NCBI RefSeq assembly: GCF_024347615.1
Contig: NZ_AP025509.1
Location: 868,001 to 932,000 of the forward strand
DNA: 64,000 bases
Direction of reading: 5' to 3'
Source: Vibrio splendidus
Lineage (GTDB): Bacteria; Pseudomonadota; Gammaproteobacteria; Enterobacterales; Vibrionaceae
Below the pieces are notes generated by a model. That model was given only the letters and a program-made list of their open reading frames with translations. It made no database searches and was not told where the DNA came from. Shown here piece by piece: positions 1-64,000 of this stretch. Within the stretch, counting starts at the first letter, position 1, and the number at the start of each line of letters is the position of its first letter. The translations under genes and the position numbers were made by a program.

Positions 1-1
1 G

Positions 2-3000
2 GTAACAGAAGATCACAATATTGATTCACAAGGCTTGTTACATGCGAACGGTAAAATTGATGTCATAGACCCTGACCAAAATGAAAATTCGGTTACGCCT
101 GAAGTTATCTCAGGTAAATATGGTTCATTAACTATCGATGCTGATGGACATTGGCAGTATCAAGTTGATAACTCGCTCTCTAATGTTCAAGCTTTAACCG
201 CAGCCACTTCATTGCACGAAAGTTTCACAATTCACACCAAAGATGGCACACCGCAAACGATCGATATGACGATTGGCGGGAACGACGACAATGCCGTAAT
301 TACGGGTGTGGATGCTGGCACGTTAACTGAAGATTTAACGACACAAGTTCAAGGGCAGCTTTCGGTAACGGACTCTGATCTTGGAGAGGACCACTTTCAA
401 GCCTCACAAGTGACTAGTAATTTCGGTACGCTAAGCATCACCAAAGACGGTGCGTGGACATACAGTTTAGACAACAATAACCCAGTAGTTCAAAGGCTTG
501 GCCAAGGTTCAACTGCGACAGACATCGTCACTGTTCACTCAGCTGATGGTACAGCGCATCAAGTCATGGTTACGATCAATGGCACCAACGACCATGCAGT
601 AATCACGAGTAGTTCAGCAAATTCACCAAGTTCATTTTTCGCTATCGGGACAAGTAATGGCTCAAGCCAAGTTACTGAAGATAAAGACCTAACGGTTTCA
701 GGCCAACTCAACATCACCGATATCGACTCAAAAGAGGCGCATTTTTCTAATTCCGACCTCAAGGGGACACTGGGTACTTTACACCTTAAAGACAATGGCG
801 ATTGGAGCTACGACCTAGATAATAAAAATCCACAAGTTCAGGCTCTTGGTCAAGGATCTACGACAACAGACATCATAACCATCCACTCCGCCGACGGCAC
901 TCCTCATCAAATTGCAATTACCGTTAACGGCACCAATGATAAAGCCGTGATAAGCGGAACAAGCTCCGGTGCAGTGACCGAAGAAACACAACTGCAAACC
1001 TCGGGCACACTTGCGGTAACGGATGTGGATACTGGCGAGGCACACTTCTCCAACACCGATATCGTAGGCTCGTTTGGTACGCTTCATCTGACTGATACTG
1101 GTTCTTGGACGTACGATCTTGATAATACAAATCCTAACGTTCAAGCATTGGGCAAAGGAGCAACCGCTACCGACACCATCACCGTTCATTCTGCTGATGG
1201 CACGCCGCATCAAGTGACTATCACAGTAAATGGCACTAATGACGCAGCTACTGTCAGCAGTGCGACCGTTGCCATCGATGAGACCGACAAAGCAGTAACG
1301 ACATCAGGAACGTTGACTAGTACCGATGTAGACAACCCAGACAACACGTTTACGCCAGACTCGATTACTGGATCTAACGGCGACCTAACTATTGATGCCA
1401 GTGGTCACTGGGTGTTCACCGCCAACAGCGCGTTTAATCAGTTAAACGTCGGCGACAAAGTAGAAGAAACCTTCACTGTCACTTCCGTTGATGGCACACC
1501 TTCGACCATTAAAGTCACGATTAACGGCACTAACGACGCCGCTACTGTCAGCAGTGCGACCGTCGCTATCGATGAAACCGACAAAGCGGTAACTACCTCA
1601 GGTACGCTAACCAGTACTGACGTGGATAATACAGATAATACCTTCACGCCGGATTCCGTTGTTGGATCTAATGGTGACCTGACTATTGATGCCAATGGTC
1701 ATTGGACGTTCACTGCGAACAGTGCGTTTAACCAATTGAATGTCGGCGATAAGGTCGAAGAGACCTTCACGGTATCTTCTGTTGATGGCACAGCGTCAAC
1801 CATCAAGGTGACGATTAACGGCACCAATGATAAAGCGACAGTCAGTACCGCAACGGTAAGTGTGGACGAGACTGACAAAGCGGTAACTACTTCAGGAACA
1901 TTGACTAGTACCGACGTGGATAACCCAGATAATGCGTTTACTCCGGATTCTATTGCAGGCACCAATGGCGACCTGACTATTGATGGTAATGGTCATTGGT
2001 CGTTCACCGCGAACAGTGCGTTTAATCAATTGAACGTCGGCGATAAAGTCGAAGAGACCTTCACGGTGTCGTCTGTTGATGGCACAACGTCGACCATCAA
2101 AGTGACGATTAATGGCACTAACGACAAAGCCACTGTTAGCAGTGCAAGCATCGCCATCGATGAAACTGACAAAGCTATAACTACCTCAGGAACGTTGACC
2201 AGCACCGACGTGGATAACCCTGACAACACATTCACTCCGGTTTCGCTCACAGGAACCCACGGCGGCTTAACCATTGATGCCAACGGGCATTGGGTGTTCA
2301 CCGCCGGCAGTGCGTTTAATCAGTTAAATATCGGCGACAAGGTCGAAGAGACCTTCACGGTGTCATCCATCGATGGCACACCGTCGACCATAAAAGTGAC
2401 GATCAATGGCACCAATGATAAAGCTACTGTCAGCAGTGCGACCGTCGCCATCGACGAGACTGACAAAGCGGTGACAACCTCAGGCACCCTAACCAGTATC
2501 GACGTCGATAACCCAGATAACGCATTCACACCGGATTCGATTACTGGCACCAACGGCAACCTCACCATTGGTGCTAACGGCCAATGGACCTTCACCGCCA
2601 ACAGCACGTTTAATCAACTAAACGTTGGTGATAAAGTCGAAGAAACCTTCACGGTGTCGTCTGTTGATGGCACACCTTCGACCATCAAAGTGACGATTAA
2701 CGGCACTAACGATGCAGCGACAGTCAGTACCGCAACAGTCAGTGTGGATGAGACCGACAAAGCGGTGACAACCTCAGGCACCCTAACCAGTATCGACGTC
2801 GATAACCCAGATAACGCATTCACACCGGATTCGATTACTGGCACCAACGGCAACCTCACCATTGGTGCTAATGGCCAATGGACCTTCACCGCCAACAGTG
2901 CGTTTAATCAATTAAACGTTGGCGATAAAGTCGAAGAAACATTCACCGTAACTTCGATTGATGGCACACCGTCCACCATCAAGGTAACGATTAACGGCAC

Positions 3001-6000
3001 TAACGACGCCGCTACTGTCAGCAGTGCGACCGTCGCCATTGATGAGACCGACAAAGCAGTAACGACCTCAGGCACCCTAACCAGTATCGACGTCGATAAC
3101 CCAGATAACGCATTCACACCGGATTCGATTACTGGCACCAACGGCAACCTCACCATTGGTGCTAATGGCCAATGGACCTTCACCGCCAACAGTGCGTTTA
3201 ATCAATTAAACGTTGGCGATAAAGTCGAAGAGACTTTCACTGTCTCGTCCATCGATGGCACACCTTCGACCATAAAAGTCACGATTAACGGGACCAATGA
3301 CAAAGCCGTGATAAGCGGAACAAGTGCCGGCGTGGTAACCGAAGAATCTCAGCTTAAAACCTCTGGCTCACTGACTGTGACTGATGTTGATGCCGGTCAA
3401 GCACACTTCTCCAATACCGATATTGCTGGGACTTTAGGCACCTTACACCTCACTGATTCGGGTACATGGACTTATGACTTAGATAATAAGAACCCAACCG
3501 TTCAAGCGTTAGGTAAAGGAACAACCGCTACCGATACCATTACTGTCCATTCTGCTGACGGCACACCACATCAAATTACGATTACGGTGAATGGCACCAA
3601 TGATGCAGCGGTAATCACTGGAACTACAACTGGCAATGTCGATGAAGGTCATGGCAGTTTCGGTGATATGTCACCAGATTACGCTCAACCTGGTTTGGTG
3701 AAGCTAGGACAAGCTGGACTATCAGCTGATGGCAAGTTGGATATTGTTGACCCAGATACTGGGGAATCTCAGTTTGACTCTAAAGGGGGAGCTTGGAATA
3801 ACTCTTACCATGGCCAGTATGGGCACTTAATATTAAACCCAGATGGTACTTGGCATTATCATGTTACTGTTGGCAGCGTTGATTGGGTTAGTCATCGTAA
3901 CACAACCGTCGGCACGACTATTGATGAATTAGGTGAAAATCAAACCCTCACCGACACCATTACCGTTTATTCTAAAGATGGTACAAGTCACGACATAGTC
4001 ATTACCATTCATGGTGATAATGATAGACCTTATATCAGTTCTGAAGTAACACTTTCCACAGGCACAGAAGATACAGCACTTACTTTCACCAAAGCTGATT
4101 TATTAGCCAATACTGTCGACGTGGATGCGAATGACGCAGGCAAACTTTCCATTGCGAATCTGTTAGTCGATCACGGTTCTGTTGTTGATAACAAAGATGG
4201 CACCTACACTTTTACTCCAACCAAAGACTATAACGGACAAGTTCATTTTAGCTATGACGTGACAGATGCGCATGGGGGTATCACTGCAACAGGCGCGAAT
4301 TTACACTTACAAGCAACTGGCGATGCTGCGACTATTACTGGAATTGATCAAGGGAATGTGACAGAAGATCGTGGTTATATTGATACACAATATAATCTTC
4401 ATTTTGATGGAAAATTAGATATTGTTGACCCCGACCAAGGTGAAGCTCAGTTTGATATTCAAAGAGGCCACACCTATCACGGAATTGGCTATGATACAAA
4501 AATGGGTGGGTGGGTACTTTTACAACAAGATGGTACTTATACTTATACAATTGATAATCGTAAACCAGAAATTCAAAACCTTGGGTCAACAGAGACTCTT
4601 GTCGATAAAGTGACAATCCACAGTGTCGATGGAACAAGTCATGAAATTCAGATCACAATCCACGGTACAAATGATGACCCTAAGGTTTCTTCGGTAACAA
4701 CTCTTCCTGCAGGAACTGAAGATACAGATGTCGTTCTACACGCTTCTGATTTACTCGCCAACGCTACAGACATCGACCACAATGATGCAGGGCAACTCTC
4801 AGTGGCCAATCTCACCGCCGACCATGGCAAAATCACCGATAATCATGACGGTACTTTTACCTTTCATCCAGCCCTAGATTACAATGGGAAAGTCTCTTTT
4901 ACCTATGATGTAAAAGATGCACATGCTGGCAGTACAGCGACTTCAGCGAGTATGACGTTAGCACCAACCAGTGATGCGGCGGTTATTACAGGCCCGCATT
5001 CTGGTGATATTACAGAAGATAAACTTCAGCAGTATCAAGGTATGTTAAGTGTTCATGGTGATTTGCATATAATTGATCCTGATAGTGGAGAAGATCACTT
5101 TACTACGGTGACAAAAATCCATGACCCATTTAATTCTCACCAAAATGGGTTGATTATTTCACCTAGTGGTTATTGGTACTATTCAGTGAGGAATGACTTA
5201 GTCCAGCATATGGCTCAGGGTGAAACAACAGATTTAGTGTACGAAGTGTCAACTGTTGATGGAACTACTCAACGAATTAATATCACACTTCATGGTACTA
5301 ATGATAATCCACACCTTATTTTTTCTGGTTATGGAAGTTTAGGTGGAGGTTCGAATCCAATAAGTACAGATGAAGATAAAGCGGTCACTATTCCAATAGA
5401 ACGCTTTAGTCTTGTTGGAAAAGATATTGACCACGGGGATGCCCTTCATCTAGAACAGCTGAGTGTTGACCATGGAACCGCTGTCATTTCTCCTGATGGG
5501 AAAACTGTGCTGTACACTCCTGAAGCTAATTTTAATGGACGTGCTACTTTTACTTACTATATCGCTGATAGTCATGGTGCTAGGGCAATAGACCCGTCTA
5601 CAGGCCATATCGGTATGTCAGGTATGATGCTTTCAGTGAATGCAGTATCTGATAAAGCTATTATTTCTGGGGTTGATACGGCGTCAATTATAGAAGACCA
5701 TAATATCGGGCACAGCTCAGCTCAAAAGATTGCAGTATCAGGCTCTTTGTCTGTAACTGATCCTGACACAGGCGAAGATCATTTCCGGTTTAACCAATTT
5801 GGTGAGAAAGCGATACATGACCCCTTTGGTGGAGATCTAAGAATAACTCCAGCTGGAAGTTGGGGGTATGAGGTTTCAAACAGTCGCTTGCAATCATTAG
5901 CTGAAGGTGAAGTAGAAAAGGTTGTATATCGTGTTTATTCTGCAGACCACACTGCCCACGATATAACCATAACGGTGACAGGCACCAATGATCAGCCGAC

Positions 6001-9000
6001 CATCATTGCGACAACACTTGCACATGGCACTGAAGACACGCACTACCAAATGCAAGCCAGTCAATTTGGGTTCACCGATATCGACTCCGGCGATACGCTA
6101 CATTCCATAGCAATCACAGATCTTCCGCCAGCAACACAAGGTAAGTTTTTACTTGATGGACACGATGTTACAGCGGGACAACAGATCCCTACAGCTGACA
6201 TCAGTAAACTTCAGTTCGTCCCTGCGCAAGATTTCAATGGCGATGTTCAGTTTAAATATACTGTTAACGATGGGCATACCGACTCTCAAGAGGCTACTAA
6301 CACACTTCATATTGATGCGGTGGGAGATAAAGCCGTTATATCAGGTGTGGATACTGGCGATGTTTATGAAAACAGAAACCCTGATATGTCGCCAGACTTT
6401 GCCCAGCCAGGTATGGCACATTTAACTAATAGTATGATTCATGTTGAGGGGCAACTAACAATCATCGATCCAGATACCGGCGAGAATAGTTTTGATTCTA
6501 AAGGTATTGGTTATACCTATCATGGAAAATATGGCCATTTGATTCTTAATACAGATGGTAAATGGTTTTATGGTGTTGCAACCGGCACTGCTGATGTAAA
6601 TGGTGGATTAACAACAAATGTAGGATCGACGATTGATCAACTTGGTGCAAATGAGACACTCACTGATACGATAACGATACAAAGTAAAGACGGTACTACT
6701 CATGATATTGTTATCACGATACATGGTGACAACGATAGGCCTTATTGCAATAGTGAAGTACAACTTAATAGTGGTAAAGAAGACACGCAAGTATCGTTGA
6801 CTACTCAAGAGCTTCTTGCCAATACTGTCGACGTAGATGCGAATGACTTAGGCAAGCTGACGATTGCGAACCTTCATGCCGATCATGGTTCTATTCAAGA
6901 TAACAAAGACGGCACCTACACTTTTACCCCAACCAAAGACTATAACGGCCAAGTTCATTTTAGTTACGATGTAAAAGATGCGCATGGTGGTGTTACGCAT
7001 ACTGGAGCGAGTACGACACTTGCTGCTGTCGATGACAAAACCATTATTTCTGGCATTGATCATGGTGTTGCAACTGAAGATATCGCCACTCATATGTCTA
7101 CGAATGCCAATATTATGGATGCTGTAGATTGGCAAGCGCTACAAGTTACTGATGTAGACAGCCCTAATACTCAAGTCACTGTCGAATTTGCAGGCAAACA
7201 ATACACATGGAATATAGGCAGTAACCTAGATGTAACGACTCCTTATGGCAAATTCCAGTTCCACACTATCGCAAGTGGATCTCACAAAGGTGAGCACTCT
7301 TGGAGTTATATTGGCGACAATAATAATGTTCATGTTCAAGAGTTAAAGCATGGCGAATCATTAACCGAATCTATAAAGCTAATAGCAACCGATGGTACTG
7401 AATTTCCTATTACGGTTAAGGTTAACGGCACAGAGGATGGGGTCGTCATCGATTCCAATTCAGAACTGGGTCATGTCGTAGAAAATGCCCAAACAGGTGC
7501 TTCAGTTACCGGCAATGTAGTCGCACATGATGTTGATCTCCACGATACGGTGAGCTGGACACAAACACCAACAGGTGGCATTAGCGGTCAGTATGGAACG
7601 TTCCATCTAAGTGCAGATGGACAATGGCATTATGACGTTGATCAGAGCAAAGCGACAAAACTAGGAGACGGCGACGAATATTGGGAGCACTTTACGGTTG
7701 AGGCAGTGTCTACTGATGGTAGCCATGTCTCGAAAAGTGTCTCTGTTGTTGTGCATGGCAATAATGATGTACCAACCGTTAGTGGTGAGGTCTCTTTACC
7801 TTCAGGTAAGGAAGATACTTCAATACATATTACACAAGCTGAATTAATCGCTAATGCGACAGATGTTGATACTAACGATAGAGGTTGGTTACACGTTGAA
7901 AACTTGACTGCAGACCACGGTAGCTTGGTATCAAATTCAGATGGCAGTTTTACCTTTAACCCCGACCCTAATTACAACGGAACGGTCAACTTTACTTACG
8001 ATGTTGCCGATAGACACGGTGGCATAGCTCATACAAGAGCAAACACTTCTCTTGTTGCTGTTAATGATGCCGCAACATTTACCGGTGACTCCGGCAGCAT
8101 AAGTGAAGATACAAACATTCATCACAACTTGCATACCACCGGGTCAGCAACCATTCCAGATGCCCTTTTTTGTCATGGGCACCTGATTGTTTCTGACGCT
8201 GATGGGCATGGCGAAGCTGCATTAGATCTTAAGGGGCAACAGAAAATATCTCTTGATGGAACCTATGGTCATTTCGACATCACTAGTACTGGGAGATGGG
8301 TTTATAAAGCAGACAACAATAGTGTGCCTATTCAAGACTTAGACAATGGACAAACACTCACAGATAGCATTGAAGTCACATCAAAAGACGGTACCAAGCA
8401 TTCAATAACCGTCACGATTAATGGGACCACCGATGATCCTGTTCTTCACAGCCTTAGTGATTCTGGTGTTCAACATAGTGGTCCAGTTGAAGGGAATCTA
8501 CTTACTGGCTCTGGGACGGATCAAGGATTGAGTGGTGCAGCAACAGACACCGATTCCAACGCACATCTGGTGTTGCAAGATATTCAAATAAAAGACCCCG
8601 TGTCAGGTTATGTCGCGGTAAGGCCGGGGCAACCACATACTATGGCCGGTATCGGTACACTCGCGATCGAAGCGAATGGTCATTATACCTTCACCCCGGA
8701 AGCTGGCTTTACAGGTAAAGTGCCAAGTATGGTTTATCGTGTCGGCGATGATGGTGGTAACCCAATAGGAGATTCTTCTCAAAATTCTCTCTCTATTGAA
8801 GTCACCCCTCCTCTACAACATGCGCCAACGGTGACAGGGCAAACCGTTTCTACAAATGAAGACATCACCAGAACCTTTACAACCAGTGAATTTGGTTACA
8901 GTGATCAAGATGGCGACACGTTACAGTTCGTGACTATTAGCAGCATACCGAGCCATGGATTATTACTTCTAAACGGTAACGCCGTAACCGCCAACCAGCA

Positions 9001-11944
9001 AATCAGCAAGGCTGACTTAGACGCAGGCCATTTAACCTTTACGCCGATCACTAATGAAAACGGCGCCAACTATGCGCAATTTACATTTACTGCGAATGAT
9101 GGCCATAAAAATTCGGCAAGCGCAACGATGGTAGTGGATGTTAGTGCAGTCAATGATGCACCTATCGTTGGATCGAGTTTTATTAGTTCTTTAGAAGATA
9201 AGCCTCATGCGTTCACCACCGCAGACTTTAAATATTCTGATATTGATGGAGATGCGTTAAACCACATCACGATTACCAATGTCGCCCATGGCGTGTTATC
9301 GCTGAATGGCACCACAGTGAATGTTGGTGATGACGTCAGCGCCTCCGACGTTTCATCACTCATCTTCACCCCAACTCACAACTACTTTAGTTCTGGTGTC
9401 AGCGGATTAGGAGGGGTGCAATTTACCGCAAACGATGGTCATCTTGATTCAAAAGAAGGGTCAATACTCATTAATATAGCGAGTGTCGCTGACCCTGCAA
9501 CATTCAGTGGAGACTCCACAGGAGTGGCCAAAGAAGACATAACACTTCAAGCTTCAGGTACGTTGACGGCGAGTGATCCTGATGGAACAGCAGGGTTTAC
9601 CGCGGTACAGGGTGGAGCTGGAATAGCCGGAAGCAAAGGCTATGGGCACGCTCATATCGATGTAAATGGTCACTGGACTTACGACCTTGATAACAACCAT
9701 CCTATAGTTCAACAGCTTGGCGAAGGTCAGACAGACACTGAAACCATCACGGTTCAATCTGCAGATGGCACGCACCATGATATCGTGGTTACCATTACCG
9801 GAACCAATGACGCACCGATTCTCGGCGTTAACCAAACATCATCAACGACAGGCACATTAACAGAGACAGATGTAGACGTTAATGACACTCATATGTTCTC
9901 TGTCGTCAGCTCAACAGGGCAATTCGGTTCATTGTCGGTAGATCCAAATACTGGTGACTACGTCTACACACCAAATACCTCTATCACAGGAATGAGTTAT
10001 AACTCTGCCACCAACTCCTATCATGGTGTCGATGTATTCGAAGTAAAAGTCAGTGACGGCCATACGGAAGATTCGAAATTCATCACCTTTGATGCCTCGG
10101 GACATGTCACCATGTCACCAACGGGTAGCTTAGTCACCTCGACGACTGTTCCGCACCAACCTGTGGTAACTGCGACGCAACCAACCTTGCCTTCAGGCAC
10201 TAACGTCGCGCCAACGAACACCGTTACTCTGGATCTCGCGTCAACAAGCGATTCAGGTTCATCGCAAACTGACAACCTGACCAATGACACGACCCCAACG
10301 ATTACCGGACACACTGATATTCCATTCTCGAAAGTCACGATTTACGATGGTTCCACACCCGTTGGACACTCGGTATCTGATGCCTCTGGCCAATATAGTG
10401 TTTCAGTAAGCAGCTTATCGGACGGCGATCATAATCTATCCGCCAAAGCATTGGCTCCTTCATCAGTGATGTCTGCAACTTCTTCGCCTCTGTCTGTCCA
10501 TATAGATACGCAAGTACACGTCGGTATTCAAACAGACCCGATTACCGCCGACAATGTGATTAATGCTCAAGAATCCAACAGCTCCATTGACATCACCGGA
10601 TCCGTTTCTGGCGATTTTAATACAGGCGACATTGTGACTTTAGATGTAAATGGGACACAGCATACTGGCGTGGTCGATGCAAAAGGACACTATTCAATTG
10701 CCGTACCTGGCAGTGAACTCATCGCCGATGCTGACCAAAAAATAGAGGCATCAGTAGCGGTAACAGATACCGCAGGTAATAGCGCTCATGCCACTGCAGA
10801 TGTTACTTACCAAGTTGATACACAGGTTAGCGTTCCTACGATTACCTTTGAAAACGCAGGGGCAGACAACTTATACAGCAAAGCTGAAATCGCCCGAGGA
10901 CAAGCAAACACGATCACAGCAACCGTTACGCCTCCTGGTGATGCCAAAATCGGTGAGCATCTTGTCGTTAACGGTCAGGATCATGTATTAGATGCTCATA
11001 CTCTACAGCACGGAATACAAATTGAAGTTCATCCGGGTTCTAATGTACAAGCAACAATGACTGACGAACACGGTAATACCGCGGGTAGCCAAGGTTTTGC
11101 TGCAAGCGCTATTCCTGAACCAATTATTGTCAGACCGCCATCGGGAAGCCACCAAGTGTCTGGCACTCTTGGAATACCACCACTGTTACCATCTTTAACT
11201 CCGGTACCAACAGCACAAAGCGGTTGGCGAATCCATTTACCTAATGGACAATATGTCACCAGCCACCATGGGCAATATGGAACATTAACCATTGATCCTC
11301 AAACCGGCCACTTACATTACCAAGAGCAAGCTCAGGTTCATACGGGCCCACATGGCAGCGCTTCAGGTATCGGTCAACATGAAGATAAATTTGAAGTAGC
11401 ATTGCAAGGGTCAAATCAAGATGAAGTGGTCGCCCATGTGAATATTCAGATACTCAGTCATGGGCCTGGACATAGTGGAAAGCTGACAGTTGGAACTGAA
11501 GTGGTTGATATGACAATCACACCTTTAGTCCATACATCGCACCCTGCGCCACCGCCACCGCCTCCTGTTCAACATGACGAGCCAGATATGGCTTCGCAAG
11601 CCGACTTTACGGTCACACTAAGCGATGATAGTAATCTGGATTTAACCCAGCAGACCCATCAAGAACCCGAACAGAAAACCAGCCACCATGGTGCAGCAGC
11701 TTATCTGGATGCATTGGGCATTAAACCCGATGCGACATCGACAACGGTTCACGATCAACCTGCGGATATGGATATCGTACTTGCACAAGTCGACCAACCA
11801 GATGCAGCAACACATGACCAAGCGCACTTGGATATGTCAGACGCGCTGGAACACCATGATGCAAACATCAACCATAACCAAGATGATGAGCACCATCATC
11901 ACAACGATATCGATGGGTTACCGGACATTGATCCAAATAGTTAA
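2..11944 (+). CDS. Giant VCBS/cadherin-like repeat surface protein (5' truncated)
   Basis: The reading frame is open at the left edge, and the first codons already encode a VCBS repeat (VTEDHNID...), so the true N-terminus lies outside; the TTG at 35 is only an internal codon. At least 3980 residues are visible. VCBS repeats of about 100 residues (pattern ...VTED...G.L.v.D.D.Ge..F......G..G.l.i...G.W.Y.ld n) dominate. Interspersed are tandem-95/cadherin-like units (TEDT...DLLANT.D.D.ND) that recur near 4030, 4690, 6740 and 7790. Bacterial Ig-like units lie near 10200-10900, and a degenerate last VCBS-like unit at about 11200-11460. A proline run (PPPPPP near 11550) leads into an Asp/His-rich C-terminus. 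No GGxGxDxLx nonapeptides are visible. Such proteins are typically type I-secreted adhesins of the cell surface or biofilm matrix. The adjacent convergent secretion operon is the likely exporter (inference). Confidence 0.93.
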   Translation, partial: VTEDHNIDSQGLLHANGKIDVIDPDQNENSVTPEVISGKYGSLTIDADGHWQYQVDNSLSNVQALTAATSLHESFTIHTKDGTPQTIDMTIGGNDDNAVITGVDAGTLTEDLTTQVQGQLSVTDSDLGEDHFQASQVTSNFGTLSITKDGAWTYSLDNNNPVVQRLGQGSTATDIVTVHSADGTAHQVMVTINGTNDHAVITSSSANSPSSFFAIGTSNGSSQVTEDKDLTVSGQLNITDIDSKEAHFSNSDLKGTLGTLHLKDNGDWSYDLDNKNPQVQALGQGSTTTDIITIHSADGTPHQIAITVNGTNDKAVISGTSSGAVTEETQLQTSGTLAVTDVDTGEAHFSNTDIVGSFGTLHLTDTGSWTYDLDNTNPNVQALGKGATATDTITVHSADGTPHQVTITVNGTNDAATVSSATVAIDETDKAVTTSGTLTSTDVDNPDNTFTPDSITGSNGDLTIDASGHWVFTANSAFNQLNVGDKVEETFTVTSVDGTPSTIKVTINGTNDAATVSSATVAIDETDKAVTTSGTLTSTDVDNTDNTFTPDSVVGSNGDLTIDANGHWTFTANSAFNQLNVGDKVEETFTVSSVDGTASTIKVTINGTNDKATVSTATVSVDETDKAVTTSGTLTSTDVDNPDNAFTPDSIAGTNGDLTIDGNGHWSFTANSAFNQLNVGDKVEETFTVSSVDGTTSTIKVTINGTNDKATVSSASIAIDETDKAITTSGTLTSTDVDNPDNTFTPVSLTGTHGGLTIDANGHWVFTAGSAFNQLNIGDKVEETFTVSSIDGTPSTIKVTINGTNDKATVSSATVAIDETDKAVTTSGTLTSIDVDNPDNAFTPDSITGTNGNLTIGANGQWTFTANSTFNQLNVGDKVEETFTVSSVDGTPSTIKVTINGTNDAATVSTATVSVDETDKAVTTSGTLTSIDVDNPDNAFTPDSITGTNGNLTIGANGQWTFTANSAFNQLNVGDKVEETFTVTSIDGTPSTIKVTINGTNDAATVSSATVAIDETDKAVTTSGTLTSIDVDNPDNAFTPDSITGTNGNLTIGANGQWTFTANSAFNQLNVGDKVEETFTVSSIDGTPSTIKVTINGTNDKAVISGTSAGVVTEESQLKTSGSLTVTDVDAGQAHFSNTDIAGTLGTLHLTDSGTWTYDLDNKNPTVQALGKGTTATDTITVHSADGTPHQITITVNGTNDAAVITGTTTGNVDEGHGSFGDMSPDYAQPGLVKLGQAGLSADGKLDIVDPDTGESQFDSKGGAWNNSYHGQYGHLILNPDGTWHYHVTVGSVDWVSHRNTTVGTTIDELGENQTLTDTITVYSKDGTSHDIVITIHGDNDRPYISSEVTLSTGTEDTALTFTKADLLANTVDVDANDAGKLSIANLLVDHGSVVDNKDGTYTFTPTKDYNGQVHFSYDVTDAHGGITATGANLHLQATGDAATITGIDQGNVTEDRGYIDTQYNLHFDGKLDIVDPDQGEAQFDIQRGHTYHGIGYDTKMGGWVLLQQDGTYTYTIDNRKPEIQNLGSTETLVDKVTIHSVDGTSHEIQITIHGTNDDPKVSSVTTLPAGTEDTDVVLHASDLLANATDIDHNDAGQLSVANLTADHGKITDNHDGTFTFHPALDYNGKVSFTYDVKDAHAGSTATSASMTLAPTSDAAVITGPHSGDITEDKLQQYQGMLSVHGDLHIIDPDSGEDHFTTVTKIHDPFNSHQNGLIISPSGYWYYSVRNDLVQHMAQGETTDLVYEVSTVDGTTQRINITLHGTNDNPHLIFSGYGSLGGGSNPISTDEDKAVTIPIERFSLVGKDIDHGDALHLEQLSVDHGTAVISPDGKTVLYTPEANFNGRATFTYYIADSHGARAIDPSTGHIGMSGMMLSVNAVSDKAIISGVDTASIIEDHNIGHSSAQKIAVSGSLSVTDPDTGEDHFRFNQFGEKAIHDPFGGDLRITPAGSWGYEVSNSRLQSLAEGEVEKVVYRVYSADHTAHDITITVTGTNDQPTIIATTLAHGTEDTHYQMQASQFGFTDIDSGDTLHSIAITDLPPATQGKFLLDGHDVTAGQQIPTADISKLQFVPAQDFNGDVQFKYTVNDGHTDSQEATNTLHIDAVGDKAVISGVDTGDVYENRNPDMSPDFAQPGMAHLTNSMIHVEGQLTIIDPDTGENSFDSKGIGYTYHGKYGHLILNTDGKWFYGVATGTADVNGGLTTNVGSTIDQLGANETLTDTITIQSKDGTTHDIVITIHGDNDRPYCNSEVQLNSGKEDTQVSLTTQELLANTVDVDANDLGKLTIANLHADHGSIQDNKDGTYTFTPTKDYNGQVHFSYDVKDAHGGVTHTGASTTLAAVDDKTIISGIDHGVATEDIATHMSTNANIMDAVDWQALQVTDVDSPNTQVTVEFAGKQYTWNIGSNLDVTTPYGKFQFHTIASGSHKGEHSWSYIGDNNNVHVQELKHGESLTESIKLIATDGTEFPITVKVNGTEDGVVIDSNSELGHVVENAQTGASVTGNVVAHDVDLHDTVSWTQTPTGGISGQYGTFHLSADGQWHYDVDQSKATKLGDGDEYWEHFTVEAVSTDGSHVSKSVSVVVHGNNDVPTVSGEVSLPSGKEDTSIHITQAELIANATDVDTNDRGWLHVENLTADHGSLVSNSDGSFTFNPDPNYNGTVNFTYDVADRHGGIAHTRANTSLVAVNDAATFTGDSGSISEDTNIHHNLHTTGSATIPDALFCHGHLIVSDADGHGEAALDLKGQQKISLDGTYGHFDITSTGRWVYKADNNSVPIQDLDNGQTLTDSIEVTSKDGTKHSITVTINGTTDDPVLHSLSDSGVQHSGPVEGNLLTGSGTDQGLSGAATDTDSNAHLVLQDIQIKDPVSGYVAVRPGQPHTMAGIGTLAIEANGHYTFTPEAGFTGKVPSMVYRVGDDGGNPIGDSSQNSLSIEVTPPLQHAPTVTGQTVSTNEDITRTFTTSEFGYSDQDGDTLQFVTISSIPSHGLLLLNGNAVTANQQISKADLDAGHLTFTPITNENGANYAQFTFTANDGHKNSASATMVVDVSAVNDAPIVGSSFISSLEDKPHAFTTADFKYSDIDGDALNHITITNVAHGVLSLNGTTVNVGDDVSASDVSSLIFTPTHNYFSSGVSGLGGVQFTANDGHLDSKEGSILINIASVADPATFSGDSTGVAKEDITLQASGTLTASDPDGTAGFTAVQGGAGIAGSKGYGHAHIDVNGHWTYDLDNNHPIVQQLGEGQTDTETITVQSADGTHHDIVVTITGTNDAPILGVNQTSSTTGTLTETDVDVNDTHMFSVVSSTGQFGSLSVDPNTGDYVYTPNTSITGMSYNSATNSYHGVDVFEVKVSDGHTEDSKFITFDASGHVTMSPTGSLVTSTTVPHQPVVTATQPTLPSGTNVAPTNTVTLDLASTSDSGSSQTDNLTNDTTPTITGHTDIPFSKVTIYDGSTPVGHSVSDASGQYSVSVSSLSDGDHNLSAKALAPSSVMSATSSPLSVHIDTQVHVGIQTDPITADNVINAQESNSSIDITGSVSGDFNTGDIVTLDVNGTQHTGVVDAKGHYSIAVPGSELIADADQKIEASVAVTDTAGNSAHATADVTYQVDTQVSVPTITFENAGADNLYSKAEIARGQANTITATVTPPGDAKIGEHLVVNGQDHVLDAHTLQHGIQIEVHPGSNVQATMTDEHGNTAGSQGFAASAIPEPIIVRPPSGSHQVSGTLGIPPLLPSLTPVPTAQSGWRIHLPNGQYVTSHHGQYGTLTIDPQTGHLHYQEQAQVHTGPHGSASGIGQHEDKFEVALQGSNQDEVVAHVNIQILSHGPGHSGKLTVGTEVVDMTITPLVHTSHPAPPPPPPVQHDEPDMASQADFTVTLSDDSNLDLTQQTHQEPEQKTSHHGAAAYLDALGIKPDATSTTVHDQPADMDIVLAQVDQPDAATHDQAHLDMSDALEHHDANINHNQDDEHHHHNDIDGLPDIDPNS
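1244..3301 (+). repeat. Seven tandem 294-bp units inside the giant gene
   Basis: Seven consecutive 98-residue units start at 1244, 1538, 1832, 2126, 2420, 2714 and 3008. Each begins (A/K)ATVS and contains DETDKA and VEETFTV, ending TINGTND. Units 5, 6 and 7 are almost identical in DNA over most of their length (compare 2475-2600, 2769-2894 and 3066-3190). This implies recent duplication or gene conversion. Units 1-4 are more diverged. The flanking VCBS repeats differ clearly in sequence. Confidence 0.93.
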
Positions 11945-11962
11945 CCGATAACGAGACTAAAC

Positions 11963-11991
11963 AAAAGGGAGCACATGATGTGCTCCCTTTT
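11963..11991. terminator. Bidirectional terminator between the giant gene and the secretion operon
   Basis: Perfect 13-bp stem (AAAAGGGAGCACA, loop TGA, TGTGCTCCCTTTT) at 11963-11975/11979-11991. The A-rich and T-rich stem ends let it serve both converging transcripts. Confidence 0.9.
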
Positions 11992-12033
11992 CTATTTTCT
12001 TATTCGTATACTCTCATCGACTAGTTAAAGTAG

Positions 12034-13347
12034 CTACCTTTCACCAAATGCGACACTGACATTGGTGTAGATCGGTTTCCATAAATACTGGAAAACGGAC
12101 TTCTCACCGGTTGTAATATCTACCTCGCCCGTCATACCTGGCAAGATAGAAAAGCTCTCCGGATTATCACGGAAATAGGGAACATCCACCGAGACGACGA
12201 CTTCATAATAGATCTCGCCACGTTCGCTTTGACTTGTGGTCGGTGAAATACTCTCAACCGCTCCTTTTAGCGCCCCAAAGCGGCTGTAATCAAACGCATC
12301 AATCTTGATACGAGTCGGCTGCCCTACACTAACAAAACCAATATCTCTTGGCGATAAACGCGCTTTAAAGTCTGCTTTCCCACCAACAGGAACAATTTCA
12401 ACCACTGTCCCACCCGGCTGAATAACACCTCCGTTCTGTGTACTTGGCAGGCTTTGCACCAAACCTTGTAGCGGCGACACTAACATGGTGTAGGTCAGTT
12501 TCGCTTGGCTTGAACGTACTCTGGCGTTCAGGGCTGACAAGTCAGAGACGGCTTTAGAACGATCATCGCTCACTTTAGCTTTCGCCTCGGCCAGAAGCTG
12601 TATAATTTTTTGGTCATTACTGTCAGCTTGTCTAATCAATACCGACTTCTTGCCACGAGCTTCTTCAATTTTCTGCTCAATACTGGCCAGTTTCTGACGC
12701 ATTTCAAGCACACGTAAGCGTGAAATGTTGCCCGATTTATAACCCTTTTCCAGTATGTTCAACTCTTGCTTAGTCGCATTTAACTCTTTCTCATAACTCG
12801 GCAAGGCCTTTTCTACGCTACGAAGCTGCTCTGCAATTTGCTCGCTCTCTTTCTCAAGCACCACACGCTTTTGGAAGTAGAGGGCTTTTTGCGCGTTTAG
12901 CTGCGCTTTTTGTTGGCTGACGATCTCTGGGTAATCGACCTCAAACTCAGCAAGGTTAGGCTCACGCTGCTCAAGCAGCGCATTCATACGTTCCACACTG
13001 GCTAGAAGCGTCACTTGTTGGGACTTTAGCTCTTCAAGGGCGGTACGCTGGAAAGTGGCATCAAACTCAACAAGCGGCTGGCCTTTCTCTACCAACTGGC
13101 CTTCTTTAACGAGAATTTGCTTTAACTTACCGCCAATCGCGCTTTGTAATACTTGCTTCTCGCCTTCCGGAATCACAGCACCTTTGGCTTTGGCGATTTC
13201 ATCAACTTGAGTGACTACAGACCAAGTGGCAAAAGCAATAACACATAAGGCAACCGACCATGTGGCCAGCGCCAATGTACGAGCCGTATTTTGTGATTCA
13301 ACAAGTTCACCGTAGCGCTTGCCCTTCTCGATAGATTGTTTAGTCAT
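12034..13347 (-). CDS. HlyD-family type I secretion membrane-fusion protein
   Basis: A 437-residue adaptor that would bridge the inner-membrane ABC exporter to an outer-membrane TolC-type channel. One N-terminal membrane segment (about residues 25-45, LALATWSVALCVIAFATW) is followed by a split lipoyl/biotinyl-like domain (VLVKEG.LV.KGQPLVEFD type). A long Gln/Glu/Lys-rich coiled coil comes next, then the C-terminal beta-barrel (SPRDIGFV.VGQ...KIDAFDY). The length is usual for HlyD/LapC proteins. I place the start at 13347 because AAGGAG lies seven bases upstream. That ATG overlaps the stop of the upstream ABC gene as ATGACTAA, which implies translational coupling. It is the last gene of the three-gene secretion operon. 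No TolC homologue is in the window. Confidence 0.93.
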   Translation of the reverse strand: MTKQSIEKGKRYGELVESQNTARTLALATWSVALCVIAFATWSVVTQVDEIAKAKGAVIPEGEKQVLQSAIGGKLKQILVKEGQLVEKGQPLVEFDATFQRTALEELKSQQVTLLASVERMNALLEQREPNLAEFEVDYPEIVSQQKAQLNAQKALYFQKRVVLEKESEQIAEQLRSVEKALPSYEKELNATKQELNILEKGYKSGNISRLRVLEMRQKLASIEQKIEEARGKKSVLIRQADSNDQKIIQLLAEAKAKVSDDRSKAVSDLSALNARVRSSQAKLTYTMLVSPLQGLVQSLPSTQNGGVIQPGGTVVEIVPVGGKADFKARLSPRDIGFVSVGQPTRIKIDAFDYSRFGALKGAVESISPTTSQSERGEIYYEVVVSVDVPYFRDNPESFSILPGMTGEVDITTGEKSVFQYLWKPIYTNVSVAFGER

Positions 13348-15592
13348 TAGCGACTCCTTGCTTAGACTTTGATTGTTCTTGTTGGGCTGCATTTTGTTGA
13401 GCAGACGCCTCTTGAGTTGACGGCTGTAGCTCTTGAGATAACGGTTGCTCAGATAACAGCGGTTCTTGAGAAGCTTGAGGCTCTGAAGGCTGTTCCTGCT
13501 TCGAAGACTGCTCCGGCTCTAATGGACCGGCATAAACCACTGCACCTTCATTTAATACCACCACTTTATCGGCAAGCTTGATTAAATCCGGATCGTGGGA
13601 CGTGTAAATCACCGTTGCTTTTCCTTTTTTCGACTGCACAAACTCACCAAATATACGTTTAGCATTTGGGTGAGCATCAGGCACAGGATTATCCATTAAG
13701 AACATTGGGTAGTCATAAACCAGCGCTTTCGCGTCAATGAGGATCTGCGCGACGCTGCCAGACAACATGTCAAAAAGGCTGTCCGGCTGAATACTGCTGA
13801 TGGAAGTATCGAGCCCACCTGATAATGTCTCGAACCAACGCTTTCCTCCCACAATTTCAATTGCAGAGATCATTTTCTGATCTTCGACTTTGTGACCGTC
13901 GTTTAGCCACTCTCGAATACTCAGCGTAAGCAAATCAGGATATGCGGCTCGAATGAAACACCAGTGGCGATAAAGCTGCGGATCGTATTGAACGAGGTTA
14001 ACGCCTTCAAGCTCGACCATGCCGTTTTGGATAGGCTGCAAGCCAGACAGCACTTCAATTAATGTTGATTTACCGCTCCCAGAAGGGCCGGTAATCGCGA
14101 CAATTTCACCGGCTTCAATATCAAAGCTCACACCATTCAAAGCGGGGCGACTCTGTTTAGGATAACGCAGTGTCACTTGGTCTAATTTCAAGTTAGGCGC
14201 TACCACAGGTAACGGGTGATGCTGGTAACTGAATTCACGCTCAGATGGCTGAGACAAAATACGGTTCACTTGCAGCTTGGATTGATTAAAGCTATTAAAA
14301 CGCATCGCGCTGTTTGCCAACACCTGAGCTGGGCCAGTCACCTTAGATATCAACATCATTGAAGCAATCAAACCACCGGGCGTCATCACTTGTTCAAAAA
14401 TAAGTCCTATTCCTAACCCCATCACGGCGAGTGTCGACCCCACACCAATGAAATAGTAAATCGAGGTGTACCGGCTCTGGAGAACCGATTGATTAAAGGT
14501 CACTGTTGAAGCAAGAAGATTGGCCTTTTTGAAACGTTGAATCCAGTGCTCTGAGAATCCAGCACTGCGAATAAAGGCAAGCTTGGATGACAGTTCATTG
14601 GTCATGTTTTGACGATTCGTACCTGCCACTGTCGATTGCATTGAGCGCTTACTGCTAGAGCGTATCGAGCGTTTTGCTAGCAAGTAATAAAGGATTAAAG
14701 AGACGACTGGAACCAGTACCAACCATCCGCCTAAAACACCTATCGCAAGTACAAAAATAAGAATGAATGGCAGATCAAACAGCGCATTTCCTAATGGCCC
14801 CGATAGCACACCTGAAATACGCTCTGACAGCATCACTTGGTTTTGCTGACTAGAAGAAGCTGTTTGCTGATTTTGAGCATAGCTATTACGAAGCAGACGC
14901 TGCACGAGGGATTGAGAAATCTCACGACTTACTCGGTTGGAAACTGAAGCAAACACTCGGCTACGTAATGTTCTCAACCAACCCATCATCACAAACAACA
15001 ACGCCGCGCCAATGGCGATACCTTGCAACTCATGCCCTGCATCACCACCAATCACATGGTCATAAATCGACATCGTGATGAAGGGAACAGCAAGCGCAAA
15101 TAAGTTAGTGATAAAGCTGACCAACAACAATTTAGGAATGATGGGACGAAACGCATGTAACCTTTCGCCAACCCAGTCAGGAGAGGCCTTCTCTAATGGT
15201 GGCCCATCGATAACGATGAAAAACTGAGGGACATCGGTGATGTCGTCATTGGCGTTAAAAGCAACAAATTGCTTGGATTCTAAATGACCAGAGACCAGCT
15301 CATGTTCACCAAGTACCAGTAAGACCAATTTATGTTCACCAACTTCATCTAGGTTGGCAACCAAGCGATAAGGCAGTGCAAGCCTGTCGAACAAGGCAAA
15401 CATATCGTCGATTGATTCAATGCCATTTTCATCGACCCATTGATGTGCGAACAACTGGATATTAGCATTCACTTCCAACTGCTTAAGAACGGAAAGGCTC
15501 TCGGTTTCTAAATGATTCATCACCTCTTGTCGACCGCTGGTATCTGCACGGTTGTTCTTACCTGAAGGGTTACCAATATCTAAACGATTCAT
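13340..15592 (-). CDS. Type I secretion ABC exporter subunit A, degenerate ATPase motifs
   Basis: A 750-residue ABC exporter half. The first ~130 residues are a soluble domain placed where LapB/HlyB-type exporters have a C39-like domain, but I see no catalytic Cys/His motif. The membrane domain spans about 145-440. The nucleotide-binding domain has an intact Walker A (GPSGSGKST, residues 502-510). The signature is LSGSV (610-614) instead of LSGGQ. Walker B reads FLMDNP, so the catalytic Glu is Asn635 after Asp634. The Q-loop Gln is not apparent, and the switch His (TSHDPD) is kept. The last ~60 residues are a Gln/Glu/Ser/Pro-rich tail. The start ATG (15592) overlaps the upstream stop as ATGA and has AGGAGG in front. 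It probably pairs with the next ABC protein as a heterodimer (inference). Confidence 0.9.
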   Translation of the reverse strand: MNRLDIGNPSGKNNRADTSGRQEVMNHLETESLSVLKQLEVNANIQLFAHQWVDENGIESIDDMFALFDRLALPYRLVANLDEVGEHKLVLLVLGEHELVSGHLESKQFVAFNANDDITDVPQFFIVIDGPPLEKASPDWVGERLHAFRPIIPKLLLVSFITNLFALAVPFITMSIYDHVIGGDAGHELQGIAIGAALLFVMMGWLRTLRSRVFASVSNRVSREISQSLVQRLLRNSYAQNQQTASSSQQNQVMLSERISGVLSGPLGNALFDLPFILIFVLAIGVLGGWLVLVPVVSLILYYLLAKRSIRSSSKRSMQSTVAGTNRQNMTNELSSKLAFIRSAGFSEHWIQRFKKANLLASTVTFNQSVLQSRYTSIYYFIGVGSTLAVMGLGIGLIFEQVMTPGGLIASMMLISKVTGPAQVLANSAMRFNSFNQSKLQVNRILSQPSEREFSYQHHPLPVVAPNLKLDQVTLRYPKQSRPALNGVSFDIEAGEIVAITGPSGSGKSTLIEVLSGLQPIQNGMVELEGVNLVQYDPQLYRHWCFIRAAYPDLLTLSIREWLNDGHKVEDQKMISAIEIVGGKRWFETLSGGLDTSISSIQPDSLFDMLSGSVAQILIDAKALVYDYPMFLMDNPVPDAHPNAKRIFGEFVQSKKGKATVIYTSHDPDLIKLADKVVVLNEGAVVYAGPLEPEQSSKQEQPSEPQASQEPLLSEQPLSQELQPSTQEASAQQNAAQQEQSKSKQGVAND

Positions 15593-17235
15593 ACGACGGC
15601 CTCCTGAGTGCTCTCGCTGTCGACCGTAATAGCTCGACTTTCCACTGTAATGATTCGATTAGCCAATTCGCGAAGCTTAGAATAGTAGCTCACCATCAGT
15701 ATCGTCCGCCCTGCTGTTACTTCTTCTTCCAACACCTTAGCTAAATTCCCAAGGGCGTCTAAATCAAGTGAAGAATCCGGCCTTTCCAACATGATTATGG
15801 GTTTATCACTTGCCAATTGAGCCGCGATATTGAGCATTTTCACGTTACCCATACTCAACAAAGAAGCACTCGTATGGCCAATTTGTGTCTCGAGCCCATC
15901 GGGTAATCGAGTAATCTCTTTGGTTAAACCCAAACGCTTTGCATAGTCACTGGCGCTTTGCGTTTTCTCAGGGTCAAAACCGCACAAGTTGTCGAGAATA
16001 GTACCCGACACCAACTGCCCTTTAACGCCGCAGTAGGCCGCAATGTTGGTTACGGATGCGATTGAAACGGCAGCTCCGTTAATGAAGCACTCCCCCGCTT
16101 TTAGATCATCGATACCTGCAATCGACGACAATAAATGACTGTTGGTGTGGCGGTCCTCACTCTCTAACAATACCAACTCACCTTTATTCAGTGTGACATC
16201 TGCATGAGAGAGTTCACCGTATCTTTCAACGGTCGCTTGCTTAATTTCCAACGTCTCAAACTCAGATAAGTGGTTCTCAGCTTGCTCAGAACCTGAAAAC
16301 TCAGATAGTGACAAGTCACTCAATTTTTCTATTGCCTGATTAGCACTGTGTATTGAATTAAGCTTGATTCTAACCCCAACCAGAGCACTCAAAGGCGCAA
16401 CCGCTCTGCCAGATAAGATAGAACATGCCGCCAAGCCACCAGTAGTTAACTGACCATCCAACACCCACAAGCTCCCCGTAATTACGAGTAAAACTGACGT
16501 GGCTAATGCGGCAAGCTGAATACATTCTTGGGCAAAGGCGTTCTGTTCTTCTTCTCTCGCTTTAGACTGAGACCGAACGTTATTGAGGGATTTAAACTGA
16601 TTGAAGATTCGAGACTCAACGGCCTGGCGTTTGATTCCCTGAATGGTTTGGCTTAGCAAAATCAAAAACGCTTTTCGCTCCTGCTCATCTTGGGAAGCCT
16701 CTTCACTTAAGCTTTTAACACGAATAGAAGATAACCAAACGATTCCAAGAGTAATCAGCCAAACTGCCAAAGGTATCGCCACCAGCTCACCGCCGATGTA
16801 AGCCACCAAGCCCAAGAAGATCAAGGCAAAAGGCAAATCAATAAAGCCTGCAATCACACCACCGGAATACCAATCTTTGACTTTTGATACTGAGCCCAGC
16901 CCCTCTTCCACGCCGCCAACACCAATGTGGCGAAGATGGCCTGATGAAGCCGTTGTTACTCTTTCAACCAAGGTTTGATAGGTCACTTTCTCGGTATTGC
17001 TGGCCGCGGCTGACAAAAGCCAAGTACGCACAAACCGGATTAATGCTTCCATGGCAACAGCCAACGCTGCACCCGCCAACAACAATGTGGCAGTACCGTA
17101 ACTTTGGTTAGGTAAAATACGATCGTAAATTTGTAAAACCGTTAATGGAACGGCGAGAGAGAGAAGATTCATGAGTAAAGAAGGCAGTAGGACTTTCCCC
17201 ACCACCCCTTTGTTTTTCATTGAACTTGCGGGCAT
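15589..17235 (-). CDS. Type I secretion ABC exporter subunit B, ATPase-dead partner
   Basis: A 548-residue ABC exporter half and first gene of the secretion operon. The ATG at 17235 has AAGGA six bases upstream; a TTG six bases earlier is unlikely. The membrane domain starts almost at the N-terminus (LLPSLLMNLLSLAVPLTVLQ), with no C39-like domain. The nucleotide-binding domain keeps the fold pattern but has lost its motifs. The Walker A position (about 355-365) reads ESEDRHTNSH, with no GxxGxGKS. The signature is LSMGN. Walker B reads IIMLERP, giving Glu484-Arg485 in place of Asp-Glu. The switch His is Tyr (MVSYYSK). The D-loop SSLD remains. It is probably non-hydrolytic and structural in a heterodimer with the 750-residue subunit. 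The frame is intact over full length and coupled to its neighbour, so it does not look like a pseudogene. Confidence 0.9.
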   Translation of the reverse strand: MPASSMKNKGVVGKVLLPSLLMNLLSLAVPLTVLQIYDRILPNQSYGTATLLLAGAALAVAMEALIRFVRTWLLSAAASNTEKVTYQTLVERVTTASSGHLRHIGVGGVEEGLGSVSKVKDWYSGGVIAGFIDLPFALIFLGLVAYIGGELVAIPLAVWLITLGIVWLSSIRVKSLSEEASQDEQERKAFLILLSQTIQGIKRQAVESRIFNQFKSLNNVRSQSKAREEEQNAFAQECIQLAALATSVLLVITGSLWVLDGQLTTGGLAACSILSGRAVAPLSALVGVRIKLNSIHSANQAIEKLSDLSLSEFSGSEQAENHLSEFETLEIKQATVERYGELSHADVTLNKGELVLLESEDRHTNSHLLSSIAGIDDLKAGECFINGAAVSIASVTNIAAYCGVKGQLVSGTILDNLCGFDPEKTQSASDYAKRLGLTKEITRLPDGLETQIGHTSASLLSMGNVKMLNIAAQLASDKPIIMLERPDSSLDLDALGNLAKVLEEEVTAGRTILMVSYYSKLRELANRIITVESRAITVDSESTQEAVV

Positions 17236-17334
17236 ACACAATCCTTATCCATGCTTATGAAATAAGACTGGTACACCATGTTCAGTATTGCAAGGTAACG
17301 GACTGATTTAACGTGTTTTTCAATATAAATATGA

Positions 17335-17360
17335 CACAGATCTTTTTACACAAATCTGTG
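17335..17360. promoter_or_regulatory. Inverted repeat between catB-like gene and secretion operon
   Basis: CACAGAT at 17335-17341 and ATCTGTG at 17354-17360 form a 7-bp inverted repeat with a 12-base spacer, about 100 bases upstream of the secretion operon start. It could be a regulator site for that operon or a weak terminator for the catB-like gene; its minus-strand tail is T-rich but interrupted. Confidence 0.35.
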
Positions 17361-17400
17361 GCTAAACCCGTACCTTAAAAATGCTCGTTACAAGCGCTCC

Positions 17401-18036
17401 TTACAAACAATTGTCGTAATCCGTTATCGCCTGCTTTAGCTTTGAAAAGTCTGAGTTACATAAATACGGTTTCAGCGCTTCAAATTTATCTGAGGGCCAC
17501 TCGTATATTTTGAATGACATGAGCTCGTCAATAACGAACTCATCAAAGCGGTATTTGACGACTTTAGCTGGTGAGCCACCGACAATGCTGTATGGAGCGA
17601 CGTCTTTAGTCACCACACTATTCGCTGCGACTACAGCGCCTTCGCCAATCGTCACACCGGGCATCACCATCGCTCTCATGCCTACCCAAACCCCATCTTC
17701 AATGTGAGTATCGCCTTTGCCAATGTAGGCGTCGTCGATAACATCCATAAATGGATACAGTGAAAACCAATCAACTCTGTGTGTATGGTTGCCACCCATT
17801 AAAATCACGACCTCTGCGCCAATACAGACATAATCACCGATATAGAGTTCGTCGATTTCCCATCGAGGCTCCCACTGGCGGCTGACTTCGTCGCCGTGTA
17901 AATAGCGCACTACCGATTGTTCAAAACCATTATCCCAGCAATCGCTGTAATAACTGTGTTGACCTTTTACATGAATATTGGGGTTGGTTACGACTTCATG
18001 CAGCAACTCGAATTTGGACCAATGCTTCTTTTGCAT
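17401..18036 (-). CDS. catB: CatB-type xenobiotic (chloramphenicol) acetyltransferase
   Basis: A 211-residue left-handed beta-helix acetyltransferase of the XAT group. It transfers acetyl from acetyl-CoA to a hydroxyl of chloramphenicol or a related molecule, as a trimer. The hexapeptide repeats are clear (VWVGMRAMVMPGVTIGEGAVVAANSVVTKDV, quoted in part: IGEGAVV, VAANSVV). The catalytic-His motif is GGNHTHRVDW, and the C-terminal PAKVVKYRF is typical. Length matches CatB proteins (about 210). AGAGGT lies just before the ATG. It stands alone. Similar chromosomal genes occur across Vibrio, so it need not signal acquired resistance; the real substrate is unproven. Confidence 0.88.
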   Translation of the reverse strand: MQKKHWSKFELLHEVVTNPNIHVKGQHSYYSDCWDNGFEQSVVRYLHGDEVSRQWEPRWEIDELYIGDYVCIGAEVVILMGGNHTHRVDWFSLYPFMDVIDDAYIGKGDTHIEDGVWVGMRAMVMPGVTIGEGAVVAANSVVTKDVAPYSIVGGSPAKVVKYRFDEFVIDELMSFKIYEWPSDKFEALKPYLCNSDFSKLKQAITDYDNCL

Positions 18037-18455
18037 TTTTACCTCTGAATGATCTATTTAGTTTTATTCGTTAACGATCAAAATGTTCGACGGTGCAAAT
18101 CCAAGGTGCACAAACTAACGCCCTATAAACACAGGGTTCACTGGGACTAATAGTGAGTATCACGCTTAAATCATAGCAATGTCGCTAAAACTAAAGAGAC
18201 GTCAGTGGATTCGAGGTTGCTTAAGAAGAGGAAGTAGTTTCAAAGTTTGCTCAGTTTTTATCGATAACTTGGTTGGATAATTTACAGGCGTAGTGTAACT
18301 GTTTAGTCGCGCCAATTTGACAGGAAGATGTGATTAATAAGGTTTCAAATTTCGTTTCGTGGAATACGGAATGAACAAGAGCCTGCGCGATTACACAGGC
18401 TCAAACTTAGACTCGGCTATAAACTTCGGAGCTCGCTTGGAGCTAGGGTCAGCGA
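18037..18455. other. Intergenic region upstream of catB-like gene
   Basis: About 420 bases without a convincing gene. It should hold the catB promoter near 18040-18120. Near its right end is the hairpin described separately. I see no repeat or RNA gene in it. Confidence 0.5.
18379..18402 (-). terminator. Possible terminator of the OYE-family gene
   Basis: GAGCCTG/CAGGCTC 7-bp stem with a 10-base loop, lying 54 bases past the stop. On the minus strand it is followed by TTGTTCATT, a weak T tract. Confidence 0.45.
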
Positions 18456-19568
18456 CTACATGCGTGCAAGCTGTGCTTTTCTGTCTTTATTCACCACGCA
18501 GAAGTTACCGCGCTTAGTACGACACTTAGAGCACCGTTCGCATTCAACAGGGCTTCTATCCCCTTCCTTCCAACGCTTAACTAAATGGGGTTCAGAAAGC
18601 AGCGGTCTTGAAAGTGCGAAGTACTCAATGCCCGTGTTGTTTGCAATCGCTTCGATAGCATCAAAATCCGTTAGACCACCTACCGTGATCACTGGGATAT
18701 TAACGTCTTGGCTGATCGCGTGACCATACTCATGGAAATAGCCTTCAGCTTGAATGGTAAAGCCATCGTGCGACTCGCCAATCATAGTGTCTGCTTTACC
18801 ATGAATATTACCTGACACGACAATGCCATCCACGCCCATTTGTTCAAGCTTTTTACAAACAATACGTGTTTCGTCAAAGGTGACACCACCTTCAAAAAAC
18901 TCCGATGCAGTGAGTTTAACTAAGATAGGGAAATCATCACCCACCAGCTTACATGTCGCGGTATAGATCTCTAACAAAAATCTCATGCGGTTTTCTAAGC
19001 TACCGCCGTATTCATCTTCACGTTGGTTGTAATAAGGGCTTAGAAATTGGTTAATCAGGTAAGTGTGAGCGGCATGAATTTCAACGCCATCAAAACCTGA
19101 CTTCTGTGCTCTTAATGACGCTTGAGCAAAGGCATCAACAATGTAGTCGATCTCGCGTTTGGTCATCGCTTTGCCTAGTGTTTGAGTTCCTTTTTCTGGA
19201 ACCTCACTTGGTGCGTAGATGACTCGTTCACCAAGATCATGTGTGGTTTTGGTGCCACCATAAGCCAACTGCATCACGATTTTAGAGTCGTTGTCGTGCA
19301 CCAGCTGAGTCAGCTTCTGGTACTCTTCGATGAATGAGTCGTTATACATACCCATCATGCCCGCATTCGGCTTTTCTTCTTCAACGATGTTCGCGTAACC
19401 CGTCACGATCAGGCCGACTTCACCTTGAGCCAACTCTTCATAGATAGCGTAAAGCTTGTCTGTCATATGGCCATCTTCGGTGGCCATATTTTCCCACGTT
19501 GCACTTCTCATTAAGCGGTTCTTTAGTGTCATCTTGCCAATGTGGGTTTCTGTAAACAAAGTGCTCAA
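18456..19568 (-). CDS. Old Yellow Enzyme-family NADH:flavin oxidoreductase
   Basis: A 370-residue single-domain FMN-dependent ene-reductase-like protein. Family features in order: the N-terminal LFTETHIGKMTLKNR segment, the substrate/FMN-binding HAAHTYLINQFLSP motif, and YGGSLENRMRF. Near the C-terminus is the phosphate-binding VGGLTDFDA region. The C-terminus holds a cysteine group, CERCSKC plus Cys seven residues later. This resembles the cluster-binding segment of larger 2,4-dienoyl-CoA reductase/trimethylamine dehydrogenase relatives, but no fused NAD-binding domains follow. I place the start at a TTG (19568) because AGGA lies six bases upstream and the product then begins as the family does (xSTLFT). 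Upstream in-frame ATGs lack such a site. Substrate unknown. Confidence 0.88.
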   Translation of the reverse strand: MSTLFTETHIGKMTLKNRLMRSATWENMATEDGHMTDKLYAIYEELAQGEVGLIVTGYANIVEEEKPNAGMMGMYNDSFIEEYQKLTQLVHDNDSKIVMQLAYGGTKTTHDLGERVIYAPSEVPEKGTQTLGKAMTKREIDYIVDAFAQASLRAQKSGFDGVEIHAAHTYLINQFLSPYYNQREDEYGGSLENRMRFLLEIYTATCKLVGDDFPILVKLTASEFFEGGVTFDETRIVCKKLEQMGVDGIVVSGNIHGKADTMIGESHDGFTIQAEGYFHEYGHAISQDVNIPVITVGGLTDFDAIEAIANNTGIEYFALSRPLLSEPHLVKRWKEGDRSPVECERCSKCRTKRGNFCVVNKDRKAQLARM

Positions 19569-19762
19569 GTGTCTTCCTCTCAAAATCGTGTTACGCGAGT
19601 TACCCATCAAGCATGGGCACTGATTCAGGCGGATACTACAGAGAATAAACTAGGGAAAACTTAATCTAGATTAAGAGAGCGCCACTCTCATATGAGGAAA
19701 AGGCAGAAAGAGACAGCAAAAGAATAGAAAGGCAGGAATTAGAGAGAACAAAGGAAGCAAAC

Positions 19763-19791
19763 AAAAGCCGCTTAGTTTAGCTAAACGACTT
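19763..19791 (-). terminator. Terminator of the SDR gene
   Basis: On the minus strand an 11-bp stem with two G-U pairs (AAGTCGTTTAG ... CTAAGCGGCTT; plus strand 19765-19775/19781-19791) is followed by TTGTTTGCTT. It lies about 65 bases downstream of the SDR stop. Confidence 0.65.
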
Positions 19792-19855
19792 CAGGGATTT
19801 ATAAGCTTATAGATTTATAGCTTGAAGGCTTTACTAAAAATCAGACTTAACAGCG

Positions 19856-20491
19856 TTATCCATATTGAACCGTAGGATCAACACACTGATAGATCTGCCC
19901 AATGCTCGCTTCATTGGTTAACAAGGCTTCAATAAGGCGCGCCACTTCTTGTCTATAAATCACACCATGAACTTCGACTTGCTGGGACAGCTCACCGTTG
20001 CCAGTCTCCTCACCGTCTAACAAGCCACCCGGACGTAAGATGGTGTAATCCAGAGAACTCGAGGTTAGCCAAGCTTCAGCCAACGACTTTTCACGAACCG
20101 CTGCGCCAAACCCTTTTCTAGATCGCTCCGACAAATACTGCCAAGAGTCACCACAACCTAGCGACGTTACCAGCACAAATCGAGCGATACCATTGGCTTC
20201 AAGCTCATCAGTAAGATGTCGGTGTCCAATGTAATCAACGGGAATGTCAGCTCTGAAGCTGCCCATACTAGAAACGACCAGTGTCGATTTAGGTAACTGA
20301 GCGACCACAGATTCAACCTGTTCTTTATCGGTAGCATCACAACGCAGTGTGGTGATACCAAGTTCAGCCAAGCGCGTGTTCTTCTCTGGGTTTCTCGCAA
20401 TCGCTATTACTTGATAATCTTGTTTGTGAAAATGCTCAACAATTGCAGCACCCAGTCCACTTCCTGCTCCCCATACAACGACCGTACTCAT
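19856..20491 (-). CDS. NAD(P)-binding SDR/NmrA-like protein
   Basis: A 211-residue Rossmann-fold protein of the atypical short-chain dehydrogenase type. The N-terminal nucleotide-binding loop is GAGSGLGAAIVEHF. Later come FVLVTSLGCGD, SLDYTILRPGGLLDG and a C-terminal REVARLIEALL-like segment (QEVARLIEALL). These are typical of NAD(P)-binding epimerase/NmrA-like proteins used as reductases or redox sensors. The catalytic YxxxK is not obvious. I choose the ATG at 20491 (MSTVVVWG) because GAGG sits six bases upstream; two earlier in-frame ATGs have no such signal. It is monocistronic and divergent from the ToxR-like regulator. Function is not determined. Confidence 0.82.
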   Translation of the reverse strand: MSTVVVWGAGSGLGAAIVEHFHKQDYQVIAIARNPEKNTRLAELGITTLRCDATDKEQVESVVAQLPKSTLVVSSMGSFRADIPVDYIGHRHLTDELEANGIARFVLVTSLGCGDSWQYLSERSRKGFGAAVREKSLAEAWLTSSSLDYTILRPGGLLDGEETGNGELSQQVEVHGVIYRQEVARLIEALLTNEASIGQIYQCVDPTVQYG

Positions 20492-20722
20492 AAAAAACCT
20501 CATAATATTCATGTTGTAGTGATACTAACCAGACAATTTAAACCGTTCCTTTATCGAGATCAACAAATGAGAATAAGTCTCAATGTTATTTTTATTTTTT
20601 TGCTGGCTTTCACTAATCCGCTCAAAAGCACGACCACTTATCATAATTAGACATTGGTTAATTGAATTGCCCAAACATGTCTACTAAAGTAATTTTAATA
20701 CAATGACTTAGTCTCGGTGGTT

Positions 20723-22666
20723 ATGAAAAAAGAACGCATTCAATACTCTTTCGACGTGTGGTTATTTATTCCTGATGAAGACAAACTCATCATGAATGAT
20801 GAAGACGTGATCATCGACAATCGCTTGTCCAAGCTACTCAACTTCTTCTGCCAAAATCCTAAGATCGTATTCTCACGAGATGAGCTGATTAATGAAGTCT
20901 GGAATGGCTCAATCTTGACGGATCAGGTGATCACGCAAGTTATTTTTGAACTGCGCAAAATACTCAAAGCGGCTGAACGACATTCAATGGGACACATCAT
21001 CACCGTGCCCAAACGCGGTTATAAACTGGATGTTGATGTCCACAAAACCATCTTAGTACCTGCAAGTGTCACCACAAATACCGTGTCAGTTACAGACATG
21101 AATCATGCACCTAATGCTTTTGGTTCCTTTCCTTCAACTCAATCAGACGCACCAGATACATCGCCAGTTTTGGATGAGGAGAAAAAACAACAAGTCGAAC
21201 CAAAAGCAGAATCTATTACTGGTGAGAACCTAATAAGCGATCAAGGCTCAGAGGACAAATCCGTACTCGAAGAATCTAAAGAGCGTTCAATCGATGCAAC
21301 CTCAGAAAAACCTGCTTCACAAGAGCCTGTTCAGCCTATTGATCCGCAACCTAGCGCTTCGAAACCTAGCGCTTCGAGACCTAGCGATTCGAGCTATGTC
21401 GATCCAAGCCATACCGATTCGAGTACAGCACAGTTCATTCAACAGTCACCTGTAAATAAAACAGCTAACGACAAACAAGCGCCTATCACAGAAAATAAAC
21501 CGCAGAAAAGAACGTCTCGTGCTGTGATGTTTGGGGGCGCTATAGTTATTGCGCTTGGACTTATTTGGTGGACGTTAAAACCGACCAGCCCTACATCGGA
21601 CGCCTTCGATTTGAGCAGTTTAAATACCGCCGCTAATGAATCAAACCAACCACTCGCTGACTCAAATCAATCAACGGAACAAAATCGTCTTAATCAAACA
21701 GCAGACAGCCAAAACCCAGAAGTCCACAAAGCACACGAATCTGTGCACTACTTGTCTTTAGAGCCTAGATATATCTACGTAAGTATCGATGACAACTTGA
21801 AGACGGATGCCTTTAAGCGTGGGATCATCCATAAATTAATGAGCTACTTGACCACCTATCGCGATTTTCGTGTCGTAGTCGATGAAACCTTGGTGCCGAA
21901 TTCAGCCAACGTGATCAGTTTCAAGAGTGAAATTGATGGCGACAGAGAATACCTTGATATCACCTACTTCAACCGAATTTCTAATTTCAGACACCTAGGT
22001 CGAGATTACCTGATTGACCCGGCTTCACTCCACACGACCATGCGTTCAATGCTCGATGATCTATTGGATTCATTTAATTTGGATATTCAAAAATCGATAT
22101 TGAAGCAGCAAATCTCTGAGTTACCCAAACAAGAAGAAGCCTTACAGCTCACCCTTGAAGCGCTCGGGCTCACCTTCATGACGTTAGACAGAACCGACAC
22201 CTTGTCTAAGATCGCCCAAGCCAATGAGCTAGAACCCGACAACCACTTCGTTATGTCGAACCGTTACATGTATGAGCTTGCCGACATTTTTATAATGAGA
22301 TCGAAGAATAAGAATAAGCAGGTTGAAGCGCTCAATAAGAAATTCAAAAAACAGTTACTCAATGCTCAGAACAATGCTAACTCTTATCGAGTCTATGACG
22401 CATTAGCAGCCTACTTCCTCACTGAAGATAACCCTGAACAAGCCGAGTACTATCTGAGCTTGATTCCGAGGAATGAATACAGTGTGATGTCTATGATTAT
22501 CTTGGCAAAAATTGAAGAGTCTCAAGGCAACCCTTCAATGGCGGAAGAGTATTACTATGAAGCGATATTAGAATCTGGCCACCCTGTGGTTTTGAAAGTC
22601 GCTCAAACGTTGTTTTTCAAAAGTAACATCACCGAGATTGAATCCAAATTGGGTATCAACCAATGA
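20723..22666 (+). CDS. ToxR-like transmembrane transcriptional regulator
   Basis: A 647-residue membrane-anchored regulator. Residues ~1-110 form an OmpR/CadC-type winged helix (RDELINEVWNG, DQVITQVIFELRKIL, ITVPKRGYKL). About 150 residues of Pro/Ser/Gln/Glu-rich linker follow, then one membrane helix (about 267-287, MFGGAIVIALGLIWW). The rest is a periplasmic domain of about 360 residues whose C-terminal half looks helical and TPR-like (PEQAEYYLSLIP, PSMAEEYYYEAIL). This is the ToxR/CadC architecture: an inner-membrane sensor binding DNA directly. I prefer the ATG at 20723 over a GTG six bases upstream. It diverges from the SDR gene and converges on pldA; its targets are unknown. Confidence 0.87.
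   Translation: MKKERIQYSFDVWLFIPDEDKLIMNDEDVIIDNRLSKLLNFFCQNPKIVFSRDELINEVWNGSILTDQVITQVIFELRKILKAAERHSMGHIITVPKRGYKLDVDVHKTILVPASVTTNTVSVTDMNHAPNAFGSFPSTQSDAPDTSPVLDEEKKQQVEPKAESITGENLISDQGSEDKSVLEESKERSIDATSEKPASQEPVQPIDPQPSASKPSASRPSDSSYVDPSHTDSSTAQFIQQSPVNKTANDKQAPITENKPQKRTSRAVMFGGAIVIALGLIWWTLKPTSPTSDAFDLSSLNTAANESNQPLADSNQSTEQNRLNQTADSQNPEVHKAHESVHYLSLEPRYIYVSIDDNLKTDAFKRGIIHKLMSYLTTYRDFRVVVDETLVPNSANVISFKSEIDGDREYLDITYFNRISNFRHLGRDYLIDPASLHTTMRSMLDDLLDSFNLDIQKSILKQQISELPKQEEALQLTLEALGLTFMTLDRTDTLSKIAQANELEPDNHFVMSNRYMYELADIFIMRSKNKNKQVEALNKKFKKQLLNAQNNANSYRVYDALAAYFLTEDNPEQAEYYLSLIPRNEYSVMSMIILAKIEESQGNPSMAEEYYYEAILESGHPVVLKVAQTLFFKSNITEIESKLGINQ
21350..21394 (+). repeat. Three 15-bp tandem repeats in the regulator linker
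   Basis: Units CCTAGCGCTTCGAAA, CCTAGCGCTTCGAGA and CCTAGCGATTCGAGC encode PSASK-PSASR-PSDSS. The copy number keeps frame, so changes would only alter linker length. Confidence 0.85.
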
Positions 22667-22742
22667 TTAACAGCTCTTAACTATTTGCTCTTAACTATTG
22701 GCTATTGGCTATTAACTATTAGCCGTTAGCTATTAATATAGC

Positions 22743-22776
22743 AAACACACCGCTTACTCAGGCGGTGTGTTTTTGG
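22743..22776. terminator. Terminator between the ToxR-like gene and pldA
   Basis: AAACACACCGC (22743-22753) pairs perfectly with GCGGTGTGTTT (22762-22772), followed by TTTTGGG. It is suitable for both convergent genes. The 60 bases before it (22676-22736) hold a degenerate TTAACTATT/GGCTATT repeat tract of unknown meaning. Confidence 0.85.
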
Positions 22777-22842
22777 GTTCTCACAGAAATCAGTAATCGT
22801 TAATCGTTAATCGCTCAATCGTTGATAAAAAAGCGATAACCG

Positions 22843-23964
22843 CTATAAGGCATTGGTTAGCAGAATACCCACACCAATCCTTTCACTGTTGTAGTCATAA
22901 TCAATCAAGCTTTCTCCATAGCCTTTGTAGTACTGGACATACCCTTGAAGCCGGCCATACAGAGGAAAGCTGAGTGATGTCTGTATTCCACCATACCCGG
23001 TTTGAAAGTTGTAACGACCCAATGCTGAAACCTCAAAACCATCCCACTTGTAAGCGCCAGACAATTCATAGTGACCGAGATAATCTTGAATATCAGGGTT
23101 GTCATCGCTACTGCTCGACTCAGGAATTCGGTACCAAGGCTGGAAATAAACCGCAAAGTCATCTTCGGTATACCCTAGCCCAACATAAGCGCGGTTCCAG
23201 CTACGACTAAGCTCTGCCGTTCGTCCGTTAGATTCATGCTCTAAACCCAAACGCGAAAACCACACACCATCAGCTGACTCGATGTTCAAAGGCGTTTCGT
23301 AAAAGATCTCTGGGCGATAGTTAGTCTCTCTAAATGGTGCCGAGATATCAGAAGAGTACGCCTGCCAAAATGATTTGAGCGTAAAACCAAAATAGATTTT
23401 GTCCGCTTGATTAAAAACACCATCATCGACCACTGGAATTTTCAAACTTAACTGCAGTTTGATCTCTTCATCGCTGAGGTCATCCGCTTTACCTCCGAAT
23501 CGCTCATCCCCATAGGGCTGTGTATTCACGTTGGTCATATGAGTCACTGGCAAAATATAGTTCAAACGATAAGGCGTTATAACAAACGGGTTATCTTCAG
23601 TTGTGTACTCCATCTTCAATCGCGGGACTTTAGACTCAAGTGCACTTTCGCTGATTGAGTCTAAACCGACTTCGCTGGTTTCACCCGAGAACTTATTTTC
23701 GGGTGTTTTGTTTGATGTAACGGCTTCTTGGGATGCGCATTGCTGCTTTAACCACTCAATACTTTGTTGATTGGTTGCTTTGGCCAATGAAGACAAAATG
23801 CATTGCTCATAGCTTGCTCGTTCATCAACACCGATAGTATTGGCATACGCTGAAGCATTCACAGCGAGGCCAATAGCCAGTAGAGCAAGCATGTTTTTGT
23901 GTCCAGCTAGCTTTTCACCAACCCCAAGGCGTTTACTCGCGCTGTTCTGTTTACGAGCTCGCAT
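22843..23964 (-). CDS. pldA: Outer membrane phospholipase A (OMPLA)
   Basis: A 373-residue calcium-dependent outer-membrane phospholipase of the PldA family, hydrolysing acyl ester bonds of phospholipids in the outer leaflet. The active-site motif HESNG carries His243 and Ser245. It is followed by SRSWNRAYVGLGY, containing the family Asn, and FQPWYRIPE. The C-terminal strands (YNFQTGYGGIQ, YGESLIDYDYNSERIGVGI) match the OMPLA barrel closely. The N-terminus has a signal peptide ending near VNASAYA after a basic stretch; an internal ATG would give a shorter signal. An extra ~100-residue segment between signal and barrel is longer than in E. coli OMPLA. It begins five bases after the lipoprotein gene stop, so the two are probably co-transcribed. 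Confidence 0.93.
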   Translation of the reverse strand: MRARKQNSASKRLGVGEKLAGHKNMLALLAIGLAVNASAYANTIGVDERASYEQCILSSLAKATNQQSIEWLKQQCASQEAVTSNKTPENKFSGETSEVGLDSISESALESKVPRLKMEYTTEDNPFVITPYRLNYILPVTHMTNVNTQPYGDERFGGKADDLSDEEIKLQLSLKIPVVDDGVFNQADKIYFGFTLKSFWQAYSSDISAPFRETNYRPEIFYETPLNIESADGVWFSRLGLEHESNGRTAELSRSWNRAYVGLGYTEDDFAVYFQPWYRIPESSSSDDNPDIQDYLGHYELSGAYKWDGFEVSALGRYNFQTGYGGIQTSLSFPLYGRLQGYVQYYKGYGESLIDYDYNSERIGVGILLTNAL

Positions 23965-23968
23965 AACT

Positions 23969-24649
23969 CTACCCTTGGTCTTTATCTTGGTAAGTCACTT
24001 CAAACGCAAAGTCGACCGCTTGCTGAGTAATTTGCTCAACGTTTTTATCAAGCATCTCAATGGTGATTTCTGATTTGTCGTTCTCAAGTACGCCATTATC
24101 GTTCACGACGAAAATACGACGACCAATAAGCTGAGATGAATCATGATCTTTCAGATCCACACTCGCCAATATACGAATAGAGCGATCACGAGTACCTGCT
24201 GCGTATTTTACAGCGCCGATAACCGAACCTACTGGGATAAACTCAGTCACACGCATGTCTTCAGGAATGTCATTGATATCATATAACTTCACGCTAATAT
24301 CAAGCTCCTTGTTCTCCAAAACTACGTTCTTGTAGCCCTGTAATTTCTCAGCCAACTTCTCATCCATTTTCTTATGGATCTGTGCTTTAAATTGAGACTG
24401 AACCTCCTTTGATACATGCTGATCAACACCCGAGCTTTTCATGCTAACGGTTGTAAATTCAAATTGATTAAAGTGAAGTGACGCGCTGTCTTTCGCTATC
24501 CAAGAAACGCCTTTCCTATCATCATCAAACTGGCTATCAATAAAATAATGGTTTGAGTCGACGCTCTGGATTTCTTGTTTATCTGGCATGTTGCTTGAAC
24601 AGCCAGCAGTGAATAAAACGAACAATGGGAATAGGTAATGTAGTTTCAT
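23969..24649 (-). CDS. Putative lipoprotein (DUF3313-like)
   Basis: A 226-residue exported lipoprotein. Its signal peptide MKLHYLFPLFVLFTAGCSS carries a lipobox (FTAGC), so the protein should be acylated at Cys16. I choose the ATG at 24649 because GAGG lies five bases upstream and the signal then begins correctly; an earlier ATG would add 19 residues. The body has a helical stretch (about residues 75-115, Lys/Glu-rich) and a later beta-rich part (VGSVIGAVKYAAGT...IRILASVDLKD). This resembles DUF3313 lipoproteins, with moderate certainty. It sits between the RND pump genes and pldA on the same strand. A role in envelope maintenance is only inferred from place. Confidence 0.72.
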   Translation of the reverse strand: MKLHYLFPLFVLFTAGCSSNMPDKQEIQSVDSNHYFIDSQFDDDRKGVSWIAKDSASLHFNQFEFTTVSMKSSGVDQHVSKEVQSQFKAQIHKKMDEKLAEKLQGYKNVVLENKELDISVKLYDINDIPEDMRVTEFIPVGSVIGAVKYAAGTRDRSIRILASVDLKDHDSSQLIGRRIFVVNDNGVLENDKSEITIEMLDKNVEQITQQAVDFAFEVTYQDKDQG

Positions 24650-24775
24650 GTGAACCTCTAGTTTTCTAAATTTTGAGTGCACGAATCCCTGAGCGATAAG
24701 GCTCATAAAATGGGACTCGTGTTGATTAAACTTTTATGTTTATTGGCCGCGTAAAGTAAGCAGCCAGATAACGGA

Positions 24776-27700
24776 CTAAACTTCTTGTTCTTGCCCGCGG
24801 TGATCCGCAGCCAAGTAGGTGTATATCGTTGGCACAACGAACAGGGTGAATAATGTGCCCACCGACATACCAACCGTGATGACCAAACCAATCGAGAAAC
24901 GGCTTTGAGCACCGGCTCCGCTTGCAATAAGCAGCGGTACGACACCGACAACCATCGCAGCTGTGGTCATCAATACTGGTCTCATTCGAACAGTCGCTGA
25001 ACGAATAGCGGCCTCGCGTCGGCTACATTTCAATTCCTGTTGCATTTGGTTTGCAAACTCCACAATCAAAATACCGTGCTTACTGATTAAACCTATCAAG
25101 GTTACCAACCCCACTTCGGTGTATATGTTGAGCGTATCAATGCCCAAGTACAGTGGCATCAGAGCGCCAAAGATAGACAATGGCACACTGGTCAATACCA
25201 CTAGTGGGTCTCGCAAACTTTCAAATTGAGCTGCCAGCACCAAGTAAATAATCACAAGAGCAAGGAAGAACGTCGTAACCAGTGAAGAGCCTTCTTGTAG
25301 GAACTGTCTCAATTGGCCTGAAGTGTCCGTCGTATAAGACTTCGGCAATATCTTCGCCGCCCCTTCTTCCATTACTTTATAGGCTTCACCGATACTGATT
25401 CCCGGCATCATTTTCGCTTCAATCATGGCGCTGTTAAGCTGTTGAAACTGATCCACTTTCGATGGCTGTACTGATTGGCTAATTTCAATCAATGACGCCA
25501 GTGGCACCATCTCATTGGTGTTAGAGCGTACGTGGTAGTTCTTCAAATCATCCCAAGAGTTACGGTTCTCGTTAGGTACTTGAGTAATAACTTGGTAGCT
25601 GCGCTGATCCATCGAGAAGTAATTCACGAAGCCTTCACTGATAAAGCGAGACAACACGGTACCAATATCTTGTGCGTTCACGTTCATCTGAGCCGCTTTA
25701 TCGCGGTCGATGCGAATCTCTACCTGTGGCTTATTAAAATTCAGGTCGTTTTGCACATAGATGAATTTGCCACTATTTTGCGCGTACTCTTTCAGTTTTT
25801 CAGCGTACTGATAGAGATCTTGATAAGAACCCGTTGGCGTTTTCAGAACCATCTGGAATGGCAAGCCTTGCGGTGTGCCTGGCAAGTCCGGTGGAGAGAA
25901 GGTATACACCTGCAAACCCGGTAATACAGAACTCTCTTTTTCGAAACGTTGCATTACTTCTTTTGCCGTTGCTTCGCGTGAATCCCAATCTTTCAATACA
26001 CCCAAACCAAAGAACGCATTATTGTTCATGTAACCGTTGTCTAGCATGGTCATTTCGACTTCATCGTTCTTGCTGATAGAGTCAATAAGAGCCGGAGTAA
26101 AGTGGCGAATGTAATCGGTATTCGCTTGTGCAGGACCTTGCCCCATCACAATCATCACGCCCTGATCTTCTTCAGGTGCCAGTTCAGATGAAGTATTCAT
26201 AAACATGAACACCAAACTGATCAGTAACGTTCCTACCACTGGCCAAATATAAACACGGTTGTTCAACACATGTTCGAGCACTTTTCGGTAGCGCTCTGTT
26301 ACGCCTGCAATCACTGCATCAATTTTCTTAACCAGTTTTCCGTCGAGAACCGATTTATTAAGCAGTTTTGAACACATCATCGGCGTTAGCGTTAAGGCGA
26401 TGAAACCCGAAATGAGTACTGAACCCGCCAAAGTGAATGCGAACTCAGTAAACAGCTTGCCGGTGAGTCCTCCCATGAAACCAATCGGCGCATACACTGC
26501 GGCCAATGTAATGGTCATCGCAATAACCGAGCCTGCAATTTCACGAGCACTGTCTATTGCAGCCTTAATTGGGCTAGTGCCATCTTCTAAGTGGCGAAAG
26601 GTGTTTTCTACAACAACGATGGCATCATCAACCACCAGCGATATCGCTAATACCATGGCAAGCAGCGTCAACAGGTTAATACTGAAGCCCATGCTCAACA
26701 TGAAGAACATAGAGCCAATCAATGACAAAGGAATCGTTACAAGTGGTATCAACATCGCTCGCATTGAGCCCAAAAAGGCGAAGATAACGATGACTACGAT
26801 CAGTGCGGCTTCGATTAAGGTTTTCGCTACTTCGTCAATTGAGGTTTCGATAAACTTAGTCGAGTCATAGATTACATCCGCTTTAATACCTTCAGGTAAG
26901 CCTGCTTGGATCTGTGGAAGCAATTCGTAAATGCCTTCAACAACGGTCAATGGGTTAGATGTTGCCGTATTGCTGATCGCCGTTGATACGGTAGTCACAC
27001 CATTGAACTCAACGTCTGAGTCGTAGTTTGCTGCGCCTAGTTCAACCGTCGCCACATCTTTTAAGTGCACCAGTTGCCCGTCGTGCGCTTTCAAAGCCAT
27101 GTTCTTAAAATCGTCTACCGAACTTGAATCGGTATGAGCGTTAATATCAACTTCGATATAAGGGTTTTGCAACTTGCCCGCCGCACTCACAATGTTATTT
27201 GCACGAAGCGCGTTTTGAACATCTTCAGCCGTCAGACCATATGAAGCCAGTCGTTGAGGGTTCAGCCAGATTCGCATTGCAAAATCTTCTTGCCCCAATA
27301 TGTCGACCTTTGACACCCCCTCAACAGTAGAGAAAGTCGGCTTAACTACGCGGCTCACATAGTCCGAGACTTGCTCCGTCTTCAATGTGTCACTCGAAAA
27401 TGAAACATATAAGATCGGAGATTGAGACGTCGATTTAAGAATGCTCGGGTCCAATACACCCGACGGCAGCTTATATTTCACTTGCTGCACGAGAGACAAA
27501 ATCTCAGTCAAAGCACTATCAGACGGATACCCTAGCTTCAAATAAACCGTGATAACCGACTTACCCAGAGCACTATCCGATGTCATGTAATCAATGCCCG
27601 CTGTTTGAGCAATTTCTGCCTGCAGTGGCTGCGTCACATACCCTTGAACGCTGGATGCACTGGCACCTGGATAACTCGTTGTAATGGTAATAACGCCCGT

Positions 27701-27823
27701 TTCAATTTCTGGATATTGGCGCACTTGCAGTGAGGTGAAGGCTTTAAGGCCTAACACCAACAGTACAAGGCTTAATACCGTAGCCAAAACTGGACGTTTG
27801 ATAAATACATCAGTAAATGTCAT
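24776..27823 (-). CDS. RND-family efflux pump inner-membrane transporter
   Basis: A 1015-residue HAE1/AcrB-type RND transporter that would export drugs or metabolites with proton influx. The first helix (IKRPVLATVLSLVLLVLGL) begins at residue 8. A periplasmic porter domain follows. The helix-4 motif LAISLVVDDAIVVVENTFRH holds the Asp-Asp pair of the proton relay (quoted only in part). The second large loop and the C-terminal helix bundle (GLVTLIGLISKHGILIVEFAN, LMTTAAMVVGVVPLL) are complete. It is slightly shorter than AcrB. The adaptor gene lies nine bases upstream, so the pair forms an operon. No outer-membrane factor is encoded next to it, so it probably borrows TolC. Substrate cannot be read from the sequence. 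Confidence 0.94.
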   Translation of the reverse strand: MTFTDVFIKRPVLATVLSLVLLVLGLKAFTSLQVRQYPEIETGVITITTSYPGASASSVQGYVTQPLQAEIAQTAGIDYMTSDSALGKSVITVYLKLGYPSDSALTEILSLVQQVKYKLPSGVLDPSILKSTSQSPILYVSFSSDTLKTEQVSDYVSRVVKPTFSTVEGVSKVDILGQEDFAMRIWLNPQRLASYGLTAEDVQNALRANNIVSAAGKLQNPYIEVDINAHTDSSSVDDFKNMALKAHDGQLVHLKDVATVELGAANYDSDVEFNGVTTVSTAISNTATSNPLTVVEGIYELLPQIQAGLPEGIKADVIYDSTKFIETSIDEVAKTLIEAALIVVIVIFAFLGSMRAMLIPLVTIPLSLIGSMFFMLSMGFSINLLTLLAMVLAISLVVDDAIVVVENTFRHLEDGTSPIKAAIDSAREIAGSVIAMTITLAAVYAPIGFMGGLTGKLFTEFAFTLAGSVLISGFIALTLTPMMCSKLLNKSVLDGKLVKKIDAVIAGVTERYRKVLEHVLNNRVYIWPVVGTLLISLVFMFMNTSSELAPEEDQGVMIVMGQGPAQANTDYIRHFTPALIDSISKNDEVEMTMLDNGYMNNNAFFGLGVLKDWDSREATAKEVMQRFEKESSVLPGLQVYTFSPPDLPGTPQGLPFQMVLKTPTGSYQDLYQYAEKLKEYAQNSGKFIYVQNDLNFNKPQVEIRIDRDKAAQMNVNAQDIGTVLSRFISEGFVNYFSMDQRSYQVITQVPNENRNSWDDLKNYHVRSNTNEMVPLASLIEISQSVQPSKVDQFQQLNSAMIEAKMMPGISIGEAYKVMEEGAAKILPKSYTTDTSGQLRQFLQEGSSLVTTFFLALVIIYLVLAAQFESLRDPLVVLTSVPLSIFGALMPLYLGIDTLNIYTEVGLVTLIGLISKHGILIVEFANQMQQELKCSRREAAIRSATVRMRPVLMTTAAMVVGVVPLLIASGAGAQSRFSIGLVITVGMSVGTLFTLFVVPTIYTYLAADHRGQEQEV

Positions 27824-27832
27824 GGGAGTTTC

Positions 27833-28984
27833 CTAGTTACTTTGCTTAGTACTTTTGTCAGTAATCAACGGATGTTGGTTATTAACCAGAACCCATCCAC
27901 TATTCTTGAGTTGGTGTTGGTTTGAAGTCACAACAACATCCCCCTCTTTCAAGCCCGAAACCACACCAACATAACCGCCTTGTTTGGGGCCGACTTCAAC
28001 AGTGCGCTGCACAACCTTGTACTCGTAAAATGGTGATGCATCGTTGCTCGAATGTTCGCTGGCCTTTTTAGTCGACGTATCCAACACAAACACGGTGTTT
28101 CCGTATAAGGTGTAACTGATCGCAACAGAAGGTACTGCCACGATAGTGTCCGATTCTGATGTGATTAACGTAGCGTCGACATACATACCCGCCTCTAACG
28201 GCACGGCTTGGTTAGCCATGGCTCTCAATTCGATATTGTGCGTGTTGCTGTCTGAGCTCGGTTCAATGGCAGAAATCGTGCCGTGAAAGACTTCGTCGTT
28301 CGTTGCTTCTGAATAAAATTGTAAATATTGCCCTACCTTCACATCGTGTAAATAAAGCTCTGGAATAGAGAAATCGACATATTGCTTTGATTTGTCTTCC
28401 AGCTCGACAATCGCTGTGCTTGAATTAATAAAGTCACCCACATCGATATTACGAATCCCAACGCTGCCAGAAAATGGCGCTTTCACTTTCATGTAGTCAA
28501 TTTGCGTAGCAATATATTCCAGCTTTGCACCTTCAGCATTAAATTGAGCTTGTAGCTTATCAACCGAGTTTTTTGAAACACTGTTATTTCTAAGGAGCAA
28601 TTTATTTCTCATCAATTCGACTCTAACCAATTCAACTTTGGATAGCTGGCTCTTATAGTTGGACTTCAATAACGCATCATCCAATTTAACAAGAACATCA
28701 CCCTTATTTACTTGCTGACCTGAAGTAAAGAGAATTTCTTTCACTTGGCCTGACATTTGGCTCGTCACATCAATAGATTGATTAGAATGAATGTTACCAA
28801 TGACTTTTAAACTTTTATCCCAAGTATCTTGATTTACTTTTTCCGTTGTTACAGATATAGCTGGCAATTTAAAATTAGCGACCTTCTCTTTGATCATTTC
28901 ACCTTTTACATAATGAAAGCCAAATACAAAAGACAGTAATATAAAAAGAGCTGACCCGACAATAACGCCTTTATACTTACTCAT
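27833..28984 (-). CDS. RND efflux periplasmic adaptor (membrane-fusion protein)
   Basis: A 383-residue adaptor. An N-terminal anchor (VIVGSALFILLSFVFGFHYV) precedes the barrel-sandwich/lipoyl halves (SQMSGQVKEILFTSGQQVNKGDVLVKLD in part; APFSGSVGIRNIDVGDFI) around a short helical hairpin. The beta-barrel and a membrane-proximal domain (VGLKEGDVVV-type segment, SGLKEGDVVVTSNQHQL) follow. I start at 28984 because AAGGTG is five bases upstream; an earlier ATG would add a 34-residue non-signal extension. It is the first gene of the efflux operon. The upstream region is very AT-rich and shared with the divergent histidine-rich gene. Confidence 0.92.
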   Translation of the reverse strand: MSKYKGVIVGSALFILLSFVFGFHYVKGEMIKEKVANFKLPAISVTTEKVNQDTWDKSLKVIGNIHSNQSIDVTSQMSGQVKEILFTSGQQVNKGDVLVKLDDALLKSNYKSQLSKVELVRVELMRNKLLLRNNSVSKNSVDKLQAQFNAEGAKLEYIATQIDYMKVKAPFSGSVGIRNIDVGDFINSSTAIVELEDKSKQYVDFSIPELYLHDVKVGQYLQFYSEATNDEVFHGTISAIEPSSDSNTHNIELRAMANQAVPLEAGMYVDATLITSESDTIVAVPSVAISYTLYGNTVFVLDTSTKKASEHSSNDASPFYEYKVVQRTVEVGPKQGGYVGVVSGLKEGDVVVTSNQHQLKNSGWVLVNNQHPLITDKSTKQSN

Positions 28985-29228
28985 GTGTTCACCTTGCTTT
29001 TTAAGTCTGGTCATTCTATCTATCGACACTGCCAATAAATCAAACTCATATAACATCCACCCAATCTTATATAAAATAAAAATCAAACCTTAAAAATCAA
29101 ATACTTAAGATAAAAATATCAATCGGAACTCAATTTTTGTTTTATTGCTATTTTATTTGAACATGATTTATCTATTTTCTCGATCGATATAATTCTCATC
29201 GTTCCTTAAACAAATAAACGAGTTAACT

Positions 29229-29489
29229 ATGTCGAATCAAATTAATCACACTAAAGTCGCTATTAAAGAAAAGATGAAACGTATATATGGAGAAGATGTT
29301 GACCATAAACATAATAAAGACCATTTAGAATATAGAGAGCATCAACCCTCTCATTCAGGTCAACATGGTGGCGACCCAGAAGGTCATAAGCATTTAGTCA
29401 ATCACCATTCTGATGGTCATCATGATAAACATCACAAAGATAAAATGCATGATCATAAAAAATCATCGAGACTGCATCATAAAAAGTAG
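29229..29489 (+). CDS. Small histidine/lysine-rich protein
   Basis: An 86-residue, strongly basic, hydrophilic protein with 19 histidines, mostly in the last 60 residues as HH and HxH groups (HLVNHHSDGHHDKHHKDK). It has no signal peptide and no membrane segment, so it is probably cytoplasmic. Composition suggests binding of Ni, Zn, Cu or Co, or nucleic-acid contact through lysines, but no family is recognised. The DNA around it (29087-29605) is clearly more AT-rich than its neighbours. The upstream ACGAG before ATG is a weak ribosome site. It could be an unusual real gene or a poorly translated frame; the consistent low-complexity bias favours a gene. Confidence 0.62.
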   Translation: MSNQINHTKVAIKEKMKRIYGEDVDHKHNKDHLEYREHQPSHSGQHGGDPEGHKHLVNHHSDGHHDKHHKDKMHDHKKSSRLHHKK

Positions 29490-29635
29490 AAGGCTGGATG
29501 AAGTCCAGATTATTAAAAATAAAGCATTAGATCAGTTTATCAACCAAATATGGATTAATGCTTAATCAAACGTTAAACCAAATTAAAAAATGAAATAGCG
29601 AGTCAATGATGATGCTATTTCATTCAAGGATTACT

Positions 29636-31354
29636 ATGTCATTTATTATTGAACAACTTAGAGACTATCCGTTTATAGCGCTCTTTTTATCACTCGGTCT
29701 CGGTTACTTAATCGGTAAAATTAAAATCGGTAAGTTTGAATTAGGTGGAATCGCAGGTTCACTGCTTGTTGCTGTAGCACTTGGTCAGATCGGCGGTATC
29801 GCGATCTCTAACGAAGTAAAAAGCATCTTCTTTGCTTTATTTATTTTTATGGTGGGTTACAACGGCGGTCCGCAGTTTTTCTCGTCATTCCGCCTTTCAT
29901 CGCTAACACGCTTATTCGCTTCGTTTGTGATGACGTTTGTAGGATTAATCACGGTTGTGTTGCTCTCTAAATGGGCAGGACTAGATAAAGGTTTAGCGGC
30001 GGGCCTTGCGGCTGGTGGCTTAACACAATCGGCAATCATAGGTACTGCAGGTAATGCTATCGATCAGCTGAACCTAGCGCCAGATGTCACCTCAACGCTT
30101 AAAACAAATGTGGCTGTGGGTTACTCGATCACCTACATCTTCGGCTCTCTTGGTCCGATTCTAATGATGTCACTCATTCCAATGGTAATGGGTTGGAACA
30201 TAACCAAAGAAGCGAAGAAGCTTGCGGAAAAAATGGGCGCTGGCAGCAAGCAACTAAACGAGGGTGAATTCTCTGCATTGAACCGCGTATCTTCTCGTGC
30301 TTATCAAGTGACCGCGAACTCTATGTTTGTTGGTAAAAGTGTTGTCGAGTTAGAAGAAGCATTCGATGCCGACCTCACAATTGAAGCTATTTACCGCTCA
30401 CACCAAGACACAGAATCAACGTTAGATTTGGCGAAGAACCCTATTTTAGCGGCGGGTGACAAAGTTTACCTTACTGGTCTAACTCAGGCATTTCCTAAAG
30501 TGACCTCGTTGGGTATCGAACTCGGTGAATTTAATGAAGAAAGCAATGTTGTCCAAACACAACAGAAGGTCGTACTCACGAATAAGAAACTAGCGGGTAT
30601 TACGCTACGTAAGCTTCACGATGAAACGAACGCACGTATTCGTCGTGGTGTTTATATCACTCAGCTATCACGCATGGGCCATGATATTTCGACATTGCCA
30701 GAAACTGAACTGCACATTGGTGACGAAATCACCTTAGTTGGACAAAAAGAAGACATAGCTAAAGTCATCAAAAAAATTGGCTACAACAGCCCACTGCCTA
30801 GTGTTACTGACTTCGTAACAATGTCTTTCGGCATGGTGCTTGGCTATCTAATTGGTGAGATTGGTTTCACTATCGGTGGTTCTCATATCGCTCTAGGTTC
30901 AGGTTTAGGCTGTCTGGTTTCCGGCTTACTTGTGGGCTACCTAAGAATGCGTACACCTCGTTTAGGCAGTGTTAACCATGGCGCAGCCAACTTTATGCAG
31001 ACATTCGGCCTAGCAGTATTTGTTGCGGTTGTTGGTATTAATGCAGGCGCTCCAGCGCTGACGGCAATCAAAGAGAATGGCGTAACGCTTTTACTGCTAG
31101 GTGTGTTGGTCACTCTAATTCCTCAAGTACTGACGTTCCTATTCAACTACTACGTACTCAAAATCAAAAACCCAGTAGAAGCGCTAGCGGTTATCGCGGG
31201 TAGCCGCAGTGCAAACCCTGCATTCGCATCGCTACTAGAAAAAACACAAAACAGCACACCAGTACCGAGTTTCACGATGACTTATGCGGTTGCCAATATC
31301 TTCCTCACCTTATGGGGTCCGATCATCATCAACCTAATTACCAAAATCTCGTAA
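29636..31354 (+). CDS. aspT: Aspartate:alanine antiporter, AspT family
   Basis: A 572-residue inner-membrane exchanger. Two membrane domains, each of about five helices (residues ~1-165 and ~390-570), flank a cytoplasmic region with two RCK_C/TrkA-C domains (near 215-295 and 305-385; e.g. GKSVVELEEAFDADLTIEAIYR in part). Motifs GGLTQSAIIGTAGNAI and AVAVVGINAGAP-like (FVAVVGINAGAP) are typical of the AAE family. In known systems AspT takes in aspartate and releases alanine. The following decarboxylase gene fits this directly. I place the start at 29636, where AAGGA lies five bases upstream; ATGs further upstream lack a site. Confidence 0.92.
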   Translation: MSFIIEQLRDYPFIALFLSLGLGYLIGKIKIGKFELGGIAGSLLVAVALGQIGGIAISNEVKSIFFALFIFMVGYNGGPQFFSSFRLSSLTRLFASFVMTFVGLITVVLLSKWAGLDKGLAAGLAAGGLTQSAIIGTAGNAIDQLNLAPDVTSTLKTNVAVGYSITYIFGSLGPILMMSLIPMVMGWNITKEAKKLAEKMGAGSKQLNEGEFSALNRVSSRAYQVTANSMFVGKSVVELEEAFDADLTIEAIYRSHQDTESTLDLAKNPILAAGDKVYLTGLTQAFPKVTSLGIELGEFNEESNVVQTQQKVVLTNKKLAGITLRKLHDETNARIRRGVYITQLSRMGHDISTLPETELHIGDEITLVGQKEDIAKVIKKIGYNSPLPSVTDFVTMSFGMVLGYLIGEIGFTIGGSHIALGSGLGCLVSGLLVGYLRMRTPRLGSVNHGAANFMQTFGLAVFVAVVGINAGAPALTAIKENGVTLLLLGVLVTLIPQVLTFLFNYYVLKIKNPVEALAVIAGSRSANPAFASLLEKTQNSTPVPSFTMTYAVANIFLTLWGPIIINLITKIS

Positions 31355-31411
31355 TCAACACCGAATCAGCCAATTGATGATTCAACTTATTCATTAACGA
31401 TTTAACACAGT

Positions 31412-31432
31412 AGCTAGCCAAACAGGCTAGCT
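31412..31432 (+). promoter_or_regulatory. Hairpin in the aspT-aspD intercistronic region
   Basis: AGCTAGCC/GGCTAGCT 8-bp perfect stem with loop AAACA. No T tract follows, so it may stabilise or process the mRNA rather than terminate it. Confidence 0.5.
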
Positions 31433-31502
31433 GCTCAAAGAAATTAACTCATTTATATATCCAAAAAACTTGGATCTTAAACAAATTTAAAGAGAAACGA
31501 CT

Positions 31503-33101
31503 ATGAAACGCACAGATGAAAAACGCCTAGAAACACTAAGCCCATTCGAAGTAAAAAACACACTGATCGACCTTGCTCAGCATTCACATGAAAAAACCAT
31601 GATCAACGCTGGTCGTGGTAACCCAAACTGGGTCGCGACAGCGCCACGTGAAGCCTTTTTCCAATTAGGTATGTTTGCACTAGAAGAATCAAAATCGAAT
31701 TTCTCAGGGTATGAAGGCTTTGGTGGAATGGGAGTTCAACAAGATATTAGCCTGCGCTTTCTTCAGTTTTGTGAAAAATACGAAGACCAAGAAGGTGTGC
31801 AATTCCTCATTGAAGCCTTCCAGTTTATTACGGATCAATATCAGGTAGACGGTGATGCGCTTATTTATGAATGGGTTGAGGGGATTCTAGGTAACAACTA
31901 CCCAGTGCCTGATCGCATGCTCAAATATTCGGAACTCATTGCTCGTAAATACATTGAGCAAGAAATGGCGGGCTCGCAGCCATTACCTGCAGGAAAGTTT
32001 GACTTGTTCGCCGTTGAGGGTGGCACAGCGGCCATGGTTTACATATTCAACACGCTAAAGAGTAACCGACTATTGAACCCTGGTGACACCATCGCGATTG
32101 GTGCGCCGATTTTCACCCCGTATATTGAAATGCCAGAGTTAGAAGATTACGCGCTCAACAAAGTAGAAATCATGGCGGATGAAGCGTCTGCGTGGCAAAT
32201 CCCAGACTCTGAATTAGAAAAACTGAACGATCCAAGTGTTAAAGCTTTCTTCCTCGTTAACCCAAGCAACCCTGCTTCGGTTCGATTAAGCGATGAGACA
32301 CTCTATAAGATTGCAGAGGTTGCTAACCGCCGCCCTGACCTCATCCTTCTTACAGATGATGTTTATGGCACTTTCGCTGATAACTTCACATCACTAGCGA
32401 TGCTGGTTCCGAAGAACACGATTCTAGTGTATTCGTACTCTAAGTACTTTGGTGCAACAGGCTGGCGTTTAGGCGTGATTGGCGTGCACGAAGACAATAA
32501 TTTCGACCGCATGATTCGAGATCTTCCAGAAGACACTCGAAGCACGTTATCTCAGCGATACCAAGGCATTGCACTTGAGCCTAGTAAGATTAAGTTCATT
32601 GACCGTTTAGTTGCAGACAGCCGTGCAGTCGCACTGAACCATACCGCCGGTCTTTCAACACCTCAGCAGATTCAAATGACAATGTTCTCGCTGCTGTCTT
32701 TGATGAAGGATGGCGAAGAGTACAAGCGACTCGCGAAACAAATTGTGCGTCGTCGCTACCACACTCTAATGCAGAAGAACTTAGCCGCGCCAATCGTTGC
32801 TGAAGGCGATCAAACCGGTGCGTTCTATTACGTGGAGATTGATCTGAAAGAGATTGCTCAAACGATTCACAGCAACGATTTCTTCACATGGTTAGAAGAA
32901 ACGTATGAGCCGCTTGATTTCTTGGTACGCCTTGCAGAAGAACATGGCGTGATTGTGATGCCGGGTGCGGGTTTTGATGCGCCAACGTGGTCTCTGCGTG
33001 TGTCTCTAGCGAATCTAGAGGAAACACAATACGCAAATATCACTAAAGCGATGAACGCGGTAATGCAGAGCTATGTTGAACGTTACGAAGCGGCTTGCTA
33101 A
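31503..33101 (+). CDS. aspD: Aspartate 4-decarboxylase / bifunctional aspartate aminotransferase
   Basis: A 532-residue PLP enzyme of fold type I that converts L-aspartate to L-alanine and CO2. The length is as expected for AspD, which exceeds ordinary aminotransferases by an N-terminal extension and insert. The PLP-binding lysine is Lys314 in SYSKYFGATGWRLG. Other features are the NPSNPAS motif, LTDDVYGTF holding the pyridine-contacting Asp and Tyr, and the C-terminal WSLRVSLANL with the substrate Arg. It follows aspT at 148 bases with no terminator, so the two should form the electrogenic aspartate-alanine cycle. In that cycle cytoplasmic decarboxylation consumes a proton and exchange builds membrane potential. 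Confidence 0.95.
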   Translation: MKRTDEKRLETLSPFEVKNTLIDLAQHSHEKTMINAGRGNPNWVATAPREAFFQLGMFALEESKSNFSGYEGFGGMGVQQDISLRFLQFCEKYEDQEGVQFLIEAFQFITDQYQVDGDALIYEWVEGILGNNYPVPDRMLKYSELIARKYIEQEMAGSQPLPAGKFDLFAVEGGTAAMVYIFNTLKSNRLLNPGDTIAIGAPIFTPYIEMPELEDYALNKVEIMADEASAWQIPDSELEKLNDPSVKAFFLVNPSNPASVRLSDETLYKIAEVANRRPDLILLTDDVYGTFADNFTSLAMLVPKNTILVYSYSKYFGATGWRLGVIGVHEDNNFDRMIRDLPEDTRSTLSQRYQGIALEPSKIKFIDRLVADSRAVALNHTAGLSTPQQIQMTMFSLLSLMKDGEEYKRLAKQIVRRRYHTLMQKNLAAPIVAEGDQTGAFYYVEIDLKEIAQTIHSNDFFTWLEETYEPLDFLVRLAEEHGVIVMPGAGFDAPTWSLRVSLANLEETQYANITKAMNAVMQSYVERYEAAC

Positions 33102-33143
33102 CACGACCTCAACACTAGAAAGCTCATAGAAAAGCGATAAATT

Positions 33144-33187
33144 CTGAGTGTAGATTCACTAAATTAGTGAGCCTACACTCAGTTCTT
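33144..33187. terminator. Terminator between aspD and the barrel/fadL operon
   Basis: CTGAGTGTAG (33144-33153) pairs perfectly with CTACACTCAG (33173-33182). An inner TTCACTAA/TTAGTGA pairing extends the stem, and TTCTTTTT follows on the plus strand. It lies between convergent genes. Confidence 0.85.
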
Positions 33188-33214
33188 TTTATCTAGGACG
33201 ATATATGAGAATAA

Positions 33215-33904
33215 CTATTTGAACTCATAGGTGTAAGACGCACCAACACTGTTATTTTCACCGAAATCGTCCTCAGCAAAAATAGTGAAGAAGTTGAATG
33301 ATTGAGCATCACTCAACTTGTAACTCGCGCCGACGCCAGCCCAATACCCTGAATAATCATCAGAGCCCATTGAACCACCACCGAAGCCCATGATAGACCA
33401 TTCATCCGTAATCGTTTTTAAGCCAAACGCACCAATGTAGCCACCGTGTGTTGAACTCGGCATCAACACATAGTCAGAACCAACATTATCGTCATCGAAA
33501 ACAGCTACTTCGCCGTCATTATAGCTGTAACCAGCCATAGGGAAGATTTGCCAACCGAACGGCTCAATATCGAAATAGCTCAGTGGTATAAATGTGCCAA
33601 TACTGTAGTTGTTCTTATAAGCATCGTTGTCATATTCAGAACGGCTAAAGTTGAAATTCACGATACCCATCGGCAACAGCCATGAACCGCCTAATCGCCA
33701 CTCTTCACCGTCCGCATTGACACGAGCATTGATCATTCGCGCTTCATCTAAACCAATAGAGCCTGAGAACTGCAAATTTTCGTTATAAGCAACGCCCGCT
33801 TTGGTCACGATTTTAGTCGGGTCGTCAGGGTGCTTCTCTTCAGAAAAAGCACCCGTCGAACCAAGCATTGCCGCAGCAACAAGTAATAGATTACGTAATG
33901 TCAT
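33215..33904 (-). CDS. Small outer-membrane beta-barrel protein of unknown function
   Basis: A 229-residue exported protein. The signal peptide (MTLRNLLLVAAAMLGSTGAFS) is followed by alternating amphipathic strands rich in Gly, Tyr and Asn (GGSWLLPMGIVNFNFSRS in part, GVGASYKLSDAQSFNFF in part). It ends SYTYEFK, with the aromatic C-terminal residue one before Lys, as in beta-barrels. Its start codon shares one base with the fadL-like stop (TAATG), so the two are translationally coupled. Coupling suggests a shared role in hydrophobic substrate uptake, but no family is recognised with confidence. Confidence 0.75.
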   Translation of the reverse strand: MTLRNLLLVAAAMLGSTGAFSEEKHPDDPTKIVTKAGVAYNENLQFSGSIGLDEARMINARVNADGEEWRLGGSWLLPMGIVNFNFSRSEYDNDAYKNNYSIGTFIPLSYFDIEPFGWQIFPMAGYSYNDGEVAVFDDDNVGSDYVLMPSSTHGGYIGAFGLKTITDEWSIMGFGGGSMGSDDYSGYWAGVGASYKLSDAQSFNFFTIFAEDDFGENNSVGASYTYEFK

Positions 33905-35106
33905 TAGAAGGTCGCACTAACCCCAACAAAGTGGATACGGCCGTCGAAAGAGCCATCTAACAAATTAACTTTTCCGAATCGACCATAACGATCCATCTCA
34001 ACCGATCCTAAATCAGCATATTCGTAGAACACGTCGATCAAGATATCATCCCAATACGTTGAAGCACCTACCGAGTAGCGATACTGTTCGCCAACAGGGA
34101 GGTCAACCCATTGCATTGATGGATCATCTTGTGGCGAGGTCTCGTAAGAGAAGCCCGCTTTTAAACGCCAGTCTGAATTCAATTGATAGTCTGCACCCAC
34201 CGCAAACTTCCAAACGTCATCCCAGTCACGTTTGATTGGAATTCCGCCTACAGGATTACCATCAACTGATGCACCGAAGTCTAATACTGTCTCGTCCCAC
34301 GCACTCCAGCGGTGGAACTGAATGCTAGCAAGCAGGTCAAGTTGAGAGTTCAATGCATAACTTGCACTGACATCGATGATTTCAGGAAGAGCAATATCTG
34401 TAGACAAAGAGTTAGCAACATTACCTAAACCTTTCACATCGTTATTGAATTCGTGTTCTAGCTTAGAGCGGTAACTTGCGCCCAACTTAAGTTTGTCTGT
34501 CGGTGTGTACATTACACCTAGGTTATAACCATAAGCCCAGTCAGTGTCTTGCTTTGCTGTGAAAACAGAGGATGACTGTTGTAACGCAGCCCAACTTAAC
34601 TGGATACCGGCACCAACCGACCACTGGTCATTCAGTTGGTAGCTTAGTGATGGGTTTACTTGCATCGCAGTGAGGGTGATATCTTCTAAGAGTTCAGCTC
34701 CCGCCCAATCACTGCCGTAATCAAGGCTAGAGCCCCCGACTGCACCCAGCGCGATACCAAGGTGTAATTTGTCTGTGACTTGATGCGCGTGGAAGGCACC
34801 AAATGAAGGCATGACTGAATGAGCTTTACCATCTTGCTTGTCGCCGTTGTCTTGATATTGCATCTCAAGATCAAACGCCATGGTATTGATCGTGGTTTTG
34901 CTTTCGCCCATATGAGACATAGTGGCTGGGTTGGTCCACATCGCCGCAGCCGAACGAGTATAAACACCGTCACCGGCACCAGTAGTACCGGCATTGGCGA
35001 CAACAGCTTCTTGTAAAAACAAACCACTTGCGAAAGCATTTAAGCTTGTAAAAATTGCGGTGGCAGCTAGCGAGTAAGTAAAAGTTTTGTTCATCAGATT
35101 GCTCAT
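33904..35106 (-). CDS. fadL: FadL/OmpP1-type outer-membrane fatty-acid transporter
   Basis: A 400-residue outer-membrane barrel of the FadL family that would let long-chain fatty acids or other hydrophobic compounds across. After the signal peptide (ending NAFA) comes the family's N-terminal hatch signature: SGLFLQEAVVANAGTTGAGDG, then AAAMWTNPATMS (NPA motif). About 14 strands follow, ending in Phe (VGVSATF). The start at 35106 has AAGG four bases upstream; a second ATG at 35094 is possible. Second gene of the crotonase-fadL-barrel operon. Vibrio carry several FadL paralogues, so the preferred substrate is uncertain. Confidence 0.92.
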   Translation of the reverse strand: MSNLMNKTFTYSLAATAIFTSLNAFASGLFLQEAVVANAGTTGAGDGVYTRSAAAMWTNPATMSHMGESKTTINTMAFDLEMQYQDNGDKQDGKAHSVMPSFGAFHAHQVTDKLHLGIALGAVGGSSLDYGSDWAGAELLEDITLTAMQVNPSLSYQLNDQWSVGAGIQLSWAALQQSSSVFTAKQDTDWAYGYNLGVMYTPTDKLKLGASYRSKLEHEFNNDVKGLGNVANSLSTDIALPEIIDVSASYALNSQLDLLASIQFHRWSAWDETVLDFGASVDGNPVGGIPIKRDWDDVWKFAVGADYQLNSDWRLKAGFSYETSPQDDPSMQWVDLPVGEQYRYSVGASTYWDDILIDVFYEYADLGSVEMDRYGRFGKVNLLDGSFDGRIHFVGVSATF

Positions 35107-35187
35107 TTAGCCTTAGACATTAAATTGCTCTAAGGTTACCGCAAAGCCCCATAAACAAATGGAATATCCGTTATTCCTGTACAAACG

Positions 35188-36000
35188 CTATTTGAACTTT
35201 CTCGCGACGTATGAACGTGGCTTGTCTCGATGAATTTCACGTTGAGCAGCGATTGCTCTATTCTTGCCTAACCCTACCTTTATCTGATACCAGGTCTCGT
35301 AAAACACTGCCATGCCAGGGCTTGACCACCAAGTCTTGTTGTAGAGTTTCTTATTAGCAGCGACAACATCTGGCGACCGATTCGCACACTCAAGTGCCAA
35401 CGCATAAGCTTCAGCGTAAGGATCTTCGGCAATCTTGGTTACCAGTCCATAGTCTTTCGCTGTTTCACAGTCGATCTCTTTAGCGGTCATCGCCATTTCT
35501 AAGGTGTGATCTTTACGCATTAGCTCTCGAAATGCGATGGCGCCTCCCATGTCAGGAATCAAACCCCATTTGGCTTCCAATATCGAGAAAGTCGCGTCTG
35601 GACTGGCCATCCTAAAATCACCACCACTGGCTAATTGAAGGCCGCCTCCCCAACAACGACCATGAATCGCAAAAATGACAGGACATGGGATCTCTCGCCA
35701 ACCAAGCGAAAAGTGCTGCGCAGCATTAGGTAATGTCGGTAACCATTTGAACAAAAGCTTCATCGCCCCAACTTTACTGTTCAATAACGATTTAACATCT
35801 AAGCCAGAACAAAAATCGGAACCACTGCCCTTAACAATAACAGCTCGAATATCTCTGTTCTTCTTGAGCTCACTTATCATGTCATTAACGGCTTCAAACA
35901 TCGCCATATCAATAGCATTGAGCTTATCGGGTCGATTCAACACAACCGTCGCAATTTGGTTTTCATCGATAGAATAAGTAATACGATCGAGGTTTGGCAT
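35188..36000 (-). CDS. Crotonase-family enoyl-CoA hydratase/isomerase
   Basis: A 270-residue acyl-CoA enzyme with the crotonase fold. The N-terminal strand-helix pattern TVVLNRPDKLNAID leads to the oxyanion-hole segments SDFCSGLD and IHGRCWGGG. The residue aligning with the first catalytic acid (Glu144 of rat hydratase, Asp in dienoyl-CoA isomerase) is Gln122. The second is Glu142, and Asp150 sits where dienoyl-CoA isomerases have their third acid. It may therefore be an isomerase-like or altered enzyme rather than a standard hydratase. AAGGTAG precedes the ATG. It is the first gene of a probable operon with fadL, which fits fatty-acid degradation. Confidence 0.88.
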   Translation of the reverse strand: MPNLDRITYSIDENQIATVVLNRPDKLNAIDMAMFEAVNDMISELKKNRDIRAVIVKGSGSDFCSGLDVKSLLNSKVGAMKLLFKWLPTLPNAAQHFSLGWREIPCPVIFAIHGRCWGGGLQLASGGDFRMASPDATFSILEAKWGLIPDMGGAIAFRELMRKDHTLEMAMTAKEIDCETAKDYGLVTKIAEDPYAEAYALALECANRSPDVVAANKKLYNKTWWSSPGMAVFYETWYQIKVGLGKNRAIAAQREIHRDKPRSYVARKFK

Positions 36001-36124
36001 GGTGGCTACCTTATAAGTGGTCAGACCTTTAGATTATACATTTTATTAACATATGCCAAACTTGCACATTAAGAAGCGAGACCTGTGTTGCTTAACGCCG
36101 CCCCCTTACACAAACAACATCAAT

Positions 36125-36161
36125 AAAAAAGCAGTGATGGATCGCTCTATTCACTGCTTTT
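36125..36161 (-). terminator. Terminator of the ferric-hydroxamate operon
   Basis: AAAAGCAGTGA (36127-36137) pairs with TCACTGCTTTT (36151-36161). On the minus strand the stem ends in TTTTTT, about 80 bases past the fhuB stop. Confidence 0.85.
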
Positions 36162-36237
36162 CATTCGTAGCTTTTATTGCCAGTAGCTTTGAATACCAGT
36201 AGCTTTGATAATCAAGGACTCTCAGTTTTGGTAGAAC

Positions 36238-38232
36238 CTATGTTCTTCGAGATTTCAATAACAAGAAGATGAAGTAGCTACCACCAATAATGGAAACTAA
36301 CGTCCCTGCCGCAAGCTGCGCCGGAAACACCACCACTTGCCCTAACCAGTCTGCAAATAGCATGAGTGCAGCACCAATTAAAAACGACAAGATGATCTGC
36401 TCTCGAACCAAACGAGCCCCCACCATTGCAGCGATATGCGGAGCTAACAAGCCGACAAACGCAACAGGCCCCATGGTGGTTGTCACGACCGAACATAAGA
36501 TCGCAACAATGCACAACAACGCCACGTAAGCGATATTGATATTCAACCCTCTGGCACTCGCGAACTGACGTCCAGTCGCAATTAAGGTCACCCAACGACT
36601 CAGCAGCAGAGCCACACCAATAGAAGCCGTGATCACAATGGTCATAATTACTGCCGACTCAGGTTCAACACGATAGGTAGACCCTGCTAACCAAGCCAAT
36701 AAAGTATATTTCCCCTCACCCACTCGCGTTAAAGAGAATTGCACCAAAGCTTCCAATACCGCGGTCAGCGAAATACCAGTGAGGATCAAAATCGATGGCG
36801 CGAACTGATGCTTCTTGCCAAGGAACAATAACAAACAGAGTGCAATCGCACTGCCCAGAAACGCAACCCACGGGCTTAGCGAGTGAATCGAATAGCCCAT
36901 GAATAAGCTACTGAAAATCAACGCCAGAACCGCACCCGCCGACACACCAAGAATATCTGGGCTTGCGAGCGGGTTGTAGACCAATCTTTGTAAAATCACA
37001 CCCGCCACCGCTAAGCCGCCACCAGCGAATATCGCGGTTAACATTCTAGGCCAACGAATAGACCATTCAAATGCGTCTGGAATAACAAAGTAGCCCATAT
37101 CAGAAGAAGGCTGAGACAATGAACTCAACGCCAGCAACCCGAAAATCATTGTGCCCAACAAGAAGTAAGCCACTGATGAAATAAACTTTGGACCTTTAGG
37201 CATCGAGAAAAACAGCTGATCTTGGGCAGATAACTGCTTTCTCGCAATAATAATCAATGCAGGAGCACCAATCACTGCGGTTGCTGTCCCTGTTGGAATC
37301 ATATCCAAAGACCATTGTGCCAAGAAGATCGCCAAGCTGTCAGTGACACACAGCAGTAACGCACCTAATACACAGCTTGCGATGAGTTCAGATTTCGCCT
37401 TTAGAAAACCTAGATGCCTAGCAATGTTCGGAGCAATCAAGCCGATAAAGCTGATCACGCCCACTGAGGTAATCGACACAGACACCAACCAAACGCCAAC
37501 CGCCATCAATACAAAGAATGTCGTTCCGATGTTAAGGCCACGCGCTGCTGCCCCTTCTGTGCCGATGGAAAGCAGAGTCAGAACTCGTGGCGCCAACAAG
37601 AATATGGCAAAAATCGGCAACAGCTTAGGCATCAACCACAGCACTTGTTCCCAGCCATTTTGCCCTAGGTCGCCCGCTCCCCATACAAACAGATTCTGTG
37701 CGTACTGGTCGTTAAGCAGAATAATCGCCGTTGCAAATGCCCCTAGCAACAAGTTGACCGCCATGCCCGCCAATACAATTGGCAAGCCGCTCATGTTTTT
37801 GATTCCGACAATCGAAACAATCAGCCCCATCGCAAGCAGCGCACCAACTAGAGCAAACCAAACTGAATACTGAGCGACCAACATCGGCGCGACCACATTC
37901 AGAATAACCAGACCAAGCCATGCACCTGACGACGTACCTAAGGTTAGCGGCGACATCATGCGATTTTGTGTCAGTTGTTGAAACAAGCTGCCGATGGTGC
38001 CAAGTGTTGCGCCAACCAAGATTGCCATCACCAAGCGAGGTAAGTTGACATAGGCTAACGCCATCAACTCGAATGAATCATCAACCATTAAGTTGAATGT
38101 TGCGATATCACTGATCTGTGAGGCTTGCTGAAGCAACTCTCCAATAGGGCCAAATTCCGACTGCCCTAACCATAAATGAACAAGAGCAGCACAAAGCAGC
38201 GCAGCCCCCATCATAAAACTACTGGATTTCAT
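36238..38232 (-). CDS. fhuB: Ferric-hydroxamate ABC permease, fused double length
   Basis: A 664-residue inner-membrane permease made of two BtuCD-type halves in one chain (about 1-330 and 340-664), as in FhuB. Both halves carry the FecCD permease signatures: RLVMAILVGATLGTIGSLFQ and GLIAPNIARHLG in the first; RMLTAIFAGGGLAVAGVILQ and GLLAPHIAAMVG in the second (all within a run of about 20 helices). It imports iron-hydroxamate siderophores with the FhuC-like ATPase encoded at 43574 and the binding protein encoded just upstream, whose stop lies two bases before this ATG. GGAG lies five bases before the start. Confidence 0.95.
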   Translation of the reverse strand: MKSSSFMMGAALLCAALVHLWLGQSEFGPIGELLQQASQISDIATFNLMVDDSFELMALAYVNLPRLVMAILVGATLGTIGSLFQQLTQNRMMSPLTLGTSSGAWLGLVILNVVAPMLVAQYSVWFALVGALLAMGLIVSIVGIKNMSGLPIVLAGMAVNLLLGAFATAIILLNDQYAQNLFVWGAGDLGQNGWEQVLWLMPKLLPIFAIFLLAPRVLTLLSIGTEGAAARGLNIGTTFFVLMAVGVWLVSVSITSVGVISFIGLIAPNIARHLGFLKAKSELIASCVLGALLLCVTDSLAIFLAQWSLDMIPTGTATAVIGAPALIIIARKQLSAQDQLFFSMPKGPKFISSVAYFLLGTMIFGLLALSSLSQPSSDMGYFVIPDAFEWSIRWPRMLTAIFAGGGLAVAGVILQRLVYNPLASPDILGVSAGAVLALIFSSLFMGYSIHSLSPWVAFLGSAIALCLLLFLGKKHQFAPSILILTGISLTAVLEALVQFSLTRVGEGKYTLLAWLAGSTYRVEPESAVIMTIVITASIGVALLLSRWVTLIATGRQFASARGLNINIAYVALLCIVAILCSVVTTTMGPVAFVGLLAPHIAAMVGARLVREQIILSFLIGAALMLFADWLGQVVVFPAQLAAGTLVSIIGGSYFIFLLLKSRRT

Positions 38233-38234
38233 TA

Positions 38235-39170
38235 CTACTCCGCTAGCGTCAGCAGCGATTGCGCCATAGCTTCAACGTTATACAAAATCGACATGGCACC
38301 GCCGTAACTCCAACTTGCCGCGACTGGGCTAAATTGACCATTGCGAACGAAAGGCATGCTTTTCCAAACAGGAGAACGGTCTAGCTTGTCTTGATATGGG
38401 AAAGGTTCAAAGTAAAGCGCAATACCCTTCTTCACGTTCTTAAGCTCGGTCATGCGTTTTTGACTGATACCCCACTGACTTGCAGGAAGATCCATAGCGT
38501 TCTCAAAGCCTAGCTGTTCAAGTGCGTATTGTGGAATAGAGTTATCGCCGTAAATGAACACCGATGTGGTGCTCGCAAAACGGAAAGAGGTCACTTTCGG
38601 TTTGTCGCCCGGATACGCTTTATCCAGTTCAGCCTTAAGGACAGCGATACGCTCATCCATTGCGGCCAGCTTTTGGTTCGCTTGTTCTTCTTTACCAAGC
38701 AACTGTCCGATCTTCTTGAAGTTCTCGATAGCAGCCGCTGCATTGCTGTGCAGGTCACTGTACGTTTGGTAGTAAAGCACGGGCGCAATTTCAGAAAGTC
38801 GTTCCTGAAGATCTTTCTGAGGAGAAGCGATAAGAATCACATCAGGGTTTAGCTTCTTCAAAGCAGAAAAATTAGGCTCAGTTCGAGTGCCAATATCTGC
38901 CACGCCTTCTGGAATCGCAGGTTGAACAACCCAATCTGTATAGCCAGCGATATCAGGCACTGCCACTGGTGTTACACCGAGTTCAATCACTTGTTCAGCA
39001 ATGTCCCAGTTCAGCGCAGCCACTCTAACAGGCTGAGCTTCAAGGGTTTTAACCCCCTCACTGTCTTCAACTTGAAAGTTGGCCACCGCTTGAGCTGATA
39101 ACAACAAGCTCAATGAGACAATGAACGAACTCACTTTAGGAAAACGAGAAGTAAAATAGTTGGCTTTCAT
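38235..39170 (-). CDS. fhuD: Iron-siderophore periplasmic binding protein, FhuD-like
   Basis: A 311-residue class III periplasmic binding protein. The signal peptide is SSFIVSLSLLLSAQAVA after a basic start. The mature domain shows VRVAALNWDIAEQVIELGVTP (partly quoted), the NPDVILIAS strand, a long backbone helix and the second lobe (FGSP-like SVFIYGDNSIPQYALEQLG). I place the start at the ATG 39170; a TTG 39 bases upstream would lengthen the signal region. It lies between the receptor, from which it is separated by a terminator-like hairpin, and fhuB. It would deliver ferric hydroxamates to FhuB. Confidence 0.92.
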   Translation of the reverse strand: MKANYFTSRFPKVSSFIVSLSLLLSAQAVANFQVEDSEGVKTLEAQPVRVAALNWDIAEQVIELGVTPVAVPDIAGYTDWVVQPAIPEGVADIGTRTEPNFSALKKLNPDVILIASPQKDLQERLSEIAPVLYYQTYSDLHSNAAAAIENFKKIGQLLGKEEQANQKLAAMDERIAVLKAELDKAYPGDKPKVTSFRFASTTSVFIYGDNSIPQYALEQLGFENAMDLPASQWGISQKRMTELKNVKKGIALYFEPFPYQDKLDRSPVWKSMPFVRNGQFSPVAASWSYGGAMSILYNVEAMAQSLLTLAE

Positions 39171-39206
39171 ATAATCACTGTCACTTTTTAAGTGTTTATT
39201 TAACGA

Positions 39207-39231
39207 CAAAAGCAGCCTACACAGGCTGCTT
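39207..39231 (-). terminator. Terminator/attenuator after the receptor gene
   Basis: AGCAGCCT/AGGCTGCT 8-bp perfect stem with loop ACAC (39211-39230), followed on the minus strand by TTTTGTCG. It sits 22 bases after the receptor stop and should lower, not abolish, transcription into fhuD-fhuB. Confidence 0.8.
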
Positions 39232-39252
39232 AGATTTATGTATTCAAATGAA

Positions 39253-41400
39253 TTAGAACTCGTAGTTCACGCTGAGCTCTACAGACTGCTCAGCACCGAA
39301 CCAACAGTTCGATTGGTCGTAGCAGGTGTAGTACTCTTCATTAAACAGGTTATTAACGAGCAAGTTAGCCGTTGCACCTGACAGAGTTTCACTTGCTTCC
39401 CCTAGGTCATAACCCACAGAGATATCAACGACAGTGTAAGACGGCACTTTCCCTTGAGTATTGGTTGCATCCATCTCCATGTCACCCATGTAACGAGCAC
39501 CTGCACTGAAGCGAGTTCCTGCTAAAGCACCACCGTACACATAGTAGTTACTCCACAAATTCGCAGCGTGTGTCGGTACGTAAATTGGTGTCGTTCCTTC
39601 TAGATCCGGGTTTGCATCTTCCGTTACTTCCATATCAACGTATGTATAGCTCGCATTAACATCCCAGTTGTCCGTTGCAAACCATCGGCCTTCAACTTCC
39701 ACACCTTGAGAACGCACTTCGCCTAACTGAATCTTAGAGCGATACGTTGGATCCGATGGATCGGCAGCAATTGAATCTTTCTTAGTAATGTAAAAGTATG
39801 ATGCTGTAAGTTGCTGTGCCATATCAGCAGACAGGTATTTCACACCTAGTTCGACTTGCTCACCCAGCTGAGGTTTCAACGAGTTACCGTTGATATCAGT
39901 ACCAGCAGCTGGCTCAAAACTCGTCGCGTAACTTACAAATGGAGAGATGCCATTATCTAACTCATACAAGGCACCTACGCGGTAAGAGAACTGATTGTGA
40001 TCCGCTTTTTCTGTGCCATCGCTTGTTGGGTAAGTACTCGTTTTATCGTCACTCGCTTTGAACATGTCGTAACGTCCACCAGCAAGTAAAACCAGCGCGT
40101 CGTAGCGAACTTGATCTTGGAAATACAAGCCCAGTTGCTCGGTCGTGATGTCATGTGATTCACGATAATTCTCTTGTAGCTGACTCTTATCAAGCAAGTC
40201 ATTATTTGGGTTGTATGCGTTAAATCCGTAGAAACCAGCGTTCGCGGTGAACTCTTGATACAAAGAGTCACCTGTTAGCTTTAGGTAGTCGACACCGAAT
40301 AGTAAATTGTGCTCTAAGCCACTAATTTCGACGCGGCCTGAAACTTGGTTATCGATAACAAAGCTTTGAGAGTCTTCATCCGTGCTATACACATTTCGAA
40401 TTAAGCTACCAGTTGCGGCGTTAAAATTCGTACCGCGATGGTAGGTGTTTTCTTGATATAGCGACGCATCGGAATAACGAGCGTTCTGAAGGAAAGTCCA
40501 GCTGTCATTGAATTGGTGGTTAATCTTATAGCCAACCATCAACACTTCACGTTCGAATTTACTCCAGTTCTTGTCGCCCATGGACACAGATGGATCACTT
40601 GCCTTCAATACTTCGAGCGGCATTGCAGAGTTAGTACCCATTGACGGATCATTCTGATAGTAAAGATTGAAGTTAATAAGTGTTCTATCAGATACCTGCC
40701 AATCTAGCGATGGAGCAATCACATAACGCTCTTCTTCAGCGTTATCAACTTGACTGTCTTGTTTACGAGCGAGTGCAACTAAACGATATGAAAAGTCACT
40801 GTCACCTAACTGACCTGAAGTATCAATTGACGCTTCCATCAAGTTTCTTGAGCCTGTAGATACACCCACTTTTGTCAACCCGTCTTCTTGCGGTGCCTTC
40901 GCGATCATGTTGACCATACCACCCGGCGGCATCGATCCATACAACACAGACGTAGGGCCTTTAAACACTTCAACTTGCTGAATCGCAATAGGGTCGATCT
41001 GAGGTTGCAGGTTCCATCCAGTCAGGAACGGCAGAATCAAGCCATCGTAGTAACTCTGATTGTTACTAAACCCACGAATCGAGAACGTATCGTACATGGT
41101 TACTGATGCGCCCTTTTGCTCAGTCACAACACCCGGCGCGTATCTAAGCGCTTGGTTAAGAGACTTTACACCTCGTTGCTCTAACTGTTCTTCATCAATG
41201 ACTGTAATACCTTGAGGTGTTTCTTCTGGCTCAAGTGCCGATTTAGTTGCTGTATTACGATAGGCTTTACCCATAATAGTGACAGTTTCTACATTCGAAT
41301 CTGCCGCAGTAACGGTTTCTTCCGCCAATGCTTGCGCTGAGAACGCAGTCAGCAACGCTACTGCCAATGATGAATACTTAAAACGAGTGTGAGTGGTCAT
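39253..41400 (-). CDS. fhuA: TonB-dependent ferric-hydroxamate siderophore receptor
   Basis: A 715-residue outer-membrane receptor. The signal peptide ends SAQALA. A possible TonB box (ETVTIMG) follows, then the plug domain (TPQGITVIDEEQL, SIRGFSNN, VEVFKGPTSVLYGSMPPGGMVNM in part) and a 22-strand barrel ending in Phe (SVNYEF). Near the C-terminus the NNLFNEEYYTCYDQSNCWFG region holds a Cys pair also present in FhuA-type receptors (quoted in part). Together with FhuB/FhuD/FhuC/FhuF-like genes this indicates ferrichrome or another hydroxamate. The exact siderophore is not readable. A Fur-box-like site lies about 30 bases upstream of the start, so iron repression is expected. Confidence 0.93.
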   Translation of the reverse strand: MTTHTRFKYSSLAVALLTAFSAQALAEETVTAADSNVETVTIMGKAYRNTATKSALEPEETPQGITVIDEEQLEQRGVKSLNQALRYAPGVVTEQKGASVTMYDTFSIRGFSNNQSYYDGLILPFLTGWNLQPQIDPIAIQQVEVFKGPTSVLYGSMPPGGMVNMIAKAPQEDGLTKVGVSTGSRNLMEASIDTSGQLGDSDFSYRLVALARKQDSQVDNAEEERYVIAPSLDWQVSDRTLINFNLYYQNDPSMGTNSAMPLEVLKASDPSVSMGDKNWSKFEREVLMVGYKINHQFNDSWTFLQNARYSDASLYQENTYHRGTNFNAATGSLIRNVYSTDEDSQSFVIDNQVSGRVEISGLEHNLLFGVDYLKLTGDSLYQEFTANAGFYGFNAYNPNNDLLDKSQLQENYRESHDITTEQLGLYFQDQVRYDALVLLAGGRYDMFKASDDKTSTYPTSDGTEKADHNQFSYRVGALYELDNGISPFVSYATSFEPAAGTDINGNSLKPQLGEQVELGVKYLSADMAQQLTASYFYITKKDSIAADPSDPTYRSKIQLGEVRSQGVEVEGRWFATDNWDVNASYTYVDMEVTEDANPDLEGTTPIYVPTHAANLWSNYYVYGGALAGTRFSAGARYMGDMEMDATNTQGKVPSYTVVDISVGYDLGEASETLSGATANLLVNNLFNEEYYTCYDQSNCWFGAEQSVELSVNYEF

Positions 41401-41428
41401 AATTCCCTCGGTACCAATGCTTAATATA

Positions 41429-41447
41429 AATAATAATAAATCTCATT
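41429..41447 (-). promoter_or_regulatory. Candidate Fur box for the receptor operon
   Basis: Read on the minus strand: AATGAGATTTATTATTATT. It matches 15 of 19 positions of AATGATAATCATTATCATT. It lies 29-47 bases upstream of the receptor start, where a repressor would block RNA polymerase. Confidence 0.65.
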
Positions 41448-41606
41448 TGCATTGTATGTATCTAGAGGTGGGATAATTAACAATTTGGTGCAAATTCAAA
41501 AAGAACTTGACCTATTTTTAGTAGAAAACGGTCAATTGGTGATTTAAAAGACAATTGACCCTATTGATAGGAAGGCTTTGCTAGAAGAGAGTGAGCGGGA
41601 ATATGA

Positions 41607-42515
41607 CTACGATTTAATAATAGGAACCCAGTACTCCATTTCAGCGTCAGAGGCATGTGCTTGATAGGCAAACGGGTACACTTCAAGCTCATATCCATCG
41701 ACGCCACGATAACCTGAACTTGGCATCCAATTCAGCACAAACCAACTCAAGGTGTGTCGTAAATTCTCAATTGGACCACAGTGCTTCACTACAGCATAAG
41801 TTTGCTTAGGAACCGTCAGTACCTCTAACCTTTCAGAGATAATACTCGGTAATTGCGGGATTGAAATGCCTTCCTGAAGTTCTACCCCTGCCCAATAGTG
41901 AATATTAGTCCCGTCAAAGCAAGACTGAGTCAGATCAACCACGCCAATGAACTGGAGCACGTTGTCGTCAGGGATCTCAACCTCACCTTCTAAACGTGAC
42001 CATAACTGAGGGACTTTCTGAGCGAAGTCTTGCGTGAGTGAAAACAGACCACTGATTTCTGATGTCATACCTTTCACTAGGAAAGACTCTCTTTCATCAA
42101 TGCGCACTTCCACAAAGCTTAACGCCCCTTTTTCAGAAGTACTCGCTGTTTCAGATACTTGTATCGGCTTTCTTAGTCCGACTCTTTTGCCTGCTTTTCT
42201 ATACTGACTTGGGCTAGACCCAAACATCTGCTTAAACGAGCGGCTAAAGCTTATTTCTGAATTGAACCCGAGCCCAAGAGCAATATCTATCACGCGCTCT
42301 TTTCCATCAAGCAGGTGTTCTGCAGCTTGGCTTAATTTTAGCTCTCTCACATAGTTAGCCACAGTAAGCCCTGTTTCGGCTTGAAACACTCTCTGAAGCT
42401 GCCAACGAGACCAACAGCTTTGTGTCGCAATATCTTCTAACGATAGCGAGGAGCTAAGGTTCGAATGGATATAGGTTAAAACGCGACTGATACGACCAAA
42501 TGCAGGTGTGTTCAT
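41607..42515 (-). CDS. AraC-family regulator with GyrI-like ligand domain
   Basis: A 302-residue regulator of the Rob/MarA-GyrI type. The two helix-turn-helix motifs are N-terminal (SLEDIATQSCWSRWQLQRVF and VIDIALGLGFNSEISFSRSF). Downstream, FKQMFGSSPSQYRK is the AraC family signature. Residues ~130-302 form a GyrI-like effector-binding domain (VKGMTSEISG ... YAVVKHCGPIENL ... LEVYPF). It sits between the receptor gene and the divergent fhuF-like gene. Regulation of siderophore uptake by the bound ligand is therefore a reasonable inference. A regulator with the DNA-binding domain first and GyrI domain last is usual for this subgroup. Confidence 0.9.
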   Translation of the reverse strand: MNTPAFGRISRVLTYIHSNLSSSLSLEDIATQSCWSRWQLQRVFQAETGLTVANYVRELKLSQAAEHLLDGKERVIDIALGLGFNSEISFSRSFKQMFGSSPSQYRKAGKRVGLRKPIQVSETASTSEKGALSFVEVRIDERESFLVKGMTSEISGLFSLTQDFAQKVPQLWSRLEGEVEIPDDNVLQFIGVVDLTQSCFDGTNIHYWAGVELQEGISIPQLPSIISERLEVLTVPKQTYAVVKHCGPIENLRHTLSWFVLNWMPSSGYRGVDGYELEVYPFAYQAHASDAEMEYWVPIIKS

Positions 42516-42703
42516 ATTTAAGCTTTTATATTCTCTATAGTTGGCAGCGATATATTCGATTCACCAATACTTTTATCATTTAAAGCGGCTTTTATCACTC
42601 AAAAAAGAAGTACTCATATGTGTTCTATAAAATAACCAAAAGACAGAGACACCGAGTAGATGCTCCATTTTGTATGGTTATCCTCGATTATGTTCGTTAT
42701 GAT

Positions 42704-42722
42704 AACGCTACTGATTCTCATT
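42704..42722 (+). promoter_or_regulatory. Candidate Fur box upstream of the fhuF-like gene
   Basis: AACGCTACTGATTCTCATT matches 14 of 19 positions of AATGATAATCATTATCATT. It lies 10 bases before the proposed start of the reductase gene, in the region shared with the AraC gene. Confidence 0.55.
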
Positions 42723-42731
42723 TAATGGTTT

Positions 42732-43496
42732 ATGATGCTTTCCCAGCTGCACAATATTATCACTCGTCGGAGAGCCCCGTCTCTACATCAGAAAATCTTC
42801 GCTCACTCAAAACAAGTGACACCTTATTTAAGTGGAAGCTTTGGTACTCTGCATAGCAAGAGCATTGCAATAACGAATGATGATAGCCATAAAGAAATCA
42901 AACGAGTTTACGATGGCCTTGCGCAGAGCCACCCTGAAGCAGGCAAAGCCTATTGGTTAACCCGAACGTGGGATCTGGTTTGCTGGCAACCAATCTACGT
43001 GACCTTTATATCTATCTACGGCCTTCACTCACTGCCTGATATTAAGAACATCGGCCAGTTTAGGTACAAAGAATTTGTCACAGGCTACCGTTTCTTTAAT
43101 GGTGATCATCAACACGGTTCACCAGAAGAACTGATTCCACAAGCAGGTGAAGCTATTCTTGCACTCACAGAGTTTTATCGTAGCCAGATTAGTGAGTGGA
43201 CACGTATTCGTCCGGGGTTTACCAGTCATCTACTTGCTGATCTGTTACTAGGCAGCTTGATAAAACTACAGCAGCACGAACCGAGCCTAACCAACGATTA
43301 TATCACTCAACAAGCTAAGCTTTGGTTAGAAGCGTGCCAGTTACCTGAAAATCATTTAGACAGCCTTAAAATAGACGCTGATTCGGGGATGCTAAAACTG
43401 ATCAGAATCAGCTGCTGCTTAGTTTATAAGTGCGACTCTAGAAAGTATTGCGACGATTGCCCAAGACACCCCGACAACAAAAAAACAGCTCAATAA
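42732..43496 (+). CDS. fhuF: FhuF-like siderophore-iron reductase
   Basis: A 254-residue cytoplasmic protein of the FhuF/ferric siderophore reductase family, which reduces imported ferric siderophore to release iron. Its C-terminus has the [2Fe-2S] ligand pattern CC...C...CxxC (SCCLVYKCDSRKYCDDCP), as in FhuF. The body holds helical segments (GFTSHLLADLLLGSLIKLQQ) and a WDLVCWQPIYV stretch. Ribosome binding is weak; the ATG at 42732 is followed at once by another ATG. It is the first gene of a rightward pair with the FhuC-like ATPase 77 bases downstream. Confidence 0.87.
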   Translation: MMLSQLHNIITRRRAPSLHQKIFAHSKQVTPYLSGSFGTLHSKSIAITNDDSHKEIKRVYDGLAQSHPEAGKAYWLTRTWDLVCWQPIYVTFISIYGLHSLPDIKNIGQFRYKEFVTGYRFFNGDHQHGSPEELIPQAGEAILALTEFYRSQISEWTRIRPGFTSHLLADLLLGSLIKLQQHEPSLTNDYITQQAKLWLEACQLPENHLDSLKIDADSGMLKLIRISCCLVYKCDSRKYCDDCPRHPDNKKTAQ

Positions 43497-43573
43497 CACC
43501 CTCTATTTTTAAAAGCCAATAAAGCTCGTTTAATTTCACTGAAGCGCTTTATTGGTCTAGGCACAGGACTGAC

Positions 43574-44359
43574 ATGTTTCAGCTTTCAAACATAAAAATT
43601 GTTCGTGATGAACGAACGATTCTCTCAATCGAAGACCTCACGATTCCGACCAACGAACTGACCGTCGTTCTTGGCCATAATGGTTCAGGTAAATCTACAC
43701 TCGTTAATTTGCTCTCAGGGCAGATGTCACCAGATCATGGCAGCGTGGAACTAGACGGCGCTTCCCTCTCTTCATTCAAAAGCAAAGACTTAGCCAAGCA
43801 GATTGCGTATTTACCGCAAAAGCTTCCCGCTTCTGCTGGCTTAACAGTCGAAGAGCTGGTTCGTTTAGGACGTTTCCCATGGAGAGGCGCACTAGGTCGT
43901 TGGAATTCAGAAGACAAATCGATTATCCAACAAGCGATGGAAAGAACCGGTGTCACTGAATTCTCACAAGCTTTGGCGGATGATCTATCAGGAGGAGAAC
44001 GTCAACGAGCATGGGTCTCTATGTTATTAGCTCAGCAGTCACCGGTATTGATCCTTGATGAACCGACCTCTGCATTGGATGTTCATCATCAGTTTCAGCT
44101 AATGGGCTTACTATCTGAACTCAACAAAAAAGAAGATGTTGGGGTGATCGTTATTTTGCACGATTTGAACCTAGCGCTTCGTTACGCGACGCACATTGTC
44201 GCCCTGAAAAAAGGTCAGATTGCGTTCGAAGGCAGCGCGGATAAGTTACTCGATGAAGAAGCTTTGTCAGCACTGTATGAGTCCCCTATCCGACTGATCG
44301 ATCATCCAGTTCCAGCCAATACTGCAGCAAGTGAGAAGGTTGCAGTCGTCTGTGAATAG
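43574..44359 (+). CDS. fhuC: Ferric-siderophore ABC ATPase, FhuC-like
   Basis: A 261-residue cytoplasmic ATPase with all motifs: Walker A GHNGSGKST (about residues 35-43), Q-loop YLPQKLP, signature LSGGERQR, Walker B VLILDEPTSALD and the H-loop VILHDLNLALRY. This is the pattern of FhuC/FepC-type iron importers. AGGA lies five bases before the ATG. It provides the ATPase for the FhuB-like permease, encoded 5 kb away on the other strand. The usual fhuCDB operon has been split into divergent transcripts here. Confidence 0.95.
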   Translation: MFQLSNIKIVRDERTILSIEDLTIPTNELTVVLGHNGSGKSTLVNLLSGQMSPDHGSVELDGASLSSFKSKDLAKQIAYLPQKLPASAGLTVEELVRLGRFPWRGALGRWNSEDKSIIQQAMERTGVTEFSQALADDLSGGERQRAWVSMLLAQQSPVLILDEPTSALDVHHQFQLMGLLSELNKKEDVGVIVILHDLNLALRYATHIVALKKGQIAFEGSADKLLDEEALSALYESPIRLIDHPVPANTAASEKVAVVCE

Positions 44360-44380
44360 TTCGGGCATTTCAATTTAAAT

Positions 44381-44443
44381 CTAAGTTCTAAGCTCTAAGC
44401 TCTAAGCTCTAAGCTCTAAGCTCTAAGCTCTAAGCTCTAAGCA
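44381..44443. repeat. Heptanucleotide tandem repeat (CTAAGCT)n
   Basis: Seven perfect CTAAGCT units (44388-44436) are flanked by one degenerate unit on each side (CTAAGTT, CTAAGCA), 63 bases in all. It lies 22 bases after the fhuC stop and directly before a terminator. Confidence 0.95.
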
Positions 44444-44447
44444 TAAT

Positions 44448-44489
44448 AAAGGCCATCGAAATCATAAACTTCAATGGCCTTTTCGTTTT
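44448..44489. terminator. Terminator between fhuC and the MFS gene
   Basis: AAAGGCCAT...GAA pairs with TTC...ATGGCCTTT (44448-44460/44470-44482, one mismatch), followed by TCGTTTTT. It separates converging genes. Confidence 0.8.
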
Positions 44490-44528
44490 TCACTCGCTAG
44501 CTAGCTAAATAATTAAATAACCAAATAA

Positions 44529-45722
44529 CTAGCTAAGCTGGGACTCTCTCGCTTCTTGGCTACTGAAACCACGTAAAATATTAAACAGGGTAATCAGTGT
44601 GAACAACATGATGACAAGCGATAGATGCCACGCTTCCCCTAGCCCTAATTGAACTAGCCCCATACTCACCATTGAAGACACCACCATCTGCCCTCCGCCA
44701 GACATCGCAGCAGCCGCGCCAGCGTTCTTCTTATAAGGCAACATCACCAAGGCCTGAGCACAAGGTAACGCTATACCATTGCCAAGAATCATCAAGAACT
44801 GGCCCAGCATTAAATACAGTGGCTCAAGTGGACAAAAGAAAAGCCACAACGCCGCAGCAATATGTAATACAGGTGTGCATAACAGAGTTTTCTTGTTACC
44901 CAACATAGGGCGAATACGGTTACATAAGCTTGTTCCGCCCAGCATACCTAATGCAGGAATCACCGCCCACATCGCGTATTCATCTGACGTCATGCCAATC
45001 TGATTTTGCATGATAAATGGCATCACTGATACGGTGGTGATCATCAAGCTAAAGTTAAGCCAGCCAATACTCGCAAAGCTCATAAAATAACGAGAAGTGA
45101 GTAACTCTTTATATTGAGAAACCATTTTCTTCGGTGAAGGGATAGCCGAAACCTGAGTGACGGTTTCCTTAAACTTGAACGCCAATACCACCCAAGCCAA
45201 TGAGACATAGCCAAGTAGTGAGATAAACACCATACTCCAGCCAAAGTGGAAGTTAATAAACCCACCGATAACAGGCGCGATCAAAGGTGTTATAGAGGCA
45301 ACCATAGCAATATAAGACATCGCCAAAGGCAAGTCTGCGCCGTTGAATCTATCGCGCGTCGAGGCACGAGCAAGTACAGCGCAACAGCCAGTTCCTAGGC
45401 CTTGCAGAAATCGCCCCATCACCATATTGGTAAACGAGTGGCTGAAGAAAATGATCATCAATAGTCCCAGCATGGCGATTAATAATCCGCTCAGCAGTAC
45501 TTTCTTGCGCCCGAGAGCATCGGAAATAGGGCCATAAATAAACTGGGAAGGCCCAAAACCTAATAGGTACACGCTTACCAAAAGCTGGGCTTGCTCTAGT
45601 GACACATCGAAGTCTTTGGCGATCCAAGGTAGTGATGGAAACACCAGTCCCATACTGAGCTGACCGATACTGATGACCAAACACGCAAGTAGGATCGATT
45701 TAAAGTCAAATCGACGACTCAT
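44529..45722 (-). CDS. Bcr/CflA-family MFS multidrug exporter
   Basis: A 397-residue inner-membrane drug:proton antiporter with 12 helices. Helix 1 begins soon after the start (SILLACLVISIGQLSMGLVFPSLP in part). The loop 2-3 MFS motif YGPISDALGRKKVLLSG is present. The antiporter motif in helix 5 reads VIGGFINFHFGW, and the second half begins after a basic loop (FKFKETVTQV). I choose the ATG at 45722 rather than a TTG 78 bases upstream, since the longer product would add a polar N-terminal extension. No regulator or partner gene adjoins. Substrates are unknown. Confidence 0.9.
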   Translation of the reverse strand: MSRRFDFKSILLACLVISIGQLSMGLVFPSLPWIAKDFDVSLEQAQLLVSVYLLGFGPSQFIYGPISDALGRKKVLLSGLLIAMLGLLMIIFFSHSFTNMVMGRFLQGLGTGCCAVLARASTRDRFNGADLPLAMSYIAMVASITPLIAPVIGGFINFHFGWSMVFISLLGYVSLAWVVLAFKFKETVTQVSAIPSPKKMVSQYKELLTSRYFMSFASIGWLNFSLMITTVSVMPFIMQNQIGMTSDEYAMWAVIPALGMLGGTSLCNRIRPMLGNKKTLLCTPVLHIAAALWLFFCPLEPLYLMLGQFLMILGNGIALPCAQALVMLPYKKNAGAAAAMSGGGQMVVSSMVSMGLVQLGLGEAWHLSLVIMLFTLITLFNILRGFSSQEARESQLS

Positions 45723-46019
45723 GATGTAAAGTATCCAATAGAACCGCAGGTCTGAGATCGGGTGGTTTGAGAATAGATAGCTTGAATACCTACCTGACAA
45801 CGTAAAGACAGAGAAAATAACGAAAAGGTTGCAGGGTTAGTATTCATTGTGCTCCGAAAAATCGAATAGAGGATGGCAGGGTAAACATACGTGAGCTTGT
45901 ATAATCATACAATACTCGCTCAACTAAATATGTGAATAGTCACTTTTCATTTATCTTAACTATCCACTTAGCAGCCACAGGCTAAACTAATACAACGTCA
46001 TGACAATCAAGGGACTTCA

Positions 46020-47111
46020 ATGAACACTCATCATCGTATTCTTTCCTGTGCTTTGGCACTCATCGTTTCAGGTCCAATGGCTTCAACTCCAGTATTTGCA
46101 TGGCAGGCAGAGAAGATCACTGACGGTCTCGAGATTCCATGGGGTCTCGCTTATGTCGATGACGGTACTATGCTTCTCACAGAAAAAGCAGGCGTCATTA
46201 AACACGTTGATTTAAAGACTGGTGAACAAAGCACACTGTTCAGGCTTCCCAACGTTTGGGCGAAAGGCCAAGGTGGTCTGTTGGATATCGCGCTCTCCCC
46301 TTTTGAACTTGGGAGATTCTATGTCACTTACAGTAAAGACGTCGATGGTGACGGCGTAACAACACTCGCTTCTGCCAGCTACACAAACGGTGGAGTGTCT
46401 AATTGGCAAGATGTGTTTGTGTCTAAATCTAGAACAGATACAGGCCGTCACTTCGGTAGCCGTATCACCTTTGATGATAGCCATCTGTATTTTTCAATCG
46501 GTGATCGTGGTGACAGAGACAACGGCCAAGACACCATGACTCATGCTGGCTCAATATTGCGATTAAATGCCGATGGAAGCACGCCAAGCGATAACCCATT
46601 CACTGACAACAATAAGGTACTTAATGAGATTTGGAGCTATGGCCATCGTAATCCACAAGGGCTGTTCTATGATGCTCCGACTCAAAAACTTTGGTCGATT
46701 GAACACGGCCCGCGCGGTGGTGATGAAATCAACCTAATAAAAGCAGGCGCCAACTATGGATGGCCAGTCACATCACACGGAAAAGAGTATTGGGGGCCAA
46801 TTAGCGTTGGCGAGTCTAAAACCAAAGATGGTATTGAAGCGCCTAAAAAAGTCTATGTTCCTTCAATAGCTCCGGGGAGCTTGATTGTTTACCAAGGCGA
46901 TAAATACCCAGAGTTAAAAGGAAAGCTGCTGGCTGGCGCACTTAAGCTTACTCACATTAATATTGTGACAGTCAATGAACAAGGTGAGGTAATCAAGGAA
47001 GAGCGTATTTTAGAAGACTTAGGCGAAAGGATAAGAGACATCGAAACTTCACCAAGCGGCGACATCTTTTTCAGTACCGATAATGGCAACCTGTACCGCT
47101 TGAAAAAGTAG
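46020..47111 (+). CDS. PQQ-dependent aldose sugar dehydrogenase (YliI-like)
   Basis: A 363-residue periplasmic six-bladed beta-propeller enzyme. The signal peptide is cleaved near VFA|WQAEK. The start of the mature part (GLEIPWGLAYVDDGTMLLTEKAG) is typical. Family hallmarks are GHRNPQGLFYD and EHGPRGGDEINLI, which hold PQQ and the catalytic His region, plus ending blade TDNGNLYRL. It would oxidise aldose sugars using PQQ; no PQQ biosynthesis genes are in the window. AGGGA precedes the ATG. It is monocistronic, divergent from the MFS gene over a 297-base AT-rich gap in which I see no clear operator. Confidence 0.9.
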   Translation: MNTHHRILSCALALIVSGPMASTPVFAWQAEKITDGLEIPWGLAYVDDGTMLLTEKAGVIKHVDLKTGEQSTLFRLPNVWAKGQGGLLDIALSPFELGRFYVTYSKDVDGDGVTTLASASYTNGGVSNWQDVFVSKSRTDTGRHFGSRITFDDSHLYFSIGDRGDRDNGQDTMTHAGSILRLNADGSTPSDNPFTDNNKVLNEIWSYGHRNPQGLFYDAPTQKLWSIEHGPRGGDEINLIKAGANYGWPVTSHGKEYWGPISVGESKTKDGIEAPKKVYVPSIAPGSLIVYQGDKYPELKGKLLAGALKLTHINIVTVNEQGEVIKEERILEDLGERIRDIETSPSGDIFFSTDNGNLYRLKK

Positions 47112-47164
47112 TCTAGTTCTCGTTCAAGTAAAGACATTTCCCTTACAACGACAGTGATAAATAT

Positions 47165-47203
47165 AAGCCGTTAAAAGTGGGCTCAACACCCAGTTAGCGG
47201 CTT
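47165..47203 (+). terminator. Long hairpin after the sugar dehydrogenase gene
   Basis: AAGCCGTTAA (47165-47174) pairs 9 of 10 with TTAGCGGCTT (47194-47203). An inner TGGG/CCCA pairing is present. There is no good T tract, so termination is uncertain. Confidence 0.45.
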
Positions 47204-47559
47204 CTAAATTGCAAAAATAAATGCGCTAAAACAGTGCATTCACTCCAAATTCGTCATCAATTTCGACCACTATTTTCACAAAAACGACAACAAATCACCA
47301 TACAACTGTAACTCCATGATATTTAAGGAATGCAAAGTTTGACTACCCCCAAGTTTCTGCAACCTTTCACTATGGATTCGATTGACTATCCCCTGATTTG
47401 ATTTAGACTTCATCTCGGCTAGAAAGAAAGTTCTTTGTATATAAACATTTCGTTGGATTACTAGTAACCCCGTTGTGTTGTACGCAATAGCAATAAACTT
47501 TTCCGCGCTATCAGTGCCACAATTGGCTCATAATAAAAATTTAATTTTAGGATATCATC
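47204..47559 (+). promoter_or_regulatory. Upstream region and probable long leader of the cold-shock gene
   Basis: About 350 bases without a gene. Cold-shock genes of the CspA group commonly have a ~150-base 5' leader that acts as a thermosensor. Here the AT-rich stretch ahead of the ATG, about 47400-47559, is the natural candidate. AGGA lies seven bases before the start. I did not identify a defined cold box. Confidence 0.45.
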
Positions 47560-47769
47560 ATGTCTAACACAGTTACTGGTAAAGTAAAATGGTTCAACGA
47601 AACTAAAGGCTTCGGCTTCATCGAGCAAGAAAACGGCCCAGACGTATTCGCACATTTCTCTGCAATCACAGGCGACGGTTTCAAAACTCTTGCTGAAGGC
47701 CAACAAGTTGAGTTCACTGTATCTCAAGGTCAAAAAGGCCCTCAAGCTGACAGCATCAAAGTACTTTAA
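47560..47769 (+). CDS. cspA: Cold-shock protein, CspA family
   Basis: A 69-residue single-stranded nucleic-acid-binding protein, a full-length CspA-type OB fold. RNP1 is GFGFIEQ and RNP2 DVFAHFSAI, with [16 protein letters not shown] at the start (partly quoted). It acts as an RNA chaperone in cold or at growth transitions. Several paralogues are usual in Vibrio, so the letter of the paralogue is uncertain. A strong terminator follows 21 bases after the stop, so it is monocistronic. Confidence 0.95.
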
Positions 47770-47790
47770 TTTAGTATTTTTAAGCTTTCT

Positions 47791-47823
47791 AAAAATAGCC
47801 AGCCTCTGCTGGCTATTTTTTTA
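47791..47823 (+). terminator. Terminator of the cold-shock gene
   Basis: Perfect 13-bp stem AAAAATAGCCAGC/GCTGGCTATTTTT with loop CTCT, followed by TT. Confidence 0.93.
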
Positions 47824-47887
47824 CCCGCTATTCAGAGATTTAAGGTAATATTCCCCCCTCACTATTTCTACCTAAGACACCCTATCA

Positions 47888-48427
47888 ATGGCTCTTAAAC
47901 CGACAATCTACAAGTTTCGTATCTCTTTAACCGATATGAATCGCGACTATTACGACTCTTTTAATCTAACGGTTGCTCAACACCCTTCTGAAACAGAACA
48001 GCGCATGATGGCTCGTATCATTGCTTTCTGTATCAATGCATCTCCTGAACTTGAGTTCACTAAAGGGTTGTCTAGCATTGAAGAACCCGATTTATGGCAG
48101 AAGTCGTTAGATGACCAAATCTTAGAGTGGATTGATGTGGGTGAACCCGATCCAGAACGCGTTAAGAAAGCGACTCGCTTATCTAAGTCTGTGAGCGTGT
48201 TCAGCTTCAACACTAAATCGAATGTTTGGTGGGAACAAAACAAAGGTAAGTTCGGTTACCTGAAAGCTCAAATCGTTCGTCTAGACAACGATGGTATTGA
48301 GCAACTAGCAGCGATGACACAACGTACTATGGACCTTTCAGTAATGCTGTCGGGTAACTCTGCGTTCGTAAACAGCGACACTCAATCTGCAGAAGTAACG
48401 TGGGAAGAGCTACAGAGTAATGACTGA
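47888..48427 (+). CDS. yaeQ: YaeQ family protein
   Basis: A 179-residue cytoplasmic protein of the YaeQ family, with a PD-(D/E)XK-nuclease-like fold and no firmly established activity. The family start (ALKPTIYKFRISLTDMNRDYY in part), HPSETEQRMMARIIAFC, DLWQKSLDDQILEWIDVGEPD and the aromatic NVWWEQNKGKF segment all match. Length is typical (about 180). No clear ribosome-binding sequence precedes the ATG. The next gene overlaps its end by eight bases. Confidence 0.93.
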   Translation: MALKPTIYKFRISLTDMNRDYYDSFNLTVAQHPSETEQRMMARIIAFCINASPELEFTKGLSSIEEPDLWQKSLDDQILEWIDVGEPDPERVKKATRLSKSVSVFSFNTKSNVWWEQNKGKFGYLKAQIVRLDNDGIEQLAAMTQRTMDLSVMLSGNSAFVNSDTQSAEVTWEELQSND

Positions 48428-49001
48428 GATCCAAACTCAGACTGAACCTCAGCGCCAAACTAAGCTCGAAGCGTGTTTGCAGCTCGCTGGTCTCGATTCA
48501 GTCAAAGCGCTGACGACTGGCTATGAAAAAGAGCTATCGTCATTTATTGATGAAAACCATGCTCTGTTTAAGCACGCTTGCGAGAACAAGCCGGACAACT
48601 CTGCACGTCAGACGTTGCTTGGCCTGTTAACCAAAGTACATATCGATGCAAGCTATCGCTTTGAAAGCAATAAAGAAGCGAATGAAGCGATGCAAAATGT
48701 ATTCGATAATACAGTGGGTACTGAGCACAGCGACAAGTTTCAAAACTCTAACGCGCAACAGTTAAAGTTAATCACTCATTTGTGGTTGTTCATTCAAGGA
48801 CGACTAGGAATGGATTACAGCCTTGCTAATGATCATGCTGCTGTAGCCGCTACGCTGCTGTCTCGCATATCGAGAAGCAGTGATGATGAGATTCGCGTAG
48901 AGTTTATGGCAAGTTTTTATGATGGCTTGAACCTCTATCAAGCTGAGAACAAGCCGTCCGGTTTTGTTCACCACTTTAAGCGTTTGTTTAATCTTACTTA
49001 A
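48420..49001 (+). CDS. Hypothetical protein coupled to yaeQ
   Basis: A 193-residue, mostly helical, soluble protein with no signal peptide or membrane segment. I do not recognise a domain. Its ATG lies inside the yaeQ coding end (ATGACTGA overlap), which indicates translational coupling and possibly a joint function. The C-terminal half has an amphipathic pattern (LKLITHLWLFIQGRLGMDY) and ends in a basic stretch (HHFKRLFNL). Confidence 0.75.
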   Translation: MTEIQTQTEPQRQTKLEACLQLAGLDSVKALTTGYEKELSSFIDENHALFKHACENKPDNSARQTLLGLLTKVHIDASYRFESNKEANEAMQNVFDNTVGTEHSDKFQNSNAQQLKLITHLWLFIQGRLGMDYSLANDHAAVAATLLSRISRSSDDEIRVEFMASFYDGLNLYQAENKPSGFVHHFKRLFNLT

Positions 49002-49092
49002 GCATTCCACTAGCTGCTGTACCCAAATTTGCGCTTTATAGATTCTGTAGAGCGCATCTAATTTCCGTTCCAACCACCCCCCACCGAAAATG

Positions 49093-49377
49093 CAGATTCC
49101 CTATTACGCTCGTTCCTCGCTTTAGGGAATGACGAAAGTAACTAAGTCACTCATTCTGCAAGATCATCAGCGTTTGCTTCTAATAGGCTGGCGTAGAATA
49201 CACTCTGAACCCCCACCCTCGTATTTTACCTCACTCGCCGTCATCCTCGAGAAGGAGGAACGACTGAGTCGGGGATCTCCCGCTAACTATACTAATAAAC
49301 ACCTAATCAAAACAGATTCCCTATTACGTTCGTTCCTCACTTTAGGGAATGACAAAAGTGAATAAGTCGCTCATTCT
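49093..49377. repeat. Intergenic repeat pair flanking a different short element
   Basis: Two 65-base direct copies, 49093-49157 and 49313-49377, differ at about six positions. Each contains TTCCCTA...TAGGGAATGAC, able to form a small hairpin. A partial third copy (CTCTAGGGAGTGACG) follows at 49381-49395. Between the copies, near 49230-49280, is a GTCATCCTCGAGAAGGAGGA-type sequence that itself folds (TCCTC/GAGGA). These look like dispersed extragenic palindromic elements or a MITE-like composite, not a gene. Short open frames across them have no coding character. Confidence 0.8.
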
Positions 49378-49433
49378 TCACTCTAGGGAGTGACGACATT
49401 CGCGGTCTTTGCAGTTTACTTCATTACAAGTAC

Positions 49434-49460
49434 AAAAAAGCCCCACAAAAAGCGAGGCTT
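49434..49460 (-). terminator. Terminator of folE
   Basis: On the minus strand a 9-bp stem with G-U pairs (AAGCCTCGC, loop TTTTT, GTGGGGCTT) is followed by TTTTTTG. It is about 70 bases after the folE stop. Confidence 0.8.
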
Positions 49461-49528
49461 AGAAAATTTATTTTCAACGAACATCAATTTACAGAGGCTA
49501 AATCGCGTTCATCCAGTGACGAAACGTA

Positions 49529-50182
49529 TTAACGCAAGCCGTGTAAGAACTCGTGGCGCGTTGCTGGGTTTGATCTGAAGATACCACCCAATGCTGTTGT
49601 TGTCGTTTCGCTGGTTGCGTCCATTACACCACGAGATTTTACGCAGTAGTGAACCGCATCCATGGTTACAGCAACATCATCCGTTTCTAGTAGCGTTTGC
49701 AATGCTACAAGGATTTGCTGTGTCATGCGCTCTTGAACTTGAGGACGTTGAGCAAAGAAACGAACGATTCTGTTGATCTTCGAAAGACCAATAATCTTAC
49801 CTTGAGGAATGTAAGCGACTGCGGTTTTACCATCAATGGTCACTAAGTGATGTTCGCATGTGCTGGTGACGGTAATGTCTTTTACACGAACCATTTCACG
49901 AACACCCATCTTGTTTTCGATCACGGTGATTTTAGGGAAATTGGCGTAATCCAAACCAGAGAAAATCTCATCCACATACATTTTTGCAATACGTTGCGGT
50001 GTTTCTTCCAGACTGTCATCTGCAAGATCAAGTTCAAGGAGAGTGAGAATCTCACGCATATGGTGTTCGATTCGTTCCTTTTTCTCTTCTCGGCTAACCT
50101 GATTAGGACGCATTGGTGTCTCTAATCCGCGGCTTGCTAGCGCATCTTTAACCAACTTCGCTGATTCGCTAAGACCTGACAT
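49529..50182 (-). CDS. folE: GTP cyclohydrolase I
   Basis: A 217-residue homodecameric zinc enzyme that converts GTP to 7,8-dihydroneopterin triphosphate, the entry step to folate. Zinc ligands are in [11 protein letters not shown] and VHYCVKSRG. The [23 protein letters not shown] segment (partly quoted) binds the triphosphate. The start at 50182 has GAGGA six bases upstream; an in-frame ATG 72 bases earlier would add an atypical tail. It diverges from moeA, with a gap of about 215 bases. FolE and MoeA/MoeB share pterin chemistry, and this pairing recurs in Vibrio as far as I recall. Confidence 0.96.
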
Positions 50183-50398
50183 TGAACTTCCTCTTTTAAT
50201 ACCCCTTCTGGATGGCAAACAAGGATACTCGGAATTTTGAATAAATACACCCATATTTTAAGGGAGGTCATTATTTACGGGGCTTAAACTATGCTAAAGT
50301 GGCTGCAATTTCGTTGGCGAACAACCGTGATTTGATAATTATTGAGCCACCATTGCCAACCACTAAATCAAAATAATAACGACCAAAGGATTTCAATT

Positions 50399-51634
50399 AT
50401 GGGCTGTTGCGACGCTCCGGGCTTGATGCCAATTGAAGAAGCACTAGATAAGCTGCTATCGCCAATTAAACCTATTCAAACGACCTTATCATTGCCATTA
50501 GCAGAAGCATTGGGTTACGTACTTGCTGAAGATATTCTGTCCCCTATTTTCGTCCCTCCTTTTGATAACTCAGCAATGGACGGCTATGCATTGCGCTTAG
50601 CAGACTTAGAGAACGGTAAAGTTCTTCCATTAGCAGGCAAGTCTTTTGCGGGCCAACCGTTCGAAGGTGAATGGCCAGCAAACACCTGTATTCGCATTAT
50701 GACAGGCGCAAAGATCCCAGAAGGTTGTGACGCCGTAATCATGCAAGAAAATACGGCCGAAACTGAGGTTGGTATTGAGATTCAACAAGACGACATCAAG
50801 CTGAACAATAACATTCGCCCTACTGGTGACGATATCAAGCAAGGCGATATCGTACTTAGCCGTGGTGAGCGTTTAACACCTCGTGACATCCCAATGATTG
50901 CTTCATTGGGTGTGAGCCACGTGACAGTGTTACATAAACCTAAAGTCGCCTTCTTCTCTACTGGCGATGAGCTAAAGCCATTAGGTCAACCGCTTGAAGA
51001 CGGTCAGATCTACGACAGTAACCGTTACGGTATTAAACCATTAATCGAAGCATTTGGTTGTGAAGCTATCGACTTGGGTATCATCCCAGATTGCCCTGCA
51101 ACGCTTAAAGAAACGTTCGAGAAAGCACAGCAAATAGCAGACGTGGTTGTGACTTCTGGTGGCGTGAGTGTTGGTGAAGCGGATTACACCAAAGATATTT
51201 TGGAAGAGATCGGCCAAATCGGATTCTGGAAACTGGCAATTAAACCGGGCAAACCGTTCGCATTTGGTGAGTTGGATGACGCGTGGTTCTGTGGCTTACC
51301 GGGTAACCCAGTGTCGGCGATGATGACCATGTATGTTTTGGTTCAGCCTATGTTAGCTAAATTGGCTGGTCACACAGCATGGACAGCACCAGAGTCGATT
51401 CCTGCTATCACTAAATCTGCATTCAAAAAAGGCCCAGGCCGTACTGATTACCAACGTGGCATCTACTCGATTGAAAACGGTCAGTTTGTAGTAGAAACAA
51501 CAGGTAACCAAAGTTCAGGCGCTTTCCGCTCAATGAGCTTAGCAAACTGCTTTGTGGTACTAGAGCGCGAACGTGGCCGTGTTGAAGTCGGTGAAACGGT
51601 TCAGATTCAACTGTTTAACTCGACGCTTTACTAA
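50399..51634 (+). CDS. moeA: Molybdopterin molybdotransferase
   Basis: A 411-residue enzyme that inserts molybdate into adenylated molybdopterin. Features in order: PPFDNSAMDGYAL, RIMTGAKIPEGCDAVIMQE (partly quoted), the domain III motif TGDEL, the VVTSGGVSVGEADYTKD motif and LPGNPVSAM. The N-terminus begins MGCCDAPGLMPIEEAL, with a Cys pair typical of the gammaproteobacterial form. I start at 50399, where AAAGGA is eight bases upstream; an in-frame ATG 57 bases earlier gives a tail not seen in the family. It forms an operon with moeB ten bases downstream. Confidence 0.96.
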   Translation: MGCCDAPGLMPIEEALDKLLSPIKPIQTTLSLPLAEALGYVLAEDILSPIFVPPFDNSAMDGYALRLADLENGKVLPLAGKSFAGQPFEGEWPANTCIRIMTGAKIPEGCDAVIMQENTAETEVGIEIQQDDIKLNNNIRPTGDDIKQGDIVLSRGERLTPRDIPMIASLGVSHVTVLHKPKVAFFSTGDELKPLGQPLEDGQIYDSNRYGIKPLIEAFGCEAIDLGIIPDCPATLKETFEKAQQIADVVVTSGGVSVGEADYTKDILEEIGQIGFWKLAIKPGKPFAFGELDDAWFCGLPGNPVSAMMTMYVLVQPMLAKLAGHTAWTAPESIPAITKSAFKKGPGRTDYQRGIYSIENGQFVVETTGNQSSGAFRSMSLANCFVVLERERGRVEVGETVQIQLFNSTLY

Positions 51635-51643
51635 CGAGGCTTG

Positions 51644-52396
51644 ATGATGGAAATACTGTCTGATGCTGAAATGCTTCGCTACAATCGCCAAATCATTCTT
51701 AAACAGTTTGACTTTGAAGGCCAAGAAGCGCTAAAGCAGAGCTCAATCTTAGTTCTGGGTGCCGGCGGCTTGGGTTGTGCCTCTGCGCAATACCTTGCGA
51801 CGGCGGGTATTGGTAAACTGACACTGATCGACGATGATATTGTCGAGCTTTCAAATTTACAGCGACAAGTACTTCACACCGATGCTGATATTGGTAAGAA
51901 GAAGGTCGATTCTGCCGCTGAATCGTTACAGATACTGAACCCTCACCTGACGATTGAAACTGTTGACCACAGGCTTAATGACCAAGCACTTGGCAAGTTG
52001 ATTGAAGCACATTCACTTGTTCTTGATGCCAGTGACAACGTTGAAACGCGCAATCAACTCAACCGCTTGTGTTACGTCTCTAAAACGCCACTCGTATCAG
52101 GTGCAGCGATTCGCATGGAAGGTCAGATTAGTGTGTTCACTTATCAAGACGCAGATGCACCGTGCTACCAGTGTTTAAGCGCTCTATTCGGCAACGCTGC
52201 TCTAAGCTGCGTAGAAGCTGGTGTGATGGCGCCTGTTGTTGGCATGGTGGGCGCAGCTCAGGCTTTGGAAGCTATCAAGGTTATTGCTAAGTTTGGACAA
52301 CCAAAGCAAGGCAAGCTTTTGATTCTCGATGCCATGTCGCACAGCTGGCGTGAAATGAATTTAATGAAGATGCCTAATTGTTCGGTGTGTGGATAA
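51644..52396 (+). CDS. moeB: Molybdopterin-synthase adenylyltransferase
   Basis: A 250-residue E1-like enzyme that activates the C-terminus of MoaD by adenylation. The nucleotide-binding LVLGAGGLGCASAQYLA, the conserved DDDIVELSNLQRQ, and DNVETRNQLNRLC are all present (quoted in part). The zinc ligands are CYQC and the last CSVC. GAGG lies four to seven bases before two successive ATGs (51644, 51647); either may be used. It follows moeA closely, so the two are co-translated for molybdenum cofactor synthesis. Confidence 0.96.
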   Translation: MMEILSDAEMLRYNRQIILKQFDFEGQEALKQSSILVLGAGGLGCASAQYLATAGIGKLTLIDDDIVELSNLQRQVLHTDADIGKKKVDSAAESLQILNPHLTIETVDHRLNDQALGKLIEAHSLVLDASDNVETRNQLNRLCYVSKTPLVSGAAIRMEGQISVFTYQDADAPCYQCLSALFGNAALSCVEAGVMAPVVGMVGAAQALEAIKVIAKFGQPKQGKLLILDAMSHSWREMNLMKMPNCSVCG

Positions 52397-52427
52397 GCTA
52401 AGTCCTATCCCCTCTTATCGAAAACCT

Positions 52428-52456
52428 AAGCCTTGACTAAAAGTCAGGGCTTTTTT
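52428..52456 (+). terminator. Terminator of moeAB
   Basis: AAGCCTTGACT/AGTCAGGGCTT 11-bp stem with one G-U pair and loop AAA, followed by TTTT. It begins 31 bases after the moeB stop. Confidence 0.88.
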
Positions 52457-52651
52457 AGAGCTCAACATCAGCTTCTTAAATCGCTTTATCAATTTGAAAT
52501 ACTCTATGAGAGATTAATTTCATTTGAGTTCTCATTTTGAGAATACAATAAAAACCCCAGCACCCAAAAATATAAATAATAAAAATCAACAACTTAAAAT
52601 TGGCACGTAACTTGTAAAAGTATCTAAACCTTCCATGACAAGGATGTAGAT

Positions 52652-54787
52652 ATGAGAATTACAACGTTAAGTTTGCTATTAAGTGCGCCCCTAGTCGCCA
52701 ACGCAGCGCCATTCGATACATGTCCAAGTAAGGCGTACCTCTTTCAATCCACCCCAGTGCAAGTTTGGGGCGTTAACCTAGTGACCGGCTCAACCACTCT
52801 GTTAGAAGACGATACGGGCATGAATGCCAATATCAATGGTGTTGGTTTCGACTTTCAAGACAGATATATTTATGGCTATGACACAACCAACAAACGCTTG
52901 GTGCGCCTTGGACAGGATTTCCAAGCTGAAGTCATCAATACCAGTGGCTTACCCACCGATCACACCTTTTATGTAGGTGACGTATATGATCACGTTTACT
53001 ACTTATACCGTACAGGAAAAGGGCTATTCACCGTTGACCTATCTCCTTTAGATACCGACCCAAACGCGACCGTTACGGTTAATAAAATAGCTGGTAGCCC
53101 GGCAACCGTAAAACTGACCGATTTTGCTTTCCACCCAAGTGATGGATCTTTGTATGGTATTGATAACAACTCGGGTGGCCTGTACAGCTTCAACCCCACT
53201 ACAGGCGCAGAAACCTACATTGGTGACACTGGAGAAACAGGTACATTTGGCGCAGGTTATTTCGATGTAAACGGCTACTACTACGTATCTCGAAATCAAG
53301 ACGGTAAAATTTACCGTATCAATCTGTCTCCTGACAACGCGACCAATATCGCTGCTGGGATTGTTCCGGCGGTTGAATTTGTATCGAATGGCCCAGCTTC
53401 TGGTCAAAACGATGGCGCTCGTTGTGCGAACGCGCCTGTTGTAGATGAAGATTCAAACATCGACTTCGGTGACGCGCCAGACAGCTACCTGACTCTTCTC
53501 GCAAGTAATGGCCCTCGACATGAACTTGATGGCATCACATGGTTAGGTACAACACCTCCAGATGCGGATTTGGATGGTTATGTCACACCACAATCAGACG
53601 AAACCGTTGGAGTGGATGATGAATGGGCCAACGGTGGTATCGGTTTTGTTACCGCACTTGAAGCCGGACTTGATTCAAAAGTTGTGATTGAAGCTTCAAC
53701 AACCGGTTACCTTTCAGCTTGGATAGACTGGAACCAAGATGGCAGCTTCGATGGCGCCAACGAGCAAGTGTTTACAGATTACGCGCTCGATGCGGGTGAA
53801 AACGATCTGTTCCTTAATGTTGATATCAACGCACTAACCGGTACTACGTGGGCTAGATTTAGATTCAGCCAACAAACCAACCTAAGTTATTTTGGCGGTT
53901 CAACCTCTGGTGAGGTGGTCGATATTCAAGTCGATGTCCTTAACGATGGTGCCACCGCTCGTTACTTCCCAAGTGCTTCTGGCTACGCAACGCTCGCGTA
54001 CGAAGATAACTGGCCATATAAAGCCGACTACGACATGAACGATGCTGTTCTTATGTATCGCATTACCGAGATCCTTAAAGATGGAAAGGTCGTTAAATCC
54101 ACCATCGACGGACGCTTAGCTGCTGTCGGGGCATCGTACAGAAATGGTTTTGCTGTTCGACTTCCTAACCTAGACCCGAGCTTGGTGAGTAGTGGTAGCT
54201 CTTACATGAAACACAATGGTGTATTCACTGACCTCGACCTAGAAGATGGACGTAGCGAAGCAATCTTTGTTATCGCCAATGACCTGACAGAAAAAATCAG
54301 CACTGGCTGTACCTTCTACCGTACCAGTAATGGATGTAAAGAGGATGAGCAGTTCTCATTCCAAATTGGTATTACTTTAGCCGGTGACGGTGTGAGTACT
54401 GGCAGCTGGACCGATATGCCTTACGACCCGTTCATCTTCGCAACGCCTGGGTATTATCACGGTGAAAACCTACCTCTACATCCAGGACGCAGCTGGGAGG
54501 TTCACTTGCCAGACCAAGCGCCAACAGAAGCATTTGATACCACTAACCTCTTTGAAGCTGGTTTAGGCGTCGATGACAGTAATCCATCAACAGGTAAATA
54601 CTTCAAAACAGTAGAAAATCACCCTTGGGCACTAATAGTGACTTCGGATGACGAATGGGAGTGGCCTCTAGAGTACGTCGATATTGTTACCGCTTACCCA
54701 GAGTTTAAAGAATACGCAGAGTCCGGCGGTGACACGAACCAAACATGGTACCAATCACCTACAGACAACCAACGTTACAAACCATAA
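52652..54787 (+). CDS. LruC-domain secreted protein
   Basis: A 711-residue exported protein. The signal peptide (MRITTLSLLLSAPLVANA) precedes a beta-rich region of about 250 residues with propeller-like repeats (VNLVTGSTTLL, FNPTTGAETYIG, IYRINLSPDN). A GEVED-like domain follows (WIDWNQDGSFDGANEQ). The last ~280 residues contain the LruC signature (YEDNWPYKADYDMNDAVL) of unknown activity. Cys pairs near the N-terminus and at CTFYRTSNGC suggest disulfides. AAGGA lies seven bases before ATG. It is followed at 11 bases by a lipoprotein gene, probably co-transcribed. LruC proteins are known from Leptospira and marine bacteria; a surface or extracellular role is plausible, but the function is unknown. 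Confidence 0.87.
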   Translation: MRITTLSLLLSAPLVANAAPFDTCPSKAYLFQSTPVQVWGVNLVTGSTTLLEDDTGMNANINGVGFDFQDRYIYGYDTTNKRLVRLGQDFQAEVINTSGLPTDHTFYVGDVYDHVYYLYRTGKGLFTVDLSPLDTDPNATVTVNKIAGSPATVKLTDFAFHPSDGSLYGIDNNSGGLYSFNPTTGAETYIGDTGETGTFGAGYFDVNGYYYVSRNQDGKIYRINLSPDNATNIAAGIVPAVEFVSNGPASGQNDGARCANAPVVDEDSNIDFGDAPDSYLTLLASNGPRHELDGITWLGTTPPDADLDGYVTPQSDETVGVDDEWANGGIGFVTALEAGLDSKVVIEASTTGYLSAWIDWNQDGSFDGANEQVFTDYALDAGENDLFLNVDINALTGTTWARFRFSQQTNLSYFGGSTSGEVVDIQVDVLNDGATARYFPSASGYATLAYEDNWPYKADYDMNDAVLMYRITEILKDGKVVKSTIDGRLAAVGASYRNGFAVRLPNLDPSLVSSGSSYMKHNGVFTDLDLEDGRSEAIFVIANDLTEKISTGCTFYRTSNGCKEDEQFSFQIGITLAGDGVSTGSWTDMPYDPFIFATPGYYHGENLPLHPGRSWEVHLPDQAPTEAFDTTNLFEAGLGVDDSNPSTGKYFKTVENHPWALIVTSDDEWEWPLEYVDIVTAYPEFKEYAESGGDTNQTWYQSPTDNQRYKP

Positions 54788-54798
54788 GGAGAGACGTT

Positions 54799-55416
54799 AT
54801 GACTATTCACACTAAACAATATCGAGACAATCATTGCGTTGATTCAAGCCGCAATCTCTCTGAGGAAGAACGTATGTCTGTACCAAGCACTTGGAACATG
54901 AAGAAGTCACTAGCCGTTATTTTAGCTGCAGCTCCATTGGTATTAGCCGGTTGTGGGGGCGGTGGTGGTGGCGGCGGAAGTGCATCTACTCCATCACCAT
55001 CTACACCCTCGGCACCTGCAACCCCATCGACTCCGGTAACAGCAACGCCTTCGCCGTCTCCCGCGACAAGTGCGGTAGCTGCGCAAAGCTATACGATGAG
55101 TGATTTGGTGGTACCTGACGGGTTTGACTACAGCTCTGTTGAACAATTTGATCTCGACATCGACATCAGCAGCATTTCGACAGACCGTTCTTTTGTGACC
55201 GTTTATAGCCGATTTAGTACAAGAGGTGACTCAACCTTGAAGCCAGATTACTCCAGTAAAGTCATTGCAGGTCCATTAGATAATGGTGTGTTCGCCTCCA
55301 ACTTTGCAGCACCGGTAAACCATGAAGCACTCTTGATAGAGATTTGGTTCTACGATGGTCAACCTCCATTACAACAAGTGGTTTCCAGCGGCGATTCTCA
55401 GATTGTCTGGCAGTAA
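54799..55416 (+). CDS. Glycine/Pro-Ser-Thr-rich lipoprotein paired with the LruC protein
   Basis: A predicted lipoprotein: MKKSLAVILAAAPLVLAGC with lipobox LAGC, then eight glycines and a Ser/Thr/Pro/Ala linker of about 45 residues. A ~115-residue beta-rich C-terminal domain with DLDIDISSI and IEIWFYDGQPP ends it. Three in-frame ATGs compete. The 54799 ATG has AAGGAG seven bases upstream. The 54874 ATG has GAGGA seven bases upstream. The third (54898) starts the signal directly. The first would place about 33 polar residues ahead of the signal, which would be unusual but not impossible. No homologous family recognised. It lies 11 bases after the LruC gene. Confidence 0.75.
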   Translation: MTIHTKQYRDNHCVDSSRNLSEEERMSVPSTWNMKKSLAVILAAAPLVLAGCGGGGGGGGSASTPSPSTPSAPATPSTPVTATPSPSPATSAVAAQSYTMSDLVVPDGFDYSSVEQFDLDIDISSISTDRSFVTVYSRFSTRGDSTLKPDYSSKVIAGPLDNGVFASNFAAPVNHEALLIEIWFYDGQPPLQQVVSSGDSQIVWQ

Positions 55417-55510
55417 GTCGTTAACAACAGGTAAGTCGTTTAACAGCAGCTAACTTGTCGTCAGCGAGGTCTATGACGAAACCGATTCAAAATTGATTCT
55501 TTGTAGGTAG

Positions 55511-55538
55511 AAAGTGAGCAGAAATGCTCACTTTTTTG
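55511..55538 (+). terminator. Terminator of the LruC-lipoprotein operon
   Basis: AAAGTGAGCA/TGCTCACTTT 10-bp perfect stem with loop GAAA, followed by TTTTG; about 95 bases after the lipoprotein stop. Confidence 0.9.
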
Positions 55539-55640
55539 TTTTCGCCGAAGAGCGGTTAATTCAGATTTCTTAGCGAGTAACATTCACTTTACCGCCAATC
55601 TCACTTATATTTTCAATATAACCTTCAAAGACTTACTCTC

Positions 55641-55955
55641 ATGAAACAGTTAAAAATAGGTCTATTTATATTGATGTGCGGTGTGGGGGTGCTATTGGCC
55701 CTCTCCTATTTCCCGCTAACATCTGAGACGGGACAACGCATTCAAGCCAAAGTAATTTCGAACACGCTGACTCAATCCTTAGATGGACACAGGCGTTATC
55801 TTACGGTTCAGACAAAAGATAATGACGTATTTCGCGTCTCTATTGCTCCAACCACAGACTGCCCTATTGATTCTGTGGTCGCGCTTGATACATTAAACAA
55901 TCAAATAACCGGACAAAGCAGTTATCAGTTCATCCACTGTCGAGCTGCACAGTAA
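55641..55955 (+). CDS. Small membrane-anchored hypothetical protein
   Basis: A 104-residue protein with a hydrophobic N-terminal segment (GLFILMCGVGVLLALSYFPL) that is an anchor or uncleaved signal. It is followed by a small beta-rich domain (RYLTVQTKDNDVFRVSIAP) with two cysteines (TDCPID, IHCRAA) that could bond in the periplasm. No family recognised. No clear ribosome-binding site precedes the ATG. It has its own upstream gap after a terminator. Confidence 0.65.
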   Translation: MKQLKIGLFILMCGVGVLLALSYFPLTSETGQRIQAKVISNTLTQSLDGHRRYLTVQTKDNDVFRVSIAPTTDCPIDSVVALDTLNNQITGQSSYQFIHCRAAQ

Positions 55956-56095
55956 CGGGCTATACAACAACGGTATTCGTAAAAACGACAGTAATCTCTC
56001 TAACAACAAGAATCGCTCTAACACTGTATTAGCTAAAACAGTAGTAATGCATAACAACAATAATCGCTAAAACAACAAGAATGGATATAACAATA

Positions 56096-56944
56096 ATGAA
56101 TCAGCCACTCATCTCACCACAACAACTTCAACAACGTTTGCTAGCAGAAGACAATATCATCCTCCTCGACGCCAGTATCGAGTTTCAAATTCCAAGCGAG
56201 TCAGAGAAGATCAAAGGACAAATGATTCCTGGGGCTATTCGTTTTGACTACGACAAAGATTTTTGTAACAAGCACACTCTGCTTCCTCACATGTTCCCGA
56301 CCGAAAAACACTTCAACACACGTGCACAAGAAATTGGCATCAATCAAGACAGCACGATTGTGGTTTACGATAACGCCGGAACCTTCGCTTCGCCCCGTGC
56401 GTGGTGGATGTTTATGGCAATGGGACACAACAACGTATACATCTTAGATGGTGGTTTACCTGCGTGGATCGAAGCTGGTTACGCGACAGAGACTGACTAT
56501 CGAACCGAAGTGAAAACGGGCAACTTTGAAGGCCATATTCAAGACAACTATTTTGTCAGTGCTCAGCAGATTGAAAGTTACTCAACTGACAAGAGCGCAA
56601 ACATTGTAGACGCGCGTTCTCAAGCTCGCTTCGATTCAGAAGTTCCTGAACCACGTGAAGGCTTACGTAGTGGCCACATCCCAAACTCAGTTTGCTTACC
56701 GTTCGCTCAAGTATTAAATGATGGAAAATTAAGAACTCAACAAGAGTTAATTGAGATATTTTCCACCATAGAGATCGCCCCTTCTCAACCTATGTTCTTT
56801 AGCTGTGGCTCTGGAGTAACAGCCTGCATCATATTATTGGCCGCTAAACTCGCTGGCTATACAGGTGAAATGGGCGTTTACGATGGCTCATGGACTGAGT
56901 GGGGCGCTAACGAGAAGCTACCTATCGCCGTAACTGAAAAGTAA
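56096..56944 (+). CDS. sseA: 3-mercaptopyruvate/thiosulfate sulfurtransferase
   Basis: A 282-residue tandem rhodanese protein: an inactive N-terminal domain (LLDASIEFQIP, GAIRFDYDKDF) and an active C-terminal one (VDARSQARFD, RSGHIPNSVCLPF). The catalytic loop CGSGVTAC begins with the sulfur-accepting Cys. The CG(S/T)GV(T/S)A pattern is that of mercaptopyruvate rather than thiosulfate sulfurtransferases. I prefer the ATG at 56096, which starts at the usual point before the first domain; an ATG 15 bases upstream is also possible. The ~140 bases in front hold degenerate ACAACAA(G/T)AAT repeats. Confidence 0.9.
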   Translation: MNQPLISPQQLQQRLLAEDNIILLDASIEFQIPSESEKIKGQMIPGAIRFDYDKDFCNKHTLLPHMFPTEKHFNTRAQEIGINQDSTIVVYDNAGTFASPRAWWMFMAMGHNNVYILDGGLPAWIEAGYATETDYRTEVKTGNFEGHIQDNYFVSAQQIESYSTDKSANIVDARSQARFDSEVPEPREGLRSGHIPNSVCLPFAQVLNDGKLRTQQELIEIFSTIEIAPSQPMFFSCGSGVTACIILLAAKLAGYTGEMGVYDGSWTEWGANEKLPIAVTEK

Positions 56945-57338
56945 TTCAACTTCACTCAGTGCTACTGTTAACCATACTGCTAGAACATACGACGTGCGCA
57001 TAACAAGCTTATTCACAGTGAGAATAAAACCTCATGGAGTAAGCTTTTTACTCTGTAGCTAACGGCTACCTCCGCTTGAAGCCAGAGCGCGATTAGCGTT
57101 ACTGCTATAAACGACGACCGTTTGCTAACTATAAACTGTGATTAACCATGGGTTATTCGTTATCAAAATTCTGAATACTAATATTTCGCTCAAGAATCTC
57201 TGCTCGTAGTCGTTACACTATTTAATCATTAATACTTCCATTATTGATATTTGTATCCTTCGTTGCATGAATCACGCTGACAATCCACTAGTTTGTCACT
57301 TGCTCTCTGTTTAAGTAGTAATTAACAAAAGGCATCTC
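56945..57338. other. Intergenic region with one possible terminator
   Basis: About 390 bases without a gene. AAGCTTA (57005-57011) and TAAGCTTTTT (57040-57049) could pair around an inner TTCACAGTGAGAA stem and end sseA transcription, but the loop is long. The rest should contain the promoter of the next gene. I see no repeat family or RNA gene. Confidence 0.4.
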
Positions 57339-59633
57339 ATGGCTCTATTTAAGAAAAATATCTGGTCGCTGTATGTTCTGATCGTACTGCTTACCCTGAT
57401 ACTTTTCGCTGTGTTGGGCGTAAGCAAGTGGCAAGCAAACAGAGATGACTTCACGGAGCAACAGCACATACAGGTAGAACTTTTTTCTAGCTCTGTTAGC
57501 TCGCTGATGACCAGTCAAGAAGCACTACTTGAAGTTGTAGGGCACCAGTTAGCCCAACAATCTGATTTTACTCGCACGGCTTCTATCCAGATTCGACCAA
57601 TATTAGATAAACTACTTGATACTCACCCCGCGATAGCCGCATTTGGGTTACTTAATCCTGAAGGTGATTACCTTGCAATTAGCTCGAACCTACAGCTATC
57701 CGATCAGCATAATTTGCTTAACGACTCATACACCAGAGATTCATTTCTCGAGGTCATGTCTAGCGAAAAAATGGTGTTGGGACGTACCTATTTCCAGGAC
57801 TCACTTAACAGCCTAGTAATTCCGCTAAGAAAGTCGATTTCAATCGATGGCAAGCATGTCGATGCGGTCATGACTGCGGGTTTGCGTTTGGACAGTACGA
57901 TCGTATTTGAAAGCAACGCACACGCAGGTAGCTACAACACGTTAACTTTGCTTAGAACAGACAACTATCGTCAGTTCTTTTCTAGCGACATCGAATCTCT
58001 TGACGCCTATTTGGAACCTGTTGCTAACGACCTGATGAAGCGCATTACCAAAAACTTTTTAGAACAAGTGAATGTCAGTGTCAAAGAAGCAAAAACCGGT
58101 AAAGACACGTACTCTTTCAGTATCAGTGACGACACATATCACTCGCTCGTTAGCGCTAAATACATTCCAGACTACAAGCTTTGGGTGGTCGGCCGTACGG
58201 ATCTATCGCACGTCGATGGCATATTCGTAAAAGAGTTTGGCATTCTTTTTGTTGCCTTTATTTTTCTTCAATTTGTTTTCTACTTTTTAGTAAAATCGAT
58301 TGCCAAAAACGAACAACGTACTCGAAGCCAACTCATCTACCAAGCGAATCATGACCCGTTAACCTCTCTACCCAACCGTTTATACATGCGTAGAAACATT
58401 AGTAAATGGATTGAAGATGAGTCAGAGCCGTTCTCACTATTGTTTATCGATATCGATAACTTTAAATGCGTCAACGATACCCACGGGCACGACTTCGGTG
58501 ACAAGGTACTCAAGCAAATCGCTTTACGTTTGATGAGATTCCGCTCTCGAGTCAGCCTATTGGTGCGCGAATCCAGTGATGAGTTTTTATTCTTAACGCC
58601 TTTATCGAATGAAGTTGAAATTAAACGACTCGCCAAGCGAATTATTGAAGTGCTATCTCAACCTTATGAAGTCGAAAGCGCGCAGTTCTTGTTAGGTTGT
58701 AGCATCGGCGTAGCGCGTTTTCCTGAACACGGAAAAGATCTTGATAGCCTGTTACGCTCTGCCGACATTTCCATGTACAAAGCGAAGCAGCAGCAAAACT
58801 CGTACAGTATTTTTACAACGGAGATGCAAGACGCCCACCTCTACAAAATGAAAGTAGAACAAAGGCTACGTATCGCAATCGAGAAACAAACTCTGTTCAT
58901 GGTCTTCCAACCACTGGTCCGTGCTAATGAAAGTATTCACGGTGTAGAAGCACTCGTTCGCTGGATTGATGACGAGCTGGGTTTCGTTCCACCAGATGTC
59001 TTTATACCGGTGGCTGAAAACACTGGCTTAATGCAAAAGCTCGGCACTTTTATTATTGAGTCCAGCATTATGCAGATCGCCCATTTGCACCGAACGACGG
59101 AACAAAAGATCGGGCTTTCGATCAACATATCTGTTCGACAGTTTTCTCACCGATCTTTCTCTGAGCATTTATTTACAACGCTGGAGAAATATCAGCTCTC
59201 TGCAAGTTGTCTAACATTAGAGATTACCGAAAGCTTGTTTATTGAAGACGTAGACATAGTGAAGCCTATTTTCGAAGCCTTACACGAAAAGAATATAAAG
59301 ATATCTTTAGATGACTTCGGTACAGGCTATTCCTCATTAAGCATGTTGAAAGCACTTCCTATTGATGAGCTTAAGATTGACAAGAGCTTTATTGAGAATA
59401 TTGCTGTCGATCAGCAGTCACTCACCATGGTGCAAAACATCATCGCAATCGGTAAGAACTTCGGCATGGTGGTATTGGCAGAAGGCGTAGAATCGAACGA
59501 GCACTTCGCGATTCTAAAGGCATGTGGATGTGACTTAATGCAAGGCTACTACTTCTCTCGCCCTATTCCTTACGATGAGCTTGCTGCTCACCTAAACCAG
59601 CAAGTGACCGAGCACGCGGAATGTTCTGTTTAA
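57339..59633 (+). CDS. Membrane GGDEF-EAL protein, likely c-di-GMP phosphodiesterase
   Basis: A 764-residue inner-membrane signalling protein. Two membrane helices (about residues 8-30 and 300-320) enclose a periplasmic Cache-like sensor of about 270 residues. The GGDEF domain (about 335-495) has SSDEF at the active site (Ser412-Ser413-Asp-Glu-Phe), so cyclase activity is unlikely; it may bind GTP as an activator. The EAL domain (about 510-755) has intact catalytic motifs: EALVRW from Glu537, the DDFGTGYSSL loop, KIDKSFI and AEGVE. The protein therefore most likely degrades c-di-GMP in response to an external ligand. AAAGG precedes the ATG. Monocistronic. Confidence 0.93.
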   Translation: MALFKKNIWSLYVLIVLLTLILFAVLGVSKWQANRDDFTEQQHIQVELFSSSVSSLMTSQEALLEVVGHQLAQQSDFTRTASIQIRPILDKLLDTHPAIAAFGLLNPEGDYLAISSNLQLSDQHNLLNDSYTRDSFLEVMSSEKMVLGRTYFQDSLNSLVIPLRKSISIDGKHVDAVMTAGLRLDSTIVFESNAHAGSYNTLTLLRTDNYRQFFSSDIESLDAYLEPVANDLMKRITKNFLEQVNVSVKEAKTGKDTYSFSISDDTYHSLVSAKYIPDYKLWVVGRTDLSHVDGIFVKEFGILFVAFIFLQFVFYFLVKSIAKNEQRTRSQLIYQANHDPLTSLPNRLYMRRNISKWIEDESEPFSLLFIDIDNFKCVNDTHGHDFGDKVLKQIALRLMRFRSRVSLLVRESSDEFLFLTPLSNEVEIKRLAKRIIEVLSQPYEVESAQFLLGCSIGVARFPEHGKDLDSLLRSADISMYKAKQQQNSYSIFTTEMQDAHLYKMKVEQRLRIAIEKQTLFMVFQPLVRANESIHGVEALVRWIDDELGFVPPDVFIPVAENTGLMQKLGTFIIESSIMQIAHLHRTTEQKIGLSINISVRQFSHRSFSEHLFTTLEKYQLSASCLTLEITESLFIEDVDIVKPIFEALHEKNIKISLDDFGTGYSSLSMLKALPIDELKIDKSFIENIAVDQQSLTMVQNIIAIGKNFGMVVLAEGVESNEHFAILKACGCDLMQGYYFSRPIPYDELAAHLNQQVTEHAECSV

Positions 59634-59665
59634 GAACGTGAGTTAAATAGACGAGCTAAATAAAG

Positions 59666-59696
59666 AAGGTAGGCGGACAAACACCTACCTTATTTT
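59666..59696. terminator. Terminator between the EAL gene and the chitinase gene
   Basis: AAGGTAGG/CCTACCTT 8-bp perfect stem with a 10-base loop, followed by ATTTTC, between convergent genes. Confidence 0.75.
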
Positions 59697-59715
59697 CTGG
59701 GTATTTTCTGTTCGG

Positions 59716-61083
59716 TTATTTATTCATTTCGCTATGCATAACATCGATCAACTGTCCGGAAGGATCACCTGATAATTCCCAAGTAAAAATACCGCCTAGG
59801 TCAGACTTCTTCGCCCATTCTGCTTTTGCTTTAATGGAACGCTGATCTTCAAAAGATATGAATACTTTTTTATCTGGGTTCCACAAATAAGGTGCTTGAG
59901 CTTGTTCATCGTACTTGTACTCATAACCTTGTTTGCTGCTGTAGTTATTCATAAGATCCCAAAACATGAAGTAACCATTTTCACCAGTACCAAATTGCGC
60001 CCCTTGTTCAGAAACTAGGTCACCTTTAGGCAGCTCTCCAGCAAAGTCTTTTGTCCCTTGCCAGCCTCGACCATAAAAAGCCGCCCCGATCACGAGCTTC
60101 TCGCTAGGAATACCTTGCTCTATCATCTGATTAATGAAGACATCAGCTCCCATTCCCCACCAACTGCGCTCTGTGGCATGTAAGTTGGTTGTGTGACCAG
60201 TCTGAGTTCCCCAACCTCCGAGGAAGTCATACGTCATCGCAAACATGTTCGTCAAATATGGGCTAGCTGCGTTCCAATCAATTTGGGCTGCCTTAGCACC
60301 CACACCAACAGCCGTTGAAAGCTCGTAATCTCTTTGAGTCGTCTTTGATAGAGCGTCCAAGTCACTTCTAATTGTTTTTACTAGAAGTGTAAATGCTTCA
60401 CGCTCTAGCGCTTTTTGCTCATCCGTTAGTTTAGTATCTGGGTTCCAAGGCGAAGTGGTTAAACCACCGCCTCCTGGGTATTCCCAATCAAGATCAATAC
60501 CATCAAAGAAGTCATATTTTTGAATCAACTCAACAGCCGTTTTTGAAAAGTGCGCAATGGCTTTAGGGTCTTTCGCCATCGCATGGAAAGGTTCAGACAT
60601 CGTCCATCCACCAAATGATGGCAATATTTTGATATTTTGATTGTCGGCCTTCAGTTGAGCTAACTGGGCAAAATGACCTTTATAGGCGACATCAACATTC
60701 ACGTCTCCGAAATCGACTTCTAACGCAGCTTCTTTATCCACAATGATCGCGGTATATGGTTCTTTGTCTGCACATTGCTGCTTAATTTGTTTTTGGACAG
60801 GCTCACCAGCACCGCTATGAGGACCACACATGCTTAAGAAGGCGTAAATAATATGTGAGAGCTTGTCTGCCGGTATGTCGTCAACGGTATAAGGGTTGTC
60901 TTTATTCAGATATTGCCAATCTGCAAAATACCCAGCGACGACTTTATCATCAGCATGTGCAGTAGGCGTGAGTATACAAGCAGCGGCTATTAAGCTAAGC
61001 GCACTGATAGAATTAAATTTAAAGATAGAACTTGATTGGTCACTGTTACTAGAAATGGCTTGTGTGATAAATGACAGTTTCAT
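59716..61083 (-). CDS. Secreted GH18 chitinase
   Basis: A 455-residue glycoside hydrolase family 18 enzyme. The catalytic DxxDxDxE motif is DGIDLDWE (residues 194-201), with Glu201 as the proton donor. KILPSFGGWTMS is the second family motif, and MTYDFLGGWG holds the conserved Met-Tyr-Asp. The signal peptide is unusually long: about 25 polar residues precede ISALSLIAAACILTPTAHA. No chitin-binding module is attached. It would cleave chitin or chitooligosaccharides outside the cell or in the periplasm, as expected for a marine Vibrio. AAGGAG lies six bases before the ATG. The upstream region carries an inverted repeat. Confidence 0.95.
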   Translation of the reverse strand: MKLSFITQAISSNSDQSSSIFKFNSISALSLIAAACILTPTAHADDKVVAGYFADWQYLNKDNPYTVDDIPADKLSHIIYAFLSMCGPHSGAGEPVQKQIKQQCADKEPYTAIIVDKEAALEVDFGDVNVDVAYKGHFAQLAQLKADNQNIKILPSFGGWTMSEPFHAMAKDPKAIAHFSKTAVELIQKYDFFDGIDLDWEYPGGGGLTTSPWNPDTKLTDEQKALEREAFTLLVKTIRSDLDALSKTTQRDYELSTAVGVGAKAAQIDWNAASPYLTNMFAMTYDFLGGWGTQTGHTTNLHATERSWWGMGADVFINQMIEQGIPSEKLVIGAAFYGRGWQGTKDFAGELPKGDLVSEQGAQFGTGENGYFMFWDLMNNYSSKQGYEYKYDEQAQAPYLWNPDKKVFISFEDQRSIKAKAEWAKKSDLGGIFTWELSGDPSGQLIDVMHSEMNK

Positions 61084-61144
61084 AATTATCTCCTTTAGTG
61101 TGGCTTAACATTAAAGAGTGATAATTCTTTCAACCGCTGAACAA

Positions 61145-61233
61145 ATTCACTATTCGAGTCATATCTAATAGTTATCCCCTTTATTGCACTGGTTTCATTA
61201 GGGGGAATTACCATCATTGCTCAAATAGTGAAT
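61145..61233. promoter_or_regulatory. Inverted repeat upstream of the chitinase gene
   Basis: ATTCACTATTCGAG (61145-61158) and CTCAAATAGTGAAT (61220-61233) are reverse complements with one mismatch, 61 bases apart. They lie 62-150 bases upstream of the chitinase start and may be paired operator sites. Confidence 0.5.
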
Positions 61234-61255
61234 TCAACGAAGCATGAGTATCTTA

Positions 61256-62260
61256 CTATTTACTGCCGTTTGGTTTATTCACGCTAAGTTGTTCATCCAA
61301 GTTAAGTACCGTTAAAGCATTACTTACACTAGTCGCAATCACATCAACTACGCCAGTTCTTAACGCGCCTAATAAAGCTAATGGTTTACTGTTCTCGGCA
61401 GCGATGGCGATTACATCAGCGATAGGGCGGAACTCTTCCAAGGCCAAACCAATCACACGGTCACTCATTACTGTATTTGCCGCTTTGCCGTGAACGTCGA
61501 AAAAGTCATAGCCAGCAAAGTCACCGACGACACCTTGTAGTAAACGAGACTGTACTACCTCACCCGCGGTAAACCAGCCTAAGTCGACCATATAGCTGTT
61601 TTCACTCATATCACCGATACCCACTAATGCGACATCCGCTTTACGAGCTAGATCGAGTGTTTGCTTAACAGTACTGTTTTCCATGAACGCGGATTTTTGT
61701 GCTTTGTTTTCAGCATAAGCAGGCGCGTACAAGGTTTCAGAAGATCCGCCGTACTTTTTCGCTAGTTGTCTGCATATATGGTCGGCGTTAAACATACCGC
61801 CTCTTGGGTGAATACCGCCGATACCGCATACGAATTTACAGTCACGTGGGGTAATTACGCCAGTATGGTGAGCAACAGACGATACGTTTCGACCTTGTCC
61901 TACTGTCACCACCATGCCGTTTTTCAGTGTACTGGTAAGATAGTTAGACACCAAACCAGCAACCTGTAACCGCTGCTTCTCTTCATTCGGTTGGTCTAGT
62001 GCAACCAATGCACGCTTAACACCAAATCGTTCGATCAAACGTTGTTCGATCTTCGCGCTGAATACTGGGTGGTATTTCACGGTGATCTCGACAATCCCTT
62101 CATCGCGGGCTTGCTTGAGCATTCGACCAACCTTTGCACGAGAGATAGAGAACTTTTTAGAAATCTCTTCTTGTGTAGCGCCTTCTTGATAGTAAGCAAC
62201 GGCTACTTCAGTGAGGAGATCAGTGTTTTCTTCGGAAACATCTTGGATATTCTTACTCAT
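61256..62260 (-). CDS. SorC/DeoR-type sugar-binding transcriptional regulator
   Basis: A 334-residue regulator. The N-terminal helix-turn-helix is ATQEEISKKFSISRAKVGRML. Residues ~60-334 form the SorC sugar-phosphate-binding domain with VGQGRNVSSVAHH, FVCGIGGIHPRGG, ALVGIGDMSENSYM and the C-terminal RTGVVDVIATSVSNALTVL (quoted in part). Such proteins sense a phosphorylated sugar and control carbon genes. The start at 62260 has GAGTGG upstream; a TTG 15 bases earlier is less likely. It diverges from tal-tkt, so control of non-oxidative pentose-phosphate genes is the natural inference, supported by repeated sites in the gap. Confidence 0.9.
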   Translation of the reverse strand: MSKNIQDVSEENTDLLTEVAVAYYQEGATQEEISKKFSISRAKVGRMLKQARDEGIVEITVKYHPVFSAKIEQRLIERFGVKRALVALDQPNEEKQRLQVAGLVSNYLTSTLKNGMVVTVGQGRNVSSVAHHTGVITPRDCKFVCGIGGIHPRGGMFNADHICRQLAKKYGGSSETLYAPAYAENKAQKSAFMENSTVKQTLDLARKADVALVGIGDMSENSYMVDLGWFTAGEVVQSRLLQGVVGDFAGYDFFDVHGKAANTVMSDRVIGLALEEFRPIADVIAIAAENSKPLALLGALRTGVVDVIATSVSNALTVLNLDEQLSVNKPNGSK

Positions 62261-62350
62261 ATACCACTCAACCAATATTTAACAATTATTTTACCTGCTG
62301 TACTTCCTAATATAGGAGAGCTCAGTAAGTGATACACAAGCTTACACCCT

Positions 62351-62588
62351 GAACATATGTAACAACAAGGAACATTTGCTCAGCATCTTAACCATAGTTT
62401 TATTGTTGATTAATTCACCTCACTTTGTCTGTTAAACGTTTGCTTGCATACCCCATGATTACTAGAGCGAAATATATTTGACTGAAGTCACCATACGGCA
62501 CTATTTACCGTTGACTTTGGGGCTAGATCGGATAAATATGGCTACATCATTTACTCATCGAGCGAACAAATGTTCTGTGCAAATGTTC
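62351..62588. promoter_or_regulatory. Repeated CAAATGTTC-type sites between the SorC gene and tal
   Basis: CAAATGTTC occurs at 62567-62575 and again at 62580-62588 (13-base spacing). Its reverse complement GAACATTTG is at 62370-62378, and a one-mismatch copy GAACATATG at 62351-62359. The two groups lie one near each divergent gene. They are candidate operators for the adjacent SorC-type regulator. Confidence 0.5.
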
Positions 62589-62719
62589 GTTCGGAGAAAA
62601 ATTTAAATTAATGTAAGTTAGGCTCACTGGTACAACCATGAGGAACTTCATTAGTTCGCTTGCAAATGCCCACACCTCTCCCATTAAAGGGGTGTTCTGC
62701 GATACATAGGATGATCAAA

Positions 62720-63670
62720 ATGAGCAATAAATTAGAGCAACTTCGTAAACTAACAACTGTTGTAGCTGACACTGGCGATATCGAAGCTATCAGCAAGTAC
62801 ACTCCGGAAGATGCAACAACTAACCCTTCTCTAATTCTTAAAGCCGCTCAAATTGCTGAGTACGCACCTCTAATCGATGCTTCTATCGAATACGCTAAAG
62901 CGCAAAGCGCTGATAAAGCACAACAAGTTCAAGACACTTGTGACATGCTTAACGTGAACATCGGTAAAGAAATCCTTAACGTTGTACCTGGCCGTATCTC
63001 TACTGAAGTAGATGCTCGTCTTTCTTACGACATGGAAGGCAGCGTTGCTAAAGCTCGTCAACTTATCAAAATGTACAACGACGCTGGCATCACTAACGAC
63101 CGCATCCTTATCAAGTTGGCTTCTACTTGGGAAGGCATCCGTGCTGCTGAAATCCTAGAGAAAGAAGGCATCAACTGTAACCTAACGCTTCTATTCTCTT
63201 TCGCTCAAGCTCGTGCTTGTGCTGAAGCGGGTGTATTCCTAATCTCTCCTTTCGTTGGTCGCATCATGGACTGGTACAAAGCGAAAGAAGGTCGCGATTT
63301 CGAAGCTTCAGAAGATCCAGGCGTAATCTCTGTTTCAGAAATCTACAACTACTACAAAGAGCACGGTTACAAGACTGTTGTTATGGGCGCAAGCTTCCGT
63401 AACATCGGTGAGATCCTTGAACTTGCTGGCTGTGACCGTCTAACTATCGCTCCTCAACTTCTAGCTGACCTAGAAGCAGCTGAAGGCGAAGTCGTAGAGA
63501 AGCTAATCGACTCTAACGGTACTAAAGAGCGTCCTGCTGCAATGACTCACGCTGAGTTCCTATGGGATCATAACCAAGACCCAATGGCTGTAGAGAAGCT
63601 AGCTGAAGGCATCCGCAACTTCGCCGTAGACCAAGGCAAACTAGAAGACATGATCGCAGCTAAGCTGTAA
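62720..63670 (+). CDS. tal: Transaldolase
   Basis: A 316-residue TalB-type enzyme moving a dihydroxyacetone unit between sugar phosphates in the pentose-phosphate pathway. The Schiff-base lysine is Lys132 in [12 protein letters not shown], the same number as in E. coli Tal[13 protein letters not shown] near the N-terminus and [13 protein letters not shown] are also typical. AGGA lies eight bases before the ATG at 62720; upstream in-frame ATGs would add a non-homologous tail. Codon use is strongly biased, as in highly expressed genes. It precedes transketolase, from which it is separated by a hairpin. Confidence 0.97.
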
Positions 63671-63686
63671 TCACTACCGAATAAAT

Positions 63687-63713
63687 AAGAGGAACGAATT
63701 TCGTTCCTCTTTT
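63687..63713 (+). terminator. Terminator/attenuator between tal and tkt
   Basis: AAGAGGAACGA/TCGTTCCTCTT 11-bp perfect stem with a 3-base loop and a short T tract (TTTT). The T tract is short, so partial read-through into tkt is likely. Confidence 0.75.
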
Positions 63714-63760
63714 ACATCTATCCACGAATTTTTAATTTCGAATCAATTTTGGAAGCAATT

Positions 63761-64000
63761 ATGAACCGCAAACATCTAGCTAACGCGATCCGTGCTCTAA
63801 GCATGGACGGCGTACAACAAGCAAACTCTGGTCACCCTGGCGCACCTATGGGCATGGCTGACATCGCTGAAGTACTTTGGCGCTCTCACCTAAACCACAA
63901 CCCGTCAAACCCAGAGTGGGCTGACCGCGACCGTTTTATCCTGTCTAACGGCCACGGCTCTATGCTGATTTACTCTCTGCTTCATCTAGCAGGTTACGAG
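63761..64000 (+). CDS. tkt: Transketolase, N-terminal fragment (cut by window end)
   Basis: The first 80 residues of transketolase, open to the right edge. [29 protein letters not shown] (partly quoted) is the conserved N-terminus with the His that acts in catalysis and cofactor contact. [20 protein letters not shown] follows and carries the GHG contact to thiamine diphosphate. GGAAG precedes the ATG. Together with tal it covers the non-oxidative pentose-phosphate branch. Confidence 0.96.

What the first reader, a model, noticed from the sequence alone, without database searches (positions are those of the whole stretch)
13340..17235. Two-subunit type I exporter with no complete ATPase site
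Two tandem, translationally coupled ABC exporter halves differ in sequence and in domain layout. Known LapB/HlyB-type exporters are homodimers of one intact protein. Subunit B lacks Walker A (ESEDRHTNSH), has Glu-Arg instead of Asp-Glu in Walker B, and Tyr for the switch His. Subunit A keeps Walker A but has Asn635 for the catalytic Glu and LSGSV for the signature. As a heterodimer, no composite site would have a catalytic Glu or a standard signature. Yet both frames are intact with strong ribosome sites, so selection has kept them. This may be a distinct class of type I exporter that works slowly, by ATP binding alone, or with another energy source.
Basis: partly seen in the sequence, partly recalled or inferred. 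Interest (0 to 1): 0.82.

Follow-up and report, generated by a model that had tools for sequence, protein, structure and literature searches.

The report
Adhesin exporter with disabled ATP sites
A marine Vibrio carries a two-part pump for a giant surface protein whose ATP-burning machinery has been dismantled step by step during evolution while the ATP-binding pocket was kept, so it can test whether such pumps need to burn ATP at all.

Summary
Two coupled ABC-exporter genes (A 13340-15592, B 15589-17235, minus strand) and an HlyD gene sit beside a giant VCBS gene (4,235 aa). A keeps Walker A but has Asn for the catalytic Glu; B has no Walker A. This is no artefact: among complete Vibrio relatives B lacks Walker A in 68 of 68, A keeps it in 65 of 65, and dN/dS of both ATPase domains is 0.03-0.12. 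No exporter lies left of the giant gene.

The homodimer contrast is too strong: RtxB/RtxE is a known two-ABC system, but a separate clade with all motifs intact. A and B descend from one ancient duplication. The tree orders the losses: LSGGQ in both subunits, B's Walker A, A's Glu (base of the Vibrio/Aliivibrio/Ferrimonas clade), then A's switch His in one subclade. The rest of one composite site stays: A's Walker A, Mg-Asp and His with B's LSxG and D-loop.

Best reading: a heterodimer whose single ATP-binding site hydrolyses weakly or not at all and gates a long-lived channel. Slow hydrolysis is not excluded; nothing was assayed. A new variant of type I exporter.

The parts
13340..15592 (-). 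Subunit A: C39-like N-domain by fold match to HlyB (no Cys in the first 140 aa) + ABC exporter TMD + NBD; Walker A, Mg-Asp and H-loop His kept, catalytic Glu replaced by Asn635, Q-loop Gln and LSGGQ lost
15589..17235 (-). Subunit B: TMD + NBD only, no N-domain, no Walker A; keeps an LSxG signature (LSMGN) and the D-loop Asp that would face A's ATP
   Evidence: ATG start by length of relatives
12034..13347 (-). HlyD-type periplasmic adaptor (TIGR01843 over its cut-off: 368.5 against 208.65 bits); the longest ORF starts at 13392
1..11944 (+). Giant VCBS/cadherin-repeat gene, C-terminal part of 4,235 aa, presumed substrate; converges on the HlyD gene; no GGxGxD repeats
11132..11941 (+). Family-specific C-terminus of the giant protein (AYLDALGI ... 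DMDIVLA ... DIDPNS), likely export signal region (inferred)
13523..14191 (-). A's ATPase domain (about residues 468-690): Walker A residues 502-509 at 14066-14089, signature 609-616, Asp634-Asn635 at 13688-13693, His666 at 13595-13597
   Evidence: coordinates by arithmetic from residue numbers

Best explanation
A and B form an obligate heterodimeric type I exporter, with HlyD and a TolC encoded elsewhere, for the adjacent giant VCBS protein. It has one composite nucleotide site, made of A's A-loop aromatic, Walker A, Mg-Asp and switch His with B's LSxG signature and D-loop. ATP binding there closes the NBDs and opens the path. Because the catalytic Glu is gone, the ATP-bound state resets very slowly or not by hydrolysis. 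That would suit a long-lived open channel through which a protein of more than 4,000 residues is threaded, pulled by calcium-dependent folding of its repeats outside and perhaps by the proton motive force. Shown: gene set, motif losses, their order on the tree, conservation of the binding half, linkage to the giant gene. Inferred: heterodimer assembly, TolC use, gating, slow or absent hydrolysis, folding ratchet.
For: B-A-HlyD order in 70 of 70 loci, with broken frames in a few. A's Walker A Gly/Gly/Lys, Mg-Asp and the Asp after the switch His are invariant in 65 of 65 with synonymous codon variation; B's D-loop Asp in 68 of 68, signature Gly in 61 of 68. NBD dN/dS 0.03-0.12 in A and 0.05-0.12 in B, nine comparisons each. 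A/B distances correlate, r 0.979 over 65 loci. One ancient A/B split; holding the window's A and B families together is rejected, p-AU 0.00015. Fewest changes of the Glu state on a 112-row tree: 2, of His: 1. A has the N-domain and B is the short subunit in the loci read; the HlyB/D structure has HlyB chains of 691 and 570 residues. The giant protein's C-terminus is found in 54 of 196 genomes of the genus, 53 of them with the pair. In CFTR, Glu to Ser abolishes hydrolysis, leaving slow non-hydrolytic closing (PMC10569789 abstract).
Against: Nothing was assayed. Glu-to-Gln HlyB ATPase domains are said to keep some activity (recalled, from no call), so Asn plus a kept His may still hydrolyse slowly. 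5 of 70 loci have a broken A frame and 2 of these a broken B, so the system is dispensable in some strains. The A/B distance correlation also follows from common descent. Single-chain models do not show the A-B interface. Relatives of the Shewanella type keep Asp-Glu in A beside a B that likewise lacks Walker A, so losing the Glu is not required for exporting such proteins. B has a Glu (451) and A an Asp (565) that are conserved in the clade without the Glu and not in the Shewanella type; whether either lies near the ATP was not modelled.
Confidence: 0.52

Rival explanations
1. The pair still hydrolyses ATP, slowly, at A's site through the switch His and Mg-Asp (or with a replacement acid); it is an ordinary asymmetric exporter tuned to a low rate.
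For: A keeps Walker A and Mg-Asp in 65 of 65 and the His in 59 of 65. Clade-specific acids Asp565 in A and Glu451 in B exist.
Against: The subclade L093-L098 (6 loci) has lost both Glu and His. The state tree needs no regain of Glu. Neither new acid adjoins the Walker B motif in sequence.
Confidence: 0.33
2. A/B are unpowered accessory half-transporters that work in a mixed complex with an intact LapB-type exporter that supplies the ATPase.
For: 66 of 66 genomes of the genus with the pair have a LapB-type match over the cut-off. HlyB/D complexes hold three ABC transporters (title of a reference).
Against: In G014 and G169 that LapB-type gene is interrupted or partial. One search took 17 handles, which by identical coordinates are 14 distinct genomes (one, G691, repeats G096): 11 of 14 have a match over the cut-off, 3 do not: Ferrimonas kyonanensis (379.5 bits, another C39-type exporter; its B is 88% identical), Colwellia demingiae (603.2 bits, close to the cut-off) and a Psychromonas MAG. 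Completeness of these was not given. The cassette carries its own HlyD and giant gene.
Confidence: 0.1
3. Decaying pseudogenes or sequencing errors.
For: 5 of 70 loci have a broken A; one genome has lost B and A's start.
Against: Same motif states in dozens of separately sequenced species, dN/dS 0.03-0.12, unbroken A in 65 of 70 loci.
Confidence: 0.02

Closest known systems
HlyB / LapB (LssB, TIGR03375) type I exporters
   Same: Fold (best PDB match of both models is HlyB, 8dck), HlyD partner, large repeat protein beside it
   Different: Two dissimilar subunits; 310.6 and 265.2 bits against a cut-off of 693.1; no canonical site; one subunit without Walker A and without the N-domain
RtxB/RtxE four-component system of MARTX proteins
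   Same: Two different ABC proteins for one giant substrate, both needed (PMC3034196 passages)
   Different: All motifs intact in 10 of 10 RtxB/RtxE-like sequences, both subunits long (699-745 aa); operon order rtxBDE; separate clade
Heterodimeric exporters with one degenerate site (TM287/288, TmrAB, TAP, CFTR)
   Same: Asymmetric sites; subunits contribute different halves
   Different: Those keep one canonical site (PMC7756269 and PMC8277102 passages); here the remaining site has lost the catalytic Glu
LapA/LapG cell-surface adhesin systems
   Same: Giant repeat adhesin with a type I system
   Different: No GGxGxD repeats and no AAG in the whole protein (that AAG marks the LapG site is recalled); a Lap-like locus with an intact LapB is elsewhere in this genome (L016)

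Membership tests
Type I secretion ABC exporter (TIGR03375/TIGR01842/TIGR01846) | Scores over the curated cut-off | tested here: not met
   TIGR03375: A 310.6, B 265.2 against 693.1; also below the PrtD and HlyB cut-offs
Type I secretion ABC exporter | Exporter TMD fold and HlyD partner gene | tested here: met
   PF00664 over cut-off in both, models match HlyB, TIGR01843 over cut-off
Type I secretion ABC exporter | Walker A and catalytic Glu in the ATPase domains | tested here: not met
   B's PF00005 score 20.7 is below its cut-off 25
RtxB/RtxE type | Two ABC proteins with intact motifs, in one clade with RtxB/E | tested here: not met
Heterodimeric exporter with one degenerate site | One canonical site with catalytic Glu remains | tested here: not met
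   A DNP, B ERP in the window; the Glu itself is present in A of Shewanella-type relatives
Heterodimeric exporter with one degenerate site | The two chains assemble as a heterodimer | not testable with these tools
   only single chains were predicted
LapA-type retained adhesin | RTX repeats and di-alanine LapG site | tested here: not met
   no GGxGxD and no AAG in 4,235 aa; other di-alanine forms were not searched for

The most novel reading that the evidence does not exclude
A type I secretion lineage has given up ATP hydrolysis: ATP binding alone opens a single-use or long-lived channel, and export of a 4,000-residue adhesin is paid for by folding outside the cell and/or the proton motive force. 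In one subclade (L093-L098) both catalytic residues are gone.
Probability: 0.35. Interest if true: 0.9.

Novelty: new variant of a known kind. Interest (0 to 1): 0.72.

Why it matters
Whether ATP hydrolysis drives ABC export, or only resets it, has been argued mostly from engineered mutants. Here evolution made a graded series in one operon: deep relatives with both P-loops, a Shewanella type with one, a Vibrio/Aliivibrio clade without the Glu, and a subclade without Glu and His. The last three groups sit beside giant repeat genes; the deep relatives' cargo was not checked. Comparing them would test which steps of type I secretion need hydrolysis. It also points to a widespread paired exporter lineage whose members carry LapB- or HlyB-like names in the databases.

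Tried and rejected
Third exporter left of the giant gene: not found. In-lineage duplication of A and B: rejected by AU test. Shared origin with RtxB/RtxE: not supported by the tree. Replacement base: no new conserved acid beside Walker B; the clade-specific acids found, A Asp565 and B Glu451, were not placed in space. Substrate N-terminus: the clade without the Glu has a basic run plus VxIPxxxLMLILPSL (pattern in 10 of 11 N-termini read, from 11 of the 54 genomes; the 11th, L307, has Ile for one Leu), against 0 of 29 frames beside Shewanella-type pairs, one of which (L243) does not show the N-terminus. A membrane-plug role is a guess only. Literature: ten searches listed no paper whose title or abstract start describes a type I exporter without a catalytic site; one search listed none at all; the library holds open-licence papers only. 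Of papers, I saw passages of PMC8277102, PMC7756269, PMC3034196, PMC7730722 and PMC11026475 and the abstract and outline of PMC10569789.

Rows dropped: one search dropped A fragments from 5 of 70 loci and B fragments from 2 of 70. In one search one of 77 A rows is blank at the motifs. One search left out short, blank and identical A rows. The AU test used 66 of the 109 tree rows. The loci overlap in species.

Full report
What is there. The window is C2:868001-932000 of a two-contig genome. Its closest protein relatives are in Vibrio, among them V. lentus, V. splendidus and V. crassostreae. On the minus strand lie, in transcription order, B (15589-17235), A (13340-15592) and an HlyD-type adaptor (12034 to about 13347). 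A starts inside B's stop (ATGA) behind AGGAGG, and HlyD starts inside A's end. Convergent to them is a giant VCBS/cadherin-repeat gene that starts 764 bp left of the window and codes for 4,235 aa. Left of it lies what I read as a heavy-metal RND operon; the genome-wide PF00664 search has no match there.

Motifs. A: Walker A GPSGSGKS, A-loop RY, Mg-Asp 634, Asn635 for the catalytic Glu, His kept, Q-loop Gln lost, signature LSGSV. B: no P-loop, ER for DE, LSMGN, Tyr for His, D-loop SSLD kept. The own genome's LapB (L016) has all motifs.

Is it real? In one search the B gene is present in 66 of 196 genomes of the genus at E below 1e-80; below that come one fragment and then LapB-like hits. I fetched 69 loci besides the window. 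B-A-HlyD order is kept in 70 of 70, with broken A frames in 5. Complete copies: B lacks Walker A in 68 of 68; A has it in 65 of 65; A's Glu position is N 55, S 2, C 1, T 1, E 6; His position H 59, Q 6. A scan of one genome per species kept the best 76 loci, from Vibrio, Aliivibrio, Ferrimonas, Shewanella, Colwellia, Agarivorans and Psychromonas, overlapping in species with the first set: B has no Walker A in 76 of 76; A has it in 76 of 77 rows; Glu position N 44, E 28, T, S, C, D one each, one blank fragment. Of 493 database relatives of B the 120 listed have no P-loop anywhere, 0 of 120, some being partial. dN/dS over nine comparisons per subunit is 0.03-0.12 in A's ATPase domain and 0.05-0.12 in B's. 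Codons of the kept residues vary synonymously. These are genes under selection, not errors. Controls: 10 of 10 RtxB/RtxE-like and 9 of 9 other full-length non-paired exporters have Walker A, an SGGQ-type signature, Asp-Glu and the switch His; one more (L186) is truncated.

Origin. Eight loci of the same class (L285-L292) hold the same B-A-HlyD order with both P-loops, Asp-Glu in A, Asp-Glu or Asp-Asp in B, and the His in all but one B, but without LSGGQ in either subunit. A search with one such B (Piscirickettsia) gave 2,667 proteins at E up to 0.001 from a capped candidate set; of the 120 listed, 115 have a P-loop, 117 Asp-Glu, 80 the His (33 have Pro there), and the signature is mostly LPRGI, LPKGI or LSRGV. 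In a 109-row tree all A-type rows form one group (99) and all B-type rows another (100), with RtxB/RtxE-like and LapB-like exporters elsewhere. Holding the window's A and B families together is rejected, p-AU 0.00015. So the pair is one ancient duplication. On a tree of A without its ATPase domain (112 rows, FastTree) the Glu state changes at least 2 times and the His state once. I place these at the base of the Vibrio/Aliivibrio/Ferrimonas clade, at Psychromonas (Glu to Asp) and at L093-L098. Some Vibrio (L110-L115) hold the Shewanella type with Glu, three of the genomes both types. Long branches in the deep part are a caution.

What is kept. Each composite site uses Walker A, Mg-Asp and His of one chain and the signature of the other, with the D-loops in the interface (PMC7756269 passages). 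B's site is gone and A's signature has drifted. A's site has all I could check but the Glu and the Q-loop Gln, with B's LSxG (Gly 61 of 68) and D-loop Asp (68 of 68) facing it. That asymmetry is what a single ATP-binding site would leave behind.

Structure. AlphaFold models: B pLDDT 85.1, A 83.3. The best PDB match of both is HlyB in the ATP-bound HlyB/D complex. There the two HlyB chains have 691 and 570 residues in the library, as if only one N-domain per dimer were ordered; here A has the N-domain and B is the short subunit. That parallel is my inference.

Giant protein. Its C-terminus is found in 54 of 196 genomes, 53 of them with the pair; 13 of 66 pair genomes have no hit at this cut-off and 129 genomes have neither (Fisher p 3e-34, not corrected for relatedness). 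The exception, G185, keeps HlyD and most of A but has lost B and A's first 76 or so codons. By my reading, 58 of 70 loci show a convergent giant frame of this C-terminal type beside HlyD and 6 of 70 a co-oriented one; the rest are masked, cut off, or have other genes there (in two, G108 and G168, the C-terminus lies about 12 kb from the pair). Beside 29 Shewanella-type pairs (L236-L264) the longest frame after HlyD is co-oriented; 28 read as a giant protein's N-terminus of another type, one (L243) as its repeats.

Mechanism. Best supported: a heterodimer gated by ATP binding at A's site, with very slow or absent hydrolysis. PMC10569789 (abstract) reports that Glu to Ser in CFTR abolishes hydrolysis and that this mutant's slow closing approximates the true non-hydrolytic rate; 2 of 65 A relatives carry Ser. 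Slow residual hydrolysis through the kept His is the main rival; the subclade without His speaks against it there. A power-lending LapB partner is less likely: Ferrimonas has the pair without a LapB/LssB protein over cut-off and in G014 and G169 the LapB-type gene is broken or partial, although 66 of 66 genomes have a match over the cut-off.

Known systems. Exporters with one degenerate site keep a canonical one. Ten literature searches listed none with neither.

A second, differently decayed pair lies in the same genome (L015); its A2 and B2 join the same two groups in the tree. The paired lineage seems prone to losing catalytic parts.

Noticed in passing
L015:6192-14886 (G000:C2:404192-412886), outside the window: A second paired exporter in the same genome with TolC-like, hybrid-kinase-like (by eye) and HlyD genes, next to a divergent giant adhesin; A2 keeps Glu but has Asn for His and LPNGI, B2 has Asp-Asp, FSRQV and Asn for His. 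B2 relatives in 49 of 196 genomes of the genus.
   Followed up: partly
L187:438-16709 and 16713-20000: The giant adhesin of the second pair appears split by a stop codon into two long open frames in this genome.
   Followed up: no
L014:7237 onwards (N-terminus of the window's giant protein): Conserved N-terminus, basic run plus IPLFQSLMMILPSL, pattern in 10 of 11 relatives read (own included) and 0 of 29 frames beside Shewanella-type pairs; possible anchor.
   Followed up: partly
L303 (G185): One genome keeps the giant gene, HlyD and a truncated A but has lost B and A's first 76 or so codons.
   Followed up: yes
L203 and L196: The pair lies on a plasmid-like scaffold in Vibrio europaeus and, 88% identical in B, in Ferrimonas: the cassette seems to move between species.
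   Followed up: no
G014:C2:266407-268365: A LapB-type gene with seven in-frame stops in one genome of the genus.
   Followed up: no
window 17401-18036: Acetyltransferase-like gene (by eye) on the same strand just upstream of B.
   Followed up: no
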